The position numbers were made by a program, and so were the translations under genes. From Paraflavitalea devenefica (GTDB lineage Bacteria; Bacteroidota; Bacteroidia; Chitinophagales; Chitinophagaceae), in the NCBI RefSeq assembly GCF_011759375.1, contig NZ_JAARML010000005.1, forward strand, positions 620,001 through 684,000: a stretch of DNA of 64,000 nt, given 5' to 3'. Position 1 is the first letter of the stretch, and every line of letters starts with the position of its first letter. This document shows, piece by piece, positions 1-64,000 of the stretch. The notes below the pieces were generated by a model. The model was not told the origin of the DNA and ran no database searches. It was given only the letters and a program-made list of their open reading frames with translations.

Positions 1-155
1 TAACCATGCTTATCCCTTGCTATCTCCCGGATGTCTGTAGTTTGAATGCCATTGCTTTCATTCAGCACCTGGACATGAAAGTCCGGTAGCTGGGCATAGC
101 TTACGCCGGCCACCAGCAAAAAAAGAAAAAAAGGTATGGTTTTAAGGAAGGTCAA
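1..155 (-). CDS. N-terminus of a probable two-component regulator-propeller sensor (partial)
   Basis: The reading frame runs off the left edge, so only about 51 residues are visible. They comprise a hydrophobic signal-like stretch ending in SYAQ, then a segment containing LNESNGIQTTDIREIARDKHG. That resembles the first blade of the regulator-propeller (Reg_prop) repeats found at the N-terminus of Bacteroidota hybrid sensor kinases and related periplasmic sensors. The frame has no ATG after its upstream stop, so I place the start at the TTG at 155. The start lies 35 bases beyond the stop of the membrane-protein gene at 190, so the two may be co-transcribed. Whether a kinase or only a LuxR/AraC output domain follows cannot be seen. 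Confidence 0.5.
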   Translation of the reverse strand, partial: MTFLKTIPFFLFLLVAGVSYAQLPDFHVQVLNESNGIQTTDIREIARDKHG

Positions 156-189
156 TATGGTAAAGCCCGGAAATGTTGATAAGATAGGA

Positions 190-657
190 TTAAATCTGGT
201 TTAATGGCATATTTACGGGCATGGTCAATATAATTATATAAGCCGTACCAAAGCATCCTACTCCCAAACCTATCAGGATAGCTGGAAACTTAAACCAGTA
301 TTTGATGGCCAGCCAACCGTAATACAGGCCTGCGAAAATAATTAAAGGCGCCAATAACCGATAGTATAAAAAGGCATCAAAATGAAAAAGGCTCATGAGC
401 ATCGTCCACAAACCGAAAATGGCCTGTGCTGCGCCATGGCTTACATTGAGCCCTGTCCAGGCTTTCCACATGGTTGTTTGGGAAGATATCCTGAGCCGTG
501 TATAATGCATGGCAATACGAACGTGTTTGTCATCGGGAGATAAAGCGCCTGGCTTTTTTATATCCAATATGATCAATACAATATGCAGTAATCCCAATAG
601 CAGAAAGGGTATGGCCCCCAGCACCAGGAATGTTTTTGCCAAATTATATGTTGCCAT
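190..657 (-). CDS. Four-helix integral membrane protein, LIC_13387-like
   Basis: 155 residues with four strongly hydrophobic segments at about 8-31, 72-92, 97-118 and 124-146, so an inner-membrane protein. Between helices 1 and 2 lies a polar region ending in WKAWTGLNVSHGAAQ. This matches my memory of the conserved W-x-x-W-x-G-x-N-x-SH signature of the small LIC_13387-type membrane family, whose function is unknown. The ATG at 657 is followed directly by a typical N-terminus. A strong hairpin lies between this gene and the lipoprotein gene upstream, so it probably has its own promoter. The sensor fragment at the left edge follows on the same strand. No catalytic motif is visible. Confidence 0.65.
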   Translation of the reverse strand: MATYNLAKTFLVLGAIPFLLLGLLHIVLIILDIKKPGALSPDDKHVRIAMHYTRLRISSQTTMWKAWTGLNVSHGAAQAIFGLWTMLMSLFHFDAFLYYRLLAPLIIFAGLYYGWLAIKYWFKFPAILIGLGVGCFGTAYIIILTMPVNMPLNQI

Positions 658-712
658 ATGTTTATTATTTGAAACGTACGAGGTGTGCCGGTGGGCGAAA
701 GGATCAGTAACC

Positions 713-748
713 GCAGAAGAAACGGCATTCGTGAAATGCCGCTTCTGC
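713..748 (-). terminator. Hairpin between lipoprotein and membrane-protein genes
   Basis: Inverted repeat with two perfect 7-bp arms on each side (713-719 with 742-748, and 723-729 with 735-741), a 3-base bulge and a 5-base loop. It lies just after the stop of the lipoprotein gene at 774. No clear T-run follows on the minus strand, so it may be a transcript-end stabiliser and not a classic intrinsic terminator. Confidence 0.45.
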
Positions 749-773
749 CTGACCTGTGAAGAAACTTTTTATC

Positions 774-1178
774 TTATTTGTTCATATAAAAAGCGCCGCC
801 GTTTGAAACATTATAGCGATAACCCCAGGTGCCTGTTAAAGTATTTTTAGCCTCGTTCAGGGTAGCTGTAACGGAATACCCGTTTGAAGCGTCAGCGAGA
901 TAACGTAAAGAAGCTACAAACTTATAGCCGTTGATCGTCCATGTACCCTTTGCTAATTTAACGCCATACTTGTTGACCTCTTCTATAGTGCCACTGCTCC
1001 CAAGGACAAAGGCAAAATAAAGAGCGGGTGAATCGGACCCATTACCATATTTACCCACCCAGTTGCCGGCCATTTCACTGGACTTAGGAGTTGTAGTAGC
1101 ATCATCCTTATCCTTTTTACAGGCCATAAAGGTGCTTGCACATAATAAACTGAGAACTGTGATCCTGAGAAGTTTCAT
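774..1178 (-). CDS. Small secreted lipoprotein, lipocalin-like
   Basis: 134 residues. The N-terminus is a lipoprotein signal with a Cys at residue 20 (STFMAC), followed by a Lys/Asp-rich linker (KKDKDDATTT). The mature part starts with MAGNWVGKYGN and ends with TGTWGYRYNVSNGGAFYMNK. Short alternating beta strands with GxW motifs suggest a small lipocalin-like or META-like beta barrel that binds a ligand at the cell envelope. This is inference from pattern, not a recognised family. It is transcribed alone: the terminator of the gene at 1362 lies upstream and a promoter-like element at 1216-1246 precedes it. Confidence 0.75.
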   Translation of the reverse strand: MKLLRITVLSLLCASTFMACKKDKDDATTTPKSSEMAGNWVGKYGNGSDSPALYFAFVLGSSGTIEEVNKYGVKLAKGTWTINGYKFVASLRYLADASNGYSVTATLNEAKNTLTGTWGYRYNVSNGGAFYMNK

Positions 1179-1215
1179 TGTTTAAAGTTTAATGATTAAT
1201 TTTTTATTTGTTATG

Positions 1216-1246
1216 CGAAGCTACCGGGTTGAATGGCTGCCAACAA
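1216..1246 (-). promoter_or_regulatory. Bacteroidota-type promoter of the 774-1178 lipoprotein
   Basis: On the minus strand TTG (1244-1246) is followed after exactly 20 bases by TAGCTTCG (1216-1223), a 7/8 match to TAnnTTTG. The predicted transcript start is about 30 bases before the ATG at 1178. The element sits between the upstream gene's terminator and this gene. Confidence 0.4.
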
Positions 1247-1294
1247 CTCACTTAATCCAATAGCAGGTTTCAGTTATTGAATGGTAAAAAGAAA

Positions 1295-1345
1295 GCCGGG
1301 AAGGCGGTATGACGGAAGAATTTTCCGCCTTACCACCTTCCCGGC
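1295..1345 (-). terminator. Intrinsic terminator of the protease gene
   Basis: A 15-bp stem with one mismatch (1295-1309 with 1331-1345) encloses a second small hairpin (CGGAA/TTCCG). On the minus strand it is followed by TTTCTTTTT. The stop codon of the 1362 gene is 16 bases upstream. Confidence 0.8.
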
Positions 1346-1361
1346 AACATTCTTTGTGGAA

Positions 1362-2786
1362 CTATTTTACAAATCGCCTCGTAACAGACTTACCTTCTTT
1401 GGTAAATACGAGCGTGTAGATGCCAGCGGTAAGTTTTGATACATCTACCCGGTTGGTAATGGGCCTGGCATTCAGTACCTGCCTGCCCGCTATGTCATAT
1501 ACCCTTACCAATCCGCCCGACAGGTCTTCCGCAGTCATTATATAAAGCTGGTTGCTCACAGGATTAGGAACTATTTCGAATCCCGCTTTAACAGTGGCCG
1601 GTTCATCCGGCGTGCGTTGTGTAGTTACAGCCGTTGATCCTTGCGCATTTACCGCTACTGTAGAAGCTACTACCAGCGAGGAAACCTTGTCATTCCAGCC
1701 ATCATTCACCAGGCAATCATCATCAGCCGTCTTCACCAGCGTGCTGCCCCCGAAATTATCATCCCAGTATAAGGTTACCTTATATCCGCTTTGTACACGC
1801 AGGGAAGAGATGTCATCATTGAGTATGCCTTTGGCCTGCAACTGCGCCAGTGTATAACTACCCGGCAGCAAGGGGACTGCATAACCTCCATAGGAGCAAT
1901 CCTTGTACACGGTAACTGCCCCGTCGGGATAGGTGAATGGAAAATCAATACGCGCCTGGTTGAATTGCGTTTCATAGCTGGCCGGCCAGCCGAAAGCAGT
2001 GGTGGCCAGCGGCTTCAGGTTCACTCCGGCCGCCCCGCTCCAGAAGTGAATAAACTCACCCCAGTTCATACTGCGGCTGTAAGCACTGCCACTTTTGGGA
2101 AAGTATTGCGACAAGAGGGTAAAATACCTGTTCAGGGTTTGCGTGCCTCCATAAGCACTGTAAATGGGATAAAACCAGTCGCGGAACCAATAGGTATTCG
2201 CGCGGGGAAAACTGCTGGTGCCATTGATCATAAGGTTATACCAGCGGGTTACATCACTGGTGCGGCCAAGTCCGCGGTATACATCATAGATGAATATTTC
2301 GGCCCACTTGCTATCGCCCCAGATGCCAAAGGCCGGCGAATTCTTGATGCCCTTGCTGGCCCCTTCCACAATATGGGCCACTTCATGGGTTACAATATCC
2401 AGGTCATTGTTGGCGCCGCTGGTCCAGGGGCCGGGGCCTACGTCGATGACATTCCGGTAATCATGGCTGGCGTCAAAATACGTGGAGGGGTGACCGCCAC
2501 TGTATTTGTTGGTATGAAAGATGGCAAACAGGTGGGGATCGCTGCCAAAGCTACCGTACACCGACTTGGTATAGCGCCATACATCGCCCGCAAAAGCATA
2601 AGGCCAGGTTACGGAAGCGCTTACGTCATTGTCGTAATAAACGGCCACATCATTGTCGTAAAACTTTCTGTTGAGCAACTGGTTGTGTTCAAACCAGTGT
2701 TCCTGCCAGGTAGCAGGCGGCGTTTGCGCCATGATAGTACTGCTTATGATCAACAGGAATAGGAAAGAAAAGGAAAGGTGTTTCAT
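1362..2786 (-). CDS. Secreted zincin metallopeptidase with beta/gamma-crystallin domain and T9SS sorting domain
   Basis: 474 residues. Signal peptide 1-20 (ending STIMA). The catalytic region (about 25-280) has HEVAH at 134-138, the HExxH zinc motif, with a possible third ligand in WAEIF (E163). It recalls the basic-secretory-protein family ('peptidase of plants and bacteria') but I am not sure of the family. A beta/gamma-crystallin unit spans about 290-375 and has two signatures of the calcium-binding type N/D-N/D-x-x-S-S: NDDISS (323-328) and NDKVSS (365-370). Residues 400-474 form a type A T9SS C-terminal domain (NPVSNQLYI...YDIAGRQVL...TRRFVK). It should be secreted to the surface. It lies downstream of the chitinase genes but is separated from them by a strong hairpin at 2863-2936. 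Confidence 0.85.
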   Translation of the reverse strand: MKHLSFSFLFLLIISSTIMAQTPPATWQEHWFEHNQLLNRKFYDNDVAVYYDNDVSASVTWPYAFAGDVWRYTKSVYGSFGSDPHLFAIFHTNKYSGGHPSTYFDASHDYRNVIDVGPGPWTSGANNDLDIVTHEVAHIVEGASKGIKNSPAFGIWGDSKWAEIFIYDVYRGLGRTSDVTRWYNLMINGTSSFPRANTYWFRDWFYPIYSAYGGTQTLNRYFTLLSQYFPKSGSAYSRSMNWGEFIHFWSGAAGVNLKPLATTAFGWPASYETQFNQARIDFPFTYPDGAVTVYKDCSYGGYAVPLLPGSYTLAQLQAKGILNDDISSLRVQSGYKVTLYWDDNFGGSTLVKTADDDCLVNDGWNDKVSSLVVASTVAVNAQGSTAVTTQRTPDEPATVKAGFEIVPNPVSNQLYIMTAEDLSGGLVRVYDIAGRQVLNARPITNRVDVSKLTAGIYTLVFTKEGKSVTRRFVK

Positions 2787-2862
2787 AATAAGGAAGGTTG
2801 AATGGTGAATAATGTTGATAGGACAGTTGAATGAAACATTACCATTAGTGAGTATTGAAAAA

Positions 2863-2936
2863 AGAATCCAGCATTCAGCATTCAGTATCCAGGAGCTTTT
2901 GCGTGGCTCGCTGTATTCTTCTGAATGCTGAATTCT
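2863..2936 (-). terminator. ATTCAG-rich palindromic terminator after the double-GH18 chitinase
   Basis: A 16-bp stem with one G-T pair (2863-2878 with 2921-2936) is followed on the minus strand by six Ts (from plus 2857-2862). It is built from iterated ATTCAG/CTGAAT units and shares its core with the element at 8631-8705. Confidence 0.7.
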
Positions 2937-2956
2937 GAATTCTTTACTCTTTGTTT

Positions 2957-5900
2957 TTACTTCACAAACTGTTTCGTGATCACTTTATCCTTCTTTGTAA
3001 AGATCAACGTATAAACTCCCGGCGTCAGGGCAGACACATCTACTTTATAAGTAGCGGCCCTGGGAGCAAGTACCTGCCGGCCATTGGCATCCACTACACG
3101 GATGGTAGCGCCGGTAAGACTTTCCCCGGTACGGATGTTTAACTGGTTGCGCACAGGATTGGGTGATATGCTGAAACCACCGGCATCTGCTACCTCATCC
3201 ATAGTGGCTTTGCCTGTTGCAGCAGACCTTGAAGCCGTTAACCCCGAACCACAGGTACCCATGGGCTTCCACCACCAATCGGCTGTGCCTGGTGTTACGT
3301 TGTACAAATTGTCTGACTGGCTTTGGTACAACACGTTGTTATATACCACCAGGTCGCCATTGTTGTAAATTTTGGGATAAGGCTGATAAGCAGCCACGCC
3401 GGTACAGTTCACGCCACCGCCGGTACTGGTTACAGTGATGCTTACTGCTGTGGAGGTCGTTTGTGCCCCGGCATTGTCCGTGGCTTTAGCGGTAATGGTA
3501 TAAGAACCTGCCGCTATATTGGTCCAGCTAAAGCTGTACGGACTGGTTGCGTCGGATCCCAATAAGGTGGCGCCATTATAAAATTCCACCTGGCTTACGG
3601 TGCCGTCGGCATCAGCCGCTGTAGCCTGTATAGTAATAGAAGCGGGAGCTGTAAAGGAAGCATTAGCAGCAGGAGCTGTAATACTAACTGTAGGTGCTGT
3701 ATTACCTGTACCACCGGAACAATCACGCACATAAGCCCAGGGCAGTCCATCACCGGTATTGATATCCGGCTGATTGCCTTGCGTCCACCATTTGGCCTGG
3801 TACACTTTATTATTGTACACTACCTGGTTGCCGCTGGTATATACGGCCGTTGCACTCCAGGCTGCAATGCCATTACAGTTGCCACCACCGGAACCAACAG
3901 TAATGGTCACAACAGCAGAAGTAGTAACAGCACCTTGATTGTCTGTAGCTCTCGCAGTGAGGTTGTAAGTACCATTGCCTACACTGTTCCAGGCGTAACT
4001 ATACGGACTGGTAGCATCGGTACCCAGCAAAGTAGCACCATTGTAAAAATCCACCTTGGTGACAGAACCATCTGCATCAGCCGCCGTAGCCTGTATGGTT
4101 ATATTGGCCGGCGCTGTAAAGCTGGCATTGTTGGCCGGGGCAGTAATGCTTACCGTGGGTGGCGTATTGCCAGGATTGGTACCCAGGAAGTAATTATAAT
4201 AGTTGGTGGCAAACTCATCATTGTTGGTCTTGTCCCAGTTGATAGACCAGGTCATGATGCCACGCAGGCCGGGATAGCCGGATGGTTTCCTGAGCGTGTA
4301 CTGGCCACCGAAGGAAGTGCCTTTGGTAAGGTAATCCAGCGCCTGTTTCACACTGGCGGGCGCCAGATAACCACCGGAAGGAGCCGCCGCCGGAACAGCA
4401 GGCAGGCCAAACGCCACCTGGTCTTCCCGCAGCGCCGGGAAGGTCATACCGGTGCCTGCTACCGGGAAACCATAGAGCAACATCTCTGTCATAGCCACAA
4501 TGAAGTCGGGCGTAGCCTGAGAATATACCCTGTTGTCCATACCCATCACCGATCCTGTATTGTAATACTGCGGGTGAATGACGGTAAGTTCATTCCGCAG
4601 GCCATAGATCAATGGCAGGTAAGCGCCTACGAGGGGCGAGTAATTGGACCCGTAAGCTGTTTGCACATAGTAGGTTTCCGGCGCCATGGTGAGCCAGCAA
4701 TCTTTGCCCTGCCCTTTGCGGTAGTTAATGATCTCCTTGATGGCGGCGATCATATTGACCACTTTGGGTGTAGTGGGGGCGGTGAAATTATTATCCCCAT
4801 TATCCAGTTGCAGGGAAAGCCCGCCTTCTATATCAATATCAAACCCATCGAAATTATACTGGTCCAGCAGGGCTTTCATAGAAGTTACGAAAGCTTGTTT
4901 CTGCGCAGCTGAAGTTAAAACGATGGTGCCGTTTTGTCCGCCCAGGGAAAGTAATACCTTTCTTCCCTGTGATTGCAGGTATTGTATGTCCGCAATAAAA
5001 TCAGCAGTGGTGGTATTTTCCGGTACAAAGCTGATGGTAGCATAATCGGCAGCGCTGCTACCAAAGGCTACCTGGATCACATTGTAGTTGGGATTCACAT
5101 CACGCAGGCGGATATAGGGAGGTGAAGCCGTGGCAGATCCCCAGTTGTGCCAATACCCTACGATCACTTTACCGGTTGATACCACAGGACCATTGTTCAC
5201 CGTAACCGAACTGATGGAAGAAGTAGTGGTAGCACCGGCATTGTCAGTAGCTATGGCTTTGATGCTGTACGTGCCAACACCTACATTGTTCCAGGCAAAG
5301 CTGTAGGGGCTGGTTGCATCTGAACCCAGCAAGGTGGTGCCATTATAAAAATCCACTTTGGCAACGGAGCCGTCTGCATCACTGGCAGTGGCTTGCAGGG
5401 TAATAGCGGCAGGTGCCGTGTATACTGCATTATTGGCCGGCGCGGTAAGGCTCACCACCGGGGCAACATTACCGGTACTGCCGGCAGCAAATACGGCATT
5501 GATCTTATTCACCAGGGGTGAAGTAGTGTTGGGGCAATGAATGAGTTTTCCCTTTGCCACGGTGCTGCTGGTCATGTTGGTCATATCTCCATACACCTGC
5601 CAGATGATCACACCGGCCAGTCCATTGTCCTTGATGTATTGCGCTTTTTCACCAACAGAACGTTCATTGTCATAACTCAGGAAGTAGTTGCCTTTCGTTT
5701 TATAAGGCACTTTGGCCACATCATCCCAATGATCTGTCCAGCCCGATCCGGCGCCGGTAGTGAGTTGGATATTGGCATAGTTGGGGGTGCCATCCCAGAG
5801 GTCTTTGGCCCAGTTGGTATAATCGGCGCAGGTCTGTATAGGTCCATCGGGTTGTACAGTCTCCGCGCGTTTTACGGTAGCGCCATTCAAGGCCGCAGCC

Positions 5901-6991
5901 GATGAAGTGATCACTCCACGTCCATAGAAAGGAGCGCCAATATTCACTTTGCTCATGTTCACCCCCAACTGGCGAAGCCCCTGCACAGTAGCATGTATGG
6001 AAAATCCGGAATATTCGGCACCGGGATAGTCATACAATGGTGCATTGTGTCCTGCCTTGTTGCTCCAGCCACCATTGTAATCATAGGTCATCATGTTGAA
6101 ATAATTGAGCGTATTGCTCAGCCTTGGCCAGTCGAATCCCTGCAACTTGGAAGGTGGCGCGGCAAAACAGGAGGTCATGAGTTTAGTGCTGCCAATAGCT
6201 GCGCGCACCTGTTCCAGCAGGATCGCAAAGTTGGTAAAGTCGGCCGGGCCATAGTGCTCTATGTTCATGCCCGCATCGTTGGGATATTCCCAGTCAAAGT
6301 CAATGCCGTCAAAACCCATGTTCACCAGCTTCTGGCAGTCGGCTACAAACCGTGCCCGTTTGGTAGCATCGGCCGCCATTTCGGGATAATGCTTGCACAT
6401 ACTCCATCCGCCGATGGAAGCCAGTACCTTCACCCCTTTCTGATGTGCCAGCTCCAGCAGGCCGGGCGCACCGCCTTGCTTATGGATCGCCAGGGGGAAG
6501 CTGCCTGTTTCGCCGGTGTTCACATTCTTCCATCCACCGCCTTCATTGCGATACCCTTGCTGATAAGCATAGCTGCCATCCGAAATATAATAGAGGGTTT
6601 CCAGCTCGCCATGCAGCAGGTAGAGGTCCCAACTGCTGTAGATATCTGTATTCAACAGGGGAGATGGCGCCTGTACAGCACCCACCTGGTAAATGTTCTT
6701 ATTGCGGAAATCACCGCTGTGCAGCGAACCATCCTGCGCCACACCAAAGAAAGAAAAATTGAGGATGGTGTATTGTGAATAGTCCACATTCAAATGATTG
6801 TACCCGCCTTTGGGTACGAGGTTGGCAACTTCCTTCCAAGCATCCCATTGGGTAATATAACCAATGACCTGCTTGCTGTGTTGCTGCGTGGTTGCAGAGA
6901 CTGGTGGCGTTACCTGGGCCGAAAGTATGCCTGAGAACAATAGTAATAAACAGCACCAGGTAATTCGGTGCCAATAGTGTCGGTTCTTCAT
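2957..6991 (-). CDS. Large secreted chitinase with two GH18 catalytic domains, chitin-binding modules and T9SS sorting domain
   Basis: 1344 residues. Signal peptide 1-25. First GH18 domain at about 40-485, with catalytic D228-x-x-D-x-D-x-E235 (DGIDFDWE). Ig-like domain at about 508-600. Second GH18 at about 607-935, with DGFDIDIE at 715-722, also intact. Ig-like domains at about 943-1035 and 1095-1185. Two CBM5/12-like chitin-binding modules at about 1038-1085 and 1190-1240 (VVYNNKVYQAKWW; VVYNNVLYQSQS). T9SS C-terminal domain at 1270-1344. It hydrolyses chitin outside the cell; the paired domains could act from opposite chain ends or as endo plus exo, as described for the T9SS chitinase ChiA of Flavobacterium johnsoniae. 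It starts 13 bases after the stop of the GH18-CBM6 gene, so the two are one operon. The three Ig-like domains are near-copies of each other at DNA level. Confidence 0.95.
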   Translation of the reverse strand: MKNRHYWHRITWCCLLLLFSGILSAQVTPPVSATTQQHSKQVIGYITQWDAWKEVANLVPKGGYNHLNVDYSQYTILNFSFFGVAQDGSLHSGDFRNKNIYQVGAVQAPSPLLNTDIYSSWDLYLLHGELETLYYISDGSYAYQQGYRNEGGGWKNVNTGETGSFPLAIHKQGGAPGLLELAHQKGVKVLASIGGWSMCKHYPEMAADATKRARFVADCQKLVNMGFDGIDFDWEYPNDAGMNIEHYGPADFTNFAILLEQVRAAIGSTKLMTSCFAAPPSKLQGFDWPRLSNTLNYFNMMTYDYNGGWSNKAGHNAPLYDYPGAEYSGFSIHATVQGLRQLGVNMSKVNIGAPFYGRGVITSSAAALNGATVKRAETVQPDGPIQTCADYTNWAKDLWDGTPNYANIQLTTGAGSGWTDHWDDVAKVPYKTKGNYFLSYDNERSVGEKAQYIKDNGLAGVIIWQVYGDMTNMTSSTVAKGKLIHCPNTTSPLVNKINAVFAAGSTGNVAPVVSLTAPANNAVYTAPAAITLQATASDADGSVAKVDFYNGTTLLGSDATSPYSFAWNNVGVGTYSIKAIATDNAGATTTSSISSVTVNNGPVVSTGKVIVGYWHNWGSATASPPYIRLRDVNPNYNVIQVAFGSSAADYATISFVPENTTTADFIADIQYLQSQGRKVLLSLGGQNGTIVLTSAAQKQAFVTSMKALLDQYNFDGFDIDIEGGLSLQLDNGDNNFTAPTTPKVVNMIAAIKEIINYRKGQGKDCWLTMAPETYYVQTAYGSNYSPLVGAYLPLIYGLRNELTVIHPQYYNTGSVMGMDNRVYSQATPDFIVAMTEMLLYGFPVAGTGMTFPALREDQVAFGLPAVPAAAPSGGYLAPASVKQALDYLTKGTSFGGQYTLRKPSGYPGLRGIMTWSINWDKTNNDEFATNYYNYFLGTNPGNTPPTVSITAPANNASFTAPANITIQATAADADGSVTKVDFYNGATLLGTDATSPYSYAWNSVGNGTYNLTARATDNQGAVTTSAVVTITVGSGGGNCNGIAAWSATAVYTSGNQVVYNNKVYQAKWWTQGNQPDINTGDGLPWAYVRDCSGGTGNTAPTVSITAPAANASFTAPASITIQATAADADGTVSQVEFYNGATLLGSDATSPYSFSWTNIAAGSYTITAKATDNAGAQTTSTAVSITVTSTGGGVNCTGVAAYQPYPKIYNNGDLVVYNNVLYQSQSDNLYNVTPGTADWWWKPMGTCGSGLTASRSAATGKATMDEVADAGGFSISPNPVRNQLNIRTGESLTGATIRVVDANGRQVLAPRAATYKVDVSALTPGVYTLIFTKKDKVITKQFVK

Positions 6992-7004
6992 TATAATATT
7001 GGTT

Positions 7005-8591
7005 TTACTTAATAAATTGTTTAGTGATTACCTTATCCTTCTTCGTAAAAATCAACGTATACATACCCGGAGCCAGGGAGGATACATCTACTTTATAAGT
7101 AGCTGCCCGGGGGCTTAATACCTGCCTGCCGGTTATGTCTACTATACGGATAGTGCCGCCAGTCAGGTCCTCACCTGCCTGGATGTTCAACTGGTGCTGA
7201 ACCGGGTTGGGATACAATACCCATTTGTCTCCGGCGGGCGCATCATCACTAATCGTGCCGTCTGTTGTCTTACCTGCTGAGGTTAACAATCCTGTAGCAG
7301 GTGGTGTAATCCGCAGCCAGTTGAGGTTCCAGCCGCCGGCCTGTGCATATACGCCTACATTGTAGGTGCCTGCATTGATATACACGTTGTGCGTAATGGT
7401 GGTCCAGTTTTGCCAGCCGCCGGTAGAAGGAACAGCCAGGGCGCCCAACTGGATAGTACCGGCATTCAGGTCAAGCGATAAAGTGCCACCGCCATTGAGA
7501 CTGGCCACCCGGTATTCCACTTTATACGTACCGCTTACCGGGAAATTGATATTGTAGTAAGCCATCCAGTCGGTGGCATCTATCCAGCCTACATTTTGTC
7601 CGCCACCGGCATCAGTACAGGCTTCTGTTTGTATGCCCTGCATATTGCTATAATTCTCGGCCTGGATGGTAATGGGATTACCGCCCCCGCCACTCCTTTG
7701 CAATACTACTTCATGAATGGCCGACAACAGGGAGTTAGCTCCGGTAGCATCCTGCGAAAGCTCCCACATCATAATGCCATTGCCCTGGTCAAATGCGAGG
7801 TTGGTCTTGCTTTTAATGGTGGTAATACCATTATAGCCTACGCCGCTGAACACATCGGCATAGGGATTGGCGCCGCGGCCTACCAGCGTAGCAAAAGATT
7901 CCCAGGAAGGCCGGCCATAAAAAGGAACACCCAGCACTACTTTGGAAGCAGGCAATCCCCTGCCCTTCCAGTAATTGATGGATTGTGTGGCATAGCTATA
8001 CGTGGAATGGTCGAAATTATTAAAATCATACGCCATCAGGTTCAGGAAGTCCACCACATTGAACACACTGTTGAGAATGCTGGCACCATTAATACCCACC
8101 ACTGCCGCTGTGAGTAGCTTGCCCCGGTTATGCATCTCGGTAGACAGTTGCTGCATGAGCGTAGCATAATTGTTGGCAGAAGCGCCATTGTCTGGGTATT
8201 CCCAGTCAATGTCGATGCCATCCAGGTTATACTGGTTCACAAAATTGATCATGTTGTTCACAAAACTGTTGCGGTAGGTACTATTGGCGGCCAGGCTTTC
8301 AAAAGCGCCATCATCGCCATTATTCCAGCCTCCTACAGCAATGAGCACCTTTTTGCCATTGGCATGCGCCAGTGATACGAGGCTCTGTAATTTGGAGGGG
8401 TTTTCTATGGCCTGTAATCCACCCGTAGCTGTGGGCAACAGGAAAGCATAATTGATGTGGGTTAGCTTACTGTACTGAATACTGTTTACATTGCCTGCCC
8501 AGGAAGGCATGTAGCCTACTACTTTGAATTGGGGAAGGACAGACTTTGTTGCAATGATAAATAGGACAAGAAGAATGGATGTCTTTTTCAT
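7005..8591 (-). CDS. Secreted GH18 chitinase with CBM6 and T9SS sorting domain
   Basis: 528 residues. Signal peptide about 1-20. GH18 domain at about 22-295 with D124-G-I-D-I-D-W-E131 intact. A CBM6-type carbohydrate-binding module lies at about 305-430 (AENYSNMQGIQTE...VGWIDATDWMAYYNINFP). T9SS C-terminal domain at 455-528. It should release chito-oligosaccharides at the surface. The C-terminal domain is nearly identical to that of the next gene (2957-6991), and the CBM6 is nearly identical to that of the GH16 gene at 8719. No TAnnTTTG box is visible in the 127 bases upstream, so it may be read from the GH16 promoter through an imperfect hairpin. Confidence 0.93.
   Translation of the reverse strand: MKKTSILLVLFIIATKSVLPQFKVVGYMPSWAGNVNSIQYSKLTHINYAFLLPTATGGLQAIENPSKLQSLVSLAHANGKKVLIAVGGWNNGDDGAFESLAANSTYRNSFVNNMINFVNQYNLDGIDIDWEYPDNGASANNYATLMQQLSTEMHNRGKLLTAAVVGINGASILNSVFNVVDFLNLMAYDFNNFDHSTYSYATQSINYWKGRGLPASKVVLGVPFYGRPSWESFATLVGRGANPYADVFSGVGYNGITTIKSKTNLAFDQGNGIMMWELSQDATGANSLLSAIHEVVLQRSGGGGNPITIQAENYSNMQGIQTEACTDAGGGQNVGWIDATDWMAYYNINFPVSGTYKVEYRVASLNGGGTLSLDLNAGTIQLGALAVPSTGGWQNWTTITHNVYINAGTYNVGVYAQAGGWNLNWLRITPPATGLLTSAGKTTDGTISDDAPAGDKWVLYPNPVQHQLNIQAGEDLTGGTIRIVDITGRQVLSPRAATYKVDVSSLAPGMYTLIFTKKDKVITKQFIK
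7320..7660 (-). repeat. CBM6-coding segment, copy 1
   Basis: DNA encoding the CBM6 of the GH18 gene is closely similar to 9020-9370 in the GH16 gene, including long identical runs such as CCAGTTTTGCCAGCC. It indicates recent domain duplication or gene conversion between neighbours. Confidence 0.7.
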
Positions 8592-8630
8592 AGTTTATTT
8601 GTTTATTAGAGAATTCAGAATATAGAATTC

Positions 8631-8705
8631 AGAATCCAGTATTCAGAATCTTTTACTCAGCCAGAGAAATACAGGCACCTGTATTTCTTCTGGATCCTGG
8701 ATTCT
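8631..8705 (-). repeat. ATTCAG-rich palindromic intergenic element with perfect inner hairpin
   Basis: It has an outer 9-bp stem (8631-8639 with 8697-8705, AGAATCCAG/CTGGATTCT) and a perfect 11-bp inner hairpin (8665-8675 with 8678-8688, AGAAATACAGG/CCTGTATTTCT). The core and the neighbouring AGAGTAAAGAAT sequence are shared with 2863-2945. It lies just after the GH16 gene's stop and may terminate or attenuate transcription into the GH18 genes. Confidence 0.55.
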
Positions 8706-8718
8706 TTACTCTGTGTTT

Positions 8719-10167
8719 TTACTTAATAAATCGTTTTGTGATGGTCTTTCCTTCTTTGGTGAATAGCAACGTATACACCCCCGGTGCCAGCTTCGATACA
8801 TTGATGCGATTGGTGGCCTGTGTAGCGGTCAATACCTGCCGGCCCATGATATCGTATATGCGCAGCAGTCCGCCGGCGAGGTTTTCCCGGGTAGCAATCC
8901 GTAATTCATCTTTTACGGGGTTGGGGAATATCTCAAAGCCGGTTGCATCACCGGTAGCTTTCCGTTCATCTGTGCCGGTGGTGTTGGCAGCTATGCGTGC
9001 TGAACCCTGCCGGGTAATGCGTATCCAGTTCAGGTTCCATCCACCGGCCTGCGCAAACACGCCTACATTATAGGTGCCTGCATTTACATGCACAGTATGC
9101 GAAATGGTAGTCCAGTTTTGCCAGCCACCGGTAGAAGGCACATCCAGTGCTCCGAGTACCGTAGAACCTGCATTCAGGTCGAGTGATAACCTGCCGCCTC
9201 CGTTGAGGCTGGCCACGCGGTATTCCACCAGGTAACTGCCGGTAGTGGGGAAATTGATGCTGTTATAAGCCATCCAGTCGTTGGCATCTATCCAGCCTAC
9301 ATTTTGTCCGCCGCCCGCATCGGTCGTAGCTTCGGTTTGCACACCCAGCATGGCACTGTAATTCTCTGCCTGGATGAGTACGCTGGAAGGACCGCTGCTT
9401 TGCTGGTATACCCGTACATAATCAACATACATATTGGCAGGCATAGCGCCATTATTAACGGTAAAGCCGGGCCAGTTGCCGCCGATGGCCATGTTCAGGA
9501 TGATAAAGAAGTTGTTGTGGAATTCATGCGTGCCATTGATGCCGTTGGCAATATTGGCCTCATGAAACTGTACTCCGTCAATAAACCATTTGATGGAGGA
9601 TGCCGTCCATTCAATAGCATACACATGAAAACCCGTTACGTTCACCGCGGTATTGCCACCGTAATTGGCATACTGCGCATTGTGGTCGCGCCAGTGTATG
9701 GTGCCGTATGTCCTGTTCTCGGTGTTCACGTGCTCCATCACATCTATTTCACCACAGTCGGGCCAGCCGGCGGTGCCAATATTATCGCCCAGCATCCAGA
9801 AAGCGGGCCATACACCCTGGAAGGCAGGCATGGCAATACGGGCTTCCACCCTTCCGTATTTCCAGGATTTACGCCCCTGCGTTTTCATACGCGCTGAGGT
9901 GTAATTCATGCTGCCGAAGCTCTCATTGCGGGCAGTGATCACCAACTGACCATTTTGTACTGTAGCATTCTGGCTGCGGTAATACTGCAGTTCATTGTTG
10001 CCCCAGCCGCCCGATCCGGTACCGGTTTCAAATACCCAGTCGGGCCCAATGCCATTGTCAAACTCATCCTGCCACACAAGCTGCCAGCTTTGTGCTGCTG
10101 CAGGATACACCGTGAAGAAGAGGAAGGATAATAAAATGGTAATGCGTGCAAAATGTTTCATAAGCAT
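8719..10167 (-). CDS. Secreted GH16 beta-glucanase with CBM6 and T9SS sorting domain
   Basis: 482 residues; the second ATG (10158) gives MKHFARI and may be the true start. Signal peptide ends near AAAQ26. GH16 domain at about 27-260 with the catalytic E140-I-D142-V-M-E145 signature (CGEIDVMEHV), as in laminarinase/lichenase-type endo-beta-glucanases. CBM6 at about 272-395 and a T9SS C-terminal domain at 410-482 (NPVKDELRI...TKRFIK). The likely substrate is beta-1,3 or mixed-linkage glucan, which together with chitin would suit attack on fungal walls (inference). It is the first gene of the minus-strand block, so the region 10168-10519 should hold the block promoter. Confidence 0.93.
   Translation of the reverse strand: MLMKHFARITILLSFLFFTVYPAAAQSWQLVWQDEFDNGIGPDWVFETGTGSGGWGNNELQYYRSQNATVQNGQLVITARNESFGSMNYTSARMKTQGRKSWKYGRVEARIAMPAFQGVWPAFWMLGDNIGTAGWPDCGEIDVMEHVNTENRTYGTIHWRDHNAQYANYGGNTAVNVTGFHVYAIEWTASSIKWFIDGVQFHEANIANGINGTHEFHNNFFIILNMAIGGNWPGFTVNNGAMPANMYVDYVRVYQQSSGPSSVLIQAENYSAMLGVQTEATTDAGGGQNVGWIDANDWMAYNSINFPTTGSYLVEYRVASLNGGGRLSLDLNAGSTVLGALDVPSTGGWQNWTTISHTVHVNAGTYNVGVFAQAGGWNLNWIRITRQGSARIAANTTGTDERKATGDATGFEIFPNPVKDELRIATRENLAGGLLRIYDIMGRQVLTATQATNRINVSKLAPGVYTLLFTKEGKTITKRFIK
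9020..9370 (-). repeat. CBM6-coding segment, copy 2
   Basis: Partner of 7320-7660. The flanking GH16 and GH18 catalytic parts are unrelated, so only the binding module (and partly the sorting domain) is shared. Confidence 0.7.
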
Positions 10168-10417
10168 AGGTTTTTATTGATGTTATTTAATATAGCAGGC
10201 GCCGGCGTTTCGTTGGCCGGTTATTGTTATCACTTACTTAGTGTACCCATACTTGTCTTGTGTAACCATGCTTTTTCTATTTTTTTTATGCACACTGGTA
10301 TTTTCCGAAGTTGCCTGGGGAAGCTTACGTATGGATATGCTAAATCGATGTAGACCTAAGCGGTAGTATATGTGTAGTGCTTAAGGGTAATCCTGTACAA
10401 GCCTGGAAATGGTACTG

Positions 10418-10448
10418 TGACGTAGCGATGACGTAGTTGTTGACGTAG
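10418..10448 (+). repeat. Three phased TGACGTAG direct repeats
   Basis: TGACGTAG occurs at 10418, 10429 and 10441, with spacings of 11 and 12 bases that place the copies on one face of the helix. They end 35 bases upstream of the predicted -33 element of the 10520 gene, a typical activator position. Confidence 0.6.
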
Positions 10449-10483
10449 TGGCTAATCCCCTACTTGCCAGGTAGGATAATAAA

Positions 10484-10515
10484 ATTGCTTTTATTGCCCC
10501 GCGGGAATATCTTTG
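10484..10515 (+). promoter_or_regulatory. Promoter of the FAD oxidoreductase (possibly leaderless)
   Basis: ATTG (10484-10487), 20-base spacer, then TATCTTTG (10508-10515), a perfect TAnnTTTG. The ATG at 10520 is only 4 bases further, so the transcript would have almost no leader. Confidence 0.5.
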
Positions 10516-10519
10516 AAGG

Positions 10520-11950
10520 ATGGAAAGGCATGATTATGATGCTATTGTTGTCGGCTCAGGGCCTAATGGACTGGCAGCAGCCATTACCCTCCGGCAACGG
10601 GGATTATCGGTATTGTTAATAGAAGGGAAAGACAGTATTGGCGGCGGTATGCGTACCGCGGAACTTACCTTGCCGGGTTTTCAACATGATATCTGTTCGG
10701 CTATTTTGCCCATGGCCGTCACTTCTCCGTTTTTCGCCACCCTGCCGCTGGAACAGTTTGGCCTGGAATATATCTATCCCGAAGTAGCTGCGGCCCATCC
10801 CTTTGATGATGGCAGCGCGGCTGTATTGAAACGGTCTATACAGGAAACAGCCAGGTTGCTGGGGGCTGATGAAGGCGCCTACCTGTCACTGATGCAACCT
10901 GTAGTAGCAGACTGGCCATTGATCGCCAGCGATATATTGGGGCCTCTTCGTTTCCCAAAGCATCCCTTGCGGATGGCGCGCTTCGGATTAAAGGCATTGC
11001 CGTCTGCCGCTGCTATTGCAAAGCGGTTCGCCACCCAAAAAGCCAAAGGGCTGTGGGCCGGTATGGCTGCCCATTCTATCCAGCCGCTTACCAATGCTAC
11101 CACTTCGGCAATCGGGTTGGTATTATCGGCAGCAGGTCATCTGTACGGTTGGCCCGTGCCCAGGGGCGGCGCTATTACGGTTGCCAATGCGCTGGCTACT
11201 TATTTCACCTCACTGGGCGGGCAGCTACAAACAGGTTTTATGGTGCAATCGCTGAGCCAGTTGCCTTCTGCGCGTGCTGTATTATTTGATGTAACGCCCA
11301 AACAATTAATGGCCATTGCCGGTGATCAGTTCTCCGGTCTTTACAAGTGGCAACTGAACCGCTTCCGGTATGGCATGGGCGTTTTTAAAGTAGACTGGGC
11401 GCTAAATAGCCCTATACCATTTACCGCTCCTGAATGCAGGCAGGCAGGTACAGTGCATCTTGGCGGTACCTTCAAAGAGATCGCTGCCGGCGAGCAACTG
11501 GCAGCAAGCGGCGGCCATCCGCAACGTCCTTATGTATTACTGGCGCAGCAAAGTCTTTTTGATGATAGCAGAGCCCCTGCCGGGAAACAGGCGGCCTGGG
11601 CTTATTGCCATGTGCCCAATGGCTCTACGGTAGATATGACTGCTATTATTGAAGAACAGGTGGAGCGGTTTGCACCGGGCTTTAAGCAAACCATCCTGGC
11701 CAGGCACACCTTTAATTCCATGCAACTACAGCAATACAATCCCAACTATGTGGGTGGCGATATCAATGGCGGCATTATTGACCTGGGCCAGTTATATACC
11801 CGTCCTGCCTTACGCCTGTCTCCCTATAAAACATCCGCCAAAGGCCTGTATATCTGTTCTTCTTCTACACCACCCGGTGGCGGGGTGCATGGCATGTGCG
11901 GATATCATGCTGCCCGACAGGCGTTAAAGGATGTATTTAAAATAAACTAA
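10520..11950 (+). CDS. FAD-dependent oxidoreductase of the phytoene desaturase/PYROXD2-like group
   Basis: 476 residues, cytoplasmic, no signal peptide. An N-terminal Rossmann dinucleotide-binding motif lies at 8-24 (AIVVGSGPNGLAAAITL), with an acidic residue ending the second strand (LLIEGKDSIGGGMRT), as in flavin amine oxidase/phytoene desaturase-type enzymes. The C-terminal segment LYICSSSTPPGGGVHGMCG is the second FAD-contact motif of this family. Many Bacteroidota genomes carry this type as 'NAD(P)/FAD-dependent oxidoreductase'. The substrate is unknown; the absence of neighbouring carotenoid genes argues against a carotenoid role. The start is fixed by the TATCTTTG element 4 bases upstream and by the family N-terminus. 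It appears monocistronic. Confidence 0.88.
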   Translation: MERHDYDAIVVGSGPNGLAAAITLRQRGLSVLLIEGKDSIGGGMRTAELTLPGFQHDICSAILPMAVTSPFFATLPLEQFGLEYIYPEVAAAHPFDDGSAAVLKRSIQETARLLGADEGAYLSLMQPVVADWPLIASDILGPLRFPKHPLRMARFGLKALPSAAAIAKRFATQKAKGLWAGMAAHSIQPLTNATTSAIGLVLSAAGHLYGWPVPRGGAITVANALATYFTSLGGQLQTGFMVQSLSQLPSARAVLFDVTPKQLMAIAGDQFSGLYKWQLNRFRYGMGVFKVDWALNSPIPFTAPECRQAGTVHLGGTFKEIAAGEQLAASGGHPQRPYVLLAQQSLFDDSRAPAGKQAAWAYCHVPNGSTVDMTAIIEEQVERFAPGFKQTILARHTFNSMQLQQYNPNYVGGDINGGIIDLGQLYTRPALRLSPYKTSAKGLYICSSSTPPGGGVHGMCGYHAARQALKDVFKIN

Positions 11951-12036
11951 TAATAACTCCTATTTTGGTGATAATCAGTGCTTAATTGGAGTATGCTGCC
12001 TGATTGTCAACCCTTCTCTTGCCGCAAAACTTAACA

Positions 12037-12065
12037 TTGGCGGATAAACCCTTCTATTATCTTTA
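12037..12065 (+). promoter_or_regulatory. Promoter-like element of the lysine-rich protein
   Basis: TTG (12037-12039), an 18-base spacer and TATCTTTA (12058-12065, 7/8 match to TAnnTTTG) lie about 50 bases before the ATG at 12115. Confidence 0.35.
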
Positions 12066-12114
12066 TGTTATCATTACATTATCATTTCGTAACTTATCAG
12101 TAAATCATTGTACA

Positions 12115-12390
12115 ATGTCGACGAGTAAGAACACAGAAACGCAGCAGGCAACTTCCAAAAAGTCAACACGCAAAGAGATCGGCCTCCAACTGACCAACGT
12201 GTTGAACGGCCTGAAAGATGCATTGGGGCAAAAGAAATTTGAGCGCCGTATTAAAAAGGCAGCCAAATTACTGACAGCAGGCATCAAAACAAAACCTGTA
12301 AAAAAGGAGAAAAAGGGGAAAGGGAAAACAAAGACCAATAAGTCAAAAAAAGCAACAGCACCTAAGGCTGTTAAGCCAGTGACAGAATAA
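12115..12390 (+). CDS. Small lysine-rich histone-H1-like protein
   Basis: 91 residues from the ATG at 12115; an upstream in-frame start (12004) would run through the promoter-like element and is unlikely. Residues 1-20 are polar. Residues 21-58 (RKEIGLQLTNVLNGLKDALG...IKKAAKLLTAGIK) form an amphipathic helical core. The tail from about 59 is almost only Lys, Thr, Ala and Pro (KPVKKEKKGKGKTKTNKSKK). Such tails occur in bacterial H1-like nucleoid proteins and in phasin-like proteins. DNA or RNA binding is inference from charge. The stop codon is one base from the stop of the convergent universal-stress gene, so their 3' ends must overlap in the transcripts. Confidence 0.7.
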   Translation: MSTSKNTETQQATSKKSTRKEIGLQLTNVLNGLKDALGQKKFERRIKKAAKLLTAGIKTKPVKKEKKGKGKTKTNKSKKATAPKAVKPVTE

Positions 12391-12391
12391 T

Positions 12392-12841
12392 TTATTCAGC
12401 CTTTACCAATTCCACGGGGCAGGCAGCTTTTTCAGATAGCTCTTCCGGTTTGAATAACCTGTCTGCCGCCTCCTTTCTGTCATCCGTTCCAACATCTACA
12501 AACATTTTATCAACGTCTGTCGCCAACGCCAATATTGTATTGACGGACGGTGCAGTAATTATTTGCGTGGTGTAGTTTATACCGGCAGCATCAGCTTTGT
12601 CTTTTATCAACCTAATTTTTCCCTGTATTAACTGGTCGTCATCCTGCTGCGCATCTGCTTCATTGGTCAGCGCCTCAGCCGCATCAATATCACTGGGAAA
12701 CACATATCCCTCTTCTACCGGCTCTTCCTGCAGGAAAAGTACCCGCAGGTCTGACTTATGTTCCTGCGCCCAGGCTATAGCGTGGTCCAATGCCGTGTAG
12801 GAAAAGGAAAGTCCGCTGAAAATAACCAATGTGGAAGACAT
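12392..12841 (-). CDS. Universal stress protein (UspA) family
   Basis: 149 residues, single Usp-like alpha/beta domain. It begins with a beta strand (TLVIFSGLSFSYTALDHAIAWAQ), where the helix after strand 1 carries the family-typical serine-rich turn. It contains LRVLFLQEE, a charged middle helix, and a C-terminal strand ending CPVELVKAE that corresponds to the CPVLVV end of UspA proteins. The nucleotide-binding G-x2-G-x9-G(S/T) motif is not evident (VDVGTDDRKEAADRLFKPEELSEKA), so it probably belongs to the subgroup that does not bind ATP. Role: stress survival, by family. It is convergent with the lysine-rich protein gene (one base between stops). Confidence 0.75.
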   Translation of the reverse strand: MSSTLVIFSGLSFSYTALDHAIAWAQEHKSDLRVLFLQEEPVEEGYVFPSDIDAAEALTNEADAQQDDDQLIQGKIRLIKDKADAAGINYTTQIITAPSVNTILALATDVDKMFVDVGTDDRKEAADRLFKPEELSEKAACPVELVKAE

Positions 12842-12918
12842 AACTGAAGTTTATAGTTTTTTGTTGTGGTTGTTGCCTCACAAACCTCTTGCAATTATGC
12901 GGCCAGCCCCGGCCCCAC

Positions 12919-12943
12919 AAACTATAAACATTAAACCATAAAC
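12919..12943. repeat. AAACYATAAAC direct repeat in a divergent promoter region
   Basis: AAACTATAAAC (12919-12929) and AAACCATAAAC (12933-12943), 14 bases apart, sit between the divergent usp gene (minus) and the AraC-type regulator (plus). They could be an operator or simple AT-rich drift. Confidence 0.3.
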
Positions 12944-12992
12944 TATATACTGATAACTCAAAGGTAACATTGAGAGAATAGTTTTGCCGGGT

Positions 12993-14222
12993 ATGGAATA
13001 CATCATCATATTGGGCGCTTTCCAGGCTTTACTGGCCCTTTGCCTGTTTATTGCCAGCAGGCGTAGAAAACCTGCCGATAGTCTGCTTACCTGGATGTTG
13101 ATCTGCATCTTCACCCATCTTTCCATTAAGTTCATTATTTATGCTGCGTCCGGGAGTATACTACTCAAAACGGCCTTCAATACTTTTATAGATCTCGCCT
13201 ATGGTCCTTTATTATGGATGTATGCCCGGAAAGTGAAAAACGATCATTACCGGCCCTTACAGCACTGGTATTTGTTGTTGCCCACCTTTGCGGCAGCCGC
13301 CATTTATACCTTCATCACTGTGAAGCTCATCAGTGATCCGCCGGGGGCTGTACGCTGGCTTAGCCTGTATAATGAGGTCACCAAGTACCTCATCCTGCTT
13401 TCCACGACTATATTCCCCCTTTTATGTTTGCAGGTGAGCGCTCAACTGCCGGCATTCTGGAAAAGTGAACAGCAACTGATCAAAAAGATAGCCGCCTGCT
13501 TCCTGTTGATACCGGCCCTATGGATGATTACCAATATCATCAATGCCCTGCATGCGCTTGACGACCAGACGATCAATACCGGCATCCGTATCATTGCCTA
13601 TTCCAATATGCTGGTGATGTGCCTGTTCATCATCCAATACCGGTTGCAGGCACAGGCATTGAATAATAAGGCATCGGATGAAAAGCAACCGGCAGAACCG
13701 TCTGACTTTCCCGTGCCGGTTATTTTGGTGGAAGAAAAGGAATCACTGGTATTAGCTGTACAGCCTGCCGGGGGAGATGTTGTACCGCGTAAATCAGCAC
13801 TTACAACACTGCAGCGCGAAGCGATCGCTGTAAAACTGGCCGTGCTGATGCAGGAGAAAAAGATCTATACCGATCCGGAGCTTACCCTCGAAAAGCTCTC
13901 ATCGCTCATTAAAACCCCGCGCCATCATCTTTCCGAAGTATTGAACCAATACCTCCACCAGACATTTTACCAGTATATTAATGACCACCGCATGAAGGAA
14001 GTGCTGCACCTGCTGGACCGTTGCCGGCAGCAGGAGGTAACACCTAATATATTATCACTGGCTTATGATGCGGGCTTCAATTCCAAATCTTCCTTTAATC
14101 AGTATTTTAAAAAGACCACCGGCTACACACCTACTGAATACCTGAAACAACCGAGGAAAACAGAAAGCCCCCGATTGGCACCCAATTATATCAACCTGCA
14201 GCAGTCAATTCAGCCACATTGA
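12993..14222 (+). CDS. Membrane-anchored AraC-family transcriptional regulator
   Basis: 409 residues from the ATG at 12993. The N-terminal half has about six to seven hydrophobic segments (IIILGAFQALLALCLFIAS, LLTWMLICIFTHLSIKFIIYA, WYLLLPTFAAAAIYTFITV and others), then a linker to about 275. The C-terminal domain, about residues 285-395, is an AraC double helix-turn-helix: LTLEKLSSLIKTPRHHLSEVLN is the first HTH and ILSLAYDAGFNSKSSFNQYF the second, followed by KKTTGYTPTEYLK. Such proteins are thought to sense a signal through the membrane part. It lies 145 bases upstream of the TonB-dependent receptor on the same strand and probably controls it. A TAGTTTTG box at 12979-12986 is 6 bases before the start, which would give a very short leader. 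Confidence 0.88.
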   Translation: MEYIIILGAFQALLALCLFIASRRRKPADSLLTWMLICIFTHLSIKFIIYAASGSILLKTAFNTFIDLAYGPLLWMYARKVKNDHYRPLQHWYLLLPTFAAAAIYTFITVKLISDPPGAVRWLSLYNEVTKYLILLSTTIFPLLCLQVSAQLPAFWKSEQQLIKKIAACFLLIPALWMITNIINALHALDDQTINTGIRIIAYSNMLVMCLFIIQYRLQAQALNNKASDEKQPAEPSDFPVPVILVEEKESLVLAVQPAGGDVVPRKSALTTLQREAIAVKLAVLMQEKKIYTDPELTLEKLSSLIKTPRHHLSEVLNQYLHQTFYQYINDHRMKEVLHLLDRCRQQEVTPNILSLAYDAGFNSKSSFNQYFKKTTGYTPTEYLKQPRKTESPRLAPNYINLQQSIQPH

Positions 14223-14367
14223 TAACATTAGCATAATACCTGCAACCCGTTGACAACCAATTACAGCAAGTACAAACGGACGCATTTGCACAGGTACCCG
14301 TACTACTCCGCCGGTATGGACGTTTACCGCCCAGAACTATAGCAGCTTTGCCGGAAATTCTTTTGCC

Positions 14368-17244
14368 ATGCGCATCCAATTACGAACTGACTGCAAACGC
14401 TTTTTCCTGCTCTGCTTCTTCAACACAGGTATCCTGTTATCTGCTGTTGCACAAACGATCAAAGGCACCGTAGCCGGTAAAGACGGGCAACTACCCGGCG
14501 CTACGGTCAATGCTTCCAGCACCAGCAGGTCGGCGTCTACCGACCTGAATGGTGCTTTCACCCTCTCCCTTCCTGCCACCGGGAAAACAACCATTACGAT
14601 ATCTTATGTAGGTTATGAAACCAAAATACTGGACCTGGAGGTAAAACCCGGTATTACCGATGCCGGTATTATTGAACTGAGTGCCGCACAAAGCCAGTTG
14701 GGCCAGGTAGTTGTCAAAGGCACCATAGCTGCTTCGCAGGCCAAAGCCTATAGCATCAAGAAGAATTCCATCGCTATTATGGATGTACTGGCGGCTGATG
14801 CCATTGGTAAATTGCCGGATCGTAATGCCGCCGAAGCTGTACAACGTATGCAGGGGGTGGCTGTAGCCCGGTACCATGGCGAAGCTGATGCCGCCACCGT
14901 AAGAGGTACTCCTTTTGCCTGGACCTCTACTATGTTCAACGGCAGCCGCCTGCCCAGTTCCAATGTACTGGGCAACCGTTCCTCCGTATTGGATGCCGTG
15001 CCTTCTGAGATCATTCAGTATGTACAGGTGGCCAAGGCGCTGACACCCGATTGGGAAGGTGATGCTATCGGTGGTTCCGTAAACTTTATCACCCGCACGG
15101 CACCAGTAAAACGTCAACTGAATGCCAGTGTAGCGGGCGGCTATAATACCTTTTCACAAAATAGCACCTATAATGCCTCGCTGGTTTATGGCGACCGCTT
15201 CTTTAATAACAAGCTGGGCATTATACTGGCCAGCGCTATCTGGGACCGCCAGTGGGGTACTGATAGTTATGATGTGAGCTATAATACCGGGCTGGCCAAT
15301 CCGGTACAGCAGAAGTCGATCAACAGCATCATGTTCAAACGCTATATGGGTAAAAGGCAAACGTATGGGGCCAACCTCGGATTGGAGTATGCCTTCAACA
15401 CTTCCCATAAGTTGATTTTCCGCGGACTGATGGATAAGTTCAATGATATACGTCCTGTGTACGAATCCTATATTGATTACACCAATAGCCGCTACCAATA
15501 CAATTACCGCTATTCCCATTACCAGACAAAACTGAACGGTGCAGAACTGGGCGGCGAGCACCAGCTTGCTGCCCGGGTAAAACTGGACTGGTCGGTGAGC
15601 GATTATATATCTAAATACTTCCTGGAAACACCTCCTACCAATGGCAACAAAGGCCTGCCGATTGCTACCTTCCGCCAAAAGATCACTGGCGGGTTCAACA
15701 ACCTCTCCAGCGATGGAAAAAGGTACTGGGGTTTTGATTCGCCCGATGGCATAGGCGGTGATCCCCTGCATTTTGATGCCGGCGTAAAAAATGCGGCAGA
15801 AAAAATGGATGATACCAAACTCACCTTGCAGCAATTGGTGATCGCCCAACTGGATACCAAAGAAGAAGATAAGACCGCCCAATTGAACCTGAAGATAAAT
15901 GCCACCGATAAGGTAAGCCTGAAGTTTGGCGGCAAATACCGCCACAAAGAGCGCACCAGCACCTTTGGTTCCAATATCGTATTCCTACCAGGTGCGGCTT
16001 TGGGTGTTCCCAATTCACCAGCCCTGCTGTCACTGAGCCAACTAAGCCGGGCTGATTTTCCCAAAGGGAATGGGTTCTTTCAGGAGATGGCGGGGAATTA
16101 TGATCAGTACATCGTTAACCCGCTTGCCAAACAGCAGTTGTTCGACCTGTATGATACAGCCATGCTGCGCAAGAATGGCTTCAGAAATGTTACCCCCGCC
16201 GGCAATGCTACTAATTTTTATACCGGCACAGAAGATGTAATAGCAGGTTATGCCATGGCAGAAATTGATGCTACAGAAAAGCTGAAGCTCATCGCCGGCG
16301 TGCGCAATGAATATACCAGCCTGGAGCTGAAAGGCTCCAAAGCCACTACAACCGGCTCTCCCGCTACCACTACTATTACACCAGTCACCGTAAAGAACGA
16401 CTACAATGCCCTGCTGCCCATGGTGCATGTGAAATACAGTCTTAACAAGCAGGCCAATATCCGCGCTGCCTTTACCCGCACTTTTGTGCGCGCCAATTTC
16501 AATGATATGACGCCGGGCGAATCGGTAGACAATACCAAGGCACCTATCACCATCACCAAGGGCAATCCCGATCTGAAACCCACCTTTGCCAATAATTTCG
16601 ACCTGATGGGTGAATACTATTTCTCTAACATCGGGTTATTATCAGGCGGCTTTTTCTATAAGCAGATCCAGGATGTTATTTTCAGCGATAAGGTGTTTTA
16701 TACAGAAAATGGCAACAACTATGCCCTTACACAGGCGCGTAACCTGGACAATGCCCACCTCTACGGATTTGAAGCCGGTATTAACAAACGGTTCAATTTC
16801 CTGAAAGGCTTCTGGAGCGGCTTTGGCGTAGAGTTTAATTATACCTGGATTGAAAGCGAAGTAAAAGTGCCAAGAACAACAGGCACTACCAAAGTGATGG
16901 ACAAGACCAGCCTGCCCAACCAGTCAAAAAGCCTGTTCAATGCCATCCTGTTCTATGAGCGTAACGGTGTGATGGTCCGCCTGGCTGGCAATTACCGGGG
17001 CAAATCGGTGGAGACGATCAATCTGCAACTGGGGCCTGACTTCTATATCTGGACCGATAAGAATTTCACACTCGATGCATCAGCTACGATCAGCATTACC
17101 AAAAACCTCAAAGCCTTCGTAGAGCTGAACAATCTCACCAATGAGCCTTTAAGGACGTATATGGGCGATCAGCGCCGCGTAACCATGACAGAGTGGTACG
17201 GCCTGAGAGGACAAGGCGGTATACGGTGGGATATAATTAAGTAG
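14368..17244 (+). CDS. TonB-dependent receptor (Caulobacter/Xanthomonas type) with carboxypeptidase-like N-terminal domain
   Basis: 958 residues. Signal peptide 1-29 (LLSAVAQ). Carboxypeptidase-regulatory-like beta domain about 31-110 (IKGTVAGKDGQLPGATV...ISYVGYETK). The plug starts near 125 and contains KLPDRNAAEAVQRMQGV at 148-164, which matches the PDxNxAEALQRxxGV signature of the TonB-Xanth-Caul receptors. A 22-strand barrel should fill the rest, and the protein ends with a beta signal (GGIRWDIIK). It imports a bulky ligand across the outer membrane using TonB energy. It has no SusD partner here. It is followed after 40 bases by a periplasmic tyrosine-phosphatase-like enzyme, so the ligand may be a phosphorylated compound (inference). 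Confidence 0.93.
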   Translation: MRIQLRTDCKRFFLLCFFNTGILLSAVAQTIKGTVAGKDGQLPGATVNASSTSRSASTDLNGAFTLSLPATGKTTITISYVGYETKILDLEVKPGITDAGIIELSAAQSQLGQVVVKGTIAASQAKAYSIKKNSIAIMDVLAADAIGKLPDRNAAEAVQRMQGVAVARYHGEADAATVRGTPFAWTSTMFNGSRLPSSNVLGNRSSVLDAVPSEIIQYVQVAKALTPDWEGDAIGGSVNFITRTAPVKRQLNASVAGGYNTFSQNSTYNASLVYGDRFFNNKLGIILASAIWDRQWGTDSYDVSYNTGLANPVQQKSINSIMFKRYMGKRQTYGANLGLEYAFNTSHKLIFRGLMDKFNDIRPVYESYIDYTNSRYQYNYRYSHYQTKLNGAELGGEHQLAARVKLDWSVSDYISKYFLETPPTNGNKGLPIATFRQKITGGFNNLSSDGKRYWGFDSPDGIGGDPLHFDAGVKNAAEKMDDTKLTLQQLVIAQLDTKEEDKTAQLNLKINATDKVSLKFGGKYRHKERTSTFGSNIVFLPGAALGVPNSPALLSLSQLSRADFPKGNGFFQEMAGNYDQYIVNPLAKQQLFDLYDTAMLRKNGFRNVTPAGNATNFYTGTEDVIAGYAMAEIDATEKLKLIAGVRNEYTSLELKGSKATTTGSPATTTITPVTVKNDYNALLPMVHVKYSLNKQANIRAAFTRTFVRANFNDMTPGESVDNTKAPITITKGNPDLKPTFANNFDLMGEYYFSNIGLLSGGFFYKQIQDVIFSDKVFYTENGNNYALTQARNLDNAHLYGFEAGINKRFNFLKGFWSGFGVEFNYTWIESEVKVPRTTGTTKVMDKTSLPNQSKSLFNAILFYERNGVMVRLAGNYRGKSVETINLQLGPDFYIWTDKNFTLDASATISITKNLKAFVELNNLTNEPLRTYMGDQRRVTMTEWYGLRGQGGIRWDIIK

Positions 17245-17284
17245 TCTCTCTTTTGTCTTTACTATTCACCATTAAAATTATATC

Positions 17285-18100
17285 ATGAAAAAGATCATTT
17301 CCGTTATAGCAATCATTCTTCCCTTTATTGCTTCTGCCCAACTGGCCGACAGCACCCAACGCCTGGTACGCATGCAGGGCGCCCTTAATTTCCGGGATGC
17401 GGGCGGTTATACTACCAAAGATGGCAAACAGGTAGTATGGGGCAAGGTATTCCGCAGTGCCGATATCAGCAAGCTCACGGAGACCGACCTGCAAACCATG
17501 GCCGGTAAACATATTTATACCGTAATTGATTTCCGTGGTGTAAAGGAATCTGCTGCTGCACCGGATAAGTTGTTGCCGGCTACAGATTATACCTTGTGTT
17601 CTGCCGGCAGTGACAGCCTGCCCGACATGAAACAAATAGCCCTGCTGGTAAAACAAGGCGGGTTCTTGGAAAAGTTTTATGGCGACGCCAGCCTTCCCTA
17701 TTATGGTGCGCGTTATAAGCCCCTGTTCCAAAAGTTGCTGGCTTTGCCGGATACCGCCTCTCTCCTGTACCACTGTACCGGTGGCCGAGACAGAACAGGC
17801 ATGGCCTCTGCCCTGTTCCTCTATGCGCTGGGTGTTCCGGAATCAACCATTGAAGCCGACTTTACGGCTTCCAATGTTTACCTACAGCCGATGCATAGCC
17901 GTATGTACCAGGGAATGTCGCAAGGCATGGGCCTGGACATGGCCACTGTGAAAAAAGAAATGGAGCTGCGGCCGGAGCTGCTGCATATTTTCTTTGGTGC
18001 CATCAAAAACAAATATGGTTCTATAGAGCAATTCATGCAGCAGGAACTGGGCATGGGCAGTAAAGAGCTGGCAGTACTGAGGAAGAAGTATACAAGGTAA
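17285..18100 (+). CDS. Periplasmic tyrosine/serine phosphatase-like protein (Y_phosphatase3 type)
   Basis: 271 residues with a signal peptide 1-19 (FIASAQ). Residues 33-45 (ALNFRDAGGYTT) are the NFRDxGG motif that opens this family. The catalytic loop HCTGGRDRTG is at 163-172, with nucleophile C164 and phosphate-binding R170 (C-x5-R). In this superfamily the enzyme removes phosphate from proteins or small molecules; the signal peptide puts it in the periplasm or outside. It sits 40 bases after the TonB-dependent receptor and ends just before a strong terminator, so the two genes form an operon. A plausible job is dephosphorylating the imported ligand, but phytate-like or protein substrates cannot be told apart by sequence. 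Confidence 0.88.
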   Translation: MKKIISVIAIILPFIASAQLADSTQRLVRMQGALNFRDAGGYTTKDGKQVVWGKVFRSADISKLTETDLQTMAGKHIYTVIDFRGVKESAAAPDKLLPATDYTLCSAGSDSLPDMKQIALLVKQGGFLEKFYGDASLPYYGARYKPLFQKLLALPDTASLLYHCTGGRDRTGMASALFLYALGVPESTIEADFTASNVYLQPMHSRMYQGMSQGMGLDMATVKKEMELRPELLHIFFGAIKNKYGSIEQFMQQELGMGSKELAVLRKKYTR

Positions 18101-18120
18101 AATAGCAGTATTGATTACTC

Positions 18121-18157
18121 AAATCGCATGGAAGCAATATTCCATGCGATTTTTCTT
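18121..18157 (+). terminator. Intrinsic terminator of the TonB receptor/phosphatase operon
   Basis: A perfect 13-bp stem (18121-18133 with 18140-18152), 6-base loop, followed by TTTCTTTTT. It starts 20 bases after the phosphatase stop. Confidence 0.9.
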
Positions 18158-18171
18158 TTTCCCATAACACA

Positions 18172-18192
18172 CACTGCAAGAATATTGCAGTG
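18172..18192 (+). other. 8-bp perfect hairpin in the leader of the small secreted protein
   Basis: CACTGCAA/TTGCAGTG with a 5-base loop. It lies 35 bases before the ATG at 18228 and has no T-run. It could be a leader structure or an operator dyad. Confidence 0.35.
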
Positions 18193-18227
18193 AGGCGGGC
18201 TAACTTCAATCACTAAACCTTTATCAC

Positions 18228-18485
18228 ATGCGAAAAATTAAAATCCTCCTGATGTCCGCAGCCGTTGTATTGGCTGTGGGCGCCGCTATGGCTACCAAAG
18301 CAAAAGTTGCCTGTGACTCCCTTCCACAGTACTACAAAGTGGGCAACAATTATTATCCCGCCGGGGAGTATGGAATTGATTACGTATGTGAGTGGGACCA
18401 TTTTGGTACCTGCACGTACTATTATGATCCGGGTTCCAAAACGTATTACCCTTGCAAAGCCGGGAAGATCTTGTGGGTGAGGTAA
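18228..18485 (+). CDS. Small secreted protein, DUF6520-like
   Basis: 85 residues. The N-terminus RKIKILLMSAAVVLAVGAAMATK is an uncleaved or cleavable signal of the type seen in the small DUF6520/NVEALA-like proteins of Bacteroidota. The mature part of about 62 residues is rich in Tyr and has four Cys (in VACDS, YVCEW, GTCTY and YPCKA), so two disulfides are likely after export. The function is unknown. It is a single gene between a terminator (18121) and a bidirectional hairpin (18505-18548). The start ATG has the usual A-rich second codons. Confidence 0.7.
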   Translation: MRKIKILLMSAAVVLAVGAAMATKAKVACDSLPQYYKVGNNYYPAGEYGIDYVCEWDHFGTCTYYYDPGSKTYYPCKAGKILWVR

Positions 18486-18504
18486 CATTTACCGATGCAG
18501 CATG

Positions 18505-18548
18505 AATGCCGGCCTTGTTCCTGGTCATGCAGTAGCAAGGCTGGCATT
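18505..18548. terminator. Bidirectional hairpin between convergent genes
   Basis: A 13-bp stem with one G-T pair (18505-18517 with 18536-18548). It lies downstream of the small secreted protein (plus) and overlaps the last codons of the DUF418 gene (minus, stop at 18525). Confidence 0.55.
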
Positions 18549-19877
18549 TGTATGTTTCCGCATGGGTTGTTTCTTCCAATAGGTCAAACTGCGCCACAGC
18601 CATTCCAGCGGGCCAAAGTGGAAATACCGCAGCCAGAGGTGGCTCCAGATGATCTGTACTGCCCATACTGCCAACACAAAATAATATACTTCCACCCGCT
18701 GCAATTTGCCATACATGCCAAAGCCTACGCCATAAAAGAAAATACCACAGATCAGGGATTGTGTAAGGTAATTCGTGAAGGCCATTTGTCCCGGGGCCCG
18801 CATCAGCGCAAACAACCACTTGAACCAACCCGATTTATACAGCAGCAGGAGAAAGCCCAGAATACCAAAAGAGCGAAACAGGCGGGATAATGTGTACAGC
18901 TCAAACCAGGTGTGTTTGGTATATTCAAACCAGTTGAAATTGTATTTCACCGTCGGCTGCATCCGTACATACGAAATCCATAACCCCACACCCAATCCTG
19001 CTATCGTCATGATCCCATACATTTTGGCCGACGCCTGTCCCAGCAGTACACCTGTTTTAAAGAAAGCCATTCCCACGAACATGAACGCCAATACATCCCA
19101 TACCCCAAAGTAAACAAACCTCAATAGCATTCCTTCCAGTATGGCGGTCCTGAATTCATAGACCTCTGCATAGCTGCCGGTCGTTTTCCGGATGGATTTT
19201 TCCATGCGCTTCACTTTCTTCTCGTGCGTGCTTCTTTCCTTCATATCAGTCATCGCAGTCAGTTGTTCTTTTTGCAGTTCTGTCAGCTTTGTTTTGGTCG
19301 TATCTATGGCTGCTACCCGCTCACCTTTGGTGATGACAGCTTTATCCAGGTACAGGTCCCTGTTTTCCCGGGCCATCATGAGCAGAAAACAAATGCCGGC
19401 CCCTATCAGCAATTTCTTTGGCGGCAGTTTCCGGAATACATACATGATAATGCCCAGGCAGGCATAGTCAAACAGGATATCGCCATACCACAATAACAAC
19501 CAGGCATCAAACAATCCAAAGACCAGGAGCCATAACTGGCGCCGCAGGAAATACTCTGCGGGCAATACGCCAGTCAGTTTCTTTTCGGCCCTGCTGGTGA
19601 ATAAGATAATGCCGGCGCCGAAGAGCATGGAAAAAATGGCCCGTTGTGTGCCCTCTGGGAACAAGATCACCCAGCGATAGATCCAGTAATTAATCGTGCC
19701 AAATTCATTGAGCACCGAGGGATCATAGCCAACAGCAGAAGGAAGACCAAAGCCGGGAATGTTCATTAATAAAATACCGAGGATAGCAAAGCCCCTGAGT
19801 GCGTCCATAATCCCGATCCGTTCAGTTTGACTTACGGGGGCAGCGAGGGGGGATGCTGAAGCAATAGCAGCAGTCAT
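18525..19877 (-). CDS. DUF418 (YeiB-like) integral membrane protein
   Basis: 450 residues with about ten transmembrane segments. The N-terminal motif RIGIMDALRGFAILGILLMNI and the C-terminal region MRAPGQMAFTNYLTQSLICG...FHFGPLEWLWRSLTY are the two hallmarks of the DUF418/YeiB family, distantly related to acyltransferase-3 type membrane proteins; its transported or modified substrate is unknown. A charged segment in the middle (about residues 200-232: KTKLTELQKEQLTAMTDMKE) may form a short coiled coil in the cytoplasm. The start at 19877 is preceded by a promoter whose spacer is filled by a palindrome (19908-19925), suggesting repression by a DNA-binding protein. It diverges from the thioredoxin gene. 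Confidence 0.9.
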   Translation of the reverse strand: MTAAIASASPLAAPVSQTERIGIMDALRGFAILGILLMNIPGFGLPSAVGYDPSVLNEFGTINYWIYRWVILFPEGTQRAIFSMLFGAGIILFTSRAEKKLTGVLPAEYFLRRQLWLLVFGLFDAWLLLWYGDILFDYACLGIIMYVFRKLPPKKLLIGAGICFLLMMARENRDLYLDKAVITKGERVAAIDTTKTKLTELQKEQLTAMTDMKERSTHEKKVKRMEKSIRKTTGSYAEVYEFRTAILEGMLLRFVYFGVWDVLAFMFVGMAFFKTGVLLGQASAKMYGIMTIAGLGVGLWISYVRMQPTVKYNFNWFEYTKHTWFELYTLSRLFRSFGILGFLLLLYKSGWFKWLFALMRAPGQMAFTNYLTQSLICGIFFYGVGFGMYGKLQRVEVYYFVLAVWAVQIIWSHLWLRYFHFGPLEWLWRSLTYWKKQPMRKHTNASLATA

Positions 19878-19903
19878 AGATAAGGTTTGGTTTAATAGTA
19901 TAG

Positions 19904-19932
19904 CAAAACTATATGCGTATATAGTATGTCAA
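19904..19932 (-). promoter_or_regulatory. Promoter of the DUF418 gene with palindrome in the spacer
   Basis: On the minus strand TTG (19930-19932), an 18-base spacer, then TAGTTTTG (19904-19911), a perfect TAnnTTTG. The dyad ACTATAT-GCGT-ATATAGT (19908-19925) covers the spacer and touches the -7 box, a typical repressor position. Confidence 0.5.
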
Positions 19933-19996
19933 GATAAGGTTTTCTCTCTAATTCTTTTGTGGAATTATAGGCGATCTGCATCTACACGCAAATCAT

Positions 19997-21163
19997 ATGA
20001 TGAAAAATAAGCTGATACCCTTTCGGAACAACAAGAGAATAGTTTATTTTTTAATATTAATCGTTGTCCTATCCAGTCATCTTAGTTGGGCGCAAAGCTC
20101 AAAAACAGACCCGTGTACTGAATTTACATTGAACATTAAAAAAGAAGGTGGCAAAAGTGATACAGTAAGACTTTTTTATCCTGATTGTGCTGCAAACGGT
20201 TTCGATACTATTTTAGTATTGAATGGCCCGGTAACCTATCGTGGTACCGTAGAGCGGGCAACGGAAGCCATACTGTACACTGATATACGTTATCGATACC
20301 TCGACGGACCGCCTGTAATCAGATTCATAATAGAACCGGGGCTTATCAACTTATCTTTTAGTTCGGAGAATGATACTGTCCGGAACCTGAAAATAACAGG
20401 ATCAACATCCCAGGCTGAAAAAGAAAATTGGGAAACAGCCAATGCGGCTTTGTTTGATCCTCATTATCGGGGCAGTTTAGACTCTTTGTATGAAAAGCGT
20501 ACAGCGGCAGTCATTGTATACATAAAAGCTCATCCTGATTCTTATTTTAGTGGCCTGTTACTTGATCACTATAAACGCAGAATGCCGCTTGATTCTGCGC
20601 AGGTTTATTATACCAGCCTGACGACTCGTGTAAAGCAAAGCTGGATCGGTAAAAGCATTTTAAAAGAGTTGTTTGCACTTAGCGGTGATATGAATTTTAG
20701 AAAACAAAACAGCGACCCTGCTTTTTTTAGTCAACTGGAAAAAATTAAAAGCTTCCATGATCTCTCCTTGCCCGATATTACCGGGCGGGTCCATCATCTG
20801 TCAACATTAAAAGGAAAATATGTTGTTGTTGATTTTTGGGGCAGTTGGTGCGGGCCCTGTTTTGAAAATATTCCGTATTTAAACAACCTGGTTGCTGCCA
20901 TGAAAGGCAAACCCGTTGCGTTTGTTTCCATAGCCATTGATAAAGACCTTGACAAATGGAAAAGGGCCATGGCAAAACATCATTTTCCCGGTTTAAACCT
21001 GGTGGATACGGCAGGGTTTGCGGCCTCTTACTATAATGTGCCCTGGGTGCCCAAATATGTTATCATAAAGCCGGATGGTTCAATAGCTAATGGCGATGCT
21101 CCCTATCCGATATCAGGGGAATTAAAGCCATTATTGCTCTCGATTATAAATAAGAAAGAGTAG
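19997..21163 (+). CDS. TlpA-like thioredoxin-fold lipoprotein/periplasmic oxidoreductase with DUF4369-like N-terminus
   Basis: 388 residues; ATG at 19997 or 20000. Signal peptide at about 13-33 (YFLILIVVLSSHLSWAQ). Residues 40-135 form a beta-rich domain resembling DUF4369. A helical stretch follows, and the thioredoxin/AhpC-TSA domain occupies about 253-388. The active site WCGPC is at 284-288 in VVVDFWGSWCGPCFENIPYLNNL, and a later VPWVPKYVII contains the cis-proline region. Such proteins reduce or isomerise disulfides in the periplasm, and TlpA/ResA-type members help prepare apocytochrome c for heme attachment. The tandem di-heme peroxidase genes start 125 bases downstream, so a role in their maturation is plausible but inferred. 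Confidence 0.88.
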   Translation: MMKNKLIPFRNNKRIVYFLILIVVLSSHLSWAQSSKTDPCTEFTLNIKKEGGKSDTVRLFYPDCAANGFDTILVLNGPVTYRGTVERATEAILYTDIRYRYLDGPPVIRFIIEPGLINLSFSSENDTVRNLKITGSTSQAEKENWETANAALFDPHYRGSLDSLYEKRTAAVIVYIKAHPDSYFSGLLLDHYKRRMPLDSAQVYYTSLTTRVKQSWIGKSILKELFALSGDMNFRKQNSDPAFFSQLEKIKSFHDLSLPDITGRVHHLSTLKGKYVVVDFWGSWCGPCFENIPYLNNLVAAMKGKPVAFVSIAIDKDLDKWKRAMAKHHFPGLNLVDTAGFAASYYNVPWVPKYVIIKPDGSIANGDAPYPISGELKPLLLSIINKKE

Positions 21164-21288
21164 GTTTTAGTTCGACACCAGATGCTAACAATAAGGTAAC
21201 ATTGACGGACGCTATTGGTTTTCGGGTATCCTTAATTTCGCGCGCCGGAAGGTAGTTATCATTCCTGCCTCCCGGCAACCGGTTACGC

Positions 21289-23166
21289 ATGAAAACTGCT
21301 GCGCGCTCCACGATCAGGATATCGTTCATATTACTCATAATGGCTGTCATTGGCTGTTTGCAACTCTCCTTCCGGAAAGCAGTTTCCCCTTCGGTTGGTA
21401 TCGTTGATGTTTACCTTACTTCTTTTGAAAAGGCTACGGCTGATTTTGAAGGTATGGCTCTTGCCTGGAAAGCGGGCCAGTCATCCCCTGATAGCCTAAA
21501 GGCCGGTTTATTGCGCACGAGACTTGCGTACAAAGAGGTGGAGTTCCTATTGGCTTATTATTTCCCGGAATACGTAAAAGAACATATCAACGGAGCACCC
21601 CTGCTGCATATAGAGCGCAACGACAGCCGCGCGATGGTTGTTACCCCGCAAGGCTTGCAGGTGCTGGATGAACTGGTATTTGGAGAGGAGTCCGAAAAGG
21701 AAAAAGGACAAATAGCGGCGCTTGCACAACAACTGAAAAAGCATAGCCAACACCTCATTGATGGTTTCCGGCAGCAGCCAATAAAAGTAACCGACTGGGC
21801 CAACGCGATTCGCCTGCAACTGGTGCGCCTGTTTACGCTCGGTGTTACCGGTTTTGATACGCCCGGTTCGCTGAATGCCCTACCGGAAGCCATTAGCTCG
21901 CTTGCTGCCATCAAAGCGATCACGGTGTCTCTTGCGCAAGAATATGGTGATACTGCTGCTTTTCAACCCTTGCTTTCCCAACTGGGTGAGGCTATCGCTT
22001 ACCTGCAACAACCCGTGGGCTTTGATGATTTTGACCGGCTCAGTTTCCTGCGCAACCATATCAATCCACTGTACAAGGCTTTCCTGTATTTTCCCACCGG
22101 CAGAAGACAGTCAGGCTCTTCAGGTACTGCTGCTACCGGCAATATTGCCTGGAACAATGCCAGCCATACTATTTTCTCCGATGAGTTTTTGAATCCATAT
22201 TATTTCACGGAGCTGACGGAAAAAGAAGACAGCAAAGCATTGCATGCATTGGGTGAAAGATTGTTTTATGATCCTATCCTCAGCAGCAACAATGCTATTA
22301 GTTGCGCTACCTGCCACCAGCCAGAGCTGGCCTTTACAGATGGCCGACCTAAATCTGCCAGCAGTATGCAGGAACGTACGGTACAGCGGAATGCACCTAC
22401 CCTGCTCAATGCGGTGTATGCAGACCGCTATTTTTATGACCTGCGGGCTTTCAGTCTTGAACAGCAGGCCGAGCACGTGATCTTTCACCAGATGGAATTT
22501 AATACGGCCTACAGTGATATTACCCGCAAACTCAGCAGGGATGCAGATTATACAGCACGCTTTAAACAATGCTTTGGCGACAGGGAGGTGACGCGCGAAC
22601 GTTTCACAAAAGCCCTGGCTTCCTATGTATTGTCCCTGCGCTCGTTCAATAGCCCGTTTGACCGGTATGCGCGCGGTGAATCCGATACGCTGAATGTGTT
22701 GGCACAGCAAGGCTTTAACCTGTTTATGGGAAAAGCCGCCTGCGGCACCTGCCACTTTGCACCCACCTTTGCCGGGCTGGTACCTCCGTTGTATACAGAA
22801 AATGAAAGCGAGATATTAGGATTGCCAGAGCAGCCGGGTATGAAGCTGGCCGACAGCGACAACGGCCGTTATGATAACGCGGTATTCAGCGAGAAGGCCT
22901 GGATCTATGAAAAGTCGTTCAAGACCTCAACGGTACGTAATGTGGCGCTGACGGCTCCTTATTTTCATCACGGCGCTTTCCCAACACTGGAGCAGGTAAT
23001 AGATTTCTACAACAATGGCGGCGGCACTGGTATGGGATTAGCGGTGAAGAACCAGACACTGGCAGCAGATTCCCTGCACCTGACAGACGGTGAGAAAAGG
23101 GCACTGATCGTATTTATGGAGTCGCTGACGGATGGAAAGACCGAAAGCCGGAAAGTACGGAAGTAA
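21289..23166 (+). CDS. Di-heme cytochrome c peroxidase (MauG/CcpA family) with extra helical N-terminal domain, copy 1
   Basis: 625 residues. N-terminal hydrophobic anchor about 10-27 (ISFILLIMAVIGCLQLSF), which may be a lipoprotein signal at C23. Residues 40-290 are helical and resemble the imelysin/EfeO-type fold (YKEVEFLLAYYFPEYVKEHINGAP). The peroxidase domain from about 300 has two heme c motifs, CATCH (339-343, in CATCHQPELAFTDG) and CGTCH (485-489). Family members reduce H2O2 with electrons from cytochrome c or small donors, or oxidise a protein or metabolite as MauG does. The next gene is a homologue, 6 bases downstream. The pair looks like an internal duplication. Confidence 0.9.
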   Translation: MKTAARSTIRISFILLIMAVIGCLQLSFRKAVSPSVGIVDVYLTSFEKATADFEGMALAWKAGQSSPDSLKAGLLRTRLAYKEVEFLLAYYFPEYVKEHINGAPLLHIERNDSRAMVVTPQGLQVLDELVFGEESEKEKGQIAALAQQLKKHSQHLIDGFRQQPIKVTDWANAIRLQLVRLFTLGVTGFDTPGSLNALPEAISSLAAIKAITVSLAQEYGDTAAFQPLLSQLGEAIAYLQQPVGFDDFDRLSFLRNHINPLYKAFLYFPTGRRQSGSSGTAATGNIAWNNASHTIFSDEFLNPYYFTELTEKEDSKALHALGERLFYDPILSSNNAISCATCHQPELAFTDGRPKSASSMQERTVQRNAPTLLNAVYADRYFYDLRAFSLEQQAEHVIFHQMEFNTAYSDITRKLSRDADYTARFKQCFGDREVTRERFTKALASYVLSLRSFNSPFDRYARGESDTLNVLAQQGFNLFMGKAACGTCHFAPTFAGLVPPLYTENESEILGLPEQPGMKLADSDNGRYDNAVFSEKAWIYEKSFKTSTVRNVALTAPYFHHGAFPTLEQVIDFYNNGGGTGMGLAVKNQTLAADSLHLTDGEKRALIVFMESLTDGKTESRKVRK

Positions 23167-23172
23167 GAAGTA

Positions 23173-25155
23173 ATGAAGCAAGCAATACAACCTATATACA
23201 GGAAAGGATGGATGGCAGCAGGCATGGTGCTGCTGGTCCTGTTGCTGCAATCTTCTTTTCGCAATACCAGTCCGGATGAAGCCACCCGCACCATCATCCT
23301 GCAACAGGCGGCCCGTTTTACAACGGCTGTTAAAGCATTGAATACGTTGGCCCATGCCCTGGCAGCCGGCAAATCCTCTCTTGCTGCATTCAAACAGCAA
23401 TTGCTGGCCACCCGCCAAGCCTGGAAAGGCATTGAATATATGGCAGAGTATTATTACCCTGAACATGTAAAAGAATACCTGAACGGCCCGCCATTGGATC
23501 ACCTGGACCCCTACCCATTTGATTCGTCTTCCTATTATGGTACGTCTGCTGCTGCTTACCTGGGCACAGCACCACTGGATTATCTCGAGCGGGACCATTT
23601 CCTGGGTAAGCCCGCCGTGATCGCCCCCCGTGGCTTGCAGGTATTGGATGAGGGTATATTTTCCGGTGAACTGACAAACCCCGGGCACATCGTACAACTC
23701 ACTGCCGAACTAGAAGAGAAGTGGCTTATCGCGGCACAGGCATTGAACAAAAGAAAATATTTCCTGCCGTTTGAAGTAATAGAAGCTGCCCGCCTGCAAC
23801 TGGTACGCATCTGCACACTGGGTATTACTGGTTTCGATACGCCCGGTTCGCTCAATATCATTGCAGAAACAAAAGCAGGCATCGCGGCCTTACAGCAGGT
23901 GATGCAGCCACTGTTGCAGCAAACCACAGATTCTCTGTCGAAAAAGGCTACCTTGTATTTTGAGCGCACGCAACATTTCCTGGCGCAACAAAATGATTTT
24001 GATACGTTCGACCGGCTGGCTTTTCTTACCAACTGTTTGAATCCCCTTTACAAAGTATTGCTGGACATTCACCGGCAGCAGCAACTCACCATTTCCTCAA
24101 CACTATCGGGTAAAACGCCTTCCTGGAATGCGTATAGCGATAATATTTTTGCGTCTGACTTTCTGGACCCTTATTACTACAGTTTGCTGCAAAGGGATAA
24201 AGACAATGAGGCGCTGCGTGCATTGGGTAAGCAATTGTTTTATGATACAAGGCTCAGCAACAACGGGCAGTTGAGCTGTGGCAGTTGCCACAAACCGGAG
24301 CTTTCGTTTACGGATGGGGTTCCCAAATCGTATGCCGCTACAGCAGGCCGTACGGTATTGCGCAATGCGCCTTCACTCATCAACGCCGTATTTGCCGACC
24401 GTTATTTTTATGACCTGCGTTCTTTTGACCTGGAAGACCAGGCCGGACAGGTGATCAGGAACCATGAGGAGTTTGATACTGATTTTCCCGAGCTGCTGAA
24501 GAAGCTACAGGCCGACAGCAGCTATGTAACTGCTTTTGCACGCGCCGCAGGAAGCACCACTGCCCTCCCTGCTCTTACCCGCTACCGCATTTCATCGGCA
24601 CTGGCCTCTTATATTATCTCCCTGCGTTCCTTCAACAGTCCTTTTGATCAATATGTGCGGGGAGAAAGAAAGACCTTGCCACTCAAGGTAAAGCAGGGCT
24701 TTAACCTGTTTATGGGTAAGGCCAACTGTGGTACCTGCCACTACCCGCCCCTGTTCAGCGGACTGGTGCCGCCACTTTACCGTGAAAGCGAGAGTGAGGT
24801 ACTGGGTGTGCTGGAGAAACCCGGCATGCGCAAGGTGGATGAAGATAAGGGAAGAGCTGGCAACCAGGTGCCGAATGAGCATGCTTCCATTTACCGGCAT
24901 GCCTTCAAAACAATGAGTGTGCGCAATACAGCACTTACTGCACCCTATTTTCACAACGGCGCGTACCGTACATTAAAGGAAGTGATTGAGTTCTACAACA
25001 ATGGTGGTGCACAGGGCATTGGTTTGTCACAGGCGCTGCCCAACCAAACACTGGCGGCCGATTCTTTGCACCTGTCCCTGGCCGAACAGGATGCACTCCT
25101 TTCTTTTCTCCAATCACTTACAGATTCTGTGGCCATCAAACGATTTGCCCGGTAG
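23173..25155 (+). CDS. Di-heme cytochrome c peroxidase (MauG/CcpA family), copy 2
   Basis: 660 residues. Signal/anchor about 14-29 (AAGMVLLVLLLQSSF). The domain order is the same as copy 1: helical N-terminal region about 40-320 (WKGIEYMAEYYYPEHVKEYLNGPP, clearly homologous to the same segment in copy 1) and peroxidase domain with CGSCH (369-373, CGSCHKPELSFTDG) and CGTCH (519-523). It has an extra insertion near residues 115-135 (YPFDSSSYYGTSAAAY) that copy 1 lacks. The ATG at 23173 is 6 bases after the preceding stop, so both are on one mRNA. A heterodimer is possible. The large phosphatase fusion begins 146 bases downstream on the same strand. Confidence 0.9.
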   Translation: MKQAIQPIYRKGWMAAGMVLLVLLLQSSFRNTSPDEATRTIILQQAARFTTAVKALNTLAHALAAGKSSLAAFKQQLLATRQAWKGIEYMAEYYYPEHVKEYLNGPPLDHLDPYPFDSSSYYGTSAAAYLGTAPLDYLERDHFLGKPAVIAPRGLQVLDEGIFSGELTNPGHIVQLTAELEEKWLIAAQALNKRKYFLPFEVIEAARLQLVRICTLGITGFDTPGSLNIIAETKAGIAALQQVMQPLLQQTTDSLSKKATLYFERTQHFLAQQNDFDTFDRLAFLTNCLNPLYKVLLDIHRQQQLTISSTLSGKTPSWNAYSDNIFASDFLDPYYYSLLQRDKDNEALRALGKQLFYDTRLSNNGQLSCGSCHKPELSFTDGVPKSYAATAGRTVLRNAPSLINAVFADRYFYDLRSFDLEDQAGQVIRNHEEFDTDFPELLKKLQADSSYVTAFARAAGSTTALPALTRYRISSALASYIISLRSFNSPFDQYVRGERKTLPLKVKQGFNLFMGKANCGTCHYPPLFSGLVPPLYRESESEVLGVLEKPGMRKVDEDKGRAGNQVPNEHASIYRHAFKTMSVRNTALTAPYFHNGAYRTLKEVIEFYNNGGAQGIGLSQALPNQTLAADSLHLSLAEQDALLSFLQSLTDSVAIKRFAR

Positions 25156-25228
25156 TGATAGCGCTGCAACGTTGAACGCTGATTTTATTGTGTGCACAAT
25201 TGTGTATAACCCCAGACTTAAAGATTCC

Positions 25229-25239
25229 TTAATAATTAA
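25229..25239. promoter_or_regulatory. Perfect 11-bp palindrome upstream of the phosphatase fusion
   Basis: TTAATAATTAA lies 62 bases before the ATG at 25302, within a 146-bp gap that also holds ATTGTG-TG-CACAAT (25189-25202 region). It may be a regulator site. A TTTTGCACCC stretch at 25270-25279 is a weak -7-like element. Confidence 0.25.
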
Positions 25240-25301
25240 AAAACACCGGGGGAATATTAAACCAACACTTTTGCACCCTTAACTAAACCGTTATAGTTCT
25301 T

Positions 25302-28300
25302 ATGTCGAAAAAGCAACTATGGATACTGATGCTTGGCTTTGTGGGATGGATGACGACGGGAACAGCACAGACTATTCCAGGAGATTCTATTGTTTTCGGG
25401 CCTATGTTCAGCCCGGTGTACCACGACTCGGTAAGGGTATGGGTGGTGACCAAACAGAACACTGGATCTGGGGATGTATTTTCGCTTGAACTAACAGCGG
25501 GCAATGCACCCGGCACTCCTTTAACCGGTACAGTACACAATTCCGATGACAGGCTCGGTTACCAGTTAAGATCATGGGTATATCCTGCTCTTATCGCGGG
25601 ACAAGCCTACACTGCGGTGATCAAAAAGAACGGTGTTGCTACGCACCGCAAGGCTGTTATTAAGAACGAAAGCAGTCTGCTGGATGATTTTTCTTTTCTT
25701 ACTGGTGGTTGCGGACGTATTTATGATACGACCCGCTGTATAGACAGGCCCGAATCGCAAACCCATAAGAACGGTGATCCTGCTATGTTCAACCGCATGG
25801 CGGCAGAGAATAGTGACCTGATGATCTGGCTGGGCGACGCTACTTACCTGCTGGGGTTACAGCATGCCATGGGGCAATGTCCCAATGGTATAGACGACTG
25901 GGCCAATAAGGACATGGCTTTTGCGCGTTATATGTTCTACCGCAACTTTCACGATTCGCTCACCAGGGCGATGCCTCAACTGGCCATTCCCGATAACCAC
26001 GACCTCGGTCCGAACGAGTTCAACAAAACATTGCCTACCATTGGGCAAATGAGGGAGATCTTTATGGACTGGTGGCCCAATCCTGCCTACAAGAGCACCA
26101 GTGAAGGACAGGGTTTGTATTCTTCTTATCAATACAAGGATGTTGAATATTTTTTATTGGACAACCGCAGCTACCGCGACGGTACTACCCAACACCTGGG
26201 ACCTGAGCAGTTCGAATGGCTGAAACAGGGTTTAAAGCAATCAAAAGCTACTTTTAAGATACTGATCAATGGTACGCCTTCTTTTGCTAAACATTGGGGC
26301 GGCCGTAATTTTTCCATTACATCACAGGGGGATGAACTGGTAAAATGGATCAAAGATCAGAACATTGACGGAGTGCTTTGCTTCAGCGCTGATATTCATG
26401 AGCAGGAACTCTATGGCCGCTATGCGGATGTAAAGTATCCTTTGTTTGACATGCTGAGCGGCAACCTCAATTCTGATGTAGGAAATGGCCAGTTTACCGT
26501 TGATTATGCCAGTGACCGCATCCTGCGCGGTGTAAAACAAACTTACCTGAAGGTGACGGTATACGGCGAAGCCGGCAACAGGAAAATGAGGGTGGCTTAC
26601 ACCGGTCCGGACGGTCTTCCCTATTTTCAGTCTGTTATCCACTCGGATATGCTGAAGAGCATTGACGACAGCGTGAAAAAGCTGTCGCTGGGCTTCAGCG
26701 GTTCCCTGCTGGATTCTTCGGCATTCCAACACCAGTTGACTGCTACTGGTCTGGGTTATGGCAGCAATAAAGACGGAGTAGCGCAATCGGCCGGCCTGTT
26801 CAGTGCAGCTACCAACCTGCAATGGGCTTACACGCCTGCTTTTGATCTGCAGGACCGTCCATTTACGCTGGGCTTCTGGATCAATCCTTCCCAATTTCCA
26901 GCCACCGGTGCGGCCGTGTTTTCCAATGCCACTGCCGGCGCTGGTATTACCATTGGTTTCGACAAGGATGGTTATTTACAATACATCGATCACAAGACAA
27001 ATACGACCTATACTTCTACCCGCAATCTCGTGCTCAACAAATGGGCACAGGTGAGTTGGAAGTACGACAATGTAAGGCGTCAGTTGTCTGTATTCTACAA
27101 TGGCTGGCTGGTGCAAGCCTGGACCGGTGTAGTTTCTCCTTCCGCAGCTACCGGCGCGCTGCACATCGGCAACAATTTTGAGAACAAACATTTTATTGGT
27201 TTGCTGGATGAAGTGAAACTTTACGGCAAGCTGGTATCAGATCAACGTATACTGGACAACGCCGGTTATACTTCCCATCGTGGTGACGTGATCAAACTGA
27301 ACGCTTCCAATATGGCTATACCCGGTGCGGCTGTCAATACAGCCATGGTCGGTGATTTCACCATTGAGTTCTGGGGCAAGGTCAATACAGATCCCGGTGC
27401 TAATATCAAACTGCTGGCCAGCAATGGTCGCGTGAACAACAATACTACAGGCATCTCTTTTGAATTCCCCGACAACAACAAGCTCAATGTGGTGTTGGGC
27501 ACCAATACCAGTAGCTGGAGTTCCCTTACCGATAAAGGCAATGCCTGGAATGTAGGTGAGTGGAACCATATAGCTGTTACCGCTACCAAAAACGGTACGC
27601 TTACGTATTATGTAAATGGCGAGAAGGTGGCTGATATGCCTTTCACCGCTTATGTACCCAACAACTGGGGCATTGGCCTGGGCAATAGTCCTGCCTATGC
27701 CGGTACATTGGCGGCTGAACTGGATGAACTGCGTATCTGGAGCAAAGCCTTGCCTGCAGATAGCATCCGCAGGCATATGCACCATCCGCTTACCGGTAAG
27801 GAAGATGGCCTGGCATTGAACTACGATTTTAAGGCTTATACCGATACTTCTATCATGAGCACTGGCACCCAGCCCGTGGAGATAAAACTCAGCGGTGCTG
27901 AAATTGTATCTGCTACCTCTCCCGTGGCAGTGATCGATTCCCTGTACCAGCAGGCGATAGCAGCCAACTGGAGCATCAGCAACAAAGCTATCGGCGGCCT
28001 GAGCTATACAGAAAAGATAACCGGTTATATCAGCAATATTGTTACCGGTAAGAATCCCGATTCCACACTGGCAGTAACAAAGAACAATATCCATTATCTG
28101 AAAGGCGGCTGGCAGATCGATGCGCTGAATGTGCCTGCTGCTACTATTAAGGTTATACTTGCACAGGCATTGCCCAAAGCAGATTCGATTGTGAAAGCGG
28201 CTACCCGCTGGTACCTGCTGGAAGAACTGACCACGGATTCACTGGTGATCGTAAGCCAGGGTAATTTTGATGGACAGAACCTCACGTTCATCAACACCTA

Positions 28301-31300
28301 CCTGGAGCCTGGCTATTACCACCTTGGGTGGCTGGCCGATCCTACCGGCGCTATTGGCCGTGGGGGAGCGCTTTCACTCACCGGTGGCCACAAGGTGCAT
28401 GTACCCGACAGCAAGGTGGATGCCGTGCTCTCCGGTAAGTTCACGATCGAATATTGGGCCAAGCTGACAGAAGACCCAGTTACCAGCGCCAAGATGATGG
28501 CCAGTAACGGAAGGATCAACAACAATACCGTTGGATTTGCTTTTGAATTCAACGCCAGCAATGCGCTGAATGCAGTATTCGGCACCAATACCGGCAACTG
28601 GAACAGCATTGCTTCTAATGTGGTATGGAAAGTGGGCGAATGGAACCATATCGCAGTAACCGGAGCGCCCAATGATTCGCTGAAGATGTATGTGAATGGT
28701 ACGCTGGCCGGTAAGAATGCGTTTACTGCCTATGCTCCCGGCGGTGCCTGGGATCTCGCACTGGGCAACAGCACCAACTACACCGGCAATGAGATGAAGG
28801 CTACAATGGATGAGTTCCGCATCTGGAAGAAGGTGAAAACACAACAGGAGATTGTCGAGGGCATGCACCTAAGCACTGCCACCGATACGGCGCTGGTATT
28901 TAATTATACATTTAACCAGGACAATATTGGCTATGCCATCAATACCGGTACCGGTAACGACAGCATATCCATGACCAATGCGCAGATCATTGCTTCCACA
29001 GCTCCTGTAGCTGATATGGATACGGCTTACCGTACTATGGTGACTGCCAACTGGAGCCTGCGGAATGAAACCGCCAATGGCCTTTACCTGAAAGATGCCA
29101 TCACGGGTTTTAACACCAACCTGGTGGTAGGTAAAGATTTCGATAAAACAATTGTGAAACTGGGCGCTGCCAAAGATACTTTCTATGTGAAAGGCGGCTG
29201 GTGGTTAAATGCGCTGGATATGAAGACGGGTACGCTGGTAGCTGACCTGGCGAAGATATTGACCAACGCAGACAGCGTGGCCAAATTTGCCAGCCGTTAC
29301 TACCTCATCAAAGGTGATCCTGCTGCTACGTATACCATTGTGGCTTCCGCTCCTGCGGTCAATAAGATCGTGGAGTTTGCCAATGTATCCCTCGATTTCG
29401 GCAAATACTTCCTGGGTTATAAGTCTTCTGCGGCTGCCCCTGTTACGGCTGTGTTCAAAATAACAGCCGGTACAGACGATGCCGAGCAGAACCTCGACAT
29501 CAACAGCGGGGCGATGGACCTCACCAGTTCCGACCTGGAGTTTACCAAAGACGGTACGAAAGACCAGTTCCTCGGTGTGCGTTTCAGCCATGTAACCATT
29601 CCGCAGGGCGCTATTGTCAACAATGCCTACATACAGTTTACGGTAGATGAAGTAAATACCACCGGTGATGTGAACGTGATGATCGGTGTGGAGAATACCG
29701 ACAACCCGCTCACGATGACTACCGGCGCTTTTGATATTTATCACCGCCTGATCCATTATGGCGATACCCTTATCTGGAAACCCGGACAATTTGCTGCCGA
29801 AGGTGATTCCGGTATCAACCAGCGCACGACCGATCTGTCGAAGCTGGTACAGCATATAGTGAACAGGCCTTCGTGGGCGTCCGGCAACCCGATGCTGTTT
29901 GCGATGGTTGATCCCGCCTACCTGAAAGTGCCTGGCTATACCGGTAATACCGACAAGCGCGTGGCCCAGTCTTTTGACCGCAACCCTGCCACCGCTGCGA
30001 GGCTGGTGGTCAACTATACAGTTCCCAACAGGTTCCAGACCGGTACTTTCCCCCTTGCAATGAAGGCCTCCTGGAAGTACAATGATACGGCCGACCTGAG
30101 CGGACGCAACTGGACAGCGGTCGATTACAACGACAGCACCTGGGCGTTTGGCAATGGTATACTGGGCTATGGTGAAGGCAATGAAAGTACTACGCTGCAA
30201 TACGGCAATGATGCCAACAACAAGCGTCCGACTTACTATTTCCGTCATACGTTCAAGGTAGACGACCGCACCAAATACGATTCACTGGTGTTTGATGTAT
30301 TGAGAGACGACGGAGCCATTGTATATGTGAACGGTACAGAAGCCTTCCGCATGAACATGCCGGATGGTACAGTGAATTACAATACCTATGCTACTGCAAC
30401 CGTGAATGCACCGGATGAAACGGCGTATTTCCGCACAAAGACAGCCAACCTGCTGCAAAACGGCATCAATGTAATCGCTGTAGAACTGCACCAGGCTACT
30501 GCCAACAGCTCCGACCTGAGCTTCGATATGCAAGTAGGTTATACCCTGCCTCCGCTGGCGCCTGCCTCCTACCCGCTCACCAAAGGAAGTGAATGGTCTT
30601 ACCTCGACAACGGCACCAGCCTCGATGCCGCCGCCTGGAAAGACTCAGCCTATGCAGACCGTCACTGGGCTACCGGTAAGGGACCGCTTGGTTATGGTGA
30701 TGCCATGACTACTACTGTATCTTACGGTCCTGATGCTACCAACAAATACATCACTACTTATTTCAGGCGCGGTATCGTGATCGATACAGCCCATGTAGCT
30801 GATTCTGTAGAGATCGGTATCCGCCGTGATGATGGCGTGATCCTTTACATCAACGGTAATGAAGTAGTGCGTGACAATATGCCGGCAGGGGCAGTGAATT
30901 ATCGCACGAAGTCTTCTTCTATCGTGGATGGCGCTGCCGAAACTACTTATTTTACTTTCCTGTTGCCGAAGACCATCTTCCGCAATGGCCATAACCAACT
31001 GGCTGCCGAGGTACACAACCGCGACAGTTCCAGCTCCGATCTTGGTTTCGATCTATATATTAAGGACGCTCCTGTTAAAAATCCACCTTTTGTATGTGCC
31101 GATAACCACATCGCGTGCTTTACTTCCATTGATCCTACAGCGCAAACCAATAAGCTCATCATTCCTGCCGGCTCACACCGCTTCCAACTGATCTTCAAGG
31201 AAGGGGAAGTCTATACGAAAGGCAGTGGTACGGTACCGGGCAATCATGACTTTACGGGTTATGTGCCCCTGAATGGCAGCAGCACCAAAGGTCACCTCTC

Positions 31301-32930
31301 TGTAAATCATGAGAACCAGCCCGGTGGTGTGTCTATGATCGACCTGCATTACAATGATACCACCATGTTGTGGGTGGTGGATACCACGCAGGCAGTGGAT
31401 TTCTACAACAATGATCTCATTACTACCACCCGTAACTGTTCCGGCGGTATTACGCCGTGGGGTACAGTAATTACCAGCGAAGAATCTGTCAACGCCGGTG
31501 ATGTGAACAAGGATGGTTATGAAGATGTGGGCTGGCAGGTAGAGATCGATCCGCTTACCGCCAAAGTGCTTGATTACAACGGAGACGGCAAACAGGATAA
31601 GCTGTGGGCAATGGGACGTATGAACCATGAGAATATTGTGGTGCTGGCCGACCGGAAAACCGCTTATTATGGAGAAGACGGCGGTACCCATTGCGTGTAC
31701 AAGTTTGTAGCCGATAAAGCCGGTGATCTTTCTGCCGGTAAAGTATATGTACTGAAACTGGACCAGCCGCTGGTAAATGATGATCCAAGCGGTACCACTG
31801 CCCAGTGGATACTGGTGCCCAATGCCACACAGAGCGATCGCAACAACCTCAACTCCATTGCTGCTTCCCTCGGCGGCACCAATTTCAACGGTGTGGAAGA
31901 TTGTGAAATAAGTCCCATAGACGGTAAGATCTATTTCACGTCAAAAGGCAAGAACCGTGTATACCGCTTTACCGATAAGGGAACATCGGTGGATAATTTT
32001 GAAACCTTTGTAGGCGGCACTTCCTATACCATCAATACCGCCAGTGGCGCCAAAACAGAGCCCTGGGGTGATGGCAATGATAACCTGACATTTGACAACA
32101 AAGGCAACCTGTGGGTATTGCAGGATGGCGGTTTGTACTATATCTGGGTTATCCGCCCCGATCATACGCAAAGTAGTCCCAAAGTAGAACTGTTTGCCTC
32201 CTTCCCTGCCGGTTCTGAACCTACGGGATTGACCTTCTCGCCCGATCATCGTTTCGGATTTGTATCCGTACAGCACCCGAGTGGCAGCAATGCCGACCAG
32301 GTAGATGCCAGCGGCAAAACGATCCGGTTTAATAAATCGGCTACCCTTGTATTCTCGCTGAACGAACACCTTGGTATGCAGATACCAGTGGCTGGTTTTA
32401 CAGCCGACACAACGGTGGCGGTAGTAGGCAAGCCTGTAAAGTTTACCGACACCAGCAAAAACTATCCCACCAGCAGGGCCTGGAAGTTTGACGGCGGTAG
32501 CCCTGCTACTTCTACCAACACTACTGAAACGGTGACCTATCATACACCGGGCAAGTACAAGGTAGAGTTGATCGTGAGCAATGCAGCGGGCGCAGATACA
32601 GCTATTGCGGTTGATTATATCGAAGTGAAGAATGCTGTTACAGGGATCAATGACCCGGATGACCTGGCGAAGAGCCTGACTGTATCTCCCAATCCTACCA
32701 ATGGAAGGATTATGGTAACGTTCAGGGTACCAGCCGGCGAACAGGTGTCGATGGAGTTGTTCGACCTTTCCGGTAAACGGCTGGGTACACTGGCTACGGT
32801 AAAGGCTACCGGCCTTACGCAGCAGGTGCCGCTCAACCTGGAACCGTTGGTGAAAACAAATCAGGTGGTGGTATTACTGGTTAGAACTGCCACGATGACT
32901 AACCGCAAGTTGCTGCTGTATACGAAGTAA
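25302..32930 (+). CDS. Giant T9SS-secreted protein with PhoD-like and PhoX-like phosphatase domains joined by LamG modules
   Basis: 2542 residues, signal peptide about 1-23. Modules in order: PhoD-like metallophosphatase about 125-440, with metal-site motifs WLGD (D179), PDNHD (D231/H233) and SADIHE (D364/H366). LamG-like domains follow at about 462-655, 661-826 and 1017-1188, with two homologous linker domains (852-1016, 1189-1379). A DNRLRE-like domain is at 1380-1570, and two related beta-sandwich repeats at 1577-1748 and 1749-1929. A PhoX/DUF839 domain spans about 1931-2360, with GHLSVNHE (E2004), PWGTVITSEES and a GRMNHEN-YYGEDG region that match PhoX signatures. A PKD domain is at 2362-2445 and the T9SS sorting domain at 2452-2542. 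PhoD and PhoX are both Ca/Fe-dependent extracellular phosphatases in other bacteria. It should be a surface phosphatase that binds glycans. Fusion of both classes is very unusual to my knowledge. Confidence 0.85.
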   Translation: MSKKQLWILMLGFVGWMTTGTAQTIPGDSIVFGPMFSPVYHDSVRVWVVTKQNTGSGDVFSLELTAGNAPGTPLTGTVHNSDDRLGYQLRSWVYPALIAGQAYTAVIKKNGVATHRKAVIKNESSLLDDFSFLTGGCGRIYDTTRCIDRPESQTHKNGDPAMFNRMAAENSDLMIWLGDATYLLGLQHAMGQCPNGIDDWANKDMAFARYMFYRNFHDSLTRAMPQLAIPDNHDLGPNEFNKTLPTIGQMREIFMDWWPNPAYKSTSEGQGLYSSYQYKDVEYFLLDNRSYRDGTTQHLGPEQFEWLKQGLKQSKATFKILINGTPSFAKHWGGRNFSITSQGDELVKWIKDQNIDGVLCFSADIHEQELYGRYADVKYPLFDMLSGNLNSDVGNGQFTVDYASDRILRGVKQTYLKVTVYGEAGNRKMRVAYTGPDGLPYFQSVIHSDMLKSIDDSVKKLSLGFSGSLLDSSAFQHQLTATGLGYGSNKDGVAQSAGLFSAATNLQWAYTPAFDLQDRPFTLGFWINPSQFPATGAAVFSNATAGAGITIGFDKDGYLQYIDHKTNTTYTSTRNLVLNKWAQVSWKYDNVRRQLSVFYNGWLVQAWTGVVSPSAATGALHIGNNFENKHFIGLLDEVKLYGKLVSDQRILDNAGYTSHRGDVIKLNASNMAIPGAAVNTAMVGDFTIEFWGKVNTDPGANIKLLASNGRVNNNTTGISFEFPDNNKLNVVLGTNTSSWSSLTDKGNAWNVGEWNHIAVTATKNGTLTYYVNGEKVADMPFTAYVPNNWGIGLGNSPAYAGTLAAELDELRIWSKALPADSIRRHMHHPLTGKEDGLALNYDFKAYTDTSIMSTGTQPVEIKLSGAEIVSATSPVAVIDSLYQQAIAANWSISNKAIGGLSYTEKITGYISNIVTGKNPDSTLAVTKNNIHYLKGGWQIDALNVPAATIKVILAQALPKADSIVKAATRWYLLEELTTDSLVIVSQGNFDGQNLTFINTYLEPGYYHLGWLADPTGAIGRGGALSLTGGHKVHVPDSKVDAVLSGKFTIEYWAKLTEDPVTSAKMMASNGRINNNTVGFAFEFNASNALNAVFGTNTGNWNSIASNVVWKVGEWNHIAVTGAPNDSLKMYVNGTLAGKNAFTAYAPGGAWDLALGNSTNYTGNEMKATMDEFRIWKKVKTQQEIVEGMHLSTATDTALVFNYTFNQDNIGYAINTGTGNDSISMTNAQIIASTAPVADMDTAYRTMVTANWSLRNETANGLYLKDAITGFNTNLVVGKDFDKTIVKLGAAKDTFYVKGGWWLNALDMKTGTLVADLAKILTNADSVAKFASRYYLIKGDPAATYTIVASAPAVNKIVEFANVSLDFGKYFLGYKSSAAAPVTAVFKITAGTDDAEQNLDINSGAMDLTSSDLEFTKDGTKDQFLGVRFSHVTIPQGAIVNNAYIQFTVDEVNTTGDVNVMIGVENTDNPLTMTTGAFDIYHRLIHYGDTLIWKPGQFAAEGDSGINQRTTDLSKLVQHIVNRPSWASGNPMLFAMVDPAYLKVPGYTGNTDKRVAQSFDRNPATAARLVVNYTVPNRFQTGTFPLAMKASWKYNDTADLSGRNWTAVDYNDSTWAFGNGILGYGEGNESTTLQYGNDANNKRPTYYFRHTFKVDDRTKYDSLVFDVLRDDGAIVYVNGTEAFRMNMPDGTVNYNTYATATVNAPDETAYFRTKTANLLQNGINVIAVELHQATANSSDLSFDMQVGYTLPPLAPASYPLTKGSEWSYLDNGTSLDAAAWKDSAYADRHWATGKGPLGYGDAMTTTVSYGPDATNKYITTYFRRGIVIDTAHVADSVEIGIRRDDGVILYINGNEVVRDNMPAGAVNYRTKSSSIVDGAAETTYFTFLLPKTIFRNGHNQLAAEVHNRDSSSSDLGFDLYIKDAPVKNPPFVCADNHIACFTSIDPTAQTNKLIIPAGSHRFQLIFKEGEVYTKGSGTVPGNHDFTGYVPLNGSSTKGHLSVNHENQPGGVSMIDLHYNDTTMLWVVDTTQAVDFYNNDLITTTRNCSGGITPWGTVITSEESVNAGDVNKDGYEDVGWQVEIDPLTAKVLDYNGDGKQDKLWAMGRMNHENIVVLADRKTAYYGEDGGTHCVYKFVADKAGDLSAGKVYVLKLDQPLVNDDPSGTTAQWILVPNATQSDRNNLNSIAASLGGTNFNGVEDCEISPIDGKIYFTSKGKNRVYRFTDKGTSVDNFETFVGGTSYTINTASGAKTEPWGDGNDNLTFDNKGNLWVLQDGGLYYIWVIRPDHTQSSPKVELFASFPAGSEPTGLTFSPDHRFGFVSVQHPSGSNADQVDASGKTIRFNKSATLVFSLNEHLGMQIPVAGFTADTTVAVVGKPVKFTDTSKNYPTSRAWKFDGGSPATSTNTTETVTYHTPGKYKVELIVSNAAGADTAIAVDYIEVKNAVTGINDPDDLAKSLTVSPNPTNGRIMVTFRVPAGEQVSMELFDLSGKRLGTLATVKATGLTQQVPLNLEPLVKTNQVVVLLVRTATMTNRKLLLYTK

Positions 32931-32949
32931 GAAAAACACGATAGCAAGC

Positions 32950-32990
32950 ATAGGCAGAACCGGGGTTGAGTAAACTCCGGTCCTGCCTAT
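32950..32990 (+). terminator. Hairpin after the phosphatase fusion gene
   Basis: A 14-bp stem with one mismatch (32950-32963 with 32977-32990) follows the stop at 32930. The tail is ATAAAAAGG, not a T-run. The LRR gene starts 16 bases later, so some read-through is likely. Confidence 0.5.
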
Positions 32991-33005
32991 ATAAAAAGGA
33001 AGTGT

Positions 33006-33917
33006 ATGAAGTTCGTTTTACCTGTCATATTGATGTGTACGGGTATGGTTGCCACCGCGCAGCACGCCAATCCCAAGAAGGCAGCGGTCTATTATACCCT
33101 GACCGATGCGCTGAAGGACAGGGAGGCCACGCAGCTCAACCTGCGCGACAAGCAACTGTTTACCCTCAATGACAGCATTGAAAGGCTGGAGCATCTTCGT
33201 TTCCTGAACCTGATGGGTAATAACCTGGAAGCATGGGATGAAAGCCTGTTTCGCTTGCGTAAACTGGAAGACCTTATTCTGCGGCAAAACAAGCTGCGGG
33301 AACTGCCTGAACAGGTAAGCCTGTTGCACCACCTGGTACAACTGGATATTACCGGCAATACGATTGCCCGGATACCGAAGGGAATAGGCCGGCTCAGTAA
33401 GTTACGCTTTCTGCATGCCGCCATGAATGTGATCAGTTCCCTCGATGCATCTATTGGCGATTGCAGGAGCCTGGAGGTGCTGGCATTCCAGTTCAACCAA
33501 CTGAGTTACTTGCCTGCTTCGATCGTACACCTGAAAAAGCTACGCGTACTGAACCTAGGTTACAACCAATTCAATGAGTTTGATCCTGCCTGGCTGGAAC
33601 TGGAAAACCTGCAGGAATTGAACGTCGAATACAATTTCTTCCGGCGGTTGCCTGATGCGGTGGAAAGATTGGGCAACCTGCGCACGCTGATACTTACGCA
33701 CAACCGGCTGGATTCCCTCCCCGAAACACTGACCAGCCTGCAACACCTGGAACTGCTGGTGGTTTCGGAAAACAACCTGACGAAACTGCCTGCGCATATA
33801 GACAGGCTTCAGCACCTGAAAACCCTGATCGCGCTGAATAATCCTTTGAGTAAGGAAGAGAAAGAAAGGATCAGGAAGGCCCTTCCGGGTTGCCAGGTAT
33901 ATGTTGATAAGGATTAA
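33006..33917 (+). CDS. Secreted leucine-rich-repeat protein
   Basis: 303 residues. Signal peptide 1-18 (MCTGMVATAQ). From about residue 60 there are ten consecutive repeats of exactly 23 residues with the consensus LxxLxxLxLxxNxLxxLPxxIxx, the typical/bacterial LRR pattern (for example LRKLEDLILRQNKLRELPEQ). The last repeat is capped by KEEKERIRKALPGCQVYVDKD. LRR solenoids bind proteins; no enzyme domain is attached and no T9SS domain is present, so a periplasmic scaffold or adhesin is likely (inference). The gene starts 75 bases after the phosphatase fusion and could be co-expressed with it. It converges with the serine hydrolase gene. Confidence 0.9.
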   Translation: MKFVLPVILMCTGMVATAQHANPKKAAVYYTLTDALKDREATQLNLRDKQLFTLNDSIERLEHLRFLNLMGNNLEAWDESLFRLRKLEDLILRQNKLRELPEQVSLLHHLVQLDITGNTIARIPKGIGRLSKLRFLHAAMNVISSLDASIGDCRSLEVLAFQFNQLSYLPASIVHLKKLRVLNLGYNQFNEFDPAWLELENLQELNVEYNFFRRLPDAVERLGNLRTLILTHNRLDSLPETLTSLQHLELLVVSENNLTKLPAHIDRLQHLKTLIALNNPLSKEEKERIRKALPGCQVYVDKD

Positions 33918-33953
33918 AAGATTATGCTGCCTGTGTATTGCTTTTTCTAATGG

Positions 33954-35306
33954 TTATTTTTCTTTGGTAAGAACCCGCTCCGCGCCTCCTTTCCGTTTTA
34001 TAATCATCTGGTTTTTCGCGGCGTCGAACTCAATGACTACTGCACCCTCGATCTGAAATTTATCGGGTGCCGTTGCTTCGAGCGGGACACCGGATTGCGC
34101 GCCCGGCGGTTGAAAGAAAAGCGTCCCGCCCTCTCTGGTGATCTTGCATTTCACGGCAGCTTCCGGACCCGAATAAACGCCGACGTATTTGTCCAGCACT
34201 TCCGGGCTGATGACGAGCGACTCCAGGGCGGGAATCGTAAACGGTTTATTGTAGTAAATATCCACAACGCCGCGCACGATGTTGTCTACAGGGTACACCT
34301 TGGCGTTCGTCGTATAGGCGACTGCCAGCTTTTCTTCCGGCTCGTAAGACAGCCACGCTCCATAGTTGTCGCCCCCGCCCGTATGGCCGTAGAAGGTCTT
34401 GCCAGCGAACGTGAAAGGCATCATTCCAAGGCCCTCGTCGTTCCTCATCGTTTTCATCTGATCGAGGCTTTCCCGGGAAATCAATTTCCCGTCAAACAGC
34501 GCCTGGATGAATTGGGCCAGGTCGTTCGAGGTCGAAATAATATGTCCCGCGCCGAAGAAGACGCTTGGATGGGTTTCGCCCCCCTGTTTCCAGTTGCCGC
34601 CGAGGTTAAAATAGGTAAGCGCTTCGTTTTTGTTCACATCAATATTTCCGGTCGCGGTGTAGGTATCTTTGAGCCCGATCTTTGCCGTTATTTTTTCCCT
34701 GAGGACTTCCTCGTAGGATTTGCCGGTTACCTTTTCAAGGACAAGACCTAACAGGAAATAGGCAGCATTGCTGTAGGAATTCTTTGTGCCCGGTTCGAAA
34801 TCGGGCGTGGCTTTGGCGATAAGGGCGAGCACCTCCTCCTTCGTTATTGGGATCGTGCTCACGTTTTCCTGAGCATTCTGAGCGCGCCTTACGTTAGGGA
34901 TACCGCTGCGATGCCCGAGCATTTGCACAATAGTAATTTTTCCTGCATTTGGGATCTGCGGGAAGAATTTATCGAGGTTGTCTGTCAGCTTCAATTTTCC
35001 TTCTTCAGCAAGCTGTAAGATCATCGTGGCGGTGAACATCTTTGTGATCGAACCGATCCGGAACCTGTTTGCCGCCGTCAGAGGTCTCTTTTCAGTTCCA
35101 TTGATCTGGCTGTAGCCGATAGCGCGTGTGTAAAGAACCTTGCCGTCTTTGGCGATGGTCAGGCTTCCCATTGCTTTATTCTTTTCGGCAAGCCGGTCAA
35201 AAAACTGGTCGAGTTTAGCTTTGTCCGGCGATTGTGCGAAGCCTGCGGTGAACAGCGTCACTGCCAGTAACGTTGCGGATAAGTTGTTGCTTTTTATCAT
35301 TTTCAA
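33954..35306 (-). CDS. Serine hydrolase, beta-lactamase class C/PBP4* type
   Basis: 450 residues with signal peptide about 1-24 (LFTAGFAQ). The catalytic triplet of the class C beta-lactamase/D-aminopeptidase family is present: S86-I-T-K89 (GSITKMFTATMI), Y178-S-N180 and H308-T-G (HTGGG). A C-terminal beta domain of about 90 residues follows, as in the longer esterase or peptidase members. Substrates of this family include D-amino peptides, esters and beta-lactams; antibiotic resistance should not be assumed. It stands alone, converging with the LRR gene. The promoter carries two large dyads (35321-35371). Codons such as GCG, GGC and GTC look commoner than in its neighbours, which might indicate acquisition; this was not computed. 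Confidence 0.88.
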   Translation of the reverse strand: MKMIKSNNLSATLLAVTLFTAGFAQSPDKAKLDQFFDRLAEKNKAMGSLTIAKDGKVLYTRAIGYSQINGTEKRPLTAANRFRIGSITKMFTATMILQLAEEGKLKLTDNLDKFFPQIPNAGKITIVQMLGHRSGIPNVRRAQNAQENVSTIPITKEEVLALIAKATPDFEPGTKNSYSNAAYFLLGLVLEKVTGKSYEEVLREKITAKIGLKDTYTATGNIDVNKNEALTYFNLGGNWKQGGETHPSVFFGAGHIISTSNDLAQFIQALFDGKLISRESLDQMKTMRNDEGLGMMPFTFAGKTFYGHTGGGDNYGAWLSYEPEEKLAVAYTTNAKVYPVDNIVRGVVDIYYNKPFTIPALESLVISPEVLDKYVGVYSGPEAAVKCKITREGGTLFFQPPGAQSGVPLEATAPDKFQIEGAVVIEFDAAKNQMIIKRKGGAERVLTKEK

Positions 35307-35320
35307 TACTATTTATGTAA

Positions 35321-35371
35321 AAGTGCTTTGCATTTCAAAGTTAATGGAAAGTACTTTGTATTTCAAAGTAT
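35321..35371 (-). promoter_or_regulatory. Two dyad operators overlapping a consensus promoter
   Basis: AAAGTGCTTTGCATTTCAAAGTT (35321-35343) and AAAGTACTTTGTATTTCAAAGTA (35349-35371) match at 20 of 23 positions, start 28 bases apart and each contain CTTTG-N5-CAAAG. On the minus strand TTTG (35365-35368), N20, TAACTTTG (35337-35344) is a full Bacteroidota promoter, so the -33 and -7 boxes each lie inside one dyad. Confidence 0.7.
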
Positions 35372-35395
35372 GTGAATAGAAAAATAATTGCCTCC

Positions 35396-36622
35396 TTAAA
35401 GCGTGTATAATAATTTCCCCATTACCCGTCCCAGGCTTTCACCGACTGCACGGTAACCTGCTGTAGTACTTTTCGGAGCATTCCAGGGGGTTTCTATACA
35501 AAATCCAATAGTATTTGGATTGGCATTTTCAAGCACCCAGGCTTCACTGACCAGCTCTTCCGGTGTAGCTACGGAAGGCTTAGGTCCGTTCCTGTGTTGT
35601 TTTATTTTACCAAATTCTTCTTTTAATAATTCAATAAAACGTTCCTGCCGGGGAAAGGCTTCTTTCCCCATATAGGTCTTATCCAACACATACATTGTTT
35701 GCACCTTATTACCTGGTGCAGGATTATGCAAATCGAGGAAAATGTTCATGCGGCCTTCCTCCGCCAGGCGCCGGATATATTGCTGCGATGCGGCTACCTC
35801 CGGCCAGTGAGGGGTTGGGGCCCAATCGCGGTTATGATCATGCGGGAGCGCGTGCTTGCCTCCATCTCCGGTGGCTACGTGGTCAACGTCCATTAATGGG
35901 ATAATGTATATATCAGCATACCGGCGAAGCCATACAGCTTCTTTATCTTCACCAGCCAGCCATTCTGCCAAACCAACTGCTACCCACGATCCACCAACTT
36001 CCCAGGCATGTTGCCTTGCCTGCACCCATATAGCAGGCCGCTGGAGATCTGGCTTGCTGCCTTCACTTATTTTTAGTGCAGGTACGTTTCTGCCTTCCCG
36101 CGATTGGGCAAGCGTGAAAGCCTTCATGAAGGGATGCTTCTGCGTAAGGTGTTGAATAAATGCGGCCGCATCTGTGGGCGTAAAAGGAGGCCCCCACGCA
36201 ATCCACAAGGTGGAGGACCCTGGTTCAATCCTGTAACGCATGTAATTGCCTTCTCTTATGCCCGCGGGAGTATGTTTCCAGATTTTACCATCAGTAGAAT
36301 AAGCTGCCCGATCGGGCCAGGTCCAGTCAGGCGGCAACTTACGAAGGTTTCCCGAAGGTCCCCCCTGGACTAATTCGCCTGAACTCAACACTTCTAAAAA
36401 AACTGGTTTGTTGCTGTTAATACTGTCTATGCGCAGGTTCCACCAGTTAGGCATACCCCGTTTCGGATCTCCGGCGGGAATGATCCGTATAGTCTGCGTT
36501 GCATTATCTATACCCAGCACGCGGGCAGACCCGCTTTCAAAAGAGGTCGTTACGCGCAGTTCCTGGCAGCGGGGATTTTTACATGCCAGGAAAGCAAGAA
36601 TAAGCAGGCTAACTATTTTCAT
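35396..36622 (-). CDS. M14-type zinc carboxypeptidase, copy 1
   Basis: 408 residues. Signal peptide 1-19 or lipoprotein-like (LAFLACKNP). An N-terminal beta domain at about 20-150 (TSFESGSARVLGIDNATQTIRI...WGPPFTPTD) is typical of the M14 'cytosolic carboxypeptidase' (Nna1/CCP-like) subfamily. The catalytic domain has zinc ligands H205 and E208 in RQHAWE, H299 in FLDLHNPAPGN, and the general-base Glu E377 in CIETPW. It removes C-terminal residues from peptides; eukaryotic relatives trim glutamates, but the bacterial substrate is unknown. It overlaps the 3' end of the paralogue upstream by 4 bases (36619-36622), so the two are translationally coupled. Confidence 0.9.
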   Translation of the reverse strand: MKIVSLLILAFLACKNPRCQELRVTTSFESGSARVLGIDNATQTIRIIPAGDPKRGMPNWWNLRIDSINSNKPVFLEVLSSGELVQGGPSGNLRKLPPDWTWPDRAAYSTDGKIWKHTPAGIREGNYMRYRIEPGSSTLWIAWGPPFTPTDAAAFIQHLTQKHPFMKAFTLAQSREGRNVPALKISEGSKPDLQRPAIWVQARQHAWEVGGSWVAVGLAEWLAGEDKEAVWLRRYADIYIIPLMDVDHVATGDGGKHALPHDHNRDWAPTPHWPEVAASQQYIRRLAEEGRMNIFLDLHNPAPGNKVQTMYVLDKTYMGKEAFPRQERFIELLKEEFGKIKQHRNGPKPSVATPEELVSEAWVLENANPNTIGFCIETPWNAPKSTTAGYRAVGESLGRVMGKLLYTL

Positions 36623-37860
36623 GGTTGTTTTTCTGCTTCTTCTCTTAAAAGCTTCTCAACGGCGCTTCCTAATTTTTGCCCCACTATACCATATCCTTCC
36701 GGGGTGCCGGAAGGTGTATTCCAGGGAGTTTCTATACAGAAGGCTATCGTGTTGGAATTGGAATGTTCCAGCACCCAGGGAACGCTTACCCGGTGAAATA
36801 AGGCTGGATTTTCTGCTGGCGGCCGTGCGGGATTTTGTTTCAGTCCTCCGAATTCTTCAATCATTAAGTCAACAAAACGAAGTTTCCGGGGATCCGCTTT
36901 TTCCGGCATATAAGCTTTTTCTATTACGTAGGCTGTTTGTTGTTTGTTGCCTGGCGCCGGATTATGAAGGTCCAGGAATATATTCATCCTTCCCTCGTTA
37001 GCCAGGGCAAGTATGCGCTTTTGCGCTGCAGCCACTTCGGGCCAGTGCGGTTGATCACTCCAGTCCAGGTTATGGTCCTGGGGCTCGCCATGTTTTCCCC
37101 CATCGCCGGTAGCTACATGGTCAACATCCAGCAGCGGGACCACAAATATTTCCGCATGTTGCCGGAGCCATCTTGCCTGCTGGTTATCGCTTACCAGCCA
37201 TTCTGCCAGGCCTGTACCTACCCATGAGCCGCCGCATTCCCAGGCATGATGGCGGGCACTTATCCAAATGGCAGGCCGCTGATCAGCGGGCTTACTGCCT
37301 TCTGCAATCTGCAATGCAGGCACCTGCCTTCCCTCCAGCGACCGCCCAAGGATAAAGGCTTTAGCAAACGAATAGGTTTGGGAGATACGGTTAACAAAAT
37401 TCAGTGCGTCAGTTGGCGTAAAAGGCGGGCCCCATGCCAGCCATAAAGTGCCGGTAGCTGGTTGTACCTGGTAAACCATCCGGTTGTTTATTTTTTGACC
37501 TTCTGCCGTTTGCTTCCATGTTTTTCCATCAAGGGATAGTGCAGCCTGGGCGGGCCATGTCCATCCTGGAGACGTCTTTTTGCCCTGTCCGGTAAGTTCA
37601 TCCGGTATCAGGTCCTCGCGCACCTCTACCTCCAGCACAAGTGGAATGGTCGTATTAATTCCATCAATTCTTACATACCACCAGTTAGGTATACCCCGTT
37701 TCGGATCACCTGCCGGTGTGATCCTTATCGTTTGAGTTTGCTGGTCGAGAGACAGTACACGCGCCGAGCCGCTTTCAAAGTTGGTGGCCACTTTCAGTTC
37801 CTGGCCAATGGCAATGCAGGATGGCAAAATGAGAAAGGACAGGAGGAATTGTTTGATCAT
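36619..37860 (-). CDS. M14-type zinc carboxypeptidase, copy 2
   Basis: 413 residues. Signal peptide about 1-19 (LPSCIAIGQ). It has the same architecture as copy 1, with RHHAWE (H205/E208), FLDLHNPAPGN and FCIETPWN, so both copies should be active. The N-terminal domains match almost residue for residue (ATNFESGSARVLSLDQQTQTIRI), which shows a tandem duplication; the two differ most in the region after the third zinc ligand. It is first in the pair, its ATG at 37860 lying 68 bases after the DinB-like gene. Periplasmic peptide processing, perhaps of cell-wall or tail peptides, is inference. Confidence 0.9.
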   Translation of the reverse strand: MIKQFLLSFLILPSCIAIGQELKVATNFESGSARVLSLDQQTQTIRITPAGDPKRGIPNWWYVRIDGINTTIPLVLEVEVREDLIPDELTGQGKKTSPGWTWPAQAALSLDGKTWKQTAEGQKINNRMVYQVQPATGTLWLAWGPPFTPTDALNFVNRISQTYSFAKAFILGRSLEGRQVPALQIAEGSKPADQRPAIWISARHHAWECGGSWVGTGLAEWLVSDNQQARWLRQHAEIFVVPLLDVDHVATGDGGKHGEPQDHNLDWSDQPHWPEVAAAQKRILALANEGRMNIFLDLHNPAPGNKQQTAYVIEKAYMPEKADPRKLRFVDLMIEEFGGLKQNPARPPAENPALFHRVSVPWVLEHSNSNTIAFCIETPWNTPSGTPEGYGIVGQKLGSAVEKLLREEAEKQP

Positions 37861-37928
37861 TTTAATAGGCTGATTGCCTAAATGTAGGCTATACTTATAA
37901 AAGGATCAGCATGTACATTGGCTAACTA

Positions 37929-38441
37929 TTATCTTCCTTTAACAAGTTCCTGTATAACTGCAATATGATGGTCATCATGCTCTGCGGTGAAATACGCTAT
38001 ATCAATGATGCGCATGGGCTGCTGTAAGCGGGGATGCATGCTTGTTTGGCCGTTGCCCGGCACATTGATGCTATCCAGGAGTTCTATAGTGGCCCTTCTT
38101 TCTGCAAGGAATTTTTCGAGCAGCGCTGTAATAGCGTCTTTATTAAAACCGGCTTCAGACGTTGCTTTGTTTTCAAGGTCTGTAGCAGTCAACACCGGTT
38201 TTTGTTCCAGTATATCGTGCATGCGGGTACGCCATAGAGGCTCCAGCACGGAAAGGTGCCCTGTATGCTCTTTCACAGACCATTTACCATCCGGCTGATG
38301 CGTCAGAATGTGTTCTGGTATACTGGTTAACAGTTGTGCCAGGATATCCGGCGCCTGTTGGAGGCGTTGATAAATGGAGGTATATTCATCCGGGCCAAAG
38401 CTGAAATCAAACTTCCGCCCGAACCATTTTGAGGTACTCAT
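37929..38441 (-). CDS. DinB-superfamily protein
   Basis: 170 residues, no signal peptide. It has the four-helix bundle pattern of DinB/YfiT-like proteins with a likely metal triad: a His in KEHTGH (H59/H62) and the pair H155-x3-H159 in AEHDDHH. The W-S-V-K-E-H segment (KWSVKEHTGHL) is the conserved motif of the DinB_2 subfamily. Members include thiol-dependent S-transferases and proteins induced by damage, but a precise reaction cannot be given. Its ATG overlaps the end of the aminotransferase gene by 4 bases (38438-38441), so they are translated together and may act in the same pathway. Confidence 0.85.
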   Translation of the reverse strand: MSTSKWFGRKFDFSFGPDEYTSIYQRLQQAPDILAQLLTSIPEHILTHQPDGKWSVKEHTGHLSVLEPLWRTRMHDILEQKPVLTATDLENKATSEAGFNKDAITALLEKFLAERRATIELLDSINVPGNGQTSMHPRLQQPMRIIDIAYFTAEHDDHHIAVIQELVKGR

Positions 38442-39667
38442 AATAGTGTTTTATAAGCGTTCTGTTGACTTATTGCACGCAATTCGAGGCAAACCTTTTC
38501 TATTTCTTCTTCCGTATTGTAATAATGAACGGATGCCCGTACGATACCATCCAACCCTTTCCGATTCATGTAATAGAGCGTGGATTTGGCAAAGCCGATA
38601 TTGACGTTCATATTCCTGGCCGCCAGTTTTGCCCTGACTTCCGCTGCCGGTACACCGGCTATTGAAAAGGTGACGATGCCACAAAGTTCATCGCCCTGGT
38701 CATGCACTGTAATACCCTCCAATTCCCGGAGGTGTTGCCGGAACAAAAATGCTAATTGCTGTATCCGTTGCCATATCCGTTCTACGTCTATGTTCAACGC
38801 ATACTCCACGGCTTTCTGAAGGCCCATCATCACTGCAAAGTTCTTTTCATACCATTCAAAACGCCGTGCATCCTCCCGCACCACGAATCCCTGCTGATCC
38901 ATACTGGTAACGGTGCGGCCATCAAAGAACAACAGTTTTAGCTTATCCAGCATTTGCCGGCGTACATACAAAAAGCCGGAACCACGCGGCCCGCGCAGGT
39001 ACTTGCGTCCTGTTACAGCCAGCATATCGCAGCCTATGGCCTGTACATCTACCGGCATTTGGCCCACCGACTGGCAGGCGTCTAATAAATATACAATATT
39101 GTGTTTCCGGGCCACCTCACCTATCTCGGCGGCTGGCAGTACATTCCCGGCTGTGGAAGGAATGTGCGTAACGGCGATTAACTTTGTCCGGGCAGTAATG
39201 GCTGCCTCCAATGCGCTTACCGGGAAATTACCTTCGGCATCATTGGGGATCATTTTAATGACAATGCCGTAAAGCTTTTGTGCATTCAGTAAGCCCAGCA
39301 CATTGGAAGCATATTCCATTTCAGAAGTGATCACTTCGTCGCCCTGTTTAAAGTCCAACCCATTAAAAGCAATGTCCCACGCAGCACTGGCATTCTCCAC
39401 CAGGGCTATCTCATCGGGATGTGCCTGAATAAGTTGCGCAATCAGGGTATGCGTATGATCCAGTTGCGTGCGGTATTTGGCTTCTGTTTCATAACCGCCG
39501 TACAAGGCTTCTTCCCGGAGGAAATCAACCATGGCATTCACAACGATATCCGGCGGCAAAGCGGCGCCCGCGTTGTTCAGGTGAATGCGTTCTGCCGTGC
39601 CTTTGGTATCCGCCCTGAATGCTTGTATCTCTGCTTCAGTAAAGGGCTTTACTTCCATAATGAGCAT
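38438..39667 (-). CDS. Class V aminotransferase (PLP-dependent, cysteine desulfurase/isopenicillin epimerase-like)
   Basis: About 409 residues from the ATG at 39667; 39658 (MEVKPFTEAEI) is an equal alternative. The N-terminal motif RIHLNNAGAALPP and the central HIPSTAGNVLPAAEIGEVARKHNIVYLLDACQS are class V signatures, with Asp (YLLDACQ) contacting the pyridine nitrogen. The PLP lysine lies in TGRKYLRGPRGSGFLYV. The Cys loop of desulfurases is not obvious, so selenocysteine-lyase-like, epimerase-like or kynureninase-like activity is more likely than Fe-S assembly. It lies in an operon with the DinB-like gene (4-base overlap). A TTACTTTG box lies just before the start and shares ACTTTGTATTTCA with the dyads at 35321-35371. 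Confidence 0.88.
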   Translation of the reverse strand: MLIMEVKPFTEAEIQAFRADTKGTAERIHLNNAGAALPPDIVVNAMVDFLREEALYGGYETEAKYRTQLDHTHTLIAQLIQAHPDEIALVENASAAWDIAFNGLDFKQGDEVITSEMEYASNVLGLLNAQKLYGIVIKMIPNDAEGNFPVSALEAAITARTKLIAVTHIPSTAGNVLPAAEIGEVARKHNIVYLLDACQSVGQMPVDVQAIGCDMLAVTGRKYLRGPRGSGFLYVRRQMLDKLKLLFFDGRTVTSMDQQGFVVREDARRFEWYEKNFAVMMGLQKAVEYALNIDVERIWQRIQQLAFLFRQHLRELEGITVHDQGDELCGIVTFSIAGVPAAEVRAKLAARNMNVNIGFAKSTLYYMNRKGLDGIVRASVHYYNTEEEIEKVCLELRAISQQNAYKTLL

Positions 39668-39765
39668 GTTGGTGAAATACAAAGTAACAGGTTTTACCAG
39701 TTTCGGAACAGATGCAGATTTGACAATTTTGGCTATATCAGATCCAGTGTATCGGTTGATAAGGA

Positions 39766-42432
39766 CTAAAAAGCGTAATGGACCTTTATCATGAAGTAGC
39801 GTTCCAGCAGGTTATACCTTTGGGTAGAAACCTGCGTAGGTGTAATGGTGTTGAAGGTAAGGGCATGGACGTTGGAAAGATTGCTTCCGATGCCATTCAA
39901 TACGAGCTTGTCTTTGATGAGGGCGTATTGCACGTTGAAATCGAGGAAAAGGTATGATTGATGTGTGTTTCCGTTGGGCATGACGTAATATTCTGCTTTG
40001 CATTCGACATTTAACCGTTGCCCTGGCATGTAATACAGGCTGACCCTGTTTTCCTGGTACAGGTTGTTGTTGGTCTTTTTAAACTGGTTGCTGTTCATTG
40101 TCTGACGGCGGAGTTTTAGATTCGACTGTACCAGTATGTTGACGCCTGTCCATACGGATTTAAAACCCAGTTTTATATCGCTGGTATTAAAACGGATATA
40201 GTTGTCGATTGCATTACTCCTGTTCAGGTAATTGCCCCATGTACTGTTTACATCCAGTATCAGGTTGCCGCTGAAGGGCCGGATGTATTTTTCCAGCCTG
40301 GCATAGGCAATAAAATACCTATTGGTAAATGCATAAGGTATTGTTTCTGTTTTTTGATACCTGGCCGTAGAGAGAATGTCTTCTATATATCTTTCCCCCT
40401 TTATCGTGTATACTACACCACAATAGGCGAGTAATTGTCTTTTGAAGAAATCCGAAAGCGCATAGTTGAGGCTAAAGATATGCCCGGTAGCAGGTGAAAA
40501 CTGGCTGGCGCCTTTGCGGAGGTTGCGGTAGCCGGCCATCCACCAGGCAGGCACAAGATCGAAAGCGGCCGGCAGTTCTCTTTGCCAGGTATAGATGGCA
40601 TTGAGGGCGCCTCCCTTTTTAAATTGATACGAGGTGGTAAAACGGTGTTTGAATAAGGTATAGTTGCTGGCTGTAACGGCCCATTCGTATTTCCCTTTTG
40701 TAAGGGTACTGCTGCCATCAAATTTAATGTTGCCGGTTTTATATCGCAGAGAGAGTGTTGTGAAGATAGACTGGTCACGCATAAGATAGTCTGTCATATA
40801 AGGCTTGCCGGCGGGGAGCGCGTTGCCCGTACTATCGATGCCATAGATACCGGTATTAAAATCCCTGTTGAAGTGGTTATAGCCGAGGTTGAGGGTATAG
40901 TTCCAGTTGTTAGCCGCGCCTGCAAGATGCGTGTTCACGGAAAGCTGTTGCAAAGGAAAATTGCTTTCCTGGCGCAGGGAATGAATGGTATCGGGGTGAA
41001 ACCCTATTTCAGCCGCATAGGTCAATGGTGTGATGTAGAGATGCTGCGGTACCTTGTTCCGGTTGTACAGGATCTCCGCGTCCAGCGCCGTATTGGAAGA
41101 GAACCGGTTGGTATAGTGAAAGCGGTTTTCTACATGTATTTTGTCGGTAGCCAGCGTGGTGAAAAGATTACCGCTGCTTAGCAACATGTCTGCACGGTGG
41201 TCAATGGAACCGCGCTCGTATTTGAAATCATACTCAAACAACTGCTTGTTGCGCCGCATATAAGACATTTCCAGCCTGGCGGCACTGAATGATTGTTGCT
41301 TGTTCAGGGCGGTGGATTCTGTGAAATGTACTGCCGGCGTATTGGTCAGATAAGTAATGTCGCGCCACTGTTGCTGTATGGTCTTTTCTCCTATCAGGTA
41401 CATCCCCCCTTTGATGGAGAGGTCTTTGACCGGGCGGACCAGGAAGCCGGCGTTGATGATCTTTGCGTTGTTGATATTGCTGCGTTTGGCATCTATCCCC
41501 TGGTAGTTCAGTTCGGCGCTGGCTGCAATGGGGGTTATTTTTTCTGCCGTTGTTTCAAAACTGCGGCTCATGCTTACGGGGTCGGGTTTGTCGCTGGCTG
41601 TAAAGGAGAAAGGGCTTACGCCAATATTGTTCATGTTGCCCAGTACGGTGATTTTCGCCGCCGGCGTAATCGATAAGAGGTTGATCCGGTTGTCGTATTT
41701 CCCTCCCGGCACGCCCCCTCCGAGATCCGTATTCCCGCTCAGCAATACCTTTTTTTTGAGCTTCAGGTTCAGCACCTGTTTGTTGGTATTCACGAGTCCT
41801 TTCAGCAAAGGATTGTCATTGTAATTGTCAATAGCCTGTACCTGTTCTACAGCATCCGGCGAAAGATTGCGTGTCAGCATTTTGAAGTCGCTCCCATACA
41901 GGTCGTCTCCTTCAATCAGTACTTTTTCAATCAGGCGGCCATTGAATTTAATATTGCCATCATTGTCTACATCAAACCCCGGTATTTTTTTCAGCAGGTC
42001 TTCCACACTCTGTTCATTTTTATTGCTGAACCGGCTGATAGAAAAGGTGGTGGTGTCTCCATTTACCCGTATGCCGAAATTATTGGTGACCACTACGCTG
42101 GGCAGTAGGCTGCCGGCTGCAGAGAGCCTGATCTCCACTTCGTCTTTGTACAGGTTGATAGGAGCTACATGCTTTTTAAAACCAAGCATGGTAATTTCCA
42201 GCACCGGGTGGGTAAAAGCGGCCGTGAATGTAAAGGAAAAGCGGCCGGCGCTGTCTGATAAAGCGTAGAGCACCTTGTCTTCATTGTTCAGGGTATATTT
42301 CAGCAACACGCTGGCGTTGGACAGGGCTATGCCGGCAGTGTCCCTGACTGTCCCGGAAAAGCGTTGAGGCTGTGCCAGTGCTTCACAGGACAGGTAGCAA
42401 AAGAGGGCGATGATGAACAGGCGCTTCAGCAT
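39766..42432 (-). CDS. Outer-membrane beta-barrel protein (TonB receptor-like) paired with GLPGLI protein
   Basis: 888 residues. Signal peptide about 1-20 (CEALAQ). A carboxypeptidase-like regulatory domain spans about 23-110 (FSGTVRDTAGIALSNASV). A plug-like region follows at about 118-235, with VEDLLKKIPGFDVDNDGNIKF, then the beta barrel to a C-terminal Phe (MIKVHYAF). This is the 'outer membrane beta-barrel family protein' usually encoded next to GLPGLI genes. The cargo is unknown; unlike SusC it has no SusD. It is third in a minus-strand set after the GLPGLI gene and the small 122-residue secreted protein, though 169 bases with direct repeats lie between the latter and this gene. Confidence 0.9.
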   Translation of the reverse strand: MLKRLFIIALFCYLSCEALAQPQRFSGTVRDTAGIALSNASVLLKYTLNNEDKVLYALSDSAGRFSFTFTAAFTHPVLEITMLGFKKHVAPINLYKDEVEIRLSAAGSLLPSVVVTNNFGIRVNGDTTTFSISRFSNKNEQSVEDLLKKIPGFDVDNDGNIKFNGRLIEKVLIEGDDLYGSDFKMLTRNLSPDAVEQVQAIDNYNDNPLLKGLVNTNKQVLNLKLKKKVLLSGNTDLGGGVPGGKYDNRINLLSITPAAKITVLGNMNNIGVSPFSFTASDKPDPVSMSRSFETTAEKITPIAASAELNYQGIDAKRSNINNAKIINAGFLVRPVKDLSIKGGMYLIGEKTIQQQWRDITYLTNTPAVHFTESTALNKQQSFSAARLEMSYMRRNKQLFEYDFKYERGSIDHRADMLLSSGNLFTTLATDKIHVENRFHYTNRFSSNTALDAEILYNRNKVPQHLYITPLTYAAEIGFHPDTIHSLRQESNFPLQQLSVNTHLAGAANNWNYTLNLGYNHFNRDFNTGIYGIDSTGNALPAGKPYMTDYLMRDQSIFTTLSLRYKTGNIKFDGSSTLTKGKYEWAVTASNYTLFKHRFTTSYQFKKGGALNAIYTWQRELPAAFDLVPAWWMAGYRNLRKGASQFSPATGHIFSLNYALSDFFKRQLLAYCGVVYTIKGERYIEDILSTARYQKTETIPYAFTNRYFIAYARLEKYIRPFSGNLILDVNSTWGNYLNRSNAIDNYIRFNTSDIKLGFKSVWTGVNILVQSNLKLRRQTMNSNQFKKTNNNLYQENRVSLYYMPGQRLNVECKAEYYVMPNGNTHQSYLFLDFNVQYALIKDKLVLNGIGSNLSNVHALTFNTITPTQVSTQRYNLLERYFMIKVHYAF

Positions 42433-42439
42433 ATTGCCG

Positions 42440-42540
42440 GTTAGTTAAGGTTAACGGGATCGGATACCGGAATGCTTTCTAAAATACAAACAAATCGTGT
42501 ATTTGTGGGAGGCAGATAGGTTAATTAAGGTTAATGTGGC
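42440..42540. repeat. Pair of GGTTARTTAAGGTTAAYG direct repeats
   Basis: GGTTAGTTAAGGTTAACG near 42440 and GGTTAATTAAGGTTAATG near 42520 flank about 60 bases upstream of the outer-membrane barrel gene. Between them is ACAAAT-N5-ATTTGT. It is possibly an operator pair. Confidence 0.4.
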
Positions 42541-42601
42541 TTGTTGCAGGTGTGGTTTAAACAAAAGGAAAGCCGTCCTTGTTTGTTGTTGTTGCTAACT
42601 A

Positions 42602-42970
42602 TTAGGGTTGCGGCTCTTGAGGGCAGTCGTATTCGATGATCCAGATTTCTACTACGGTACCAACGTACTCGCCGTTTTCATCATAGATATCCCATTCAAA
42701 TATCCAGATGTCTATACAAGTATCCGGCTTTACCTTGCGCAACACCTTCACTGATGTTGCCTGGTTATTGGCCAATGATGCGGGTTTGCCTTCATGGAAG
42801 TTGATAACAACATTAGGCGCCTTGGCATCGAGGGAGAGTTCAGCAAGGATACGGTCTTTGAGGGTTTCTTTTGATTCCTGTGTTAAAATGACCGGTTGAA
42901 CACTTGTTTTGGCCAATGTGGACACCCCGATGGCCAATACGGCTACCAGGAGCATAATAGATTTTCTCAT
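42602..42970 (-). CDS. Small secreted protein of unknown function
   Basis: 122 residues. Signal peptide 1-20 (VLAIGVSTLA). The mature part has a helical start (ESKETLKDRILAELS), a basic linker, and a C-terminal acidic, Trp-rich pair of strands in which DIWIFEWDIYD and EIWIIEYDCP echo each other around a GEYVGT turn. C85 and C116 flank that hairpin and could form a disulfide. I do not recognise the family. It lies between the GLPGLI gene and the outer-membrane barrel gene on the same strand, so it is probably part of that envelope set. The spacing is 85 bases to the former and 169 to the latter. Confidence 0.65.
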   Translation of the reverse strand: MRKSIMLLVAVLAIGVSTLAKTSVQPVILTQESKETLKDRILAELSLDAKAPNVVINFHEGKPASLANNQATSVKVLRKVKPDTCIDIWIFEWDIYDENGEYVGTVVEIWIIEYDCPQEPQP

Positions 42971-43054
42971 AAAACGAAGGTTTTAGATTGTTAGGAAAAA
43001 TGCAGGACGACTTTCCTATTTGTTGAATCAGGGGGTAGTAAGAAGGTATGCTGA

Positions 43055-43891
43055 TCAGAGAGCCAGGTCTAGTTCAAGGGCTACAATCTTCCGGGTGGAT
43101 ACATTAAGCCTGACCCCGGGCATGGTGTTGGCAGCCGCCATTTTTTGCCGGTCTTCCTGCTTTTGTGCAGTGAATTTCCTGAATTGTTCCCTCGACACTT
43201 TTTTGCCGGTGAAGTGGTTGGCCAGCAACAGTTTTTCAGGAGAAGGCAGGCTGATTTTGACGGCCGTAAAAGCTACCTGGTGCTTGTCGTCTTCTGCCTG
43301 CAATATAAGGCCCGGCAGCCCGCCCAGTTTCCAGGGTCCTGCACTAACAGGTATGTCTGTGGTAAACCAGGCTGTATAATTCCTTCCCCTGAAAATGCCG
43401 GTAGCTTTACGGCATTCAAAGGAGGCAATGTTTTTGGTTTCGGCCGTAATGTTCCATTTGATGGGCGCCAGGGTATCTGAGATCAGGAATTCCTCTCCGA
43501 AAGCCGTTTGATGAATGGTAAGCAGGTCGCTGTTGTAGTTTTTTAAGAACTGCGTGCCTGTTGCCGGAAGGGCCACACCGGCCAGCCGTTCTTCTACCTG
43601 TTTGGCCACTGCATTCTTGTCTACCTGGTTGGAGTCAATTCCCTGGTAAAATACCTTTTCGGATGCTTTGTAATCGCTTATCCCGGATTGATAGATGGCG
43701 GTTGACCGGCCAATGTACAGGAACATGGTTTTGGTAAAATACGTAAGGCCGGTTGTATTGGAATCACCACTGTAGGCAAGTTGTTCCTGGTAAACGATTT
43801 TGCCCATGGCGGTATCGGCAGGCTGTGATAAAGCAGGAAAGGAGAATAACATAGCCATTAAGGCATAAGTAACACCTGAGCTTACTTTCAT
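43055..43891 (-). CDS. GLPGLI family protein
   Basis: 278 residues from the ATG at 43891 (MKVSSGVTYALMAMLFSFPALSQ, a signal peptide); the longer frame to 43966 has no plausible N-terminus. The family name motif is literally present as LGGLPGLILQAED, preceded by the conserved segment YTAWFTTDIPVSAGPWK. GLPGLI proteins (TIGR01200) are exported beta-rich proteins of Bacteroidota with no known activity, nearly always encoded next to an outer-membrane barrel, as here. It is the first gene of the minus-strand set; the 243-base region upstream is shared with the divergent radical SAM gene. Confidence 0.92.
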   Translation of the reverse strand: MKVSSGVTYALMAMLFSFPALSQPADTAMGKIVYQEQLAYSGDSNTTGLTYFTKTMFLYIGRSTAIYQSGISDYKASEKVFYQGIDSNQVDKNAVAKQVEERLAGVALPATGTQFLKNYNSDLLTIHQTAFGEEFLISDTLAPIKWNITAETKNIASFECRKATGIFRGRNYTAWFTTDIPVSAGPWKLGGLPGLILQAEDDKHQVAFTAVKISLPSPEKLLLANHFTGKKVSREQFRKFTAQKQEDRQKMAAANTMPGVRLNVSTRKIVALELDLAL

Positions 43892-44109
43892 GTGACTAAG
43901 GTTTAATCGGAATGAAAACTGTGTAATGGTTATCCCGTACAATGAATTTAAACCAGAAAATGACACTAACGCTAACGAATGCTGTATTTTGTTTTATTTT
44001 ATATGTAAGTCTTTTTGTCAATAAAGCAGGGGCTGGGGTAATTGTTGAACTGGTATCCAAGGGAAACATATTAAAAACCAACAGCTTACGTCTTGCCATC
44101 TTTTTCAAC

Positions 44110-44117
44110 TAATTTTG
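44110..44117 (+). promoter_or_regulatory. -7 element of the radical SAM gene
   Basis: TAATTTTG is a perfect TAnnTTTG, 18 bases before the TTG start at 44135. A good -33 partner at the normal spacing is lacking. Confidence 0.35.
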
Positions 44118-44134
44118 CCCCAAAATTACCTGAT

Positions 44135-46336
44135 TTGAGTGCTACTGTGTTTTTGCTGACACCGCCTTTTACGCAACTGAATACGCCCTACCCGGCTACC
44201 GCTTACCTGAAGGGGTTCCTGAATACCCGGCAGATCAGCGCTTTCCAGGCCGACTTGGGTATTGAGGTGACCCTGGCGCTGTTCAGCCGTACCGGATTGC
44301 AGGAACTATTTACCCGCATCAACAGCAACACCCCTACTGCACTATCTGAGAATACTGCCCGCATCATCGCCCTGCAAAACGATTATATTGATACCATTGA
44401 TGATGTAATCCACTTTTTACAGGGCAGCAACCCTACCCTCGCCCACCGCATCTGCAAACGTGATTTCCTGCCCGAAGCCAGCCGTTTTGCCCAATTGGAA
44501 GACCTGGACTGGGCTTTCGGCTCTATGGGCAACCAGGACAAGGCCAAGCACCTCGCCACGATGTATCTGGAAGACCTCTCCGACCTGATCCGCGAATGTG
44601 TGGATGAGCATTTCGGCTTCAGTCGCTATGCAGAACGATTGGGCCGCTCCGCCAACAGTTTTGATGAACTGTATGCCGCCCTGCAAAAAGAGTACACGTA
44701 TATTGACCAGTTACTGATCAGTATCCTGCAGGAGCACCTGCAATCGGTGCAGCCAAAGCTGGTAGCTATCTCTGTGCCTTTCCCCGGCAATCTGTATACT
44801 TCCCTGCGCTGCGGCCAATGGGTGAAACGAAATTATCCGCAAGTGAAGGTGGTCATGGGCGGCGGCTTTGCCAATACAGAGCTGCGATCACTCTCTGATC
44901 CCCGCGTATTTGAGTGCTATGATTTTATCACGCTCGATGATGGTGAAGCGCCATTGGAAAACCTGGTACACCATATTGAAGGAAAGAAAACAATAGAAGA
45001 ACTCAAACGTACTTTCGCCCTGGTTGATGGCCAGGTGACTTATTTCAACAATAAAGCCTGTACTGATTATAAACAAGGCCAGGTAGGTACGCCTGACTAC
45101 AGTGACTTCCCGCTGAATAAATACATCTCTGCCATTGAAGTGGTGAACCCCATGCACCGCATGTGGAGCGATGGCCGCTGGAATAAGCTCACGATGGCAC
45201 ATGGTTGTTACTGGGGCAAATGCACCTTCTGCGATATTTCGCTCGATTATATCCGGCTGTATGAACCCATCGCTGCTTCCCTGCTCTGCGACCGCATGGA
45301 GGAGATCATTGCGCAAACGGGCCAAAACGGTTTTCACTTTGTAGATGAGGCCGCGCCACCGGCGCTGATGCGTGCGCTGGCATTGGAGATCATCCGCCGC
45401 AGGCTTACCGTAAGCTGGTGGACGAATATCCGGTTTGAAAAGAGCTTTACCCGCGACCTGTGCCTGCTGCTGAAACGAAGTGGCTGCATTGCTGTATCGG
45501 GCGGACTGGAAGTGGCCAGCGACCGTCTGCTGGAGCTGATACAAAAAGGGATTACCGTAGCGCAGGTAGCGCAGGTGAACCGCAACTTTACAGAGGCAGG
45601 TATTATGGTACACGCCTACCTCATGTACGGCTTTCCCACGCAAACGGCCCAGGAAACGGTTGACTCCCTCGAAATGATCCGGCAAATGTTTGCCGCCGGC
45701 ATCCTGCAATCAGCCTTCTGGCACCTGTTTACCATGACGGCACATAGTCCTGTTGGCTTAGCGCCGGAGCAATTCAATGTTCGCCGGGAAAGTATGCTGG
45801 TGGGCAGCTTTGCCAATAATGACCTGGTGCATGTTGATGAAACCGGGGCCGACCATGAGACCTTCAGTTATGGACTGAAGAAATCATTGCTGAATTATAT
45901 GCACGGCATCGGGCTGAATGAACCCCTGCAAAAGTGGTTTGATTTTAAGGTACCCAAAACAAAAGTAGCGCCTGACTACATTGCCCAGGTGCTCACACAG
46001 GATCAATACACAGCGGCCAAGCCCACTACCAAGATCGTATGGCTGGGCCGTCAACCCGCTGTAGAGCATTTCACCAAAACGAAGAAAGGCAATAGCTGGG
46101 AAATGACGGCCCTCACCTTCCAGGACAAGAAAGAAAAGTACAGCATCAGTGTAGGCCGTGAACAGGGCGACTGGCTGGCCGGCATGCTGGAAAAGTTATC
46201 TGTGTCCAATCCCAAAACATCCACGCTACAGGATGTGATGGACAGCTACCGCGCCGCCGGCTTCGAAGACTTCGAACTGTTCTGGGACAATAAGCCAGTG
46301 AATACGTTGCATAAGGTGGGGTTGTTGAAGTTGTAG
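44135..46336 (+). CDS. B12-binding-domain radical SAM protein
   Basis: About 733 residues from the TTG at 44135 (LSATVFLLTPPFTQLNTPYPA); GTG at 44147 is an alternative, and the frame starting at 44093 would overlap the -7 box. The N-terminal LTPPFTQLNTPYP is the start typical of these proteins. A B12-binding-like Rossmann region spans about 205-270 (KLVAISVPFPGNLYTSLRCGQ...VVMGGGFANTE), without a DxHxxG motif. The radical SAM cluster motif is GCYWGKCTFC, spaced C-x4-C-x2-C (about C358, C363, C366), not the usual C-x3-C. Family members do methyl transfers and other radical reactions on unactivated carbons. No substrate genes lie nearby. Confidence 0.85.
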   Translation: MSATVFLLTPPFTQLNTPYPATAYLKGFLNTRQISAFQADLGIEVTLALFSRTGLQELFTRINSNTPTALSENTARIIALQNDYIDTIDDVIHFLQGSNPTLAHRICKRDFLPEASRFAQLEDLDWAFGSMGNQDKAKHLATMYLEDLSDLIRECVDEHFGFSRYAERLGRSANSFDELYAALQKEYTYIDQLLISILQEHLQSVQPKLVAISVPFPGNLYTSLRCGQWVKRNYPQVKVVMGGGFANTELRSLSDPRVFECYDFITLDDGEAPLENLVHHIEGKKTIEELKRTFALVDGQVTYFNNKACTDYKQGQVGTPDYSDFPLNKYISAIEVVNPMHRMWSDGRWNKLTMAHGCYWGKCTFCDISLDYIRLYEPIAASLLCDRMEEIIAQTGQNGFHFVDEAAPPALMRALALEIIRRRLTVSWWTNIRFEKSFTRDLCLLLKRSGCIAVSGGLEVASDRLLELIQKGITVAQVAQVNRNFTEAGIMVHAYLMYGFPTQTAQETVDSLEMIRQMFAAGILQSAFWHLFTMTAHSPVGLAPEQFNVRRESMLVGSFANNDLVHVDETGADHETFSYGLKKSLLNYMHGIGLNEPLQKWFDFKVPKTKVAPDYIAQVLTQDQYTAAKPTTKIVWLGRQPAVEHFTKTKKGNSWEMTALTFQDKKEKYSISVGREQGDWLAGMLEKLSVSNPKTSTLQDVMDSYRAAGFEDFELFWDNKPVNTLHKVGLLKL

Positions 46337-46374
46337 CCTTCAGCTTACAACCTCAACAACCTCCCTGCTGATCA

Positions 46375-49300
46375 TTACAAACGGATGACCTTAACAGTCT
46401 TCGTCTGCTGATCCATATTCACTGTAAGAAAGAATATTCCTGCATGAGCGCCTTGCAGTAAGAACCGTTGCTTTTCTACCATAGACGCCGATTGTATACT
46501 TCTTGTAACAAGCACCCTGCCGGCAGCATCTGTCAACACCATTTCCAACCGGCGGCCTGCCGCACCACTCACCTGCACATTTACTTCATTGCCAGGTACA
46601 GGGTTTTGCAACAGGCTTACTGTAAAATCTGCATCTGCTGAAGCAGAAGTCGAAGCCGTCTTACCTGTTGCCAATAGTGTAACACTTGCCGGCGCTGGTT
46701 CTGTCCCGTACACCAGTTCGCCTTTCACATATACGGTGATGTGTGCATTCTCTCCGAAGGCAGCTTCCGGGCGGAAAGAATGATCATCTGCCTGGTTGAA
46801 AACACTCCAGTCGCTCTTTGCCATCCGCTGCTGGATATTACCCGTAGTACTGGCAGGATACAGGTTGTCTGGCGCTATAAAAGACAGCTCCAGGTAGGTG
46901 TCTGCACCATTGAGCGCGGAGGCAGGTTTTACAATCCTGCCATGTACGAATGCATTGCCCATAGCCGCATAGTCCAGGTAATAATTCACGGCACTGCTAC
47001 CTTCTGCGGTAAACCAGTAACGCATGGTGATATCCGCATAATTGACCGGCACATTGCCTTCATTGTTCAATTTTAACCAGGGAGCAACCGTATTGGCATT
47101 GTTACCAGCATTTTTGCTGTACACTTTCAGGCTTTTCACTACCGGTATTTCCAACGGCTCCGTACCACCCACCAATACATTGTTTTGGTACACCGTAATA
47201 CGCGCGTTTTTCGTATAGGCGCTGGCTGGTGTATAGGAATAGTCGTTCGTTTTCTGAAAATTGGTCCAGGTACTCTTTGCTGCCCTTGTTTGTATAGGCC
47301 CTGAATTTCCATAGGCAGCCAGGCTTCCGGCGGTGCTGTCGAAACGGTATTCGAGGTAACCGTAAGCGCCTTCGTATGGTGCAGCCAGCTTTACGTAACG
47401 CATTTTTACTTTGCCTGTTCCTAACTGCGCATAGTCGGTATACAGGTTCGTCATCGCGGCATATTCTTCCGCTGTCAGCCAGTAACGAACGCTGATGTCC
47501 TTATAAGGCACTGCTTCACCGGTTTCATTCTGTACCTGTAGATGATTGTAGAGTGTGTTGTCTACAGGCTTGCCCGATGCCGGGTCCTTATGCAGTACGA
47601 TCAATCTTTCTGCCGCCGGCAATGAATAATAGCCCCATACCCTGAACTCCAGGATGCCGGTAGATTCCACATTGTTTTTCATGACTACGCGCAAACGGCT
47701 GGCATTCAGGTTATGCAGGGATACCTGGTTGAAGCTGTCTTTACCCAGGGGCACGTCTGCTACCCGTACCCAGGCATTGCCATCCCAATATTCGAGGTAA
47801 GCCGTGGTGGGTGTGCGCACGCCGCCACCATCATCAAACCAGTAGATCTCTGCTTTATCAAGCACAGCATTAGACGGCCATTCGTAGGCTACCCATTGCA
47901 GCGAATCGGGATTGTACCAGTTGCCATAAGCGCCATGACTTTTATCACCGGAATGCAAAGGGGTAAACCCATCGTTTACCGCGCCGAGCGTTTCCCAGGG
48001 TGATACATAAGAAGTGGATGCGGTGGCTTGCATAGCCAGGTTTTCCACTACTGTACTGATCTTCACAACAGCGCTGTAGCGGCTGCTTCCCGACAGGAAC
48101 ACCTGCCGCAACCGGTAGTAGCTGTTGCTGCTATTGCTGGCATGTGTTACCCGGTAGCTTTGTGCGGGGTTCTTTTCAATGGTTGCTACTTTAATAAAAT
48201 GTATGCTGTCGGTACCATACTCCAATTCGTACTGTGCTATAGAATCTGCTGCTAATGTTTCCCATTGCAACTGGTTCGCCCCATCTGTGCGGGCGCCTGC
48301 AAATGACAGCAGGTGGTAACCGGGCGCCGGCAAGGCGGAATCTGAACCCCATACCCGCCATTCGATGATGCCGGTAGATTGTACATTGTTCCGCATAGAA
48401 AGCCGTATTTTATTGGTGCGTATGCTGCCCGGCAACAGGATATTGAATACATCACGCTGCACGGGTATGCTGCCCAGGGAAGTCCAGGCATTGTCTTTCC
48501 AGAATTCAACATAAGCCGTATCCGGTATACGCACACCTGTGTTATCATCAAACCAGTATACCTCCGTTTTATGGATCAGGTACGATTGTGGCCATTCGTA
48601 CTGCACCCATTGAAAGGAATTGGGATTATTCCAGTTGCCATATACGCCATGCCCGCGATCGCCGGAGCCTGCAGGCGTAAAACCATCTTTGATGGCCGCC
48701 AGCGACTCCCAGGGCGACACATACGATGTAGTGGCCGTGGCGCTTAAAGCAAGGTTTTGTACAAATGTTGCCGGAATACAGTCGGGCGATTCACGGATAG
48801 CCATTACCTCATCAGAGAATAAAGTATAGGCAGGATTGATATCTATGTTGGAAACATCGGCAGCTCCCTTGCCATCACATTCCGCGCGGCCATTGTTAAA
48901 GTTGGGTGTTTGCAAGTATACACCGGTACTGCTGCAACTGCCAATCTCCGCATCGCCACCTACAACCACCCCGTTGCCCAGGGTTACACCCCACTCCAGT
49001 GCATTGTCTTTTGCGATCACATTGCCCGATACCGTGCAGTAGCTGAGGATGGCATTATCCGTCACCTGTACGCTGCCACTGAGGGTGCCACCAAACACCT
49101 GGGCGTTACCACTCACCACTACGTTATCGCTTAATACGGCATTTTCTACCCATGCGGTACCTTCTATCCTTACATTGCCTGTAAGCCGTGAGGAGCCCCG
49201 TACAATAGCTTTGGGCCCTACATACACGGAAGCATCCACGGTAGCACTGTTGCTTACCCAGCCGCCACCATTGGCATGGATATGGCCTGCCGACCTGAAT

Positions 49301-50643
49301 TCATCCCGGTAACCGGTCTGGTACCCTTCGGGTACTGCATTGGCGATGCTGATCTCGTAAGGGAACCTTTTTATTTTGGGGAAACCTGCCTCCCACACAT
49401 AGGTAGTATGTGAAGACGGTGCCCCTGACACCACCAGGTAAAGGGCTGTTTCATCTTCCTGCATGGCGAAAGTCACTTCCCCTTCCGGGGCAGTATATGA
49501 CGCGCTGTACCGCGCTGTTTTACCATCTGCCTTTACTGCCACAAAACCATACCGCCAGCCTGCACCGGCCGCTTCTGCATGTCCCTTGAACTTCACTTTT
49601 ACCATCCTGTTGGCACAGGTAGGATGCAGTGGAATGATATTATAACCATAGTCCTGCGGCGCGTGATAATCTGGCACCACATAGCGTGGCAGGGAGTCGT
49701 TCACGCGTTTTAATAGAGTGTATTGCCGCCAGAGATAATGCGGTTCTGCATTTTGCAGGCGGCGCAGTTCGGCGCGTATGTAAGCGCCTGTTCCCAGCAC
49801 ATTGTAATCTGCAATGACATCCCGTTTCGCATATTCCCATATAAAATCATTCAACTGACTTTGTGTCCAGCCTTTCAGGCGGCGATAAGTCATCAGGGGA
49901 TGTTCATTCGCAGCCGACTCCTGCCAGAGCCGGTTCACCATACCAAGGCTGTCCAGTTCCTGTATCGTGAGCAGGAGGTTGAACGCGCAATAGTGATGGC
50001 GGGTAGAAGAATACTGGAAGCTGCGGGTGGCCATCCACCGGGGCACATCTTCTTTCGCAAACTGTGGATATAGCTGCAATCGCATGAAGTTGGCATGCGT
50101 TTCCCAGAATGAACCGGTTGACTGGTTCCTGAATCCCCCGGCCAGGTTGCGGTCAATGTTGTTCTGTCCCTGCAGCGAGTGCGTAAGCTCGTGGCTGAGC
50201 ACAGCGCCATCACGCACCGCCCCCGGGTGTACCCACATGGCCCCGATCACTTCATCATAACTGCTGCCGAAAGCCCATCCCGTAGGGCCTCCCGGCGGCC
50301 ATGTATCATTGATGACCACGATGATCTTGTACTTGCCCAGGTTGGTCGTAGAGTCGTCTTTACAGAACCGGATCCCGTGTACAAATTTGTCATAGATCTT
50401 CTCCAATGTGTCCAGTACCTGCGCAGGTGTAAACCGGAGATTGGGGTCCGTATAAGTTTCAGGATGCTCACCTACTACGGGGCCCCAGAAACATACAAAG
50501 TTCTCCGACTGTACCGAACGGTTGTACGACCAGGTACTGAGCGCTGGGTCTGTAGAAAAGATCCGTGGAATATATACCTGCTTTTGGGCGCTTGCCTGTA
50601 GGGCAAGGCATAGACATACAATTGCGTAAAAATAGCGCATCAA
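46375..50643 (-). CDS. Multidomain T9SS protein: DUF6055-like metallopeptidase, beta-helix, F5/8-type and CBM3-like modules
   Basis: 1422 residues. Signal peptide 1-19. Domain 1 (about 22-430) resembles DUF6055, with a zincin site HELTH at 151-155 and a likely third ligand E181 (FWETHANF). Residues 450-575 are a hexapeptide-like left-handed beta-helix (SATVDASVYVGPKAIVRGSS and repeats such as DNVVVSGNAQVFGG). Two F5/8C-discoidin-like domains, about 630-770 and 870-1010 (ATATTSYVSPWESLAAIKDG; ATASTSYVSPWETLGAVNDG), flank a fibronectin-like segment. Two CBM3-like modules are at about 1015-1160 and 1165-1325 (DISVRYWLTAEEY; DITMRYWFTAEGS). T9SS domain at 1345-1422. It is likely a protease anchored to polysaccharide; this domain order is not one I know. 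Confidence 0.85.
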   Translation of the reverse strand: MMRYFYAIVCLCLALQASAQKQVYIPRIFSTDPALSTWSYNRSVQSENFVCFWGPVVGEHPETYTDPNLRFTPAQVLDTLEKIYDKFVHGIRFCKDDSTTNLGKYKIIVVINDTWPPGGPTGWAFGSSYDEVIGAMWVHPGAVRDGAVLSHELTHSLQGQNNIDRNLAGGFRNQSTGSFWETHANFMRLQLYPQFAKEDVPRWMATRSFQYSSTRHHYCAFNLLLTIQELDSLGMVNRLWQESAANEHPLMTYRRLKGWTQSQLNDFIWEYAKRDVIADYNVLGTGAYIRAELRRLQNAEPHYLWRQYTLLKRVNDSLPRYVVPDYHAPQDYGYNIIPLHPTCANRMVKVKFKGHAEAAGAGWRYGFVAVKADGKTARYSASYTAPEGEVTFAMQEDETALYLVVSGAPSSHTTYVWEAGFPKIKRFPYEISIANAVPEGYQTGYRDEFRSAGHIHANGGGWVSNSATVDASVYVGPKAIVRGSSRLTGNVRIEGTAWVENAVLSDNVVVSGNAQVFGGTLSGSVQVTDNAILSYCTVSGNVIAKDNALEWGVTLGNGVVVGGDAEIGSCSSTGVYLQTPNFNNGRAECDGKGAADVSNIDINPAYTLFSDEVMAIRESPDCIPATFVQNLALSATATTSYVSPWESLAAIKDGFTPAGSGDRGHGVYGNWNNPNSFQWVQYEWPQSYLIHKTEVYWFDDNTGVRIPDTAYVEFWKDNAWTSLGSIPVQRDVFNILLPGSIRTNKIRLSMRNNVQSTGIIEWRVWGSDSALPAPGYHLLSFAGARTDGANQLQWETLAADSIAQYELEYGTDSIHFIKVATIEKNPAQSYRVTHASNSSNSYYRLRQVFLSGSSRYSAVVKISTVVENLAMQATASTSYVSPWETLGAVNDGFTPLHSGDKSHGAYGNWYNPDSLQWVAYEWPSNAVLDKAEIYWFDDGGGVRTPTTAYLEYWDGNAWVRVADVPLGKDSFNQVSLHNLNASRLRVVMKNNVESTGILEFRVWGYYSLPAAERLIVLHKDPASGKPVDNTLYNHLQVQNETGEAVPYKDISVRYWLTAEEYAAMTNLYTDYAQLGTGKVKMRYVKLAAPYEGAYGYLEYRFDSTAGSLAAYGNSGPIQTRAAKSTWTNFQKTNDYSYTPASAYTKNARITVYQNNVLVGGTEPLEIPVVKSLKVYSKNAGNNANTVAPWLKLNNEGNVPVNYADITMRYWFTAEGSSAVNYYLDYAAMGNAFVHGRIVKPASALNGADTYLELSFIAPDNLYPASTTGNIQQRMAKSDWSVFNQADDHSFRPEAAFGENAHITVYVKGELVYGTEPAPASVTLLATGKTASTSASADADFTVSLLQNPVPGNEVNVQVSGAAGRRLEMVLTDAAGRVLVTRSIQSASMVEKQRFLLQGAHAGIFFLTVNMDQQTKTVKVIRL

Positions 50644-50990
50644 ATAAATGTTGTGGGTAATAAAACTGTAATTACATCCTGTATGTGATGAAGATAGCGA
50701 AGGAAGAGAGCACAGTCATGACTGATATTAACTAATTCTAACAGGAAGTTAACCTGTTTGTCTATTCGCAAAAAGGCAGGTCAAAACGGATTGCGGTTAG
50801 CTATGCTGGGTGATGAACCGGTTTATTTGGAGAGAACAAGATTTTCTCTTAAATTACAAGAACACGATTCCCGCGTATTTATTCACTTCTTTATGATCAG
50901 TCGTTCCGACATATGCTGCTTTTTTCTTCCTGCCGGTACTTTTCCCAAGGAGTCCTTGTGGACCGATCTGTCTGCTTTTGCTTCTTTTTC

Positions 50991-51149
50991 CTACGCTTAA
51001 AGTACGCTCCAGGTACGCTTATGGTACGCTCCTGATACCCTCGATATATCGGCTTACTATGGGCTTAGTAGGGGCTTACTATAGGCCGGATAGGGGAAAG
51101 ATATGGGCTACATATAGGCGCTAAGGCGGAAAGATTGGAAGGATATATG
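50991..51149. repeat. 11-bp tandem repeat array with two unit families
   Basis: About 14 consecutive 11-base units with only one short break. 50991-51045: CTACGCTTAAA, GTACGCTCCAG, GTACGCTTATG, GTACGCTCCTG, ATACCCTCGAT. After a 5-base break, 51051-51149: GGCTTACTATG, GGCTTAGTAGG, GGCTTACTATA, GGCCGGATAGG, GGAAAGATATG, GGCTACATATA, GGCGCTAAGGC, GGAAAGATTGG, AAGGATATATG. The period is exact although the units diverge. Confidence 0.75.
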
Positions 51150-51263
51150 AGATTGGGCAAAGCGGGCCGGAGGTCCGAAAATAGGCTGCAAGCCTCCCGG
51201 AGCGGCGAGAAAGGTATGAAATTGGTAAAGTGTTTAAAACCAGCCTATTCTGCTGCTAAGGCT

Positions 51264-51343
51264 GGGGTGATCCTGTTTAAACGAATCACCCCGGAACCCG
51301 GCAGGATTGCCAGGCACGGGGTGACCCACCTTGTGGTACAAGG
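51264..51343 (-). terminator. Hairpins downstream of susD
   Basis: Perfect 8-bp stem GGGGTGAT/ATCACCCC (51264-51271 with 51285-51292) and 6-bp stem CCTTGT/ACAAGG (51329-51334 with 51338-51343). They follow the SusD stop at 51360 on the minus strand. No long T-run is present. Confidence 0.5.
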
Positions 51344-51359
51344 CTTTCGTTTGGTTGGT

Positions 51360-52889
51360 TTAATTGTAGCCAGGATTCTGGTACATTTTCTCAGGGTTCA
51401 GGTTATATTCATTGAGGGGTATAGGAAAATAATAGTCTTTGGTAGTGATATTGGCGAGCGGTGAATTGTTGTAATCCGCCTGGCTCTTGGCCTTGAAATA
51501 AGCCACCAGCTCTTCCTTTGTAAAGAAGCGCAGCAGATCATGCCAGCGGTGGTGCTCAAAAGCCAGCTCTATCCGGCGCTCATGCAAAATGGCCAGTTTC
51601 AGCGTGGGGTATTTGGCCGCATAAACCGGATCGGCCATCATCACCGCATACAAAGGACGCTGTGCCCGCTCCCGCACCATATCGAGGTATTGAATGGCGG
51701 TAGCATCATCATTGAGCAGCATATGCACTTCCGCCAGGTTCAGGATGATATCGGCATAGCGCAACACGATCCAGTCATTACCACCATAACCGAGGTTGGT
51801 AGCGCCGGCGCTGTTATCCCTGAACTTGGTAATGAAATAAGCCTGCACCGAAGGATGGCTGGCGAACTTGATCGAGAAATCCGTACGCAGGTCACCCACT
51901 TCAAACTCTTTCCGCAGATCGGCCGTCAGCGTACCACCTGCACCGGTAGAAGCAAACAGGGAATTGATGGTTTCTCCCCTCGCCTGGTTATTGGCGGCAA
52001 TCCTGGAGCTGTAATTGGGATCGCCTTGCCTGTAGGCAATCTGCCAAATGATCTCCTTGTTGGTGCCTTTTTTTGTTACATCAAATACTTCGGCAAAAGG
52101 AATATCTGACAGTTTCGTAAACCCACGCATATTGTAGCAGGCCAGCAAATAAGTCTTTGCATTGTTCAGGTTCGTTGTTTTATCAGCACTCAGGTCAGTG
52201 GCCATCTTCAGGTACACCTGTCCCAGTAACCCATTGGCAGCCTGCATGGATACACGGCCCTTGTTGGCTTCAGTCTGTACATTGGGCAGGTTGCTGGCTA
52301 CTACATCCTTCAGGTCGGCTACGATCTGCGCATATACATTCTCTTTCGTATCCCGGAAAGTATGTTGGGGCAATTCATCAAACCTTAACCTTTCTGTTAC
52401 CAGCGGTACGCCGCCAAACTCCTGTACCAGGTTGAAGTACATGAGGGCGCGTATAAACTTTACCTCGGCCTTATACTGCGTTCTGGTACCCTCATTGGCA
52501 AAAGAAATAGAGTCAATTTTTGACAGCACGAGGTTGGTCCTTGAAATGGGTACATACAGCGCTGTCCAGTGATTTTGCAGCCAGGTATTGATGGGCGCCA
52601 GGGAAAAGCTGGTGAACTGGAAGGGCTCGCCGTTATTGGATTGGTTATCGGTGCTGTTCACATCATCCGAACGGTCATCGGTCCACAGGGAAGCGCCTTC
52701 TCCAATACAGTTGGAGCTTCTGAGCCCTTCATACACACCATTTACGGCCAGGGCCACATCATTTTCTGTCTGGAAGTTTTCATCCACCGGCACCGCATTG
52801 GGATTATCCTGCTCCAGGAAGCTCTTGCTGCAGGAGCTTAATGCACCTGCGATACTTAAGCCTATTGTTATTACAAGTATGTTACGCAT
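51360..52889 (-). CDS. SusD/RagB-family nutrient-binding outer-membrane lipoprotein
   Basis: 509 residues from the ATG at 52889 (MRNILVITIGLSIAGALSSC); the longer frame to 52916 overlaps the susC stop. Lipoprotein Cys at residue 20, followed by SKSFLEQDNPNAV, the usual SusD start. TPR-like helices (FIRALMYFNLVQEFGGVPLVTER) and the C-terminal RRIELAFEHHRWHDLLRF...IPLNEYNLNPEKMYQNPGY are SusD/RagB signatures. It forms the lid of the SusC channel and binds the ligand at the cell surface. It pairs with the SusC gene upstream. The ligand is unknown: no glycoside hydrolase is in this operon, while an S41 protease lies further upstream, so peptides are as likely as glycans. Confidence 0.95.
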   Translation of the reverse strand: MRNILVITIGLSIAGALSSCSKSFLEQDNPNAVPVDENFQTENDVALAVNGVYEGLRSSNCIGEGASLWTDDRSDDVNSTDNQSNNGEPFQFTSFSLAPINTWLQNHWTALYVPISRTNLVLSKIDSISFANEGTRTQYKAEVKFIRALMYFNLVQEFGGVPLVTERLRFDELPQHTFRDTKENVYAQIVADLKDVVASNLPNVQTEANKGRVSMQAANGLLGQVYLKMATDLSADKTTNLNNAKTYLLACYNMRGFTKLSDIPFAEVFDVTKKGTNKEIIWQIAYRQGDPNYSSRIAANNQARGETINSLFASTGAGGTLTADLRKEFEVGDLRTDFSIKFASHPSVQAYFITKFRDNSAGATNLGYGGNDWIVLRYADIILNLAEVHMLLNDDATAIQYLDMVRERAQRPLYAVMMADPVYAAKYPTLKLAILHERRIELAFEHHRWHDLLRFFTKEELVAYFKAKSQADYNNSPLANITTKDYYFPIPLNEYNLNPEKMYQNPGYN

Positions 52890-52915
52890 AAAATATTGTT
52901 TAGATTGTTCGACCA

Positions 52916-55900
52916 TTAGAATTGCATTTTAACGCCCAGGTTAAAGGCACGCATCAACGGATATTTGCCATAGTCAACACCCGGCGCCAGGTTGGTGCCA
53001 TTGTTATAATCTACCTCGGGGTTATAGCCCAGGTAATTGGTAATCGTGAACGCATTGTCTACACTACCATACACCCTTAGAGAACTAAGTCCCAGTTTTT
53101 TCACAACGGCCAGGTTGCCCAGGCTATAGCCCAGCGTAATATTGGTACAGCGAAAGAAAGAACCATCTTGCAAATAGTAATCAGAGAGACGGGTACTGTT
53201 GCTTTGTGTACCACCACGGGAGGCGCGGTAGATCTTTCCGTCACCAGGCTGCGCTTCGGAACGGTACCTGTTCTTTACAATTGCATAGTTATTGCCGGAA
53301 CCTTCCATGTTGTTGATATAATAATCCTGCCCGTCAATCACATCATTACCCTGTGAGCCATTGAAAGAAGCCATAAAGTCAAATTGCTTATAGCTGGCGC
53401 TCAAACCGAAACCATAAGTGAAATCAGGATAGGGAGAACCAATCACCTGCTTGTCGGCCTCATTCACAATACCATCACCGTTCACATCTACAAAATACAG
53501 GTCGCCGGGATTGAGTGGTGTGGAGGAGTAAACAGAACGGGGAGGCCCTTTCAGCTTATACCCCGTTGGGAAAGTATTATTGGGCAGCAGTGCGGCATTA
53601 TCAGCAGCAATATTGGCCATGTCCGACTGGCGTACCATACCTGCCACGCGCAAACCATAGAACATGCCAACAGGCTGTCCTTCCATTGTAGCGTGTGTGA
53701 TATAGGACCTTTCGGCACCGGCGGTAAAGATGGTGCTGGCGCCGCCCAGGCTCACTACTTCATTTTTATTGTGGGTAATATTACCACTCAAATTCAGACT
53801 GAAGTCTTTTGTATTGATCACCTTCACATCCACCTGCGCATCAATACCCCTGTTGCGGATATCCGCATCAGACAGATTGGTAAGCACTTTGGTAGAACCC
53901 GAGCCGGCCGTAACATTCTGATTGAACAGCAGATCGTACGACTTACTGATATAATAATTCACCATGAGGTTTACGCGGTTGTTCAGCAAGCCGAGGTCGG
54001 CGCCAAAGTTGAACTGGGAGGTAGATTCCCAACCCAGCTTCGGATCGGCCAGGTTGCCGGGAGAAAAGGCCGTATTCACCGTATTGCCAAATACGGCGCC
54101 ACCCATAGGCTGTATAGGCTGCTGGTAGTTGTAATTACCGATATTGTTATTACCGGTAAGTCCCCAGCTTGCACGCAACTTAATGGTAGAACCTGCGCCC
54201 AGCCAGTCGCCATAGAACTTTTCATTGGAGAGGTTCCAGCCGGCTGATACAGAAGGGAAATATCCCCAGCGATTCTCAGGACCAAAGCGGGAAGAAGCAT
54301 CAGTCCGGAAAGAGCCGGTAACAAAGTATTTATTATCGTAGGTATAGATAGCACGCGCCAGGTAAGAAACAAGGGTAGTAACCGATTTGCCGGTTCCCCC
54401 GTTGATATAAAAATTAGCGGCATCTGCGCCGCGGGCGGTAATTTCCTGCACATAGTCACTGGAAAGGCCATTGGCGCCTACGCTCACCATATCGTTGGTA
54501 GTTTCCTGGGCCGAATAACCGGCCAGTACATTCAGGTTGCCTTTTCCGATGGCTTTTTTATAATTCAGCGTGAACTCGGCCAGCTTATCCAGCATGTTGA
54601 TGGTTTGCGCAGAAGTATTGGCTGCCCTGATAGCAGCCGGTGAACCGGGCGGATTGGCGCCACTGCTCAGGTTGGTAGGATAATAGTACTCGTATTTCTC
54701 ATTGTAGGTTTGTGCGCCGATGTTCACTTTACCGGAGAGGCCGGGGAAGAACTCATAGGAGGCACTGGCATTGTAAGTGCCACGGGTACCTTTACGGGTG
54801 ATCTTCACCCGGTCGGCCAGGGCCACTGGGTTCTCAATACCCTGGAAGGCATAGTTATAACCATCAATAGGAATAGCAGCATTGCCCAATGCATAAGAGC
54901 CATTGGCGTTATACACCGGGAAAATAGGCATGTATACCAATGCACCGAGGATAGGTCCCTGGTGGAAACGGCCTTCCTGTACTTCGCGGTTATTGATGTC
55001 GGTAACAAACATGCTGGAGCTTACCTTCAGCCTGGGTGTTATATCTGCATCAATATTGGCGCGCAGGTTAATGCGTTTCTGGTAGGTGAATTTGAGGATA
55101 CCATCCTGGTCCTGGTAGCCGCCGCTGATCAGGTAACGGGTATTGTTGTTGCCACCGGAGAATGACACGTTGTGGCGCTGCATCAATGCATTGCGGTACA
55201 GTTCATCCTGCCAGTCGGTATTGTACTGCGGTTTCAATACTGTTTGGGTGGGAAAATCATACAAGGCTTTGATGATGGTAACATTACCGGGATTGGAACC
55301 CAGCCGGGCGATCCTGGCTGCATTGTCATCAGAATAATAAGCATCATTCCAGGTAATGCCTTTGGCAATCACCTGATCTTTATAAGCGCCGTTACGGCCA
55401 TCTACAAATAACCGGGCAAACTCATAGCTATCCAGCATGTCTACCTTTTTGGCCAGTTGGTTGATGCCCGCCATATAATCGTAGTTAAGTTTTCCCTTGC
55501 CTTGTTTACCGCGTTTGGTAGTGATGAGCACTACACCGGCAGCCGCGCGGGATCCATAGATAGCTGCAGAAGCCGCATCTTTCAATATTTCAATAGACTC
55601 AATGTCGTCGGGATTGATGAAAATATCATTGCCGGAGGTGCCGGGGTTGTAACCAGTGGTGGCATTCGTGCCATTGCCCGGGCCCTGGCTTACATTACCA
55701 CCCACGGGATAACCATCTACTACATACAACGGCTCAGAGCTGGCATTCACAGACCCAATACCACGTACCCTGATCTTCGTGCCTGCATAAGGTGCGCCAC
55801 TTACCTGCGCCACCTGTACGCCTGCCACTTTTCCCACCAGCGCCTGGCTGAGCGTAGGTGAAGTAAGGGTCAGTTCTTTGGCCTTCACACTGGAAACAGC

Positions 55901-56305
55901 GCCGGTAAGATCACTCTTGCGCAGGCGCTGGTAACCGATGGAAACCTCTTCCAGCATTTTGGCATCTTCCTTCAGTCTCACATTCACGACCGTCTTCTCT
56001 CCTACCAGGATCTCCTGTGCAGCATAACCTGCATAGGTGATCACCAGCACATCATTCGCAGTAATAGCAACAGTAAACTGCCCTTTGGCATCGGTCATCA
56101 CTGCTTTCCCCGATTGCCTGGCCAGCACACTGGCCCCGGACAGGGGTTCATTATTTTCAGTCGTTACGGTACCGGACACCGTGCCTGTTTGCGCCCGTAG
56201 CGGGTTTGAACAGATGACTAACACAGTCACCAGGAGGAACAATAGTTTCGGAAGCACTCCCCTGCCTTTGGGCAAAGGGATGACAGTTGCAATTTTCTTT
56301 TGCAT
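52916..56305 (-). CDS. SusC/RagA-family TonB-linked outer-membrane transporter
   Basis: 1129 residues. Signal peptide about 19-39 (LLFLLVTVLVICSNPLRAQ). A carboxypeptidase-like domain follows (VSGTVTTENNEPLSGASVL). The plug contains IGYQRLRKSDLTGAVSSVK and the SusC hallmark IESIEILKDAASAAIYGSRA (residues near 240-260), then AAGVVLITTKRGKQGKGKLNYD. The barrel ends with a terminal Phe (RAFNLGVKMQF). It imports ligands captured by SusD using TonB. The ATG at 56305 is the only good start. SusD follows 26 bases after the stop, so they are one operon. A strong hairpin (56357-56409) separates it from the propeller-like gene upstream. Confidence 0.96.
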   Translation of the reverse strand: MQKKIATVIPLPKGRGVLPKLLFLLVTVLVICSNPLRAQTGTVSGTVTTENNEPLSGASVLARQSGKAVMTDAKGQFTVAITANDVLVITYAGYAAQEILVGEKTVVNVRLKEDAKMLEEVSIGYQRLRKSDLTGAVSSVKAKELTLTSPTLSQALVGKVAGVQVAQVSGAPYAGTKIRVRGIGSVNASSEPLYVVDGYPVGGNVSQGPGNGTNATTGYNPGTSGNDIFINPDDIESIEILKDAASAAIYGSRAAAGVVLITTKRGKQGKGKLNYDYMAGINQLAKKVDMLDSYEFARLFVDGRNGAYKDQVIAKGITWNDAYYSDDNAARIARLGSNPGNVTIIKALYDFPTQTVLKPQYNTDWQDELYRNALMQRHNVSFSGGNNNTRYLISGGYQDQDGILKFTYQKRINLRANIDADITPRLKVSSSMFVTDINNREVQEGRFHQGPILGALVYMPIFPVYNANGSYALGNAAIPIDGYNYAFQGIENPVALADRVKITRKGTRGTYNASASYEFFPGLSGKVNIGAQTYNEKYEYYYPTNLSSGANPPGSPAAIRAANTSAQTINMLDKLAEFTLNYKKAIGKGNLNVLAGYSAQETTNDMVSVGANGLSSDYVQEITARGADAANFYINGGTGKSVTTLVSYLARAIYTYDNKYFVTGSFRTDASSRFGPENRWGYFPSVSAGWNLSNEKFYGDWLGAGSTIKLRASWGLTGNNNIGNYNYQQPIQPMGGAVFGNTVNTAFSPGNLADPKLGWESTSQFNFGADLGLLNNRVNLMVNYYISKSYDLLFNQNVTAGSGSTKVLTNLSDADIRNRGIDAQVDVKVINTKDFSLNLSGNITHNKNEVVSLGGASTIFTAGAERSYITHATMEGQPVGMFYGLRVAGMVRQSDMANIAADNAALLPNNTFPTGYKLKGPPRSVYSSTPLNPGDLYFVDVNGDGIVNEADKQVIGSPYPDFTYGFGLSASYKQFDFMASFNGSQGNDVIDGQDYYINNMEGSGNNYAIVKNRYRSEAQPGDGKIYRASRGGTQSNSTRLSDYYLQDGSFFRCTNITLGYSLGNLAVVKKLGLSSLRVYGSVDNAFTITNYLGYNPEVDYNNGTNLAPGVDYGKYPLMRAFNLGVKMQF

Positions 56306-56356
56306 TAGTTATTATTTGTAATAAGGAAATGAGGTCGTGTGGCAGCAATCTGTTTC

Positions 56357-56409
56357 AGGGTGGGCCGCCCTTGCATGGCTCATAGTGGTGCTGCAGGGCG
56401 ACTCACCCT
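56357..56409 (-). terminator. 15-bp hairpin between the propeller-like gene and susC
   Basis: AGGGTGGGCCGCCCT (56357-56371) pairs with AGGGCGACTCACCCT (56395-56409) with two mismatched or wobble positions. It lies 10 bases after the stop at 56419 and 52 bases before the susC start, so it can end the upstream transcript or attenuate susC. Confidence 0.6.
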
Positions 56410-56418
56410 ATCGCTGGC

Positions 56419-57291
56419 TTACCAGCGTACTTCCATCATATTGGCGTTGTCCTTACGGGACGAGCTTGCGGCAATGCCTTTCATTGTATTACCGAGGAGC
56501 GTAAAGCCTTCCAGTTCATCGGGCCGTTCATTGATATCTATTACTTTGATCTCCTGTTCTGTACCGGCGGCAAGTGACTTCTCAAGATCAAGGAAAGTGA
56601 ATCGCCATTTCCGGCCTTCTACCTGGTTCTGTATTAAGACCAGTATGTTTTTGCCGGGTATCCAGTGCAGGTTTTGCACCCAGGGTGAGCAGGTAAACTT
56701 TTTAACCAGGATGCCTTTTTCAGAAGTCTTTTTGGCCTTCGCCAGTAAGGCGGGATCATATAATCTTACCTCGTTGGCTTTTCCGCCATAATCGGCAGTG
56801 GCTACATACCATTTGTTGTTGTATTGTACGTATTCAGGTCTGGTGCCCTGTATGCAGGCGTCGTCTTCTATTGTATTCAGCAGGTTGCCATCCAGGGTAC
56901 CGGTTTTGAGTAGCCCTTCCCAGTTGACGGAATAGATGACTGCTTTCCACTGCGTGCCTGCCGTATTCAGCCGGATACTGTTGCCGATGAAAACAGGTAG
57001 CTTATCATGGATCGCTATACCGGTGGGGTGATTAATCACATCCGTGTCATGCAGTGTTAGCCTGTATTCTTTGTTAGTATATACGATGGAGTCGCCGGCC
57101 AGGGTGTATTCCCTGATCATGCCTACTTCCCTGTCGCCGTATAAGAACAGACGGTCCTTTTGGAAAGACACGCCCTGGCAGGCGCCCAGAGAGTCAATGG
57201 ACAAGGCATGGGTGATGTGCATGTCCACATTGGCTTGGTGGGATGTCATCGCCAGCAGAAAGCAACTTAGAAGTATAGTAAATGTTTTCAT
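56419..57291 (-). CDS. Exported beta-propeller-like protein of unknown function
   Basis: 290 residues from the ATG at 57291 (MKTFTILLSCFLLAMTSHQA, a signal peptide); the longer frame to 57393 has an implausible N-terminus. The mature protein is made of alternating strands with repeated patterns such as DRLFLYGDREVGMIREYTL, HPTGIAIHDKLPVFIG, NKWYVATADYGGKANEVRLYDP and NLHWIPGKNILVLIQNQ, consistent with a five- to six-bladed propeller. No catalytic residues are recognised. It sits between the YdcF-like gene and susC on the same strand and may help in ligand handling at the surface, but that is a guess from context. Confidence 0.7.
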   Translation of the reverse strand: MKTFTILLSCFLLAMTSHQANVDMHITHALSIDSLGACQGVSFQKDRLFLYGDREVGMIREYTLAGDSIVYTNKEYRLTLHDTDVINHPTGIAIHDKLPVFIGNSIRLNTAGTQWKAVIYSVNWEGLLKTGTLDGNLLNTIEDDACIQGTRPEYVQYNNKWYVATADYGGKANEVRLYDPALLAKAKKTSEKGILVKKFTCSPWVQNLHWIPGKNILVLIQNQVEGRKWRFTFLDLEKSLAAGTEQEIKVIDINERPDELEGFTLLGNTMKGIAASSSRKDNANMMEVRW

Positions 57292-57399
57292 GTTTTTTCG
57301 TTTGCTTCGATAACAGATTTCTCGTCCCTTAAACCCGCTGATAGCATAGCAGCGTATGTTGGGACTCGAAATGACACTTAAGAAAGATGGCATTCGCCG

Positions 57400-58656
57400 C
57401 TACGGGTCCATGGGTTCGGTGGGGTCAATGTGCAGGGCATCGGTGAGCGGGTAAAATTCCGCTTCGGTTTCGGAGAGGCGTACGCCCGGTTTGTAAGGCA
57501 CTTCATCCAGCTCCCGTTTACATCTTTCCACCAGCGTGCTGGTGATCCACATACTCTGCCCTTTTTCTGTGGAGGTCAGCCCTGGCTTATCCATGGGCAT
57601 GCCATAGCGAAACATGAGCCGTACCGCATTCCGCATGTTGGTAGTGGTATGCCGTGCATGTGGCTCCATGATGATGGCATTTTCCGGCACCTGCAGTTTC
57701 TGGATGAGGAAACGCTTCATTTCTTCCGCCTCGTTGTATTTTGTTTTATAGGGATGCACTTTACCGCCTGACACCATAATGAAAGGCGCCAGACCCTTGT
57801 GGTATTGTATGGCAGCGAGGCGACAACGCAACATACCACCGGCGCTGAGGGGCACAGCCGGATCATCGGGGCCTGCACCGGGCACCAGGATCACCGAATA
57901 TTTATAACTGGTCCACTTGATCATCTTGATCCGGTCGCAGGCAGCTTTGTTCACTGTTATTTCCATGGGTTCATAATCTGCCGCCTGGTCTCTTTCATTC
58001 AATTCTATGAACTGCAGGGAGGCCCTGAGCGAAGGCAGAAAGAAAAGGCGTGTTCCCGCGCATTCCTGCAACACTACATAGGTAGGTGAATACAGCATAC
58101 TGCCATAGCGCGGATGATGTACATTGAAGCTGATGGAGTCAATAAGGGGGTAATTGGGTTTCCTGCCTTCGGCATACACACCTATGGCAAAGTTGATGCC
58201 CATGGCATCCTGTTCCCAGGCTTTGCGCAGCAGCTCAGCAGGACGTTCCTGGTGAAAAAGGATATAGGTGCCGGAAGGGATCAGGTGTTGCTTTACCAGT
58301 TTGCCCAGCGCATTGTTATCGGCATACAAGACAAGGAGGCGGGCGCTGACAGCTTGTATCTCCTGCTCAGTGAGCTTCATACTTTCTGTATAACAGGGGG
58401 CATTGTTAGCGCAGGTCTTCAGGGCATGCTCCAGTCCGCCCAGCTTGCGTTGGGCGATATTGGCCAATGCGGTGTCGCTCTCCAGCAGCTTTTTAGTGGC
58501 GGCATCCTGTTGCAGCAAAGTAAGCAGGTAATAATTCTTCGCCTGTATGATATTATTACCGGTTACCAGTTTATAGTGTCCGTCAGGAGCTGATTGTTGT
58601 GCAAAAAGATAACAGGCCATGATCAACATGGCTGTTGTGAGGAGCGCCTTAACCAT
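57400..58656 (-). CDS. YdcF/SanA-family (DUF218) envelope protein with long N-terminal region
   Basis: 418 residues from the ATG at 58656 (MVKALLTTAMLIMACYLFAQ, signal peptide). The N-terminal 240 residues are helical with Cys pairs (TCANNAPC) and are not recognised. The DUF218 domain covers about 255-400: SVILVPGAGP is the first strand and loop, YKTKYNEAEEMKRFL contains the family's E-A-E-M helix, and MEPHARHTTTNMRNAV is the conserved E-x-x-A-x-x-T-x-x-N motif. Family members (SanA, ElyC, YdcF) affect envelope integrity; their chemistry is unclear. The gene starts 110 bases after the S41 protease stop, and the propeller-like gene starts 108 bases downstream. Confidence 0.85.
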   Translation of the reverse strand: MVKALLTTAMLIMACYLFAQQSAPDGHYKLVTGNNIIQAKNYYLLTLLQQDAATKKLLESDTALANIAQRKLGGLEHALKTCANNAPCYTESMKLTEQEIQAVSARLLVLYADNNALGKLVKQHLIPSGTYILFHQERPAELLRKAWEQDAMGINFAIGVYAEGRKPNYPLIDSISFNVHHPRYGSMLYSPTYVVLQECAGTRLFFLPSLRASLQFIELNERDQAADYEPMEITVNKAACDRIKMIKWTSYKYSVILVPGAGPDDPAVPLSAGGMLRCRLAAIQYHKGLAPFIMVSGGKVHPYKTKYNEAEEMKRFLIQKLQVPENAIIMEPHARHTTTNMRNAVRLMFRYGMPMDKPGLTSTEKGQSMWITSTLVERCKRELDEVPYKPGVRLSETEAEFYPLTDALHIDPTEPMDP

Positions 58657-58766
58657 TATTTGTGTAGTATTTCTTCGGCGGCAAAAGTCCTGCGAACACA
58701 TTAACTCAATATCATCCCTGTATTACCGGATTGTTACGAATATCTTAAAGCATTTTAATATGAACA

Positions 58767-60206
58767 TCAGTTAAGTCTTCTTACTTCAATACCTGTTTCA
58801 GTAGCGCCGGCCGATTGATACTGTTCTTTGATATCACGGAATGGAAATACTTTATTGCGCAGTGGCGTAATACCCACAACAGTGCTGCCATAAATCAACT
58901 CCAGGGCTTTATCCAAAGACAGGTCACCGGGATAGCCCATTTCCTGTAAAGGCAGTTTGCTGAATTCGTTGATCTCATGATCGGGCAGCAATCCATTGCT
59001 GTAATTTCCTTTATCATTGGCATCAAAAACCTTGTAAATGGTGGGCATTAATACCCACTGCACCTGGCGGGGGTTCCTGTTGTCTTCAATACGGAAGGAA
59101 GCTTCGTCCTTGCCATGTGTTTTGGTGCCGATGCGAATAACGGGCATGTAAGGTTTCAGGTTATTGCACAGGATCTCCGCTGCAGAAATGGTGGCGCCGG
59201 AAGTAAGTATAAAGAGCCTTTTCAGTCCGAGGTTCCGGGCCTGTAGCTCACTCATATTCTTACCCGGGTTGCTGGTTGAAAAAGCAATGGTCTGACGGAA
59301 TGTTTGCTTAACAGTGCCGCCAAACCGGTTGCCTTTAAAAGTCACATATACCTGATCGGGGTTGAAGGAAGGCACCAGCATGGCTGCCAGTTTGGCCGAA
59401 GAAGCCACACTGCCGCCGGGATTAAAACGCAGGTCGAGGATGAGTTCGGTAACGTCTGCGTTCTTGAGCTTTTCTATGCTTTCCAGCACTTCAAAATCCA
59501 GCCCATCCACACAATGAACATACGACAGGTAACCGGTCCTGACGCCATTCTTTTCAAAAAAACGGGTGGCGTATACACTTTTGTACGGTACATAGCCGCT
59601 GTTGATGGTTACCTCCGCTGAATCGGTGAGAGCGGTACCATTGCTATTAAATACAGCGAGCTGAAGTGTAATGGCTCCTTTGGTATTGAGCTGGTCAATC
59701 ACCGTGTTCATATTGGCAGGGGTGATGGTTTCATTGTTCACTTTTGTAAAGAACAGGCCTCTTTTTAATTGTTTTTTGTAGGATGGGCCATCCGGAACCA
59801 CCAATGATACGATGCCCACCAGCCGCTGGGCATCAAAAGGGTGACTGATGAGCGAATAATGGAAGCCGAAGAGATCGGCCGTTGAGCCTGCTGGTCCTAT
59901 ATCCTTCCGGTTGCTGATCCAGGAGAACCGGTCGGCGGGCGAGAGTAACTTTTTAAAGAACTCCTGGGTAGGCAGGGTATAATCTGGTTTACCGGTCATT
60001 TGTTCGTTCCAGTAATAATAGCGTTTCAGGCTGTCGTACACCCATTTGTTGTCAATACCCAATGCATCAGTGGGCTCAAAAGGGACAATTTTCTTGCTGC
60101 AAAACAGGTTTTCGACAGAGACCAGTGACAACAAAATGATACACACCCATTTAGTTTTCTGCTGAGCAATAATGGCAGGAAACCTGCTACTGTTCAGAAG
60201 CGCCAT
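58767..60206 (-). CDS. S41-family peptidase (C-terminal processing protease type) with PDZ domain
   Basis: 479 residues. N-terminal membrane segment about 19-36 (KWVCIILLSLVSVENLFC), possibly a lipoprotein signal at C36. PDZ-like domain at about 120-190 (RLVGIVSLVVPDGPSYKKQLKRGLF), then the peptidase core. ADVTELILDLRFNPGGSV (about 250-268) is the S41 strand and GG turn. The catalytic Ser is S341 in TSGATISAAEIL and the Lys is K366 in GTKTHGKDEASF, matching the Ser/Lys dyad. It cleaves proteins near their C-termini in the periplasm. It is upstream of the YdcF-like, propeller-like and SusC/D genes on the same strand. A leader element shared with 63438 lies upstream (60268-60292). Confidence 0.9.
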   Translation of the reverse strand: MALLNSSRFPAIIAQQKTKWVCIILLSLVSVENLFCSKKIVPFEPTDALGIDNKWVYDSLKRYYYWNEQMTGKPDYTLPTQEFFKKLLSPADRFSWISNRKDIGPAGSTADLFGFHYSLISHPFDAQRLVGIVSLVVPDGPSYKKQLKRGLFFTKVNNETITPANMNTVIDQLNTKGAITLQLAVFNSNGTALTDSAEVTINSGYVPYKSVYATRFFEKNGVRTGYLSYVHCVDGLDFEVLESIEKLKNADVTELILDLRFNPGGSVASSAKLAAMLVPSFNPDQVYVTFKGNRFGGTVKQTFRQTIAFSTSNPGKNMSELQARNLGLKRLFILTSGATISAAEILCNNLKPYMPVIRIGTKTHGKDEASFRIEDNRNPRQVQWVLMPTIYKVFDANDKGNYSNGLLPDHEINEFSKLPLQEMGYPGDLSLDKALELIYGSTVVGITPLRNKVFPFRDIKEQYQSAGATETGIEVRRLN

Positions 60207-60267
60207 AAATTCACCAGTTTTAAGGAATTTTTATTTTTTTGTTACCTTTTGAGAGGTAATTTTGTAT

Positions 60268-60292
60268 TGGAATTAAACAATTACAAAACATT
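60268..60292 (-). promoter_or_regulatory. AT-rich leader element shared with the 62014-63438 lipoprotein gene
   Basis: On the minus strand AATGTTTTGTAATTGTTTAATTCC; a near copy is at 63452-63478 (about 23 of 25 bases identical). The element lies 62-86 bases before the S41 protease start. Confidence 0.45.
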
Positions 60293-60318
60293 AGGGTGAC
60301 CGTTCGCGCGGTTGCCCT
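60293..60318. terminator. GC-rich 10-bp hairpin
   Basis: AGGGTGACCG/CGGTTGCCCT (60293-60302 with 60309-60318) with two G-T pairs and a TTCGCG loop. It may back up the terminator at 60340-60373 or form the 5' leader of the S41 gene. Confidence 0.45.
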
Positions 60319-60339
60319 TTTGCATTATATACAGGAAAG

Positions 60340-60373
60340 CAATTACCTGTGAAGTTTCCTCCACAGGTAATTG
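60340..60373 (-). terminator. Terminator of the T9SS protein gene
   Basis: Perfect 12-bp stem CAATTACCTGTG/CACAGGTAATTG (60340-60351 with 60362-60373) with a 10-base loop. CTTTCC follows on the minus strand. It lies 31 bases after the stop at 60405. Confidence 0.65.
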
Positions 60374-60404
60374 AGTAAATACATAGGACAAATTAATTAC
60401 GGGC

Positions 60405-61865
60405 CTATTGCTTTATAAACAGCTTGCTTTGACGCTGACCGTTCACGCTATAGATCACGAAATAATTGCCAGTTACCAGTTTCTTCACATTCACTTTTGT
60501 TTGTACAGCACCTTCAGCCACATTCTGGTTCAGTATCTGGCGGCCATCCACACCTACTACCTGTACAGAAGCACCGGCAGCAGCCTGCGGGTGTTGCACC
60601 AGCAATTGATCAGCTACGGGGTTAGGATAAATGCTGAGTTTGATCACACCATCCACTTTCAATACATCACTCACCAGCTTAACACCATCTTTGCTGGCGG
60701 TACGTACACGATAGAAGGCAGTAACATCTGTACGGCTATCCTGCAGCTCATACAGGTCTTTCTGACCAGCTTTTTTAACGGTACGCAGCGCAGAGAAGGT
60801 TTTGCCACCGTCAACAGATTTCTCAATGACAAACTCTTCTGCATCCTGGTCGGTAGTATTCCACTGCAGGGTGAGCAGTTCATCGGTAGTTTGTTCGGTA
60901 GATAGCCACAGGCTGATGCCCAATATCCTTGTGCCATCAATTACGAGTACATTGTCAAGACCACCGGTAGGATTTTTGGTATCAATCACTGTATTGTTCA
61001 CAGAAGGCCACTTGTCAATAATGATAAAAGGCCAATTGGGTACAAACACAACCGGATAGTACGATTTTTTGAACCCGCCATCCAATGCATAACGGTCGAT
61101 ACGCCTGATGCCATTGGGCAGTGCGTTAGGGATAATAGTACCCCAGGTCCTGTCAATGCCATTTACACTGTCGGCATAGAAAGGAGCATATCCATTGGCT
61201 ACTGTGTTGGCAGTGCCATCACTTTCAATAAAGGAACCGGATATAGGCCTTCCCTGTGCCAGCGGATTATCATACAGGAACACAAATTGCTTAGCGGCAG
61301 CGTTGCCGGTAAGCGCAGTAGAACGTATGGCAGTACCACTGAGTGAATCAGCAGCCGTACCAAAGTTGATCACTTTTACAGCGCTGGTAGTAGTCAGGTT
61401 GGAAACAGGAGCAGCTCCACCGGCGCCATCATTCAGATTAATGCGCAAATACAGTGAAAACCCTGGCGTAAACAAACCAGCTACGTTCACTTCATTGGCA
61501 AACCAGCCTGTATAAGATCCTGTAGAATCGGTGGTAAACTCACCATACCGACCGGCAACAGATAATGAAGCTGCCGTAACTCGTACGAAGCTACCAGTAT
61601 CTTTTACCAGGATATAGCTCCCGTTACCAATAGAAACCGGATCAGTGGGGTCAAGAACGAACCTGTTGTGATAGCGATAGGTGGCATTGGGCAGCAGACC
61701 ATTCAACTGAAGGCGTGCTACAAAAGGTACCCTGCGTTCGTCGGCCTGGTTAAATGTGCCTGCACCCTGGATATATTGAGGAAAAATTACTTCCGTGATG
61801 GACTGGGCGTATGTTGTTGCATAAGCCAGCATCAGTAAGAACAATACACTAAATTTTTGTTTCAT
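60405..61865 (-). CDS. T9SS-secreted protein of unknown function
   Basis: 486 residues from the ATG at 61865 (MKQKFSVLFLLMLAYATTYAQ, signal peptide); the longer frame to 61928 has an implausible N-terminus. The N-terminal two thirds are beta-rich (FVARLQLNGLLPNATYRYHNRFV, GSYTGWFANEVNVAGLFTPG) and are not recognised. Residues about 325-400 resemble a fibronectin-like domain (LTLQWNTTDQDAEEFVIEKS...YRVRTASKDG). The last 75 residues are a T9SS type A domain (LSIYPNPVADQLLVQ...NGQRQSKLFIKQ). It is transcribed from the same strand as the lipoprotein gene at 62014 but a strong terminator (61912-61956) separates them. Confidence 0.8.
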   Translation of the reverse strand: MKQKFSVLFLLMLAYATTYAQSITEVIFPQYIQGAGTFNQADERRVPFVARLQLNGLLPNATYRYHNRFVLDPTDPVSIGNGSYILVKDTGSFVRVTAASLSVAGRYGEFTTDSTGSYTGWFANEVNVAGLFTPGFSLYLRINLNDGAGGAAPVSNLTTTSAVKVINFGTAADSLSGTAIRSTALTGNAAAKQFVFLYDNPLAQGRPISGSFIESDGTANTVANGYAPFYADSVNGIDRTWGTIIPNALPNGIRRIDRYALDGGFKKSYYPVVFVPNWPFIIIDKWPSVNNTVIDTKNPTGGLDNVLVIDGTRILGISLWLSTEQTTDELLTLQWNTTDQDAEEFVIEKSVDGGKTFSALRTVKKAGQKDLYELQDSRTDVTAFYRVRTASKDGVKLVSDVLKVDGVIKLSIYPNPVADQLLVQHPQAAAGASVQVVGVDGRQILNQNVAEGAVQTKVNVKKLVTGNYFVIYSVNGQRQSKLFIKQ

Positions 61866-61911
61866 AAATCTCTTTTTGTAGAAATAGAACAATGCATACT
61901 GTTTAAAAAAT

Positions 61912-61956
61912 ACTAATCTGAATACCATGCCGTGAAAGAAGGGTATTCAGATTAGT
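61912..61956 (-). terminator. Intrinsic terminator of the beta-helix lipoprotein gene
   Basis: Perfect 15-bp stem (61912-61926 with 61942-61956), followed on the minus strand by ATTTTTT. One of the clearest terminators in the window. Confidence 0.9.
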
Positions 61957-62013
61957 GTGAGAAGAAATTACCTGTTTCAATAATTTAATGGTCAAGGATG
62001 AAAGTGCAAAAGC

Positions 62014-63438
62014 TTAGTCACAAGCTGCACCACACCAGGTTTTAGTCCAGCCCGCCAACCAATCGCTGTTAGCAACGGTTGTAGCAGCAAATGCACCACG
62101 GTAGTTGGTACTTGTGAAGCTCCAGCCATTGGCAGTACAAATCGGTGCACAGAAACTGTTAGTTGTTCCCAATGTCAGAGCAGGAGAGCCAGGAAGCGGC
62201 CTGAAATCGTAGGTACAGCTAAATGCATTAGCCAATTTAATAGTATCTTTTGTACTGGGCGGGCAGAAAGTACCATACTTGTACAGTTTGTTGCTGGGAT
62301 CCAGAACAGTTGTAGCTGGATTGACCGGAGTGGTGAAAGCATGTACAATGTTATGTGTAAAGGTAGTGGGGCTGCCTGCTCCAACTATGTTTAAGCCGGT
62401 AGGGAAACCCATAAAGATTGAATTCACTACGCAAAATCTGCTATTCCTGCGGAATTGTGCTGCGTTTAATAACGGTTTTCCAGCGGCTGTAGCAGAATCG
62501 CACAGGCCAATCACCGTCATATTGGAAATGGTCGGTCTTGTTACCGGAGTGTCAGCAGATCCTTGTCCGTCATTGTCAGATTCTATACCGTTAGGATTGG
62601 CTGAATAGGTAGCTTGCGGCGTTAACACTGATACGGCAAACTGAATGCCTCCCCTGAATCCGAAATCAAAATCGAATGCATCGTCATCGGGCTCAAAAGC
62701 AAACAGGTGCTTGGCGTTAACTGTACCACCAAAGAATTCGAATGCATCGTCATTGCCTTTGTACACTTCGATAAAATCCAAAGTAGTACCAGCTCCTACA
62801 CCACCGCAGGTTAAACCATTCAGCTCATTGTCAGTAGCAATAGCCTGGCCAGCATACTCAATACGTACATAACGTAAAATGCCTGAATTGTCAAGGCAAT
62901 TGCCCTGACCCTTAGTGCCACCGCCATATTTAACATCTACACCAGCAGGTACAGTGGGAAGGTTAATACCCTCAATAGAAGTATCGGCCTTGTTGATAGG
63001 CGCTCTGCCCAGCAATACGATACCACCCCAGTCGCCTGGTTGAGGGCAAGCTTCGTTGGAAGTAAATACAATGGGACAAAGAACGTCTCCATCTGCTTCG
63101 ATCTTACTGCCGCGGGTAACAACGATAGCAGAAGCATTGGAAGCAGGCGTTAAACGATTTGCCCGGATAACAGTGCCCGGATCAATAGTCAGCGTTGCGT
63201 TGTTGCTGATATACAACTTACCATTCAGTACGTAAATGGTATCGCAGCTTAAGGTCCTGTTAGAGTTGATTACACCTGACAATACAGCAGTTCCTAGGCT
63301 ATCGCAACATGCAGCGGGAGGAAGCGTGCCGGCAGTAGTGCCACGGGCATCAAATTTGTCGAAGTTCCTTTTACAGGCAATAATGGTTACTGCAGCTATT
63401 GCAACCGCAGCAAAACCGAAAAAGATTTTCTTTTTCAT
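62014..63438 (-). CDS. Right-handed beta-helix surface lipoprotein
   Basis: 474 residues. Lipoprotein signal with Cys at residue 22 (VTIIAC), then KRNFDKFDARG. The mature part starts with VLSGVINSNRTLSCDTIYVLNGKLYI and NNATLTIDPGTVIRA, followed by GDWGGIVLLGRAPINKAD, all typical of the beta-helix T9SS/lipoprotein family widespread in Bacteroidota. Later DNELNGLTCGGVGAGTTLDFIEVYKGNDDAFEFFGG and ESDNDGQGS resemble polysaccharide-binding or Ca-binding turns. Ten or more Cys suggest disulfides. No T9SS domain was seen at the C-terminus (TKTWCGAACD). Function: surface adhesion or binding, by family. A shared AT-rich leader element precedes it at 63452. Confidence 0.8.
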   Translation of the reverse strand: MKKKIFFGFAAVAIAAVTIIACKRNFDKFDARGTTAGTLPPAACCDSLGTAVLSGVINSNRTLSCDTIYVLNGKLYISNNATLTIDPGTVIRANRLTPASNASAIVVTRGSKIEADGDVLCPIVFTSNEACPQPGDWGGIVLLGRAPINKADTSIEGINLPTVPAGVDVKYGGGTKGQGNCLDNSGILRYVRIEYAGQAIATDNELNGLTCGGVGAGTTLDFIEVYKGNDDAFEFFGGTVNAKHLFAFEPDDDAFDFDFGFRGGIQFAVSVLTPQATYSANPNGIESDNDGQGSADTPVTRPTISNMTVIGLCDSATAAGKPLLNAAQFRRNSRFCVVNSIFMGFPTGLNIVGAGSPTTFTHNIVHAFTTPVNPATTVLDPSNKLYKYGTFCPPSTKDTIKLANAFSCTYDFRPLPGSPALTLGTTNSFCAPICTANGWSFTSTNYRGAFAATTVANSDWLAGWTKTWCGAACD

Positions 63439-63451
63439 AGTTTGATAAGAA

Positions 63452-63478
63452 ATTTGGAATTAAACAATTAAAAAACAA
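63452..63478 (-). promoter_or_regulatory. AT-rich leader element, second copy
   Basis: Near copy of 60268-60292 (TTTTTTAATTGTTTAATTCCAA on the minus strand), 14-40 bases before the ATG at 63438. It also overlaps the 3' end of the small lipoprotein frame at 63460. Confidence 0.4.
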
Positions 63479-63642
63479 TTACAGAAATATTGAAACAGGT
63501 AATCTCTTTGATTGGACGGGCGGGTGAAACGAAGTGTTTCAAGAACAGCGCTGCGCGCATTGGTTGTATTAAAGGCGCCTTTACAGGCAGCGGGAATTGC
63601 AGCAGCAATTACTGCGACGGAGAAAAAGAGGTTCTTTTTCAT
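63460..63642 (-). pseudogene. Truncated copy of the lipoprotein N-terminus
   Basis: 60 codons: KKNLFFSVAVIAAAIPAACKGAFNTTNARS aligns with KKKIFFGFAAVAIAAVTIIACKRNFDKFDARG of the adjacent 62014-63438 protein, including the lipobox Cys and the following Phe and Ala-Arg. After about 35 residues the similarity ends and the frame continues into non-protein-like sequence. The bases before both ATGs are also alike (CATAG...GATAAGAA on the plus strand). This suggests duplication of a 5' leader plus signal region, then decay; a real small lipoprotein is possible but less likely. Confidence 0.55.
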
Positions 63643-63673
63643 AGCCGATAAGAATGGTTTAATGGTTATTACA

Positions 63674-63727
63674 GGCGAGTGGTGAGTGCTGGCAGCAAAT
63701 GTTTACCACTCGCCGCTTGCTGCCAGC
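63674..63727 (-). terminator. Two interlocked stems (pseudoknot-capable) after the PorV gene
   Basis: Stem A: GGCGAGTGGT (63674-63683) with ACCACTCGCC (63705-63714), 10 bp perfect. Stem B: GCTGGCAGCAA (63688-63698) with TTGCTGCCAGC (63717-63727), 11 bp perfect. Their order A1-B1-A2-B2 interlocks. The block begins 10 bases after the stop at 63737. Confidence 0.65.
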
Positions 63728-63736
63728 TTTCCCTAT

Positions 63737-64000
63737 TTACTTCCAGTCGAACAAAATACCAAAGCGTACGGTATTGGTCAGGGGATTTCTGTTGATCTTA
63801 TCACCTGTAGGCACCAGGTACGAAAAGTTCACAGTGGCAAAGCTAAAACGGATGCCTGCGCCTGCTGTAATGTTCTGCCAGTTGCCCGATTCATAGGTCT
63901 TACTGTTGTACCCCAATCTCAGGTGTAACATATCGTTATAGGTATACTCCATGCCAAACCCGAACTGCCATGCTTTGTTGCCAAAAGAATCGAACCAGCT
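63737..64000 (-). CDS. porV: C-terminus of a probable T9SS outer-membrane protein PorV (partial)
   Basis: The frame runs off the right edge; 87 residues are visible. They read SWFDSFGNKAWQFGFGMEY then TYNDMLHLRLGYNSKTYESG, FSYLVPTGDKI and NRNPLTNTVRFGILFDWK. The combination of a (G)MEYxYND start, an LRxGY strand, YLxPTGD and a final NPLxNTxRFxxLFD matches the C-terminal strands of PorV/LptO, the T9SS outer-membrane protein that shuttles cargo to PorU. The last residues form a beta signal, supporting an outer-membrane barrel. Another FadL-like or PorQ-like barrel is an alternative. If right, secretion machinery and several cargo genes share this region. Confidence 0.5.
   Translation of the reverse strand, partial: SWFDSFGNKAWQFGFGMEYTYNDMLHLRLGYNSKTYESGNWQNITAGAGIRFSFATVNFSYLVPTGDKINRNPLTNTVRFGILFDWK

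Follow-up and report, generated by a model that had tools for sequence, protein, structure and literature searches.

A predicted PhoD-LamG-PhoX phosphatase fusion encoded beside MauG-type di-haem genes in Paraflavitalea devenefica and other Bacteroidota

PhoD and PhoX count among the three principal families of alkaline phosphatases in bacteria; for both, the use of ferric iron and calcium and export from the cytoplasm via Tat have been reported. MauG is a di-haem enzyme forming the protein-derived cofactor in methylamine dehydrogenase. According to the accessible text of PMC4223295, proteins of the PhoX family use Tat, and its authors speculate that PhoD and PhoX do so to have their iron loaded in the cytoplasm. 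In Flavobacterium johnsoniae, the MauG-like Fjoh_2477 and the PhoX-like Fjoh_2478 are strongly induced by phosphate depletion, as stated in the available sections of PMC8115612. The portions of PMC8812569 at hand describe that deletion of phoX in F. johnsoniae lowers the inducible phosphomonoesterase activity and that Flavobacterium PhoX shows no detectable activity in P. putida, for which its authors offer two possible reasons, weak expression or a requirement for MauG. In the same partly available literature, Fjoh_2478 is described as keeping nine of the ten active-site residues.

Here we analysed a stretch of 64,000 nucleotides from Paraflavitalea devenefica, in the following termed the window, in which positions 25302-32930 form one uninterrupted ORF of 2542 residues with internal stops being absent; this ORF and all other window features given with coordinates below lie on the plus strand. 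A first-pass annotation made from the sequence had placed a PhoD-like and a PhoX-like phosphatase on this single polypeptide, with LamG-like domains in between, duplicated beta-sandwiches, and PKD and T9SS domains following PhoX. The profiles for PhoD (PF09423), PhoX (PF05787) and LamG all match the 2542-residue protein, both phosphatase matches exceeding their cut-offs within the one ORF and Laminin_G_3 covering three stretches (208.6 bits, Pfam), which supports a predicted exported chain carrying two phosphatases of unrelated families; its classification as a PhoD-LamG-PhoX fusion protein draws on the single ORF, on Pfam and on six fused homologues. The chain starts with a putative Sec-type signal peptide in which a twin arginine is absent (residues 1-23, 25302-25370, sequence judged by eye), followed by the PhoD-type metallophosphatase core (Pfam span 154-368, 25761-26405; Pfam, alignments and profile match), a LamG-like domain 0 (residues ~470-655, 26709-27266) and the LamG-type modules 1 (residues ~660-1015, 27279-28346) and 2 (residues ~1016-1385, 28347-29456), these three being defined by Pfam and repeat comparison with bounds set by eye. 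The number of LamG modules differs among the fused homologues. A conserved block at residues ~1386-1580 (29457-30041), found by sequence comparison and having no model match, which we take to be DNRLRE-like, is present in five of the six fused homologues and absent from that of Flavobacterium akiainvivens.

The beta-sandwich duplication holds and can be described more precisely as two related repeats of ~170 residues preceding PhoX, i.e. sandwich repeat 1 (residues 1583-1755, 30048-30566) and sandwich repeat 2 (residues 1756-1925, 30567-31076), both identified by repeat comparison, in addition to the repeated LamG-type module. The PhoX-like beta-propeller phosphatase (residues ~1930-2360, 31089-32381; Pfam and structure model) is followed by a PKD domain (PKD_4, residues 2362-2442, 32385-32627) confirmed by Pfam and by a probable T9SS C-terminal sorting domain (residues 2461-2542, 32682-32927), the evidence for the latter being weak in the window protein with a sub-threshold Por_Secre_tail match (15.5 bits vs a cut-off of 27 in Pfam, span 2462-2511; 17.5 vs 23 in NCBIfam). 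In the F. akiainvivens homologue this tail scores above the threshold (33.9 bits, cut-off 27), and in the other five fused homologues it reaches 17.0-25.5 bits, below the cut-off of 27. Weak Pfam matches to a neurotoxin receptor-binding model overlap the LamG regions of loci L056, L065, L071 and L178, which we read as probably reflecting a shared concanavalin-A-like fold and nothing beyond.

For the PhoX part, PF05787 matches with 126.8 bits (cut-off 24), the best stretch being residues 2037-2326 and the match covering profile positions 155-514 of 515; this ORF is the one PhoX model match in the 8.7-Mb genome of the window. Structure prediction, proposed in the first-pass annotation as a check, supports the PhoX part: the model of residues 1899-2351 has a pLDDT of 87.4 and superposes with P. 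fluorescens PhoX (4a9v) at a Z-score of 30.7 over 384 residues with an rmsd of 2.8, the best chain from another protein reaching a Z-score of 24.4. The model of the PhoD part, built with seven similar sequences only, is poor (pLDDT 47.6). The residues C2046, E2110 and E2199 align with C179, E273 and E387 of 3zwu, which we take to be Fe ligands, and are invariant in all 56 PhoX rows, comprising 30 sequences with a long MauG gene nearby and 26 without. At the position of R385, presumably a substrate contact, the alignment places Gly2197 in the window protein; Arg is found here in 8/30 MauG-linked vs 22/26 unlinked rows, and Gly, as in the window protein, in 17 of the 30 linked rows. The TSEES sequence, previously read as part of a PhoX signature, is not upheld as a metal site, as the aligned candidate ligand cysteine is C2046 within RNCSGG and the TSEES site is a serine. 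P. fluorescens PhoX has two cysteines in the aligned stretch, their counterparts here being C2046 and a serine (S2059, TSEES). The cysteine of the TCEE sequence, corresponding to S2059 of the window protein, is kept in 20/26 PhoX without MauG vs 4/30 with MauG, counts that ignore kinship.

For the PhoD part, PF09423 scores 41.1 bits (cut-off 27) across residues 154-368. The residues D179, D231/H233 and D364/H366, named beforehand as PhoD motifs, are all present and the alignment adds C137 and Y182. Ten active-site residues are listed for PhoD in the accessible text of PMC5768637, eight of which are found by alignment (C137, D179, Y182, D231, H233, N238, D364 and H366), C137 falling just outside the Pfam span; a listed Asn is replaced by Pro at position 237, where the alignment is unsure and where stand-alone relatives are without Asn, too. 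Searching the PDB with the PhoD region of the window protein alone yielded no match with an E-value of 1 or below. With a PhoD profile of 21 sequences, 2yeq is matched at E 4e-24, purple acid phosphatases following with E-values between 4.5e-5 and 1.5e-3. Among the listed matches, the seven fused proteins are the only ones exceeding 60% PhoD identity, all others having at most 37%. A close PhoD gene elsewhere in the genome was not found in the 12 unfused genomes searched (L057, L059-L063, L066-L069, L072 and L073), which returned two distant matches of 30% and 25% identity.

Scanning genome contigs with the PhoX part yielded 26 loci, six of them having PhoD and LamG in the same frame as PhoX. 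These fused homologues, all from Bacteroidota and with PhoD, LamG and PhoX each above the Pfam cut-offs, are encoded by Dawidia soli (2940 aa, this and the following lengths being stop-to-stop), an Owenweeksia MAG (3275 aa), Niastella populi (2197 aa), Flavobacterium akiainvivens (L065; 2722 aa), Cesiribacter sp. SM1 (L070; 2521 aa) and Parachryseolinea silvisoli (2945 aa). The first-pass annotation had suggested a search for the fusion in other Chitinophagaceae; N. populi is the one host of the six labelled as such, and the fusion is not a Chitinophagaceae trait. It is rare: among 195 genomes of the family, the window's included, PhoX is matched in 23 and PhoD in 34, only the frame of the window holding both, and among 395 genomes of the phylum, the window's included, PhoX matches occur in 52 and PhoD matches in at least 112, with no second fused frame of comparable length among the listed matches. 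Across both genome sets the longest other listed frame with a PhoX-like or PhoD-like match has 1149 aa, in agreement with the earlier statement that the two phosphatases are normally separate proteins. Neither PhoX nor PhoD matches were found in two other genomes of the window's genus. A full-text search of the literature with limited wordings, judged by title and abstract, found no paper on a PhoD-PhoX fusion.

A single clade of all fused PhoX parts was rejected in a tree of 37 PhoX rows (AU test, p 0.0004). According to its starred branches, the fused state must have changed three times or more, the unfused L057 being sister to the fused Cesiribacter protein and F. akiainvivens PhoX grouping with unfused Flavobacterium PhoX. 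Residues 1944-2720 of the F. akiainvivens protein match one unfused protein at 67% identity and residues 1939-2720 another at 64%, the N-terminal part and the MauG gene being of the fused-group kind. This fused ORF shows PhoD, LamG and sandwich repeat 1 of the fused type together with sandwich repeat 2 and PhoX of the Flavobacterium type, the two unfused Flavobacterium proteins compared having their closest likeness in sandwich repeat 2, and it is an apparent chimera. Recombination and repeated loss both fit as possible routes to the scattered fused state. The Cesiribacter homologue also bears CBM_3 (cellulose-binding) domains, a hint of possible attachment to polysaccharides. At 2957-10167, the window further encodes GH18 (two) and GH16 proteins that are secreted and combine carbohydrate-binding domains with T9SS tails.

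We judge the flanking MauG and LRR genes to be the most informative part of the locus. Upstream of the fusion lie mauG1 (21289-23166), encoding a long-form MauG/MbnH-type di-haem protein of 625 aa with CxxCH at 339 and 485 (CCP_MauG 161 bits, Pfam), and mauG2 (23173-25155), encoding a second long-form MauG-type protein of 660 aa with CxxCH at 369 and 519 (CCP_MauG 144 bits, Pfam), the two being 46% identical with 6 bp in between. Gaps of 146 bp between mauG2 and the fusion and of 75 bp between the fusion and the LRR gene (33006-33917; 303 aa, signal peptide by eye; Pfam LRR_8 and adjacency counts) were found, and the four genes probably form an operon. The NCBIfam models for MauG (TIGR03791; 159.5-170.1 bits vs a cut-off of 443.85) and MbnH (TIGR04039; 178-189.7 bits vs 362.85) are not reached by mauG1 and mauG2; by sequence, the products are CCP_MauG domain proteins being kin to the MauG/MbnH enzymes by domain only.

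A long MauG gene is present in the flank of 17 and an LRR gene in that of 15 of the 26 loci, the nine loci without a flanking MauG gene being L073 and the eight most distant relatives. Among 18 further near-clade loci, drawn from the PhoX searches of the family and phylum genomes, 13 have both MauG and LRR genes (one with MauG some 5 kb off) and five have neither. The genes occur in two orders, i.e. MauG-PhoX-LRR or PhoX-LRR-MauG, and the LRR protein, secreted as judged by eye, accompanies the MauG-PhoX unit as a conserved third component. The word 'Leucine' is absent from the main text of PMC8115612, which apparently does not report the LRR partner. Five of the seven fused loci have two MauG genes, Owenweeksia and F. 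akiainvivens having one within the flank; the latter two also have a separate unfused PhoX near mauG1-type and LRR genes. In a tree of 36 MauG sequences, the mauG2 clade contains one sequence from each of the seven fused loci (support 99/97), and the mauG1 genes group with the MauG genes from loci in which PhoX is unfused (89/83). We had to reject mauG2 being exclusive to fusions, as mauG2-type genes, assigned by score, are also found away from fusions in five Flavobacterium genomes and one further genome of the phylum.

Extending the analysis to the phylum, mauG2 matches at E up to 1e-60 were found in 59 of the 395 genomes, and we fetched 20 such MauG loci for which no PhoX match, or a weak one only, was listed nearby. 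In 14 of the 20, a custom profile detects a PhoX-like ORF adjacent to the MauG gene (cut by the contig end in one case), and two have a purple-acid-phosphatase-type ORF (L226, L234); in three no phosphatase was present among the neighbours tested, and one more was not readable. A PhoX profile rebuilt without L187 finds exactly those 14 ORFs and L184-L187, at E 3e-23 to 2e-11. Pfam recognises PhoX in one of six short PhoX-like neighbours scanned (L221), as well as in L187 and not in L184, the remaining PhoX-like calls in short neighbours resting on the custom profile. The ORFs at L234:4896-6491 (+) and L226:1845-5198 (-) encode proteins with Metallophos and Pur_ac_phosph_N domains. Each directly adjoins a long MauG gene, both genomes belonging to the family of the window, and L234 has three consecutive metallophosphatase-type genes.

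The export signals differ between both groups of PhoX: a twin-arginine-type signal, called by pattern or eye and including one RK variant, occurs in 0/30 MauG-linked vs 19/26 unlinked sequences. The Fisher p-value of 1.5e-9 for this split ignores kinship; using three independent pairs, Tat differs in about one and the sign test is not significant. Seven unlinked PhoX are of the Sec-type with no adjacent long MauG gene, and a search for long-form MauG in their genomes gave no match in 7/7, showing that MauG is not required for every Sec-exported PhoX.

The fusion and its conservation are observed here, as are the PhoX fold predicted by modelling and the neighbouring genes, and we consider the double-phosphatase reading a reasonable hypothesis. 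We propose a model according to which the fusion would be a cell-surface phosphate-scavenging enzyme combining a PhoD/purple-acid-phosphatase-like phosphoesterase with a Bacteroidota-type PhoX phosphomonoesterase. The chain would be Sec-exported and probably T9SS-anchored with the LamG modules as spacers; ferric iron and calcium would presumably support catalysis at both sites, and phosphate would control the operon, as it does for the F. johnsoniae counterpart. Once exported, the phosphatase would be a target of the di-haem proteins, which would oxidise either its iron or one of its residues, given that the Sec/T9SS route, unlike Tat, does not allow an enzyme to be delivered already folded and loaded with iron. 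Most simply, the fusion would co-secrete and co-localise two activities at the surface, substrate channelling not being implied. Glycan binding by the LamG modules, teichoic or nucleic polymers as substrates and a coupling of diester with monoester hydrolysis, as put forward in the first-pass annotation, would be speculative additions. Taking PhoD and PhoX on one chain, surface phosphate scavenging, phosphate regulation of the operon and maturation by di-haem proteins after export together, we regard the arguments for and against this model as evenly balanced. The gene neighbourhood and export route furthermore suggest that long MauG-type proteins might be a system devoted to maturing ferric phosphatases outside the cytoplasm after their Sec export, serving two unrelated folds, that of PhoX and that of PhoD/purple acid phosphatase, and replacing the Tat-dependent cytoplasmic iron loading, with the fused protein and its two MauG genes being the most elaborate client. 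We put this generalisation forward tentatively, our doubts outweighing our confidence.

Several alternatives have to be weighed against this model. The joining of two genes by an assembly or frameshift error has a negligible probability; the fusion recurs as a single frame in six further genomes, which rules out such an artefact, and no support for one was found. The PhoD-type domain could be a modified or low-activity scaffold with the PhoX half alone working and the fusion serving as a display device. The alignments indicate that the domain has a lineage-specific Asp-to-Asn change in the PhoD DDH motif, which reads DNH (N232), with Asn in 7/7 fused proteins vs Asp in 29/29 aligned stand-alone relatives; this would fit such a scaffold, as would the PhoD Pfam scores of only 29-45 bits across the seven fused proteins and a fused state found in just six of the 26 loci. 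However, the other ligand-type residues are invariant in 7/7, and the PhoD identity to the window protein of 66-77% among the fused homologues is higher than that of the LamG modules, for which the best match per homologue is 39-62%, both pointing to a retained function. An Asn at the D(D)H position is moreover seen in profile alignments in two purple acid phosphatases, and we consider a mere scaffold unlikely. It would likewise be improbable, in our judgement, that the partner of mauG2 is the LamG-module region and not the catalytic region of PhoD: one Flavobacterium mauG2-type gene adjoins a 505-aa LamG and T9SS protein without PhoD, but this is a single readable case with the neighbourhoods of all six mauG2-type genes outside fusions being read in part only, so that a further partner is possible, and two other long MauG genes adjoin purple-acid-phosphatase-type proteins.

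The di-haem proteins might also modify a residue, e.g. a Trp, Tyr or Met near the metal, to yield a protein-derived cofactor instead of oxidising or loading iron, as is suggested for Flavobacterium PhoX in the available text of PMC8812569. M2107 and Y1971 are each kept in 30/32 near-clade MauG-linked PhoX and in 0/6 unlinked sisters, a contrast of one clade with its sister that may be due to descent alone. Over the 30 linked rows including distant clades, however, the counts are 19 for M2107 and 21 for Y1971, which leaves no one residue as a common target, and the invariant tryptophans W2078 and W2169 are also found in 6/6 unlinked sisters, with W2053 in 4/6. We see residue modification as possible, yet on the doubtful side.

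We judge the fusion to be a variant of known enzymes and a maturation of phosphatases outside the cytoplasm to be the more consequential idea. Bacteroidota export many PhoD and PhoX versions without a Tat signal, and in this operon both are on one chain. The link to MauG opens the iron supply of Tat-less phosphatases to a direct test in a laboratory strain. If extracytoplasmic maturation by MauG-type proteins holds true, the PhoX of Bacteroidota associated with plants and soil may depend on a partner gene, and expressing PhoX alone can miss its activity.

Compared to P. fluorescens PhoX (PDB 3zwu, 4a9v, 4alf, 4amf), the window protein has the beta-propeller fold and the equivalents of C179/E273/E387 in common and differs by Gly replacing R385 and Ser replacing the second Cys (TCEE); compared to the PhoX family, its Pfam match begins only at profile position 155/515. 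With B. subtilis PhoD (PDB 2yeq; PMC4223295, as far as its text is accessible) it shares, by alignment, eight of ten active-site residues, whereas it has DNH for DDH, a Sec-type rather than a Tat signal and is part of a fusion, the PhoD part sharing 27-30% identity with 14 stand-alone relatives, even though the latter come from genomes of the same family. The mauG1 and mauG2 products have the CCP_MauG domain and two CxxCH motifs in common with the MauG/MbnH di-haem enzymes and differ by ~300 residues N-terminal of the di-haem domain without a Pfam match. With Fjoh_2477/Fjoh_2478 of F. johnsoniae, the locus shares the combination of a Bacteroidota PhoX-type phosphatase and a MauG-type di-haem gene; the F. 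johnsoniae pair is phosphate-starvation induced, Fjoh_2478 is a predicted lipoprotein, and the accessible parts of PMC8115612 and PMC8812569 mention no PhoD, LamG or second MauG gene. The MauG-PhoX pair is already published for Flavobacterium, to which our analysis adds the linkage across the Bacteroidota and the two purple-acid-phosphatase-type loci.
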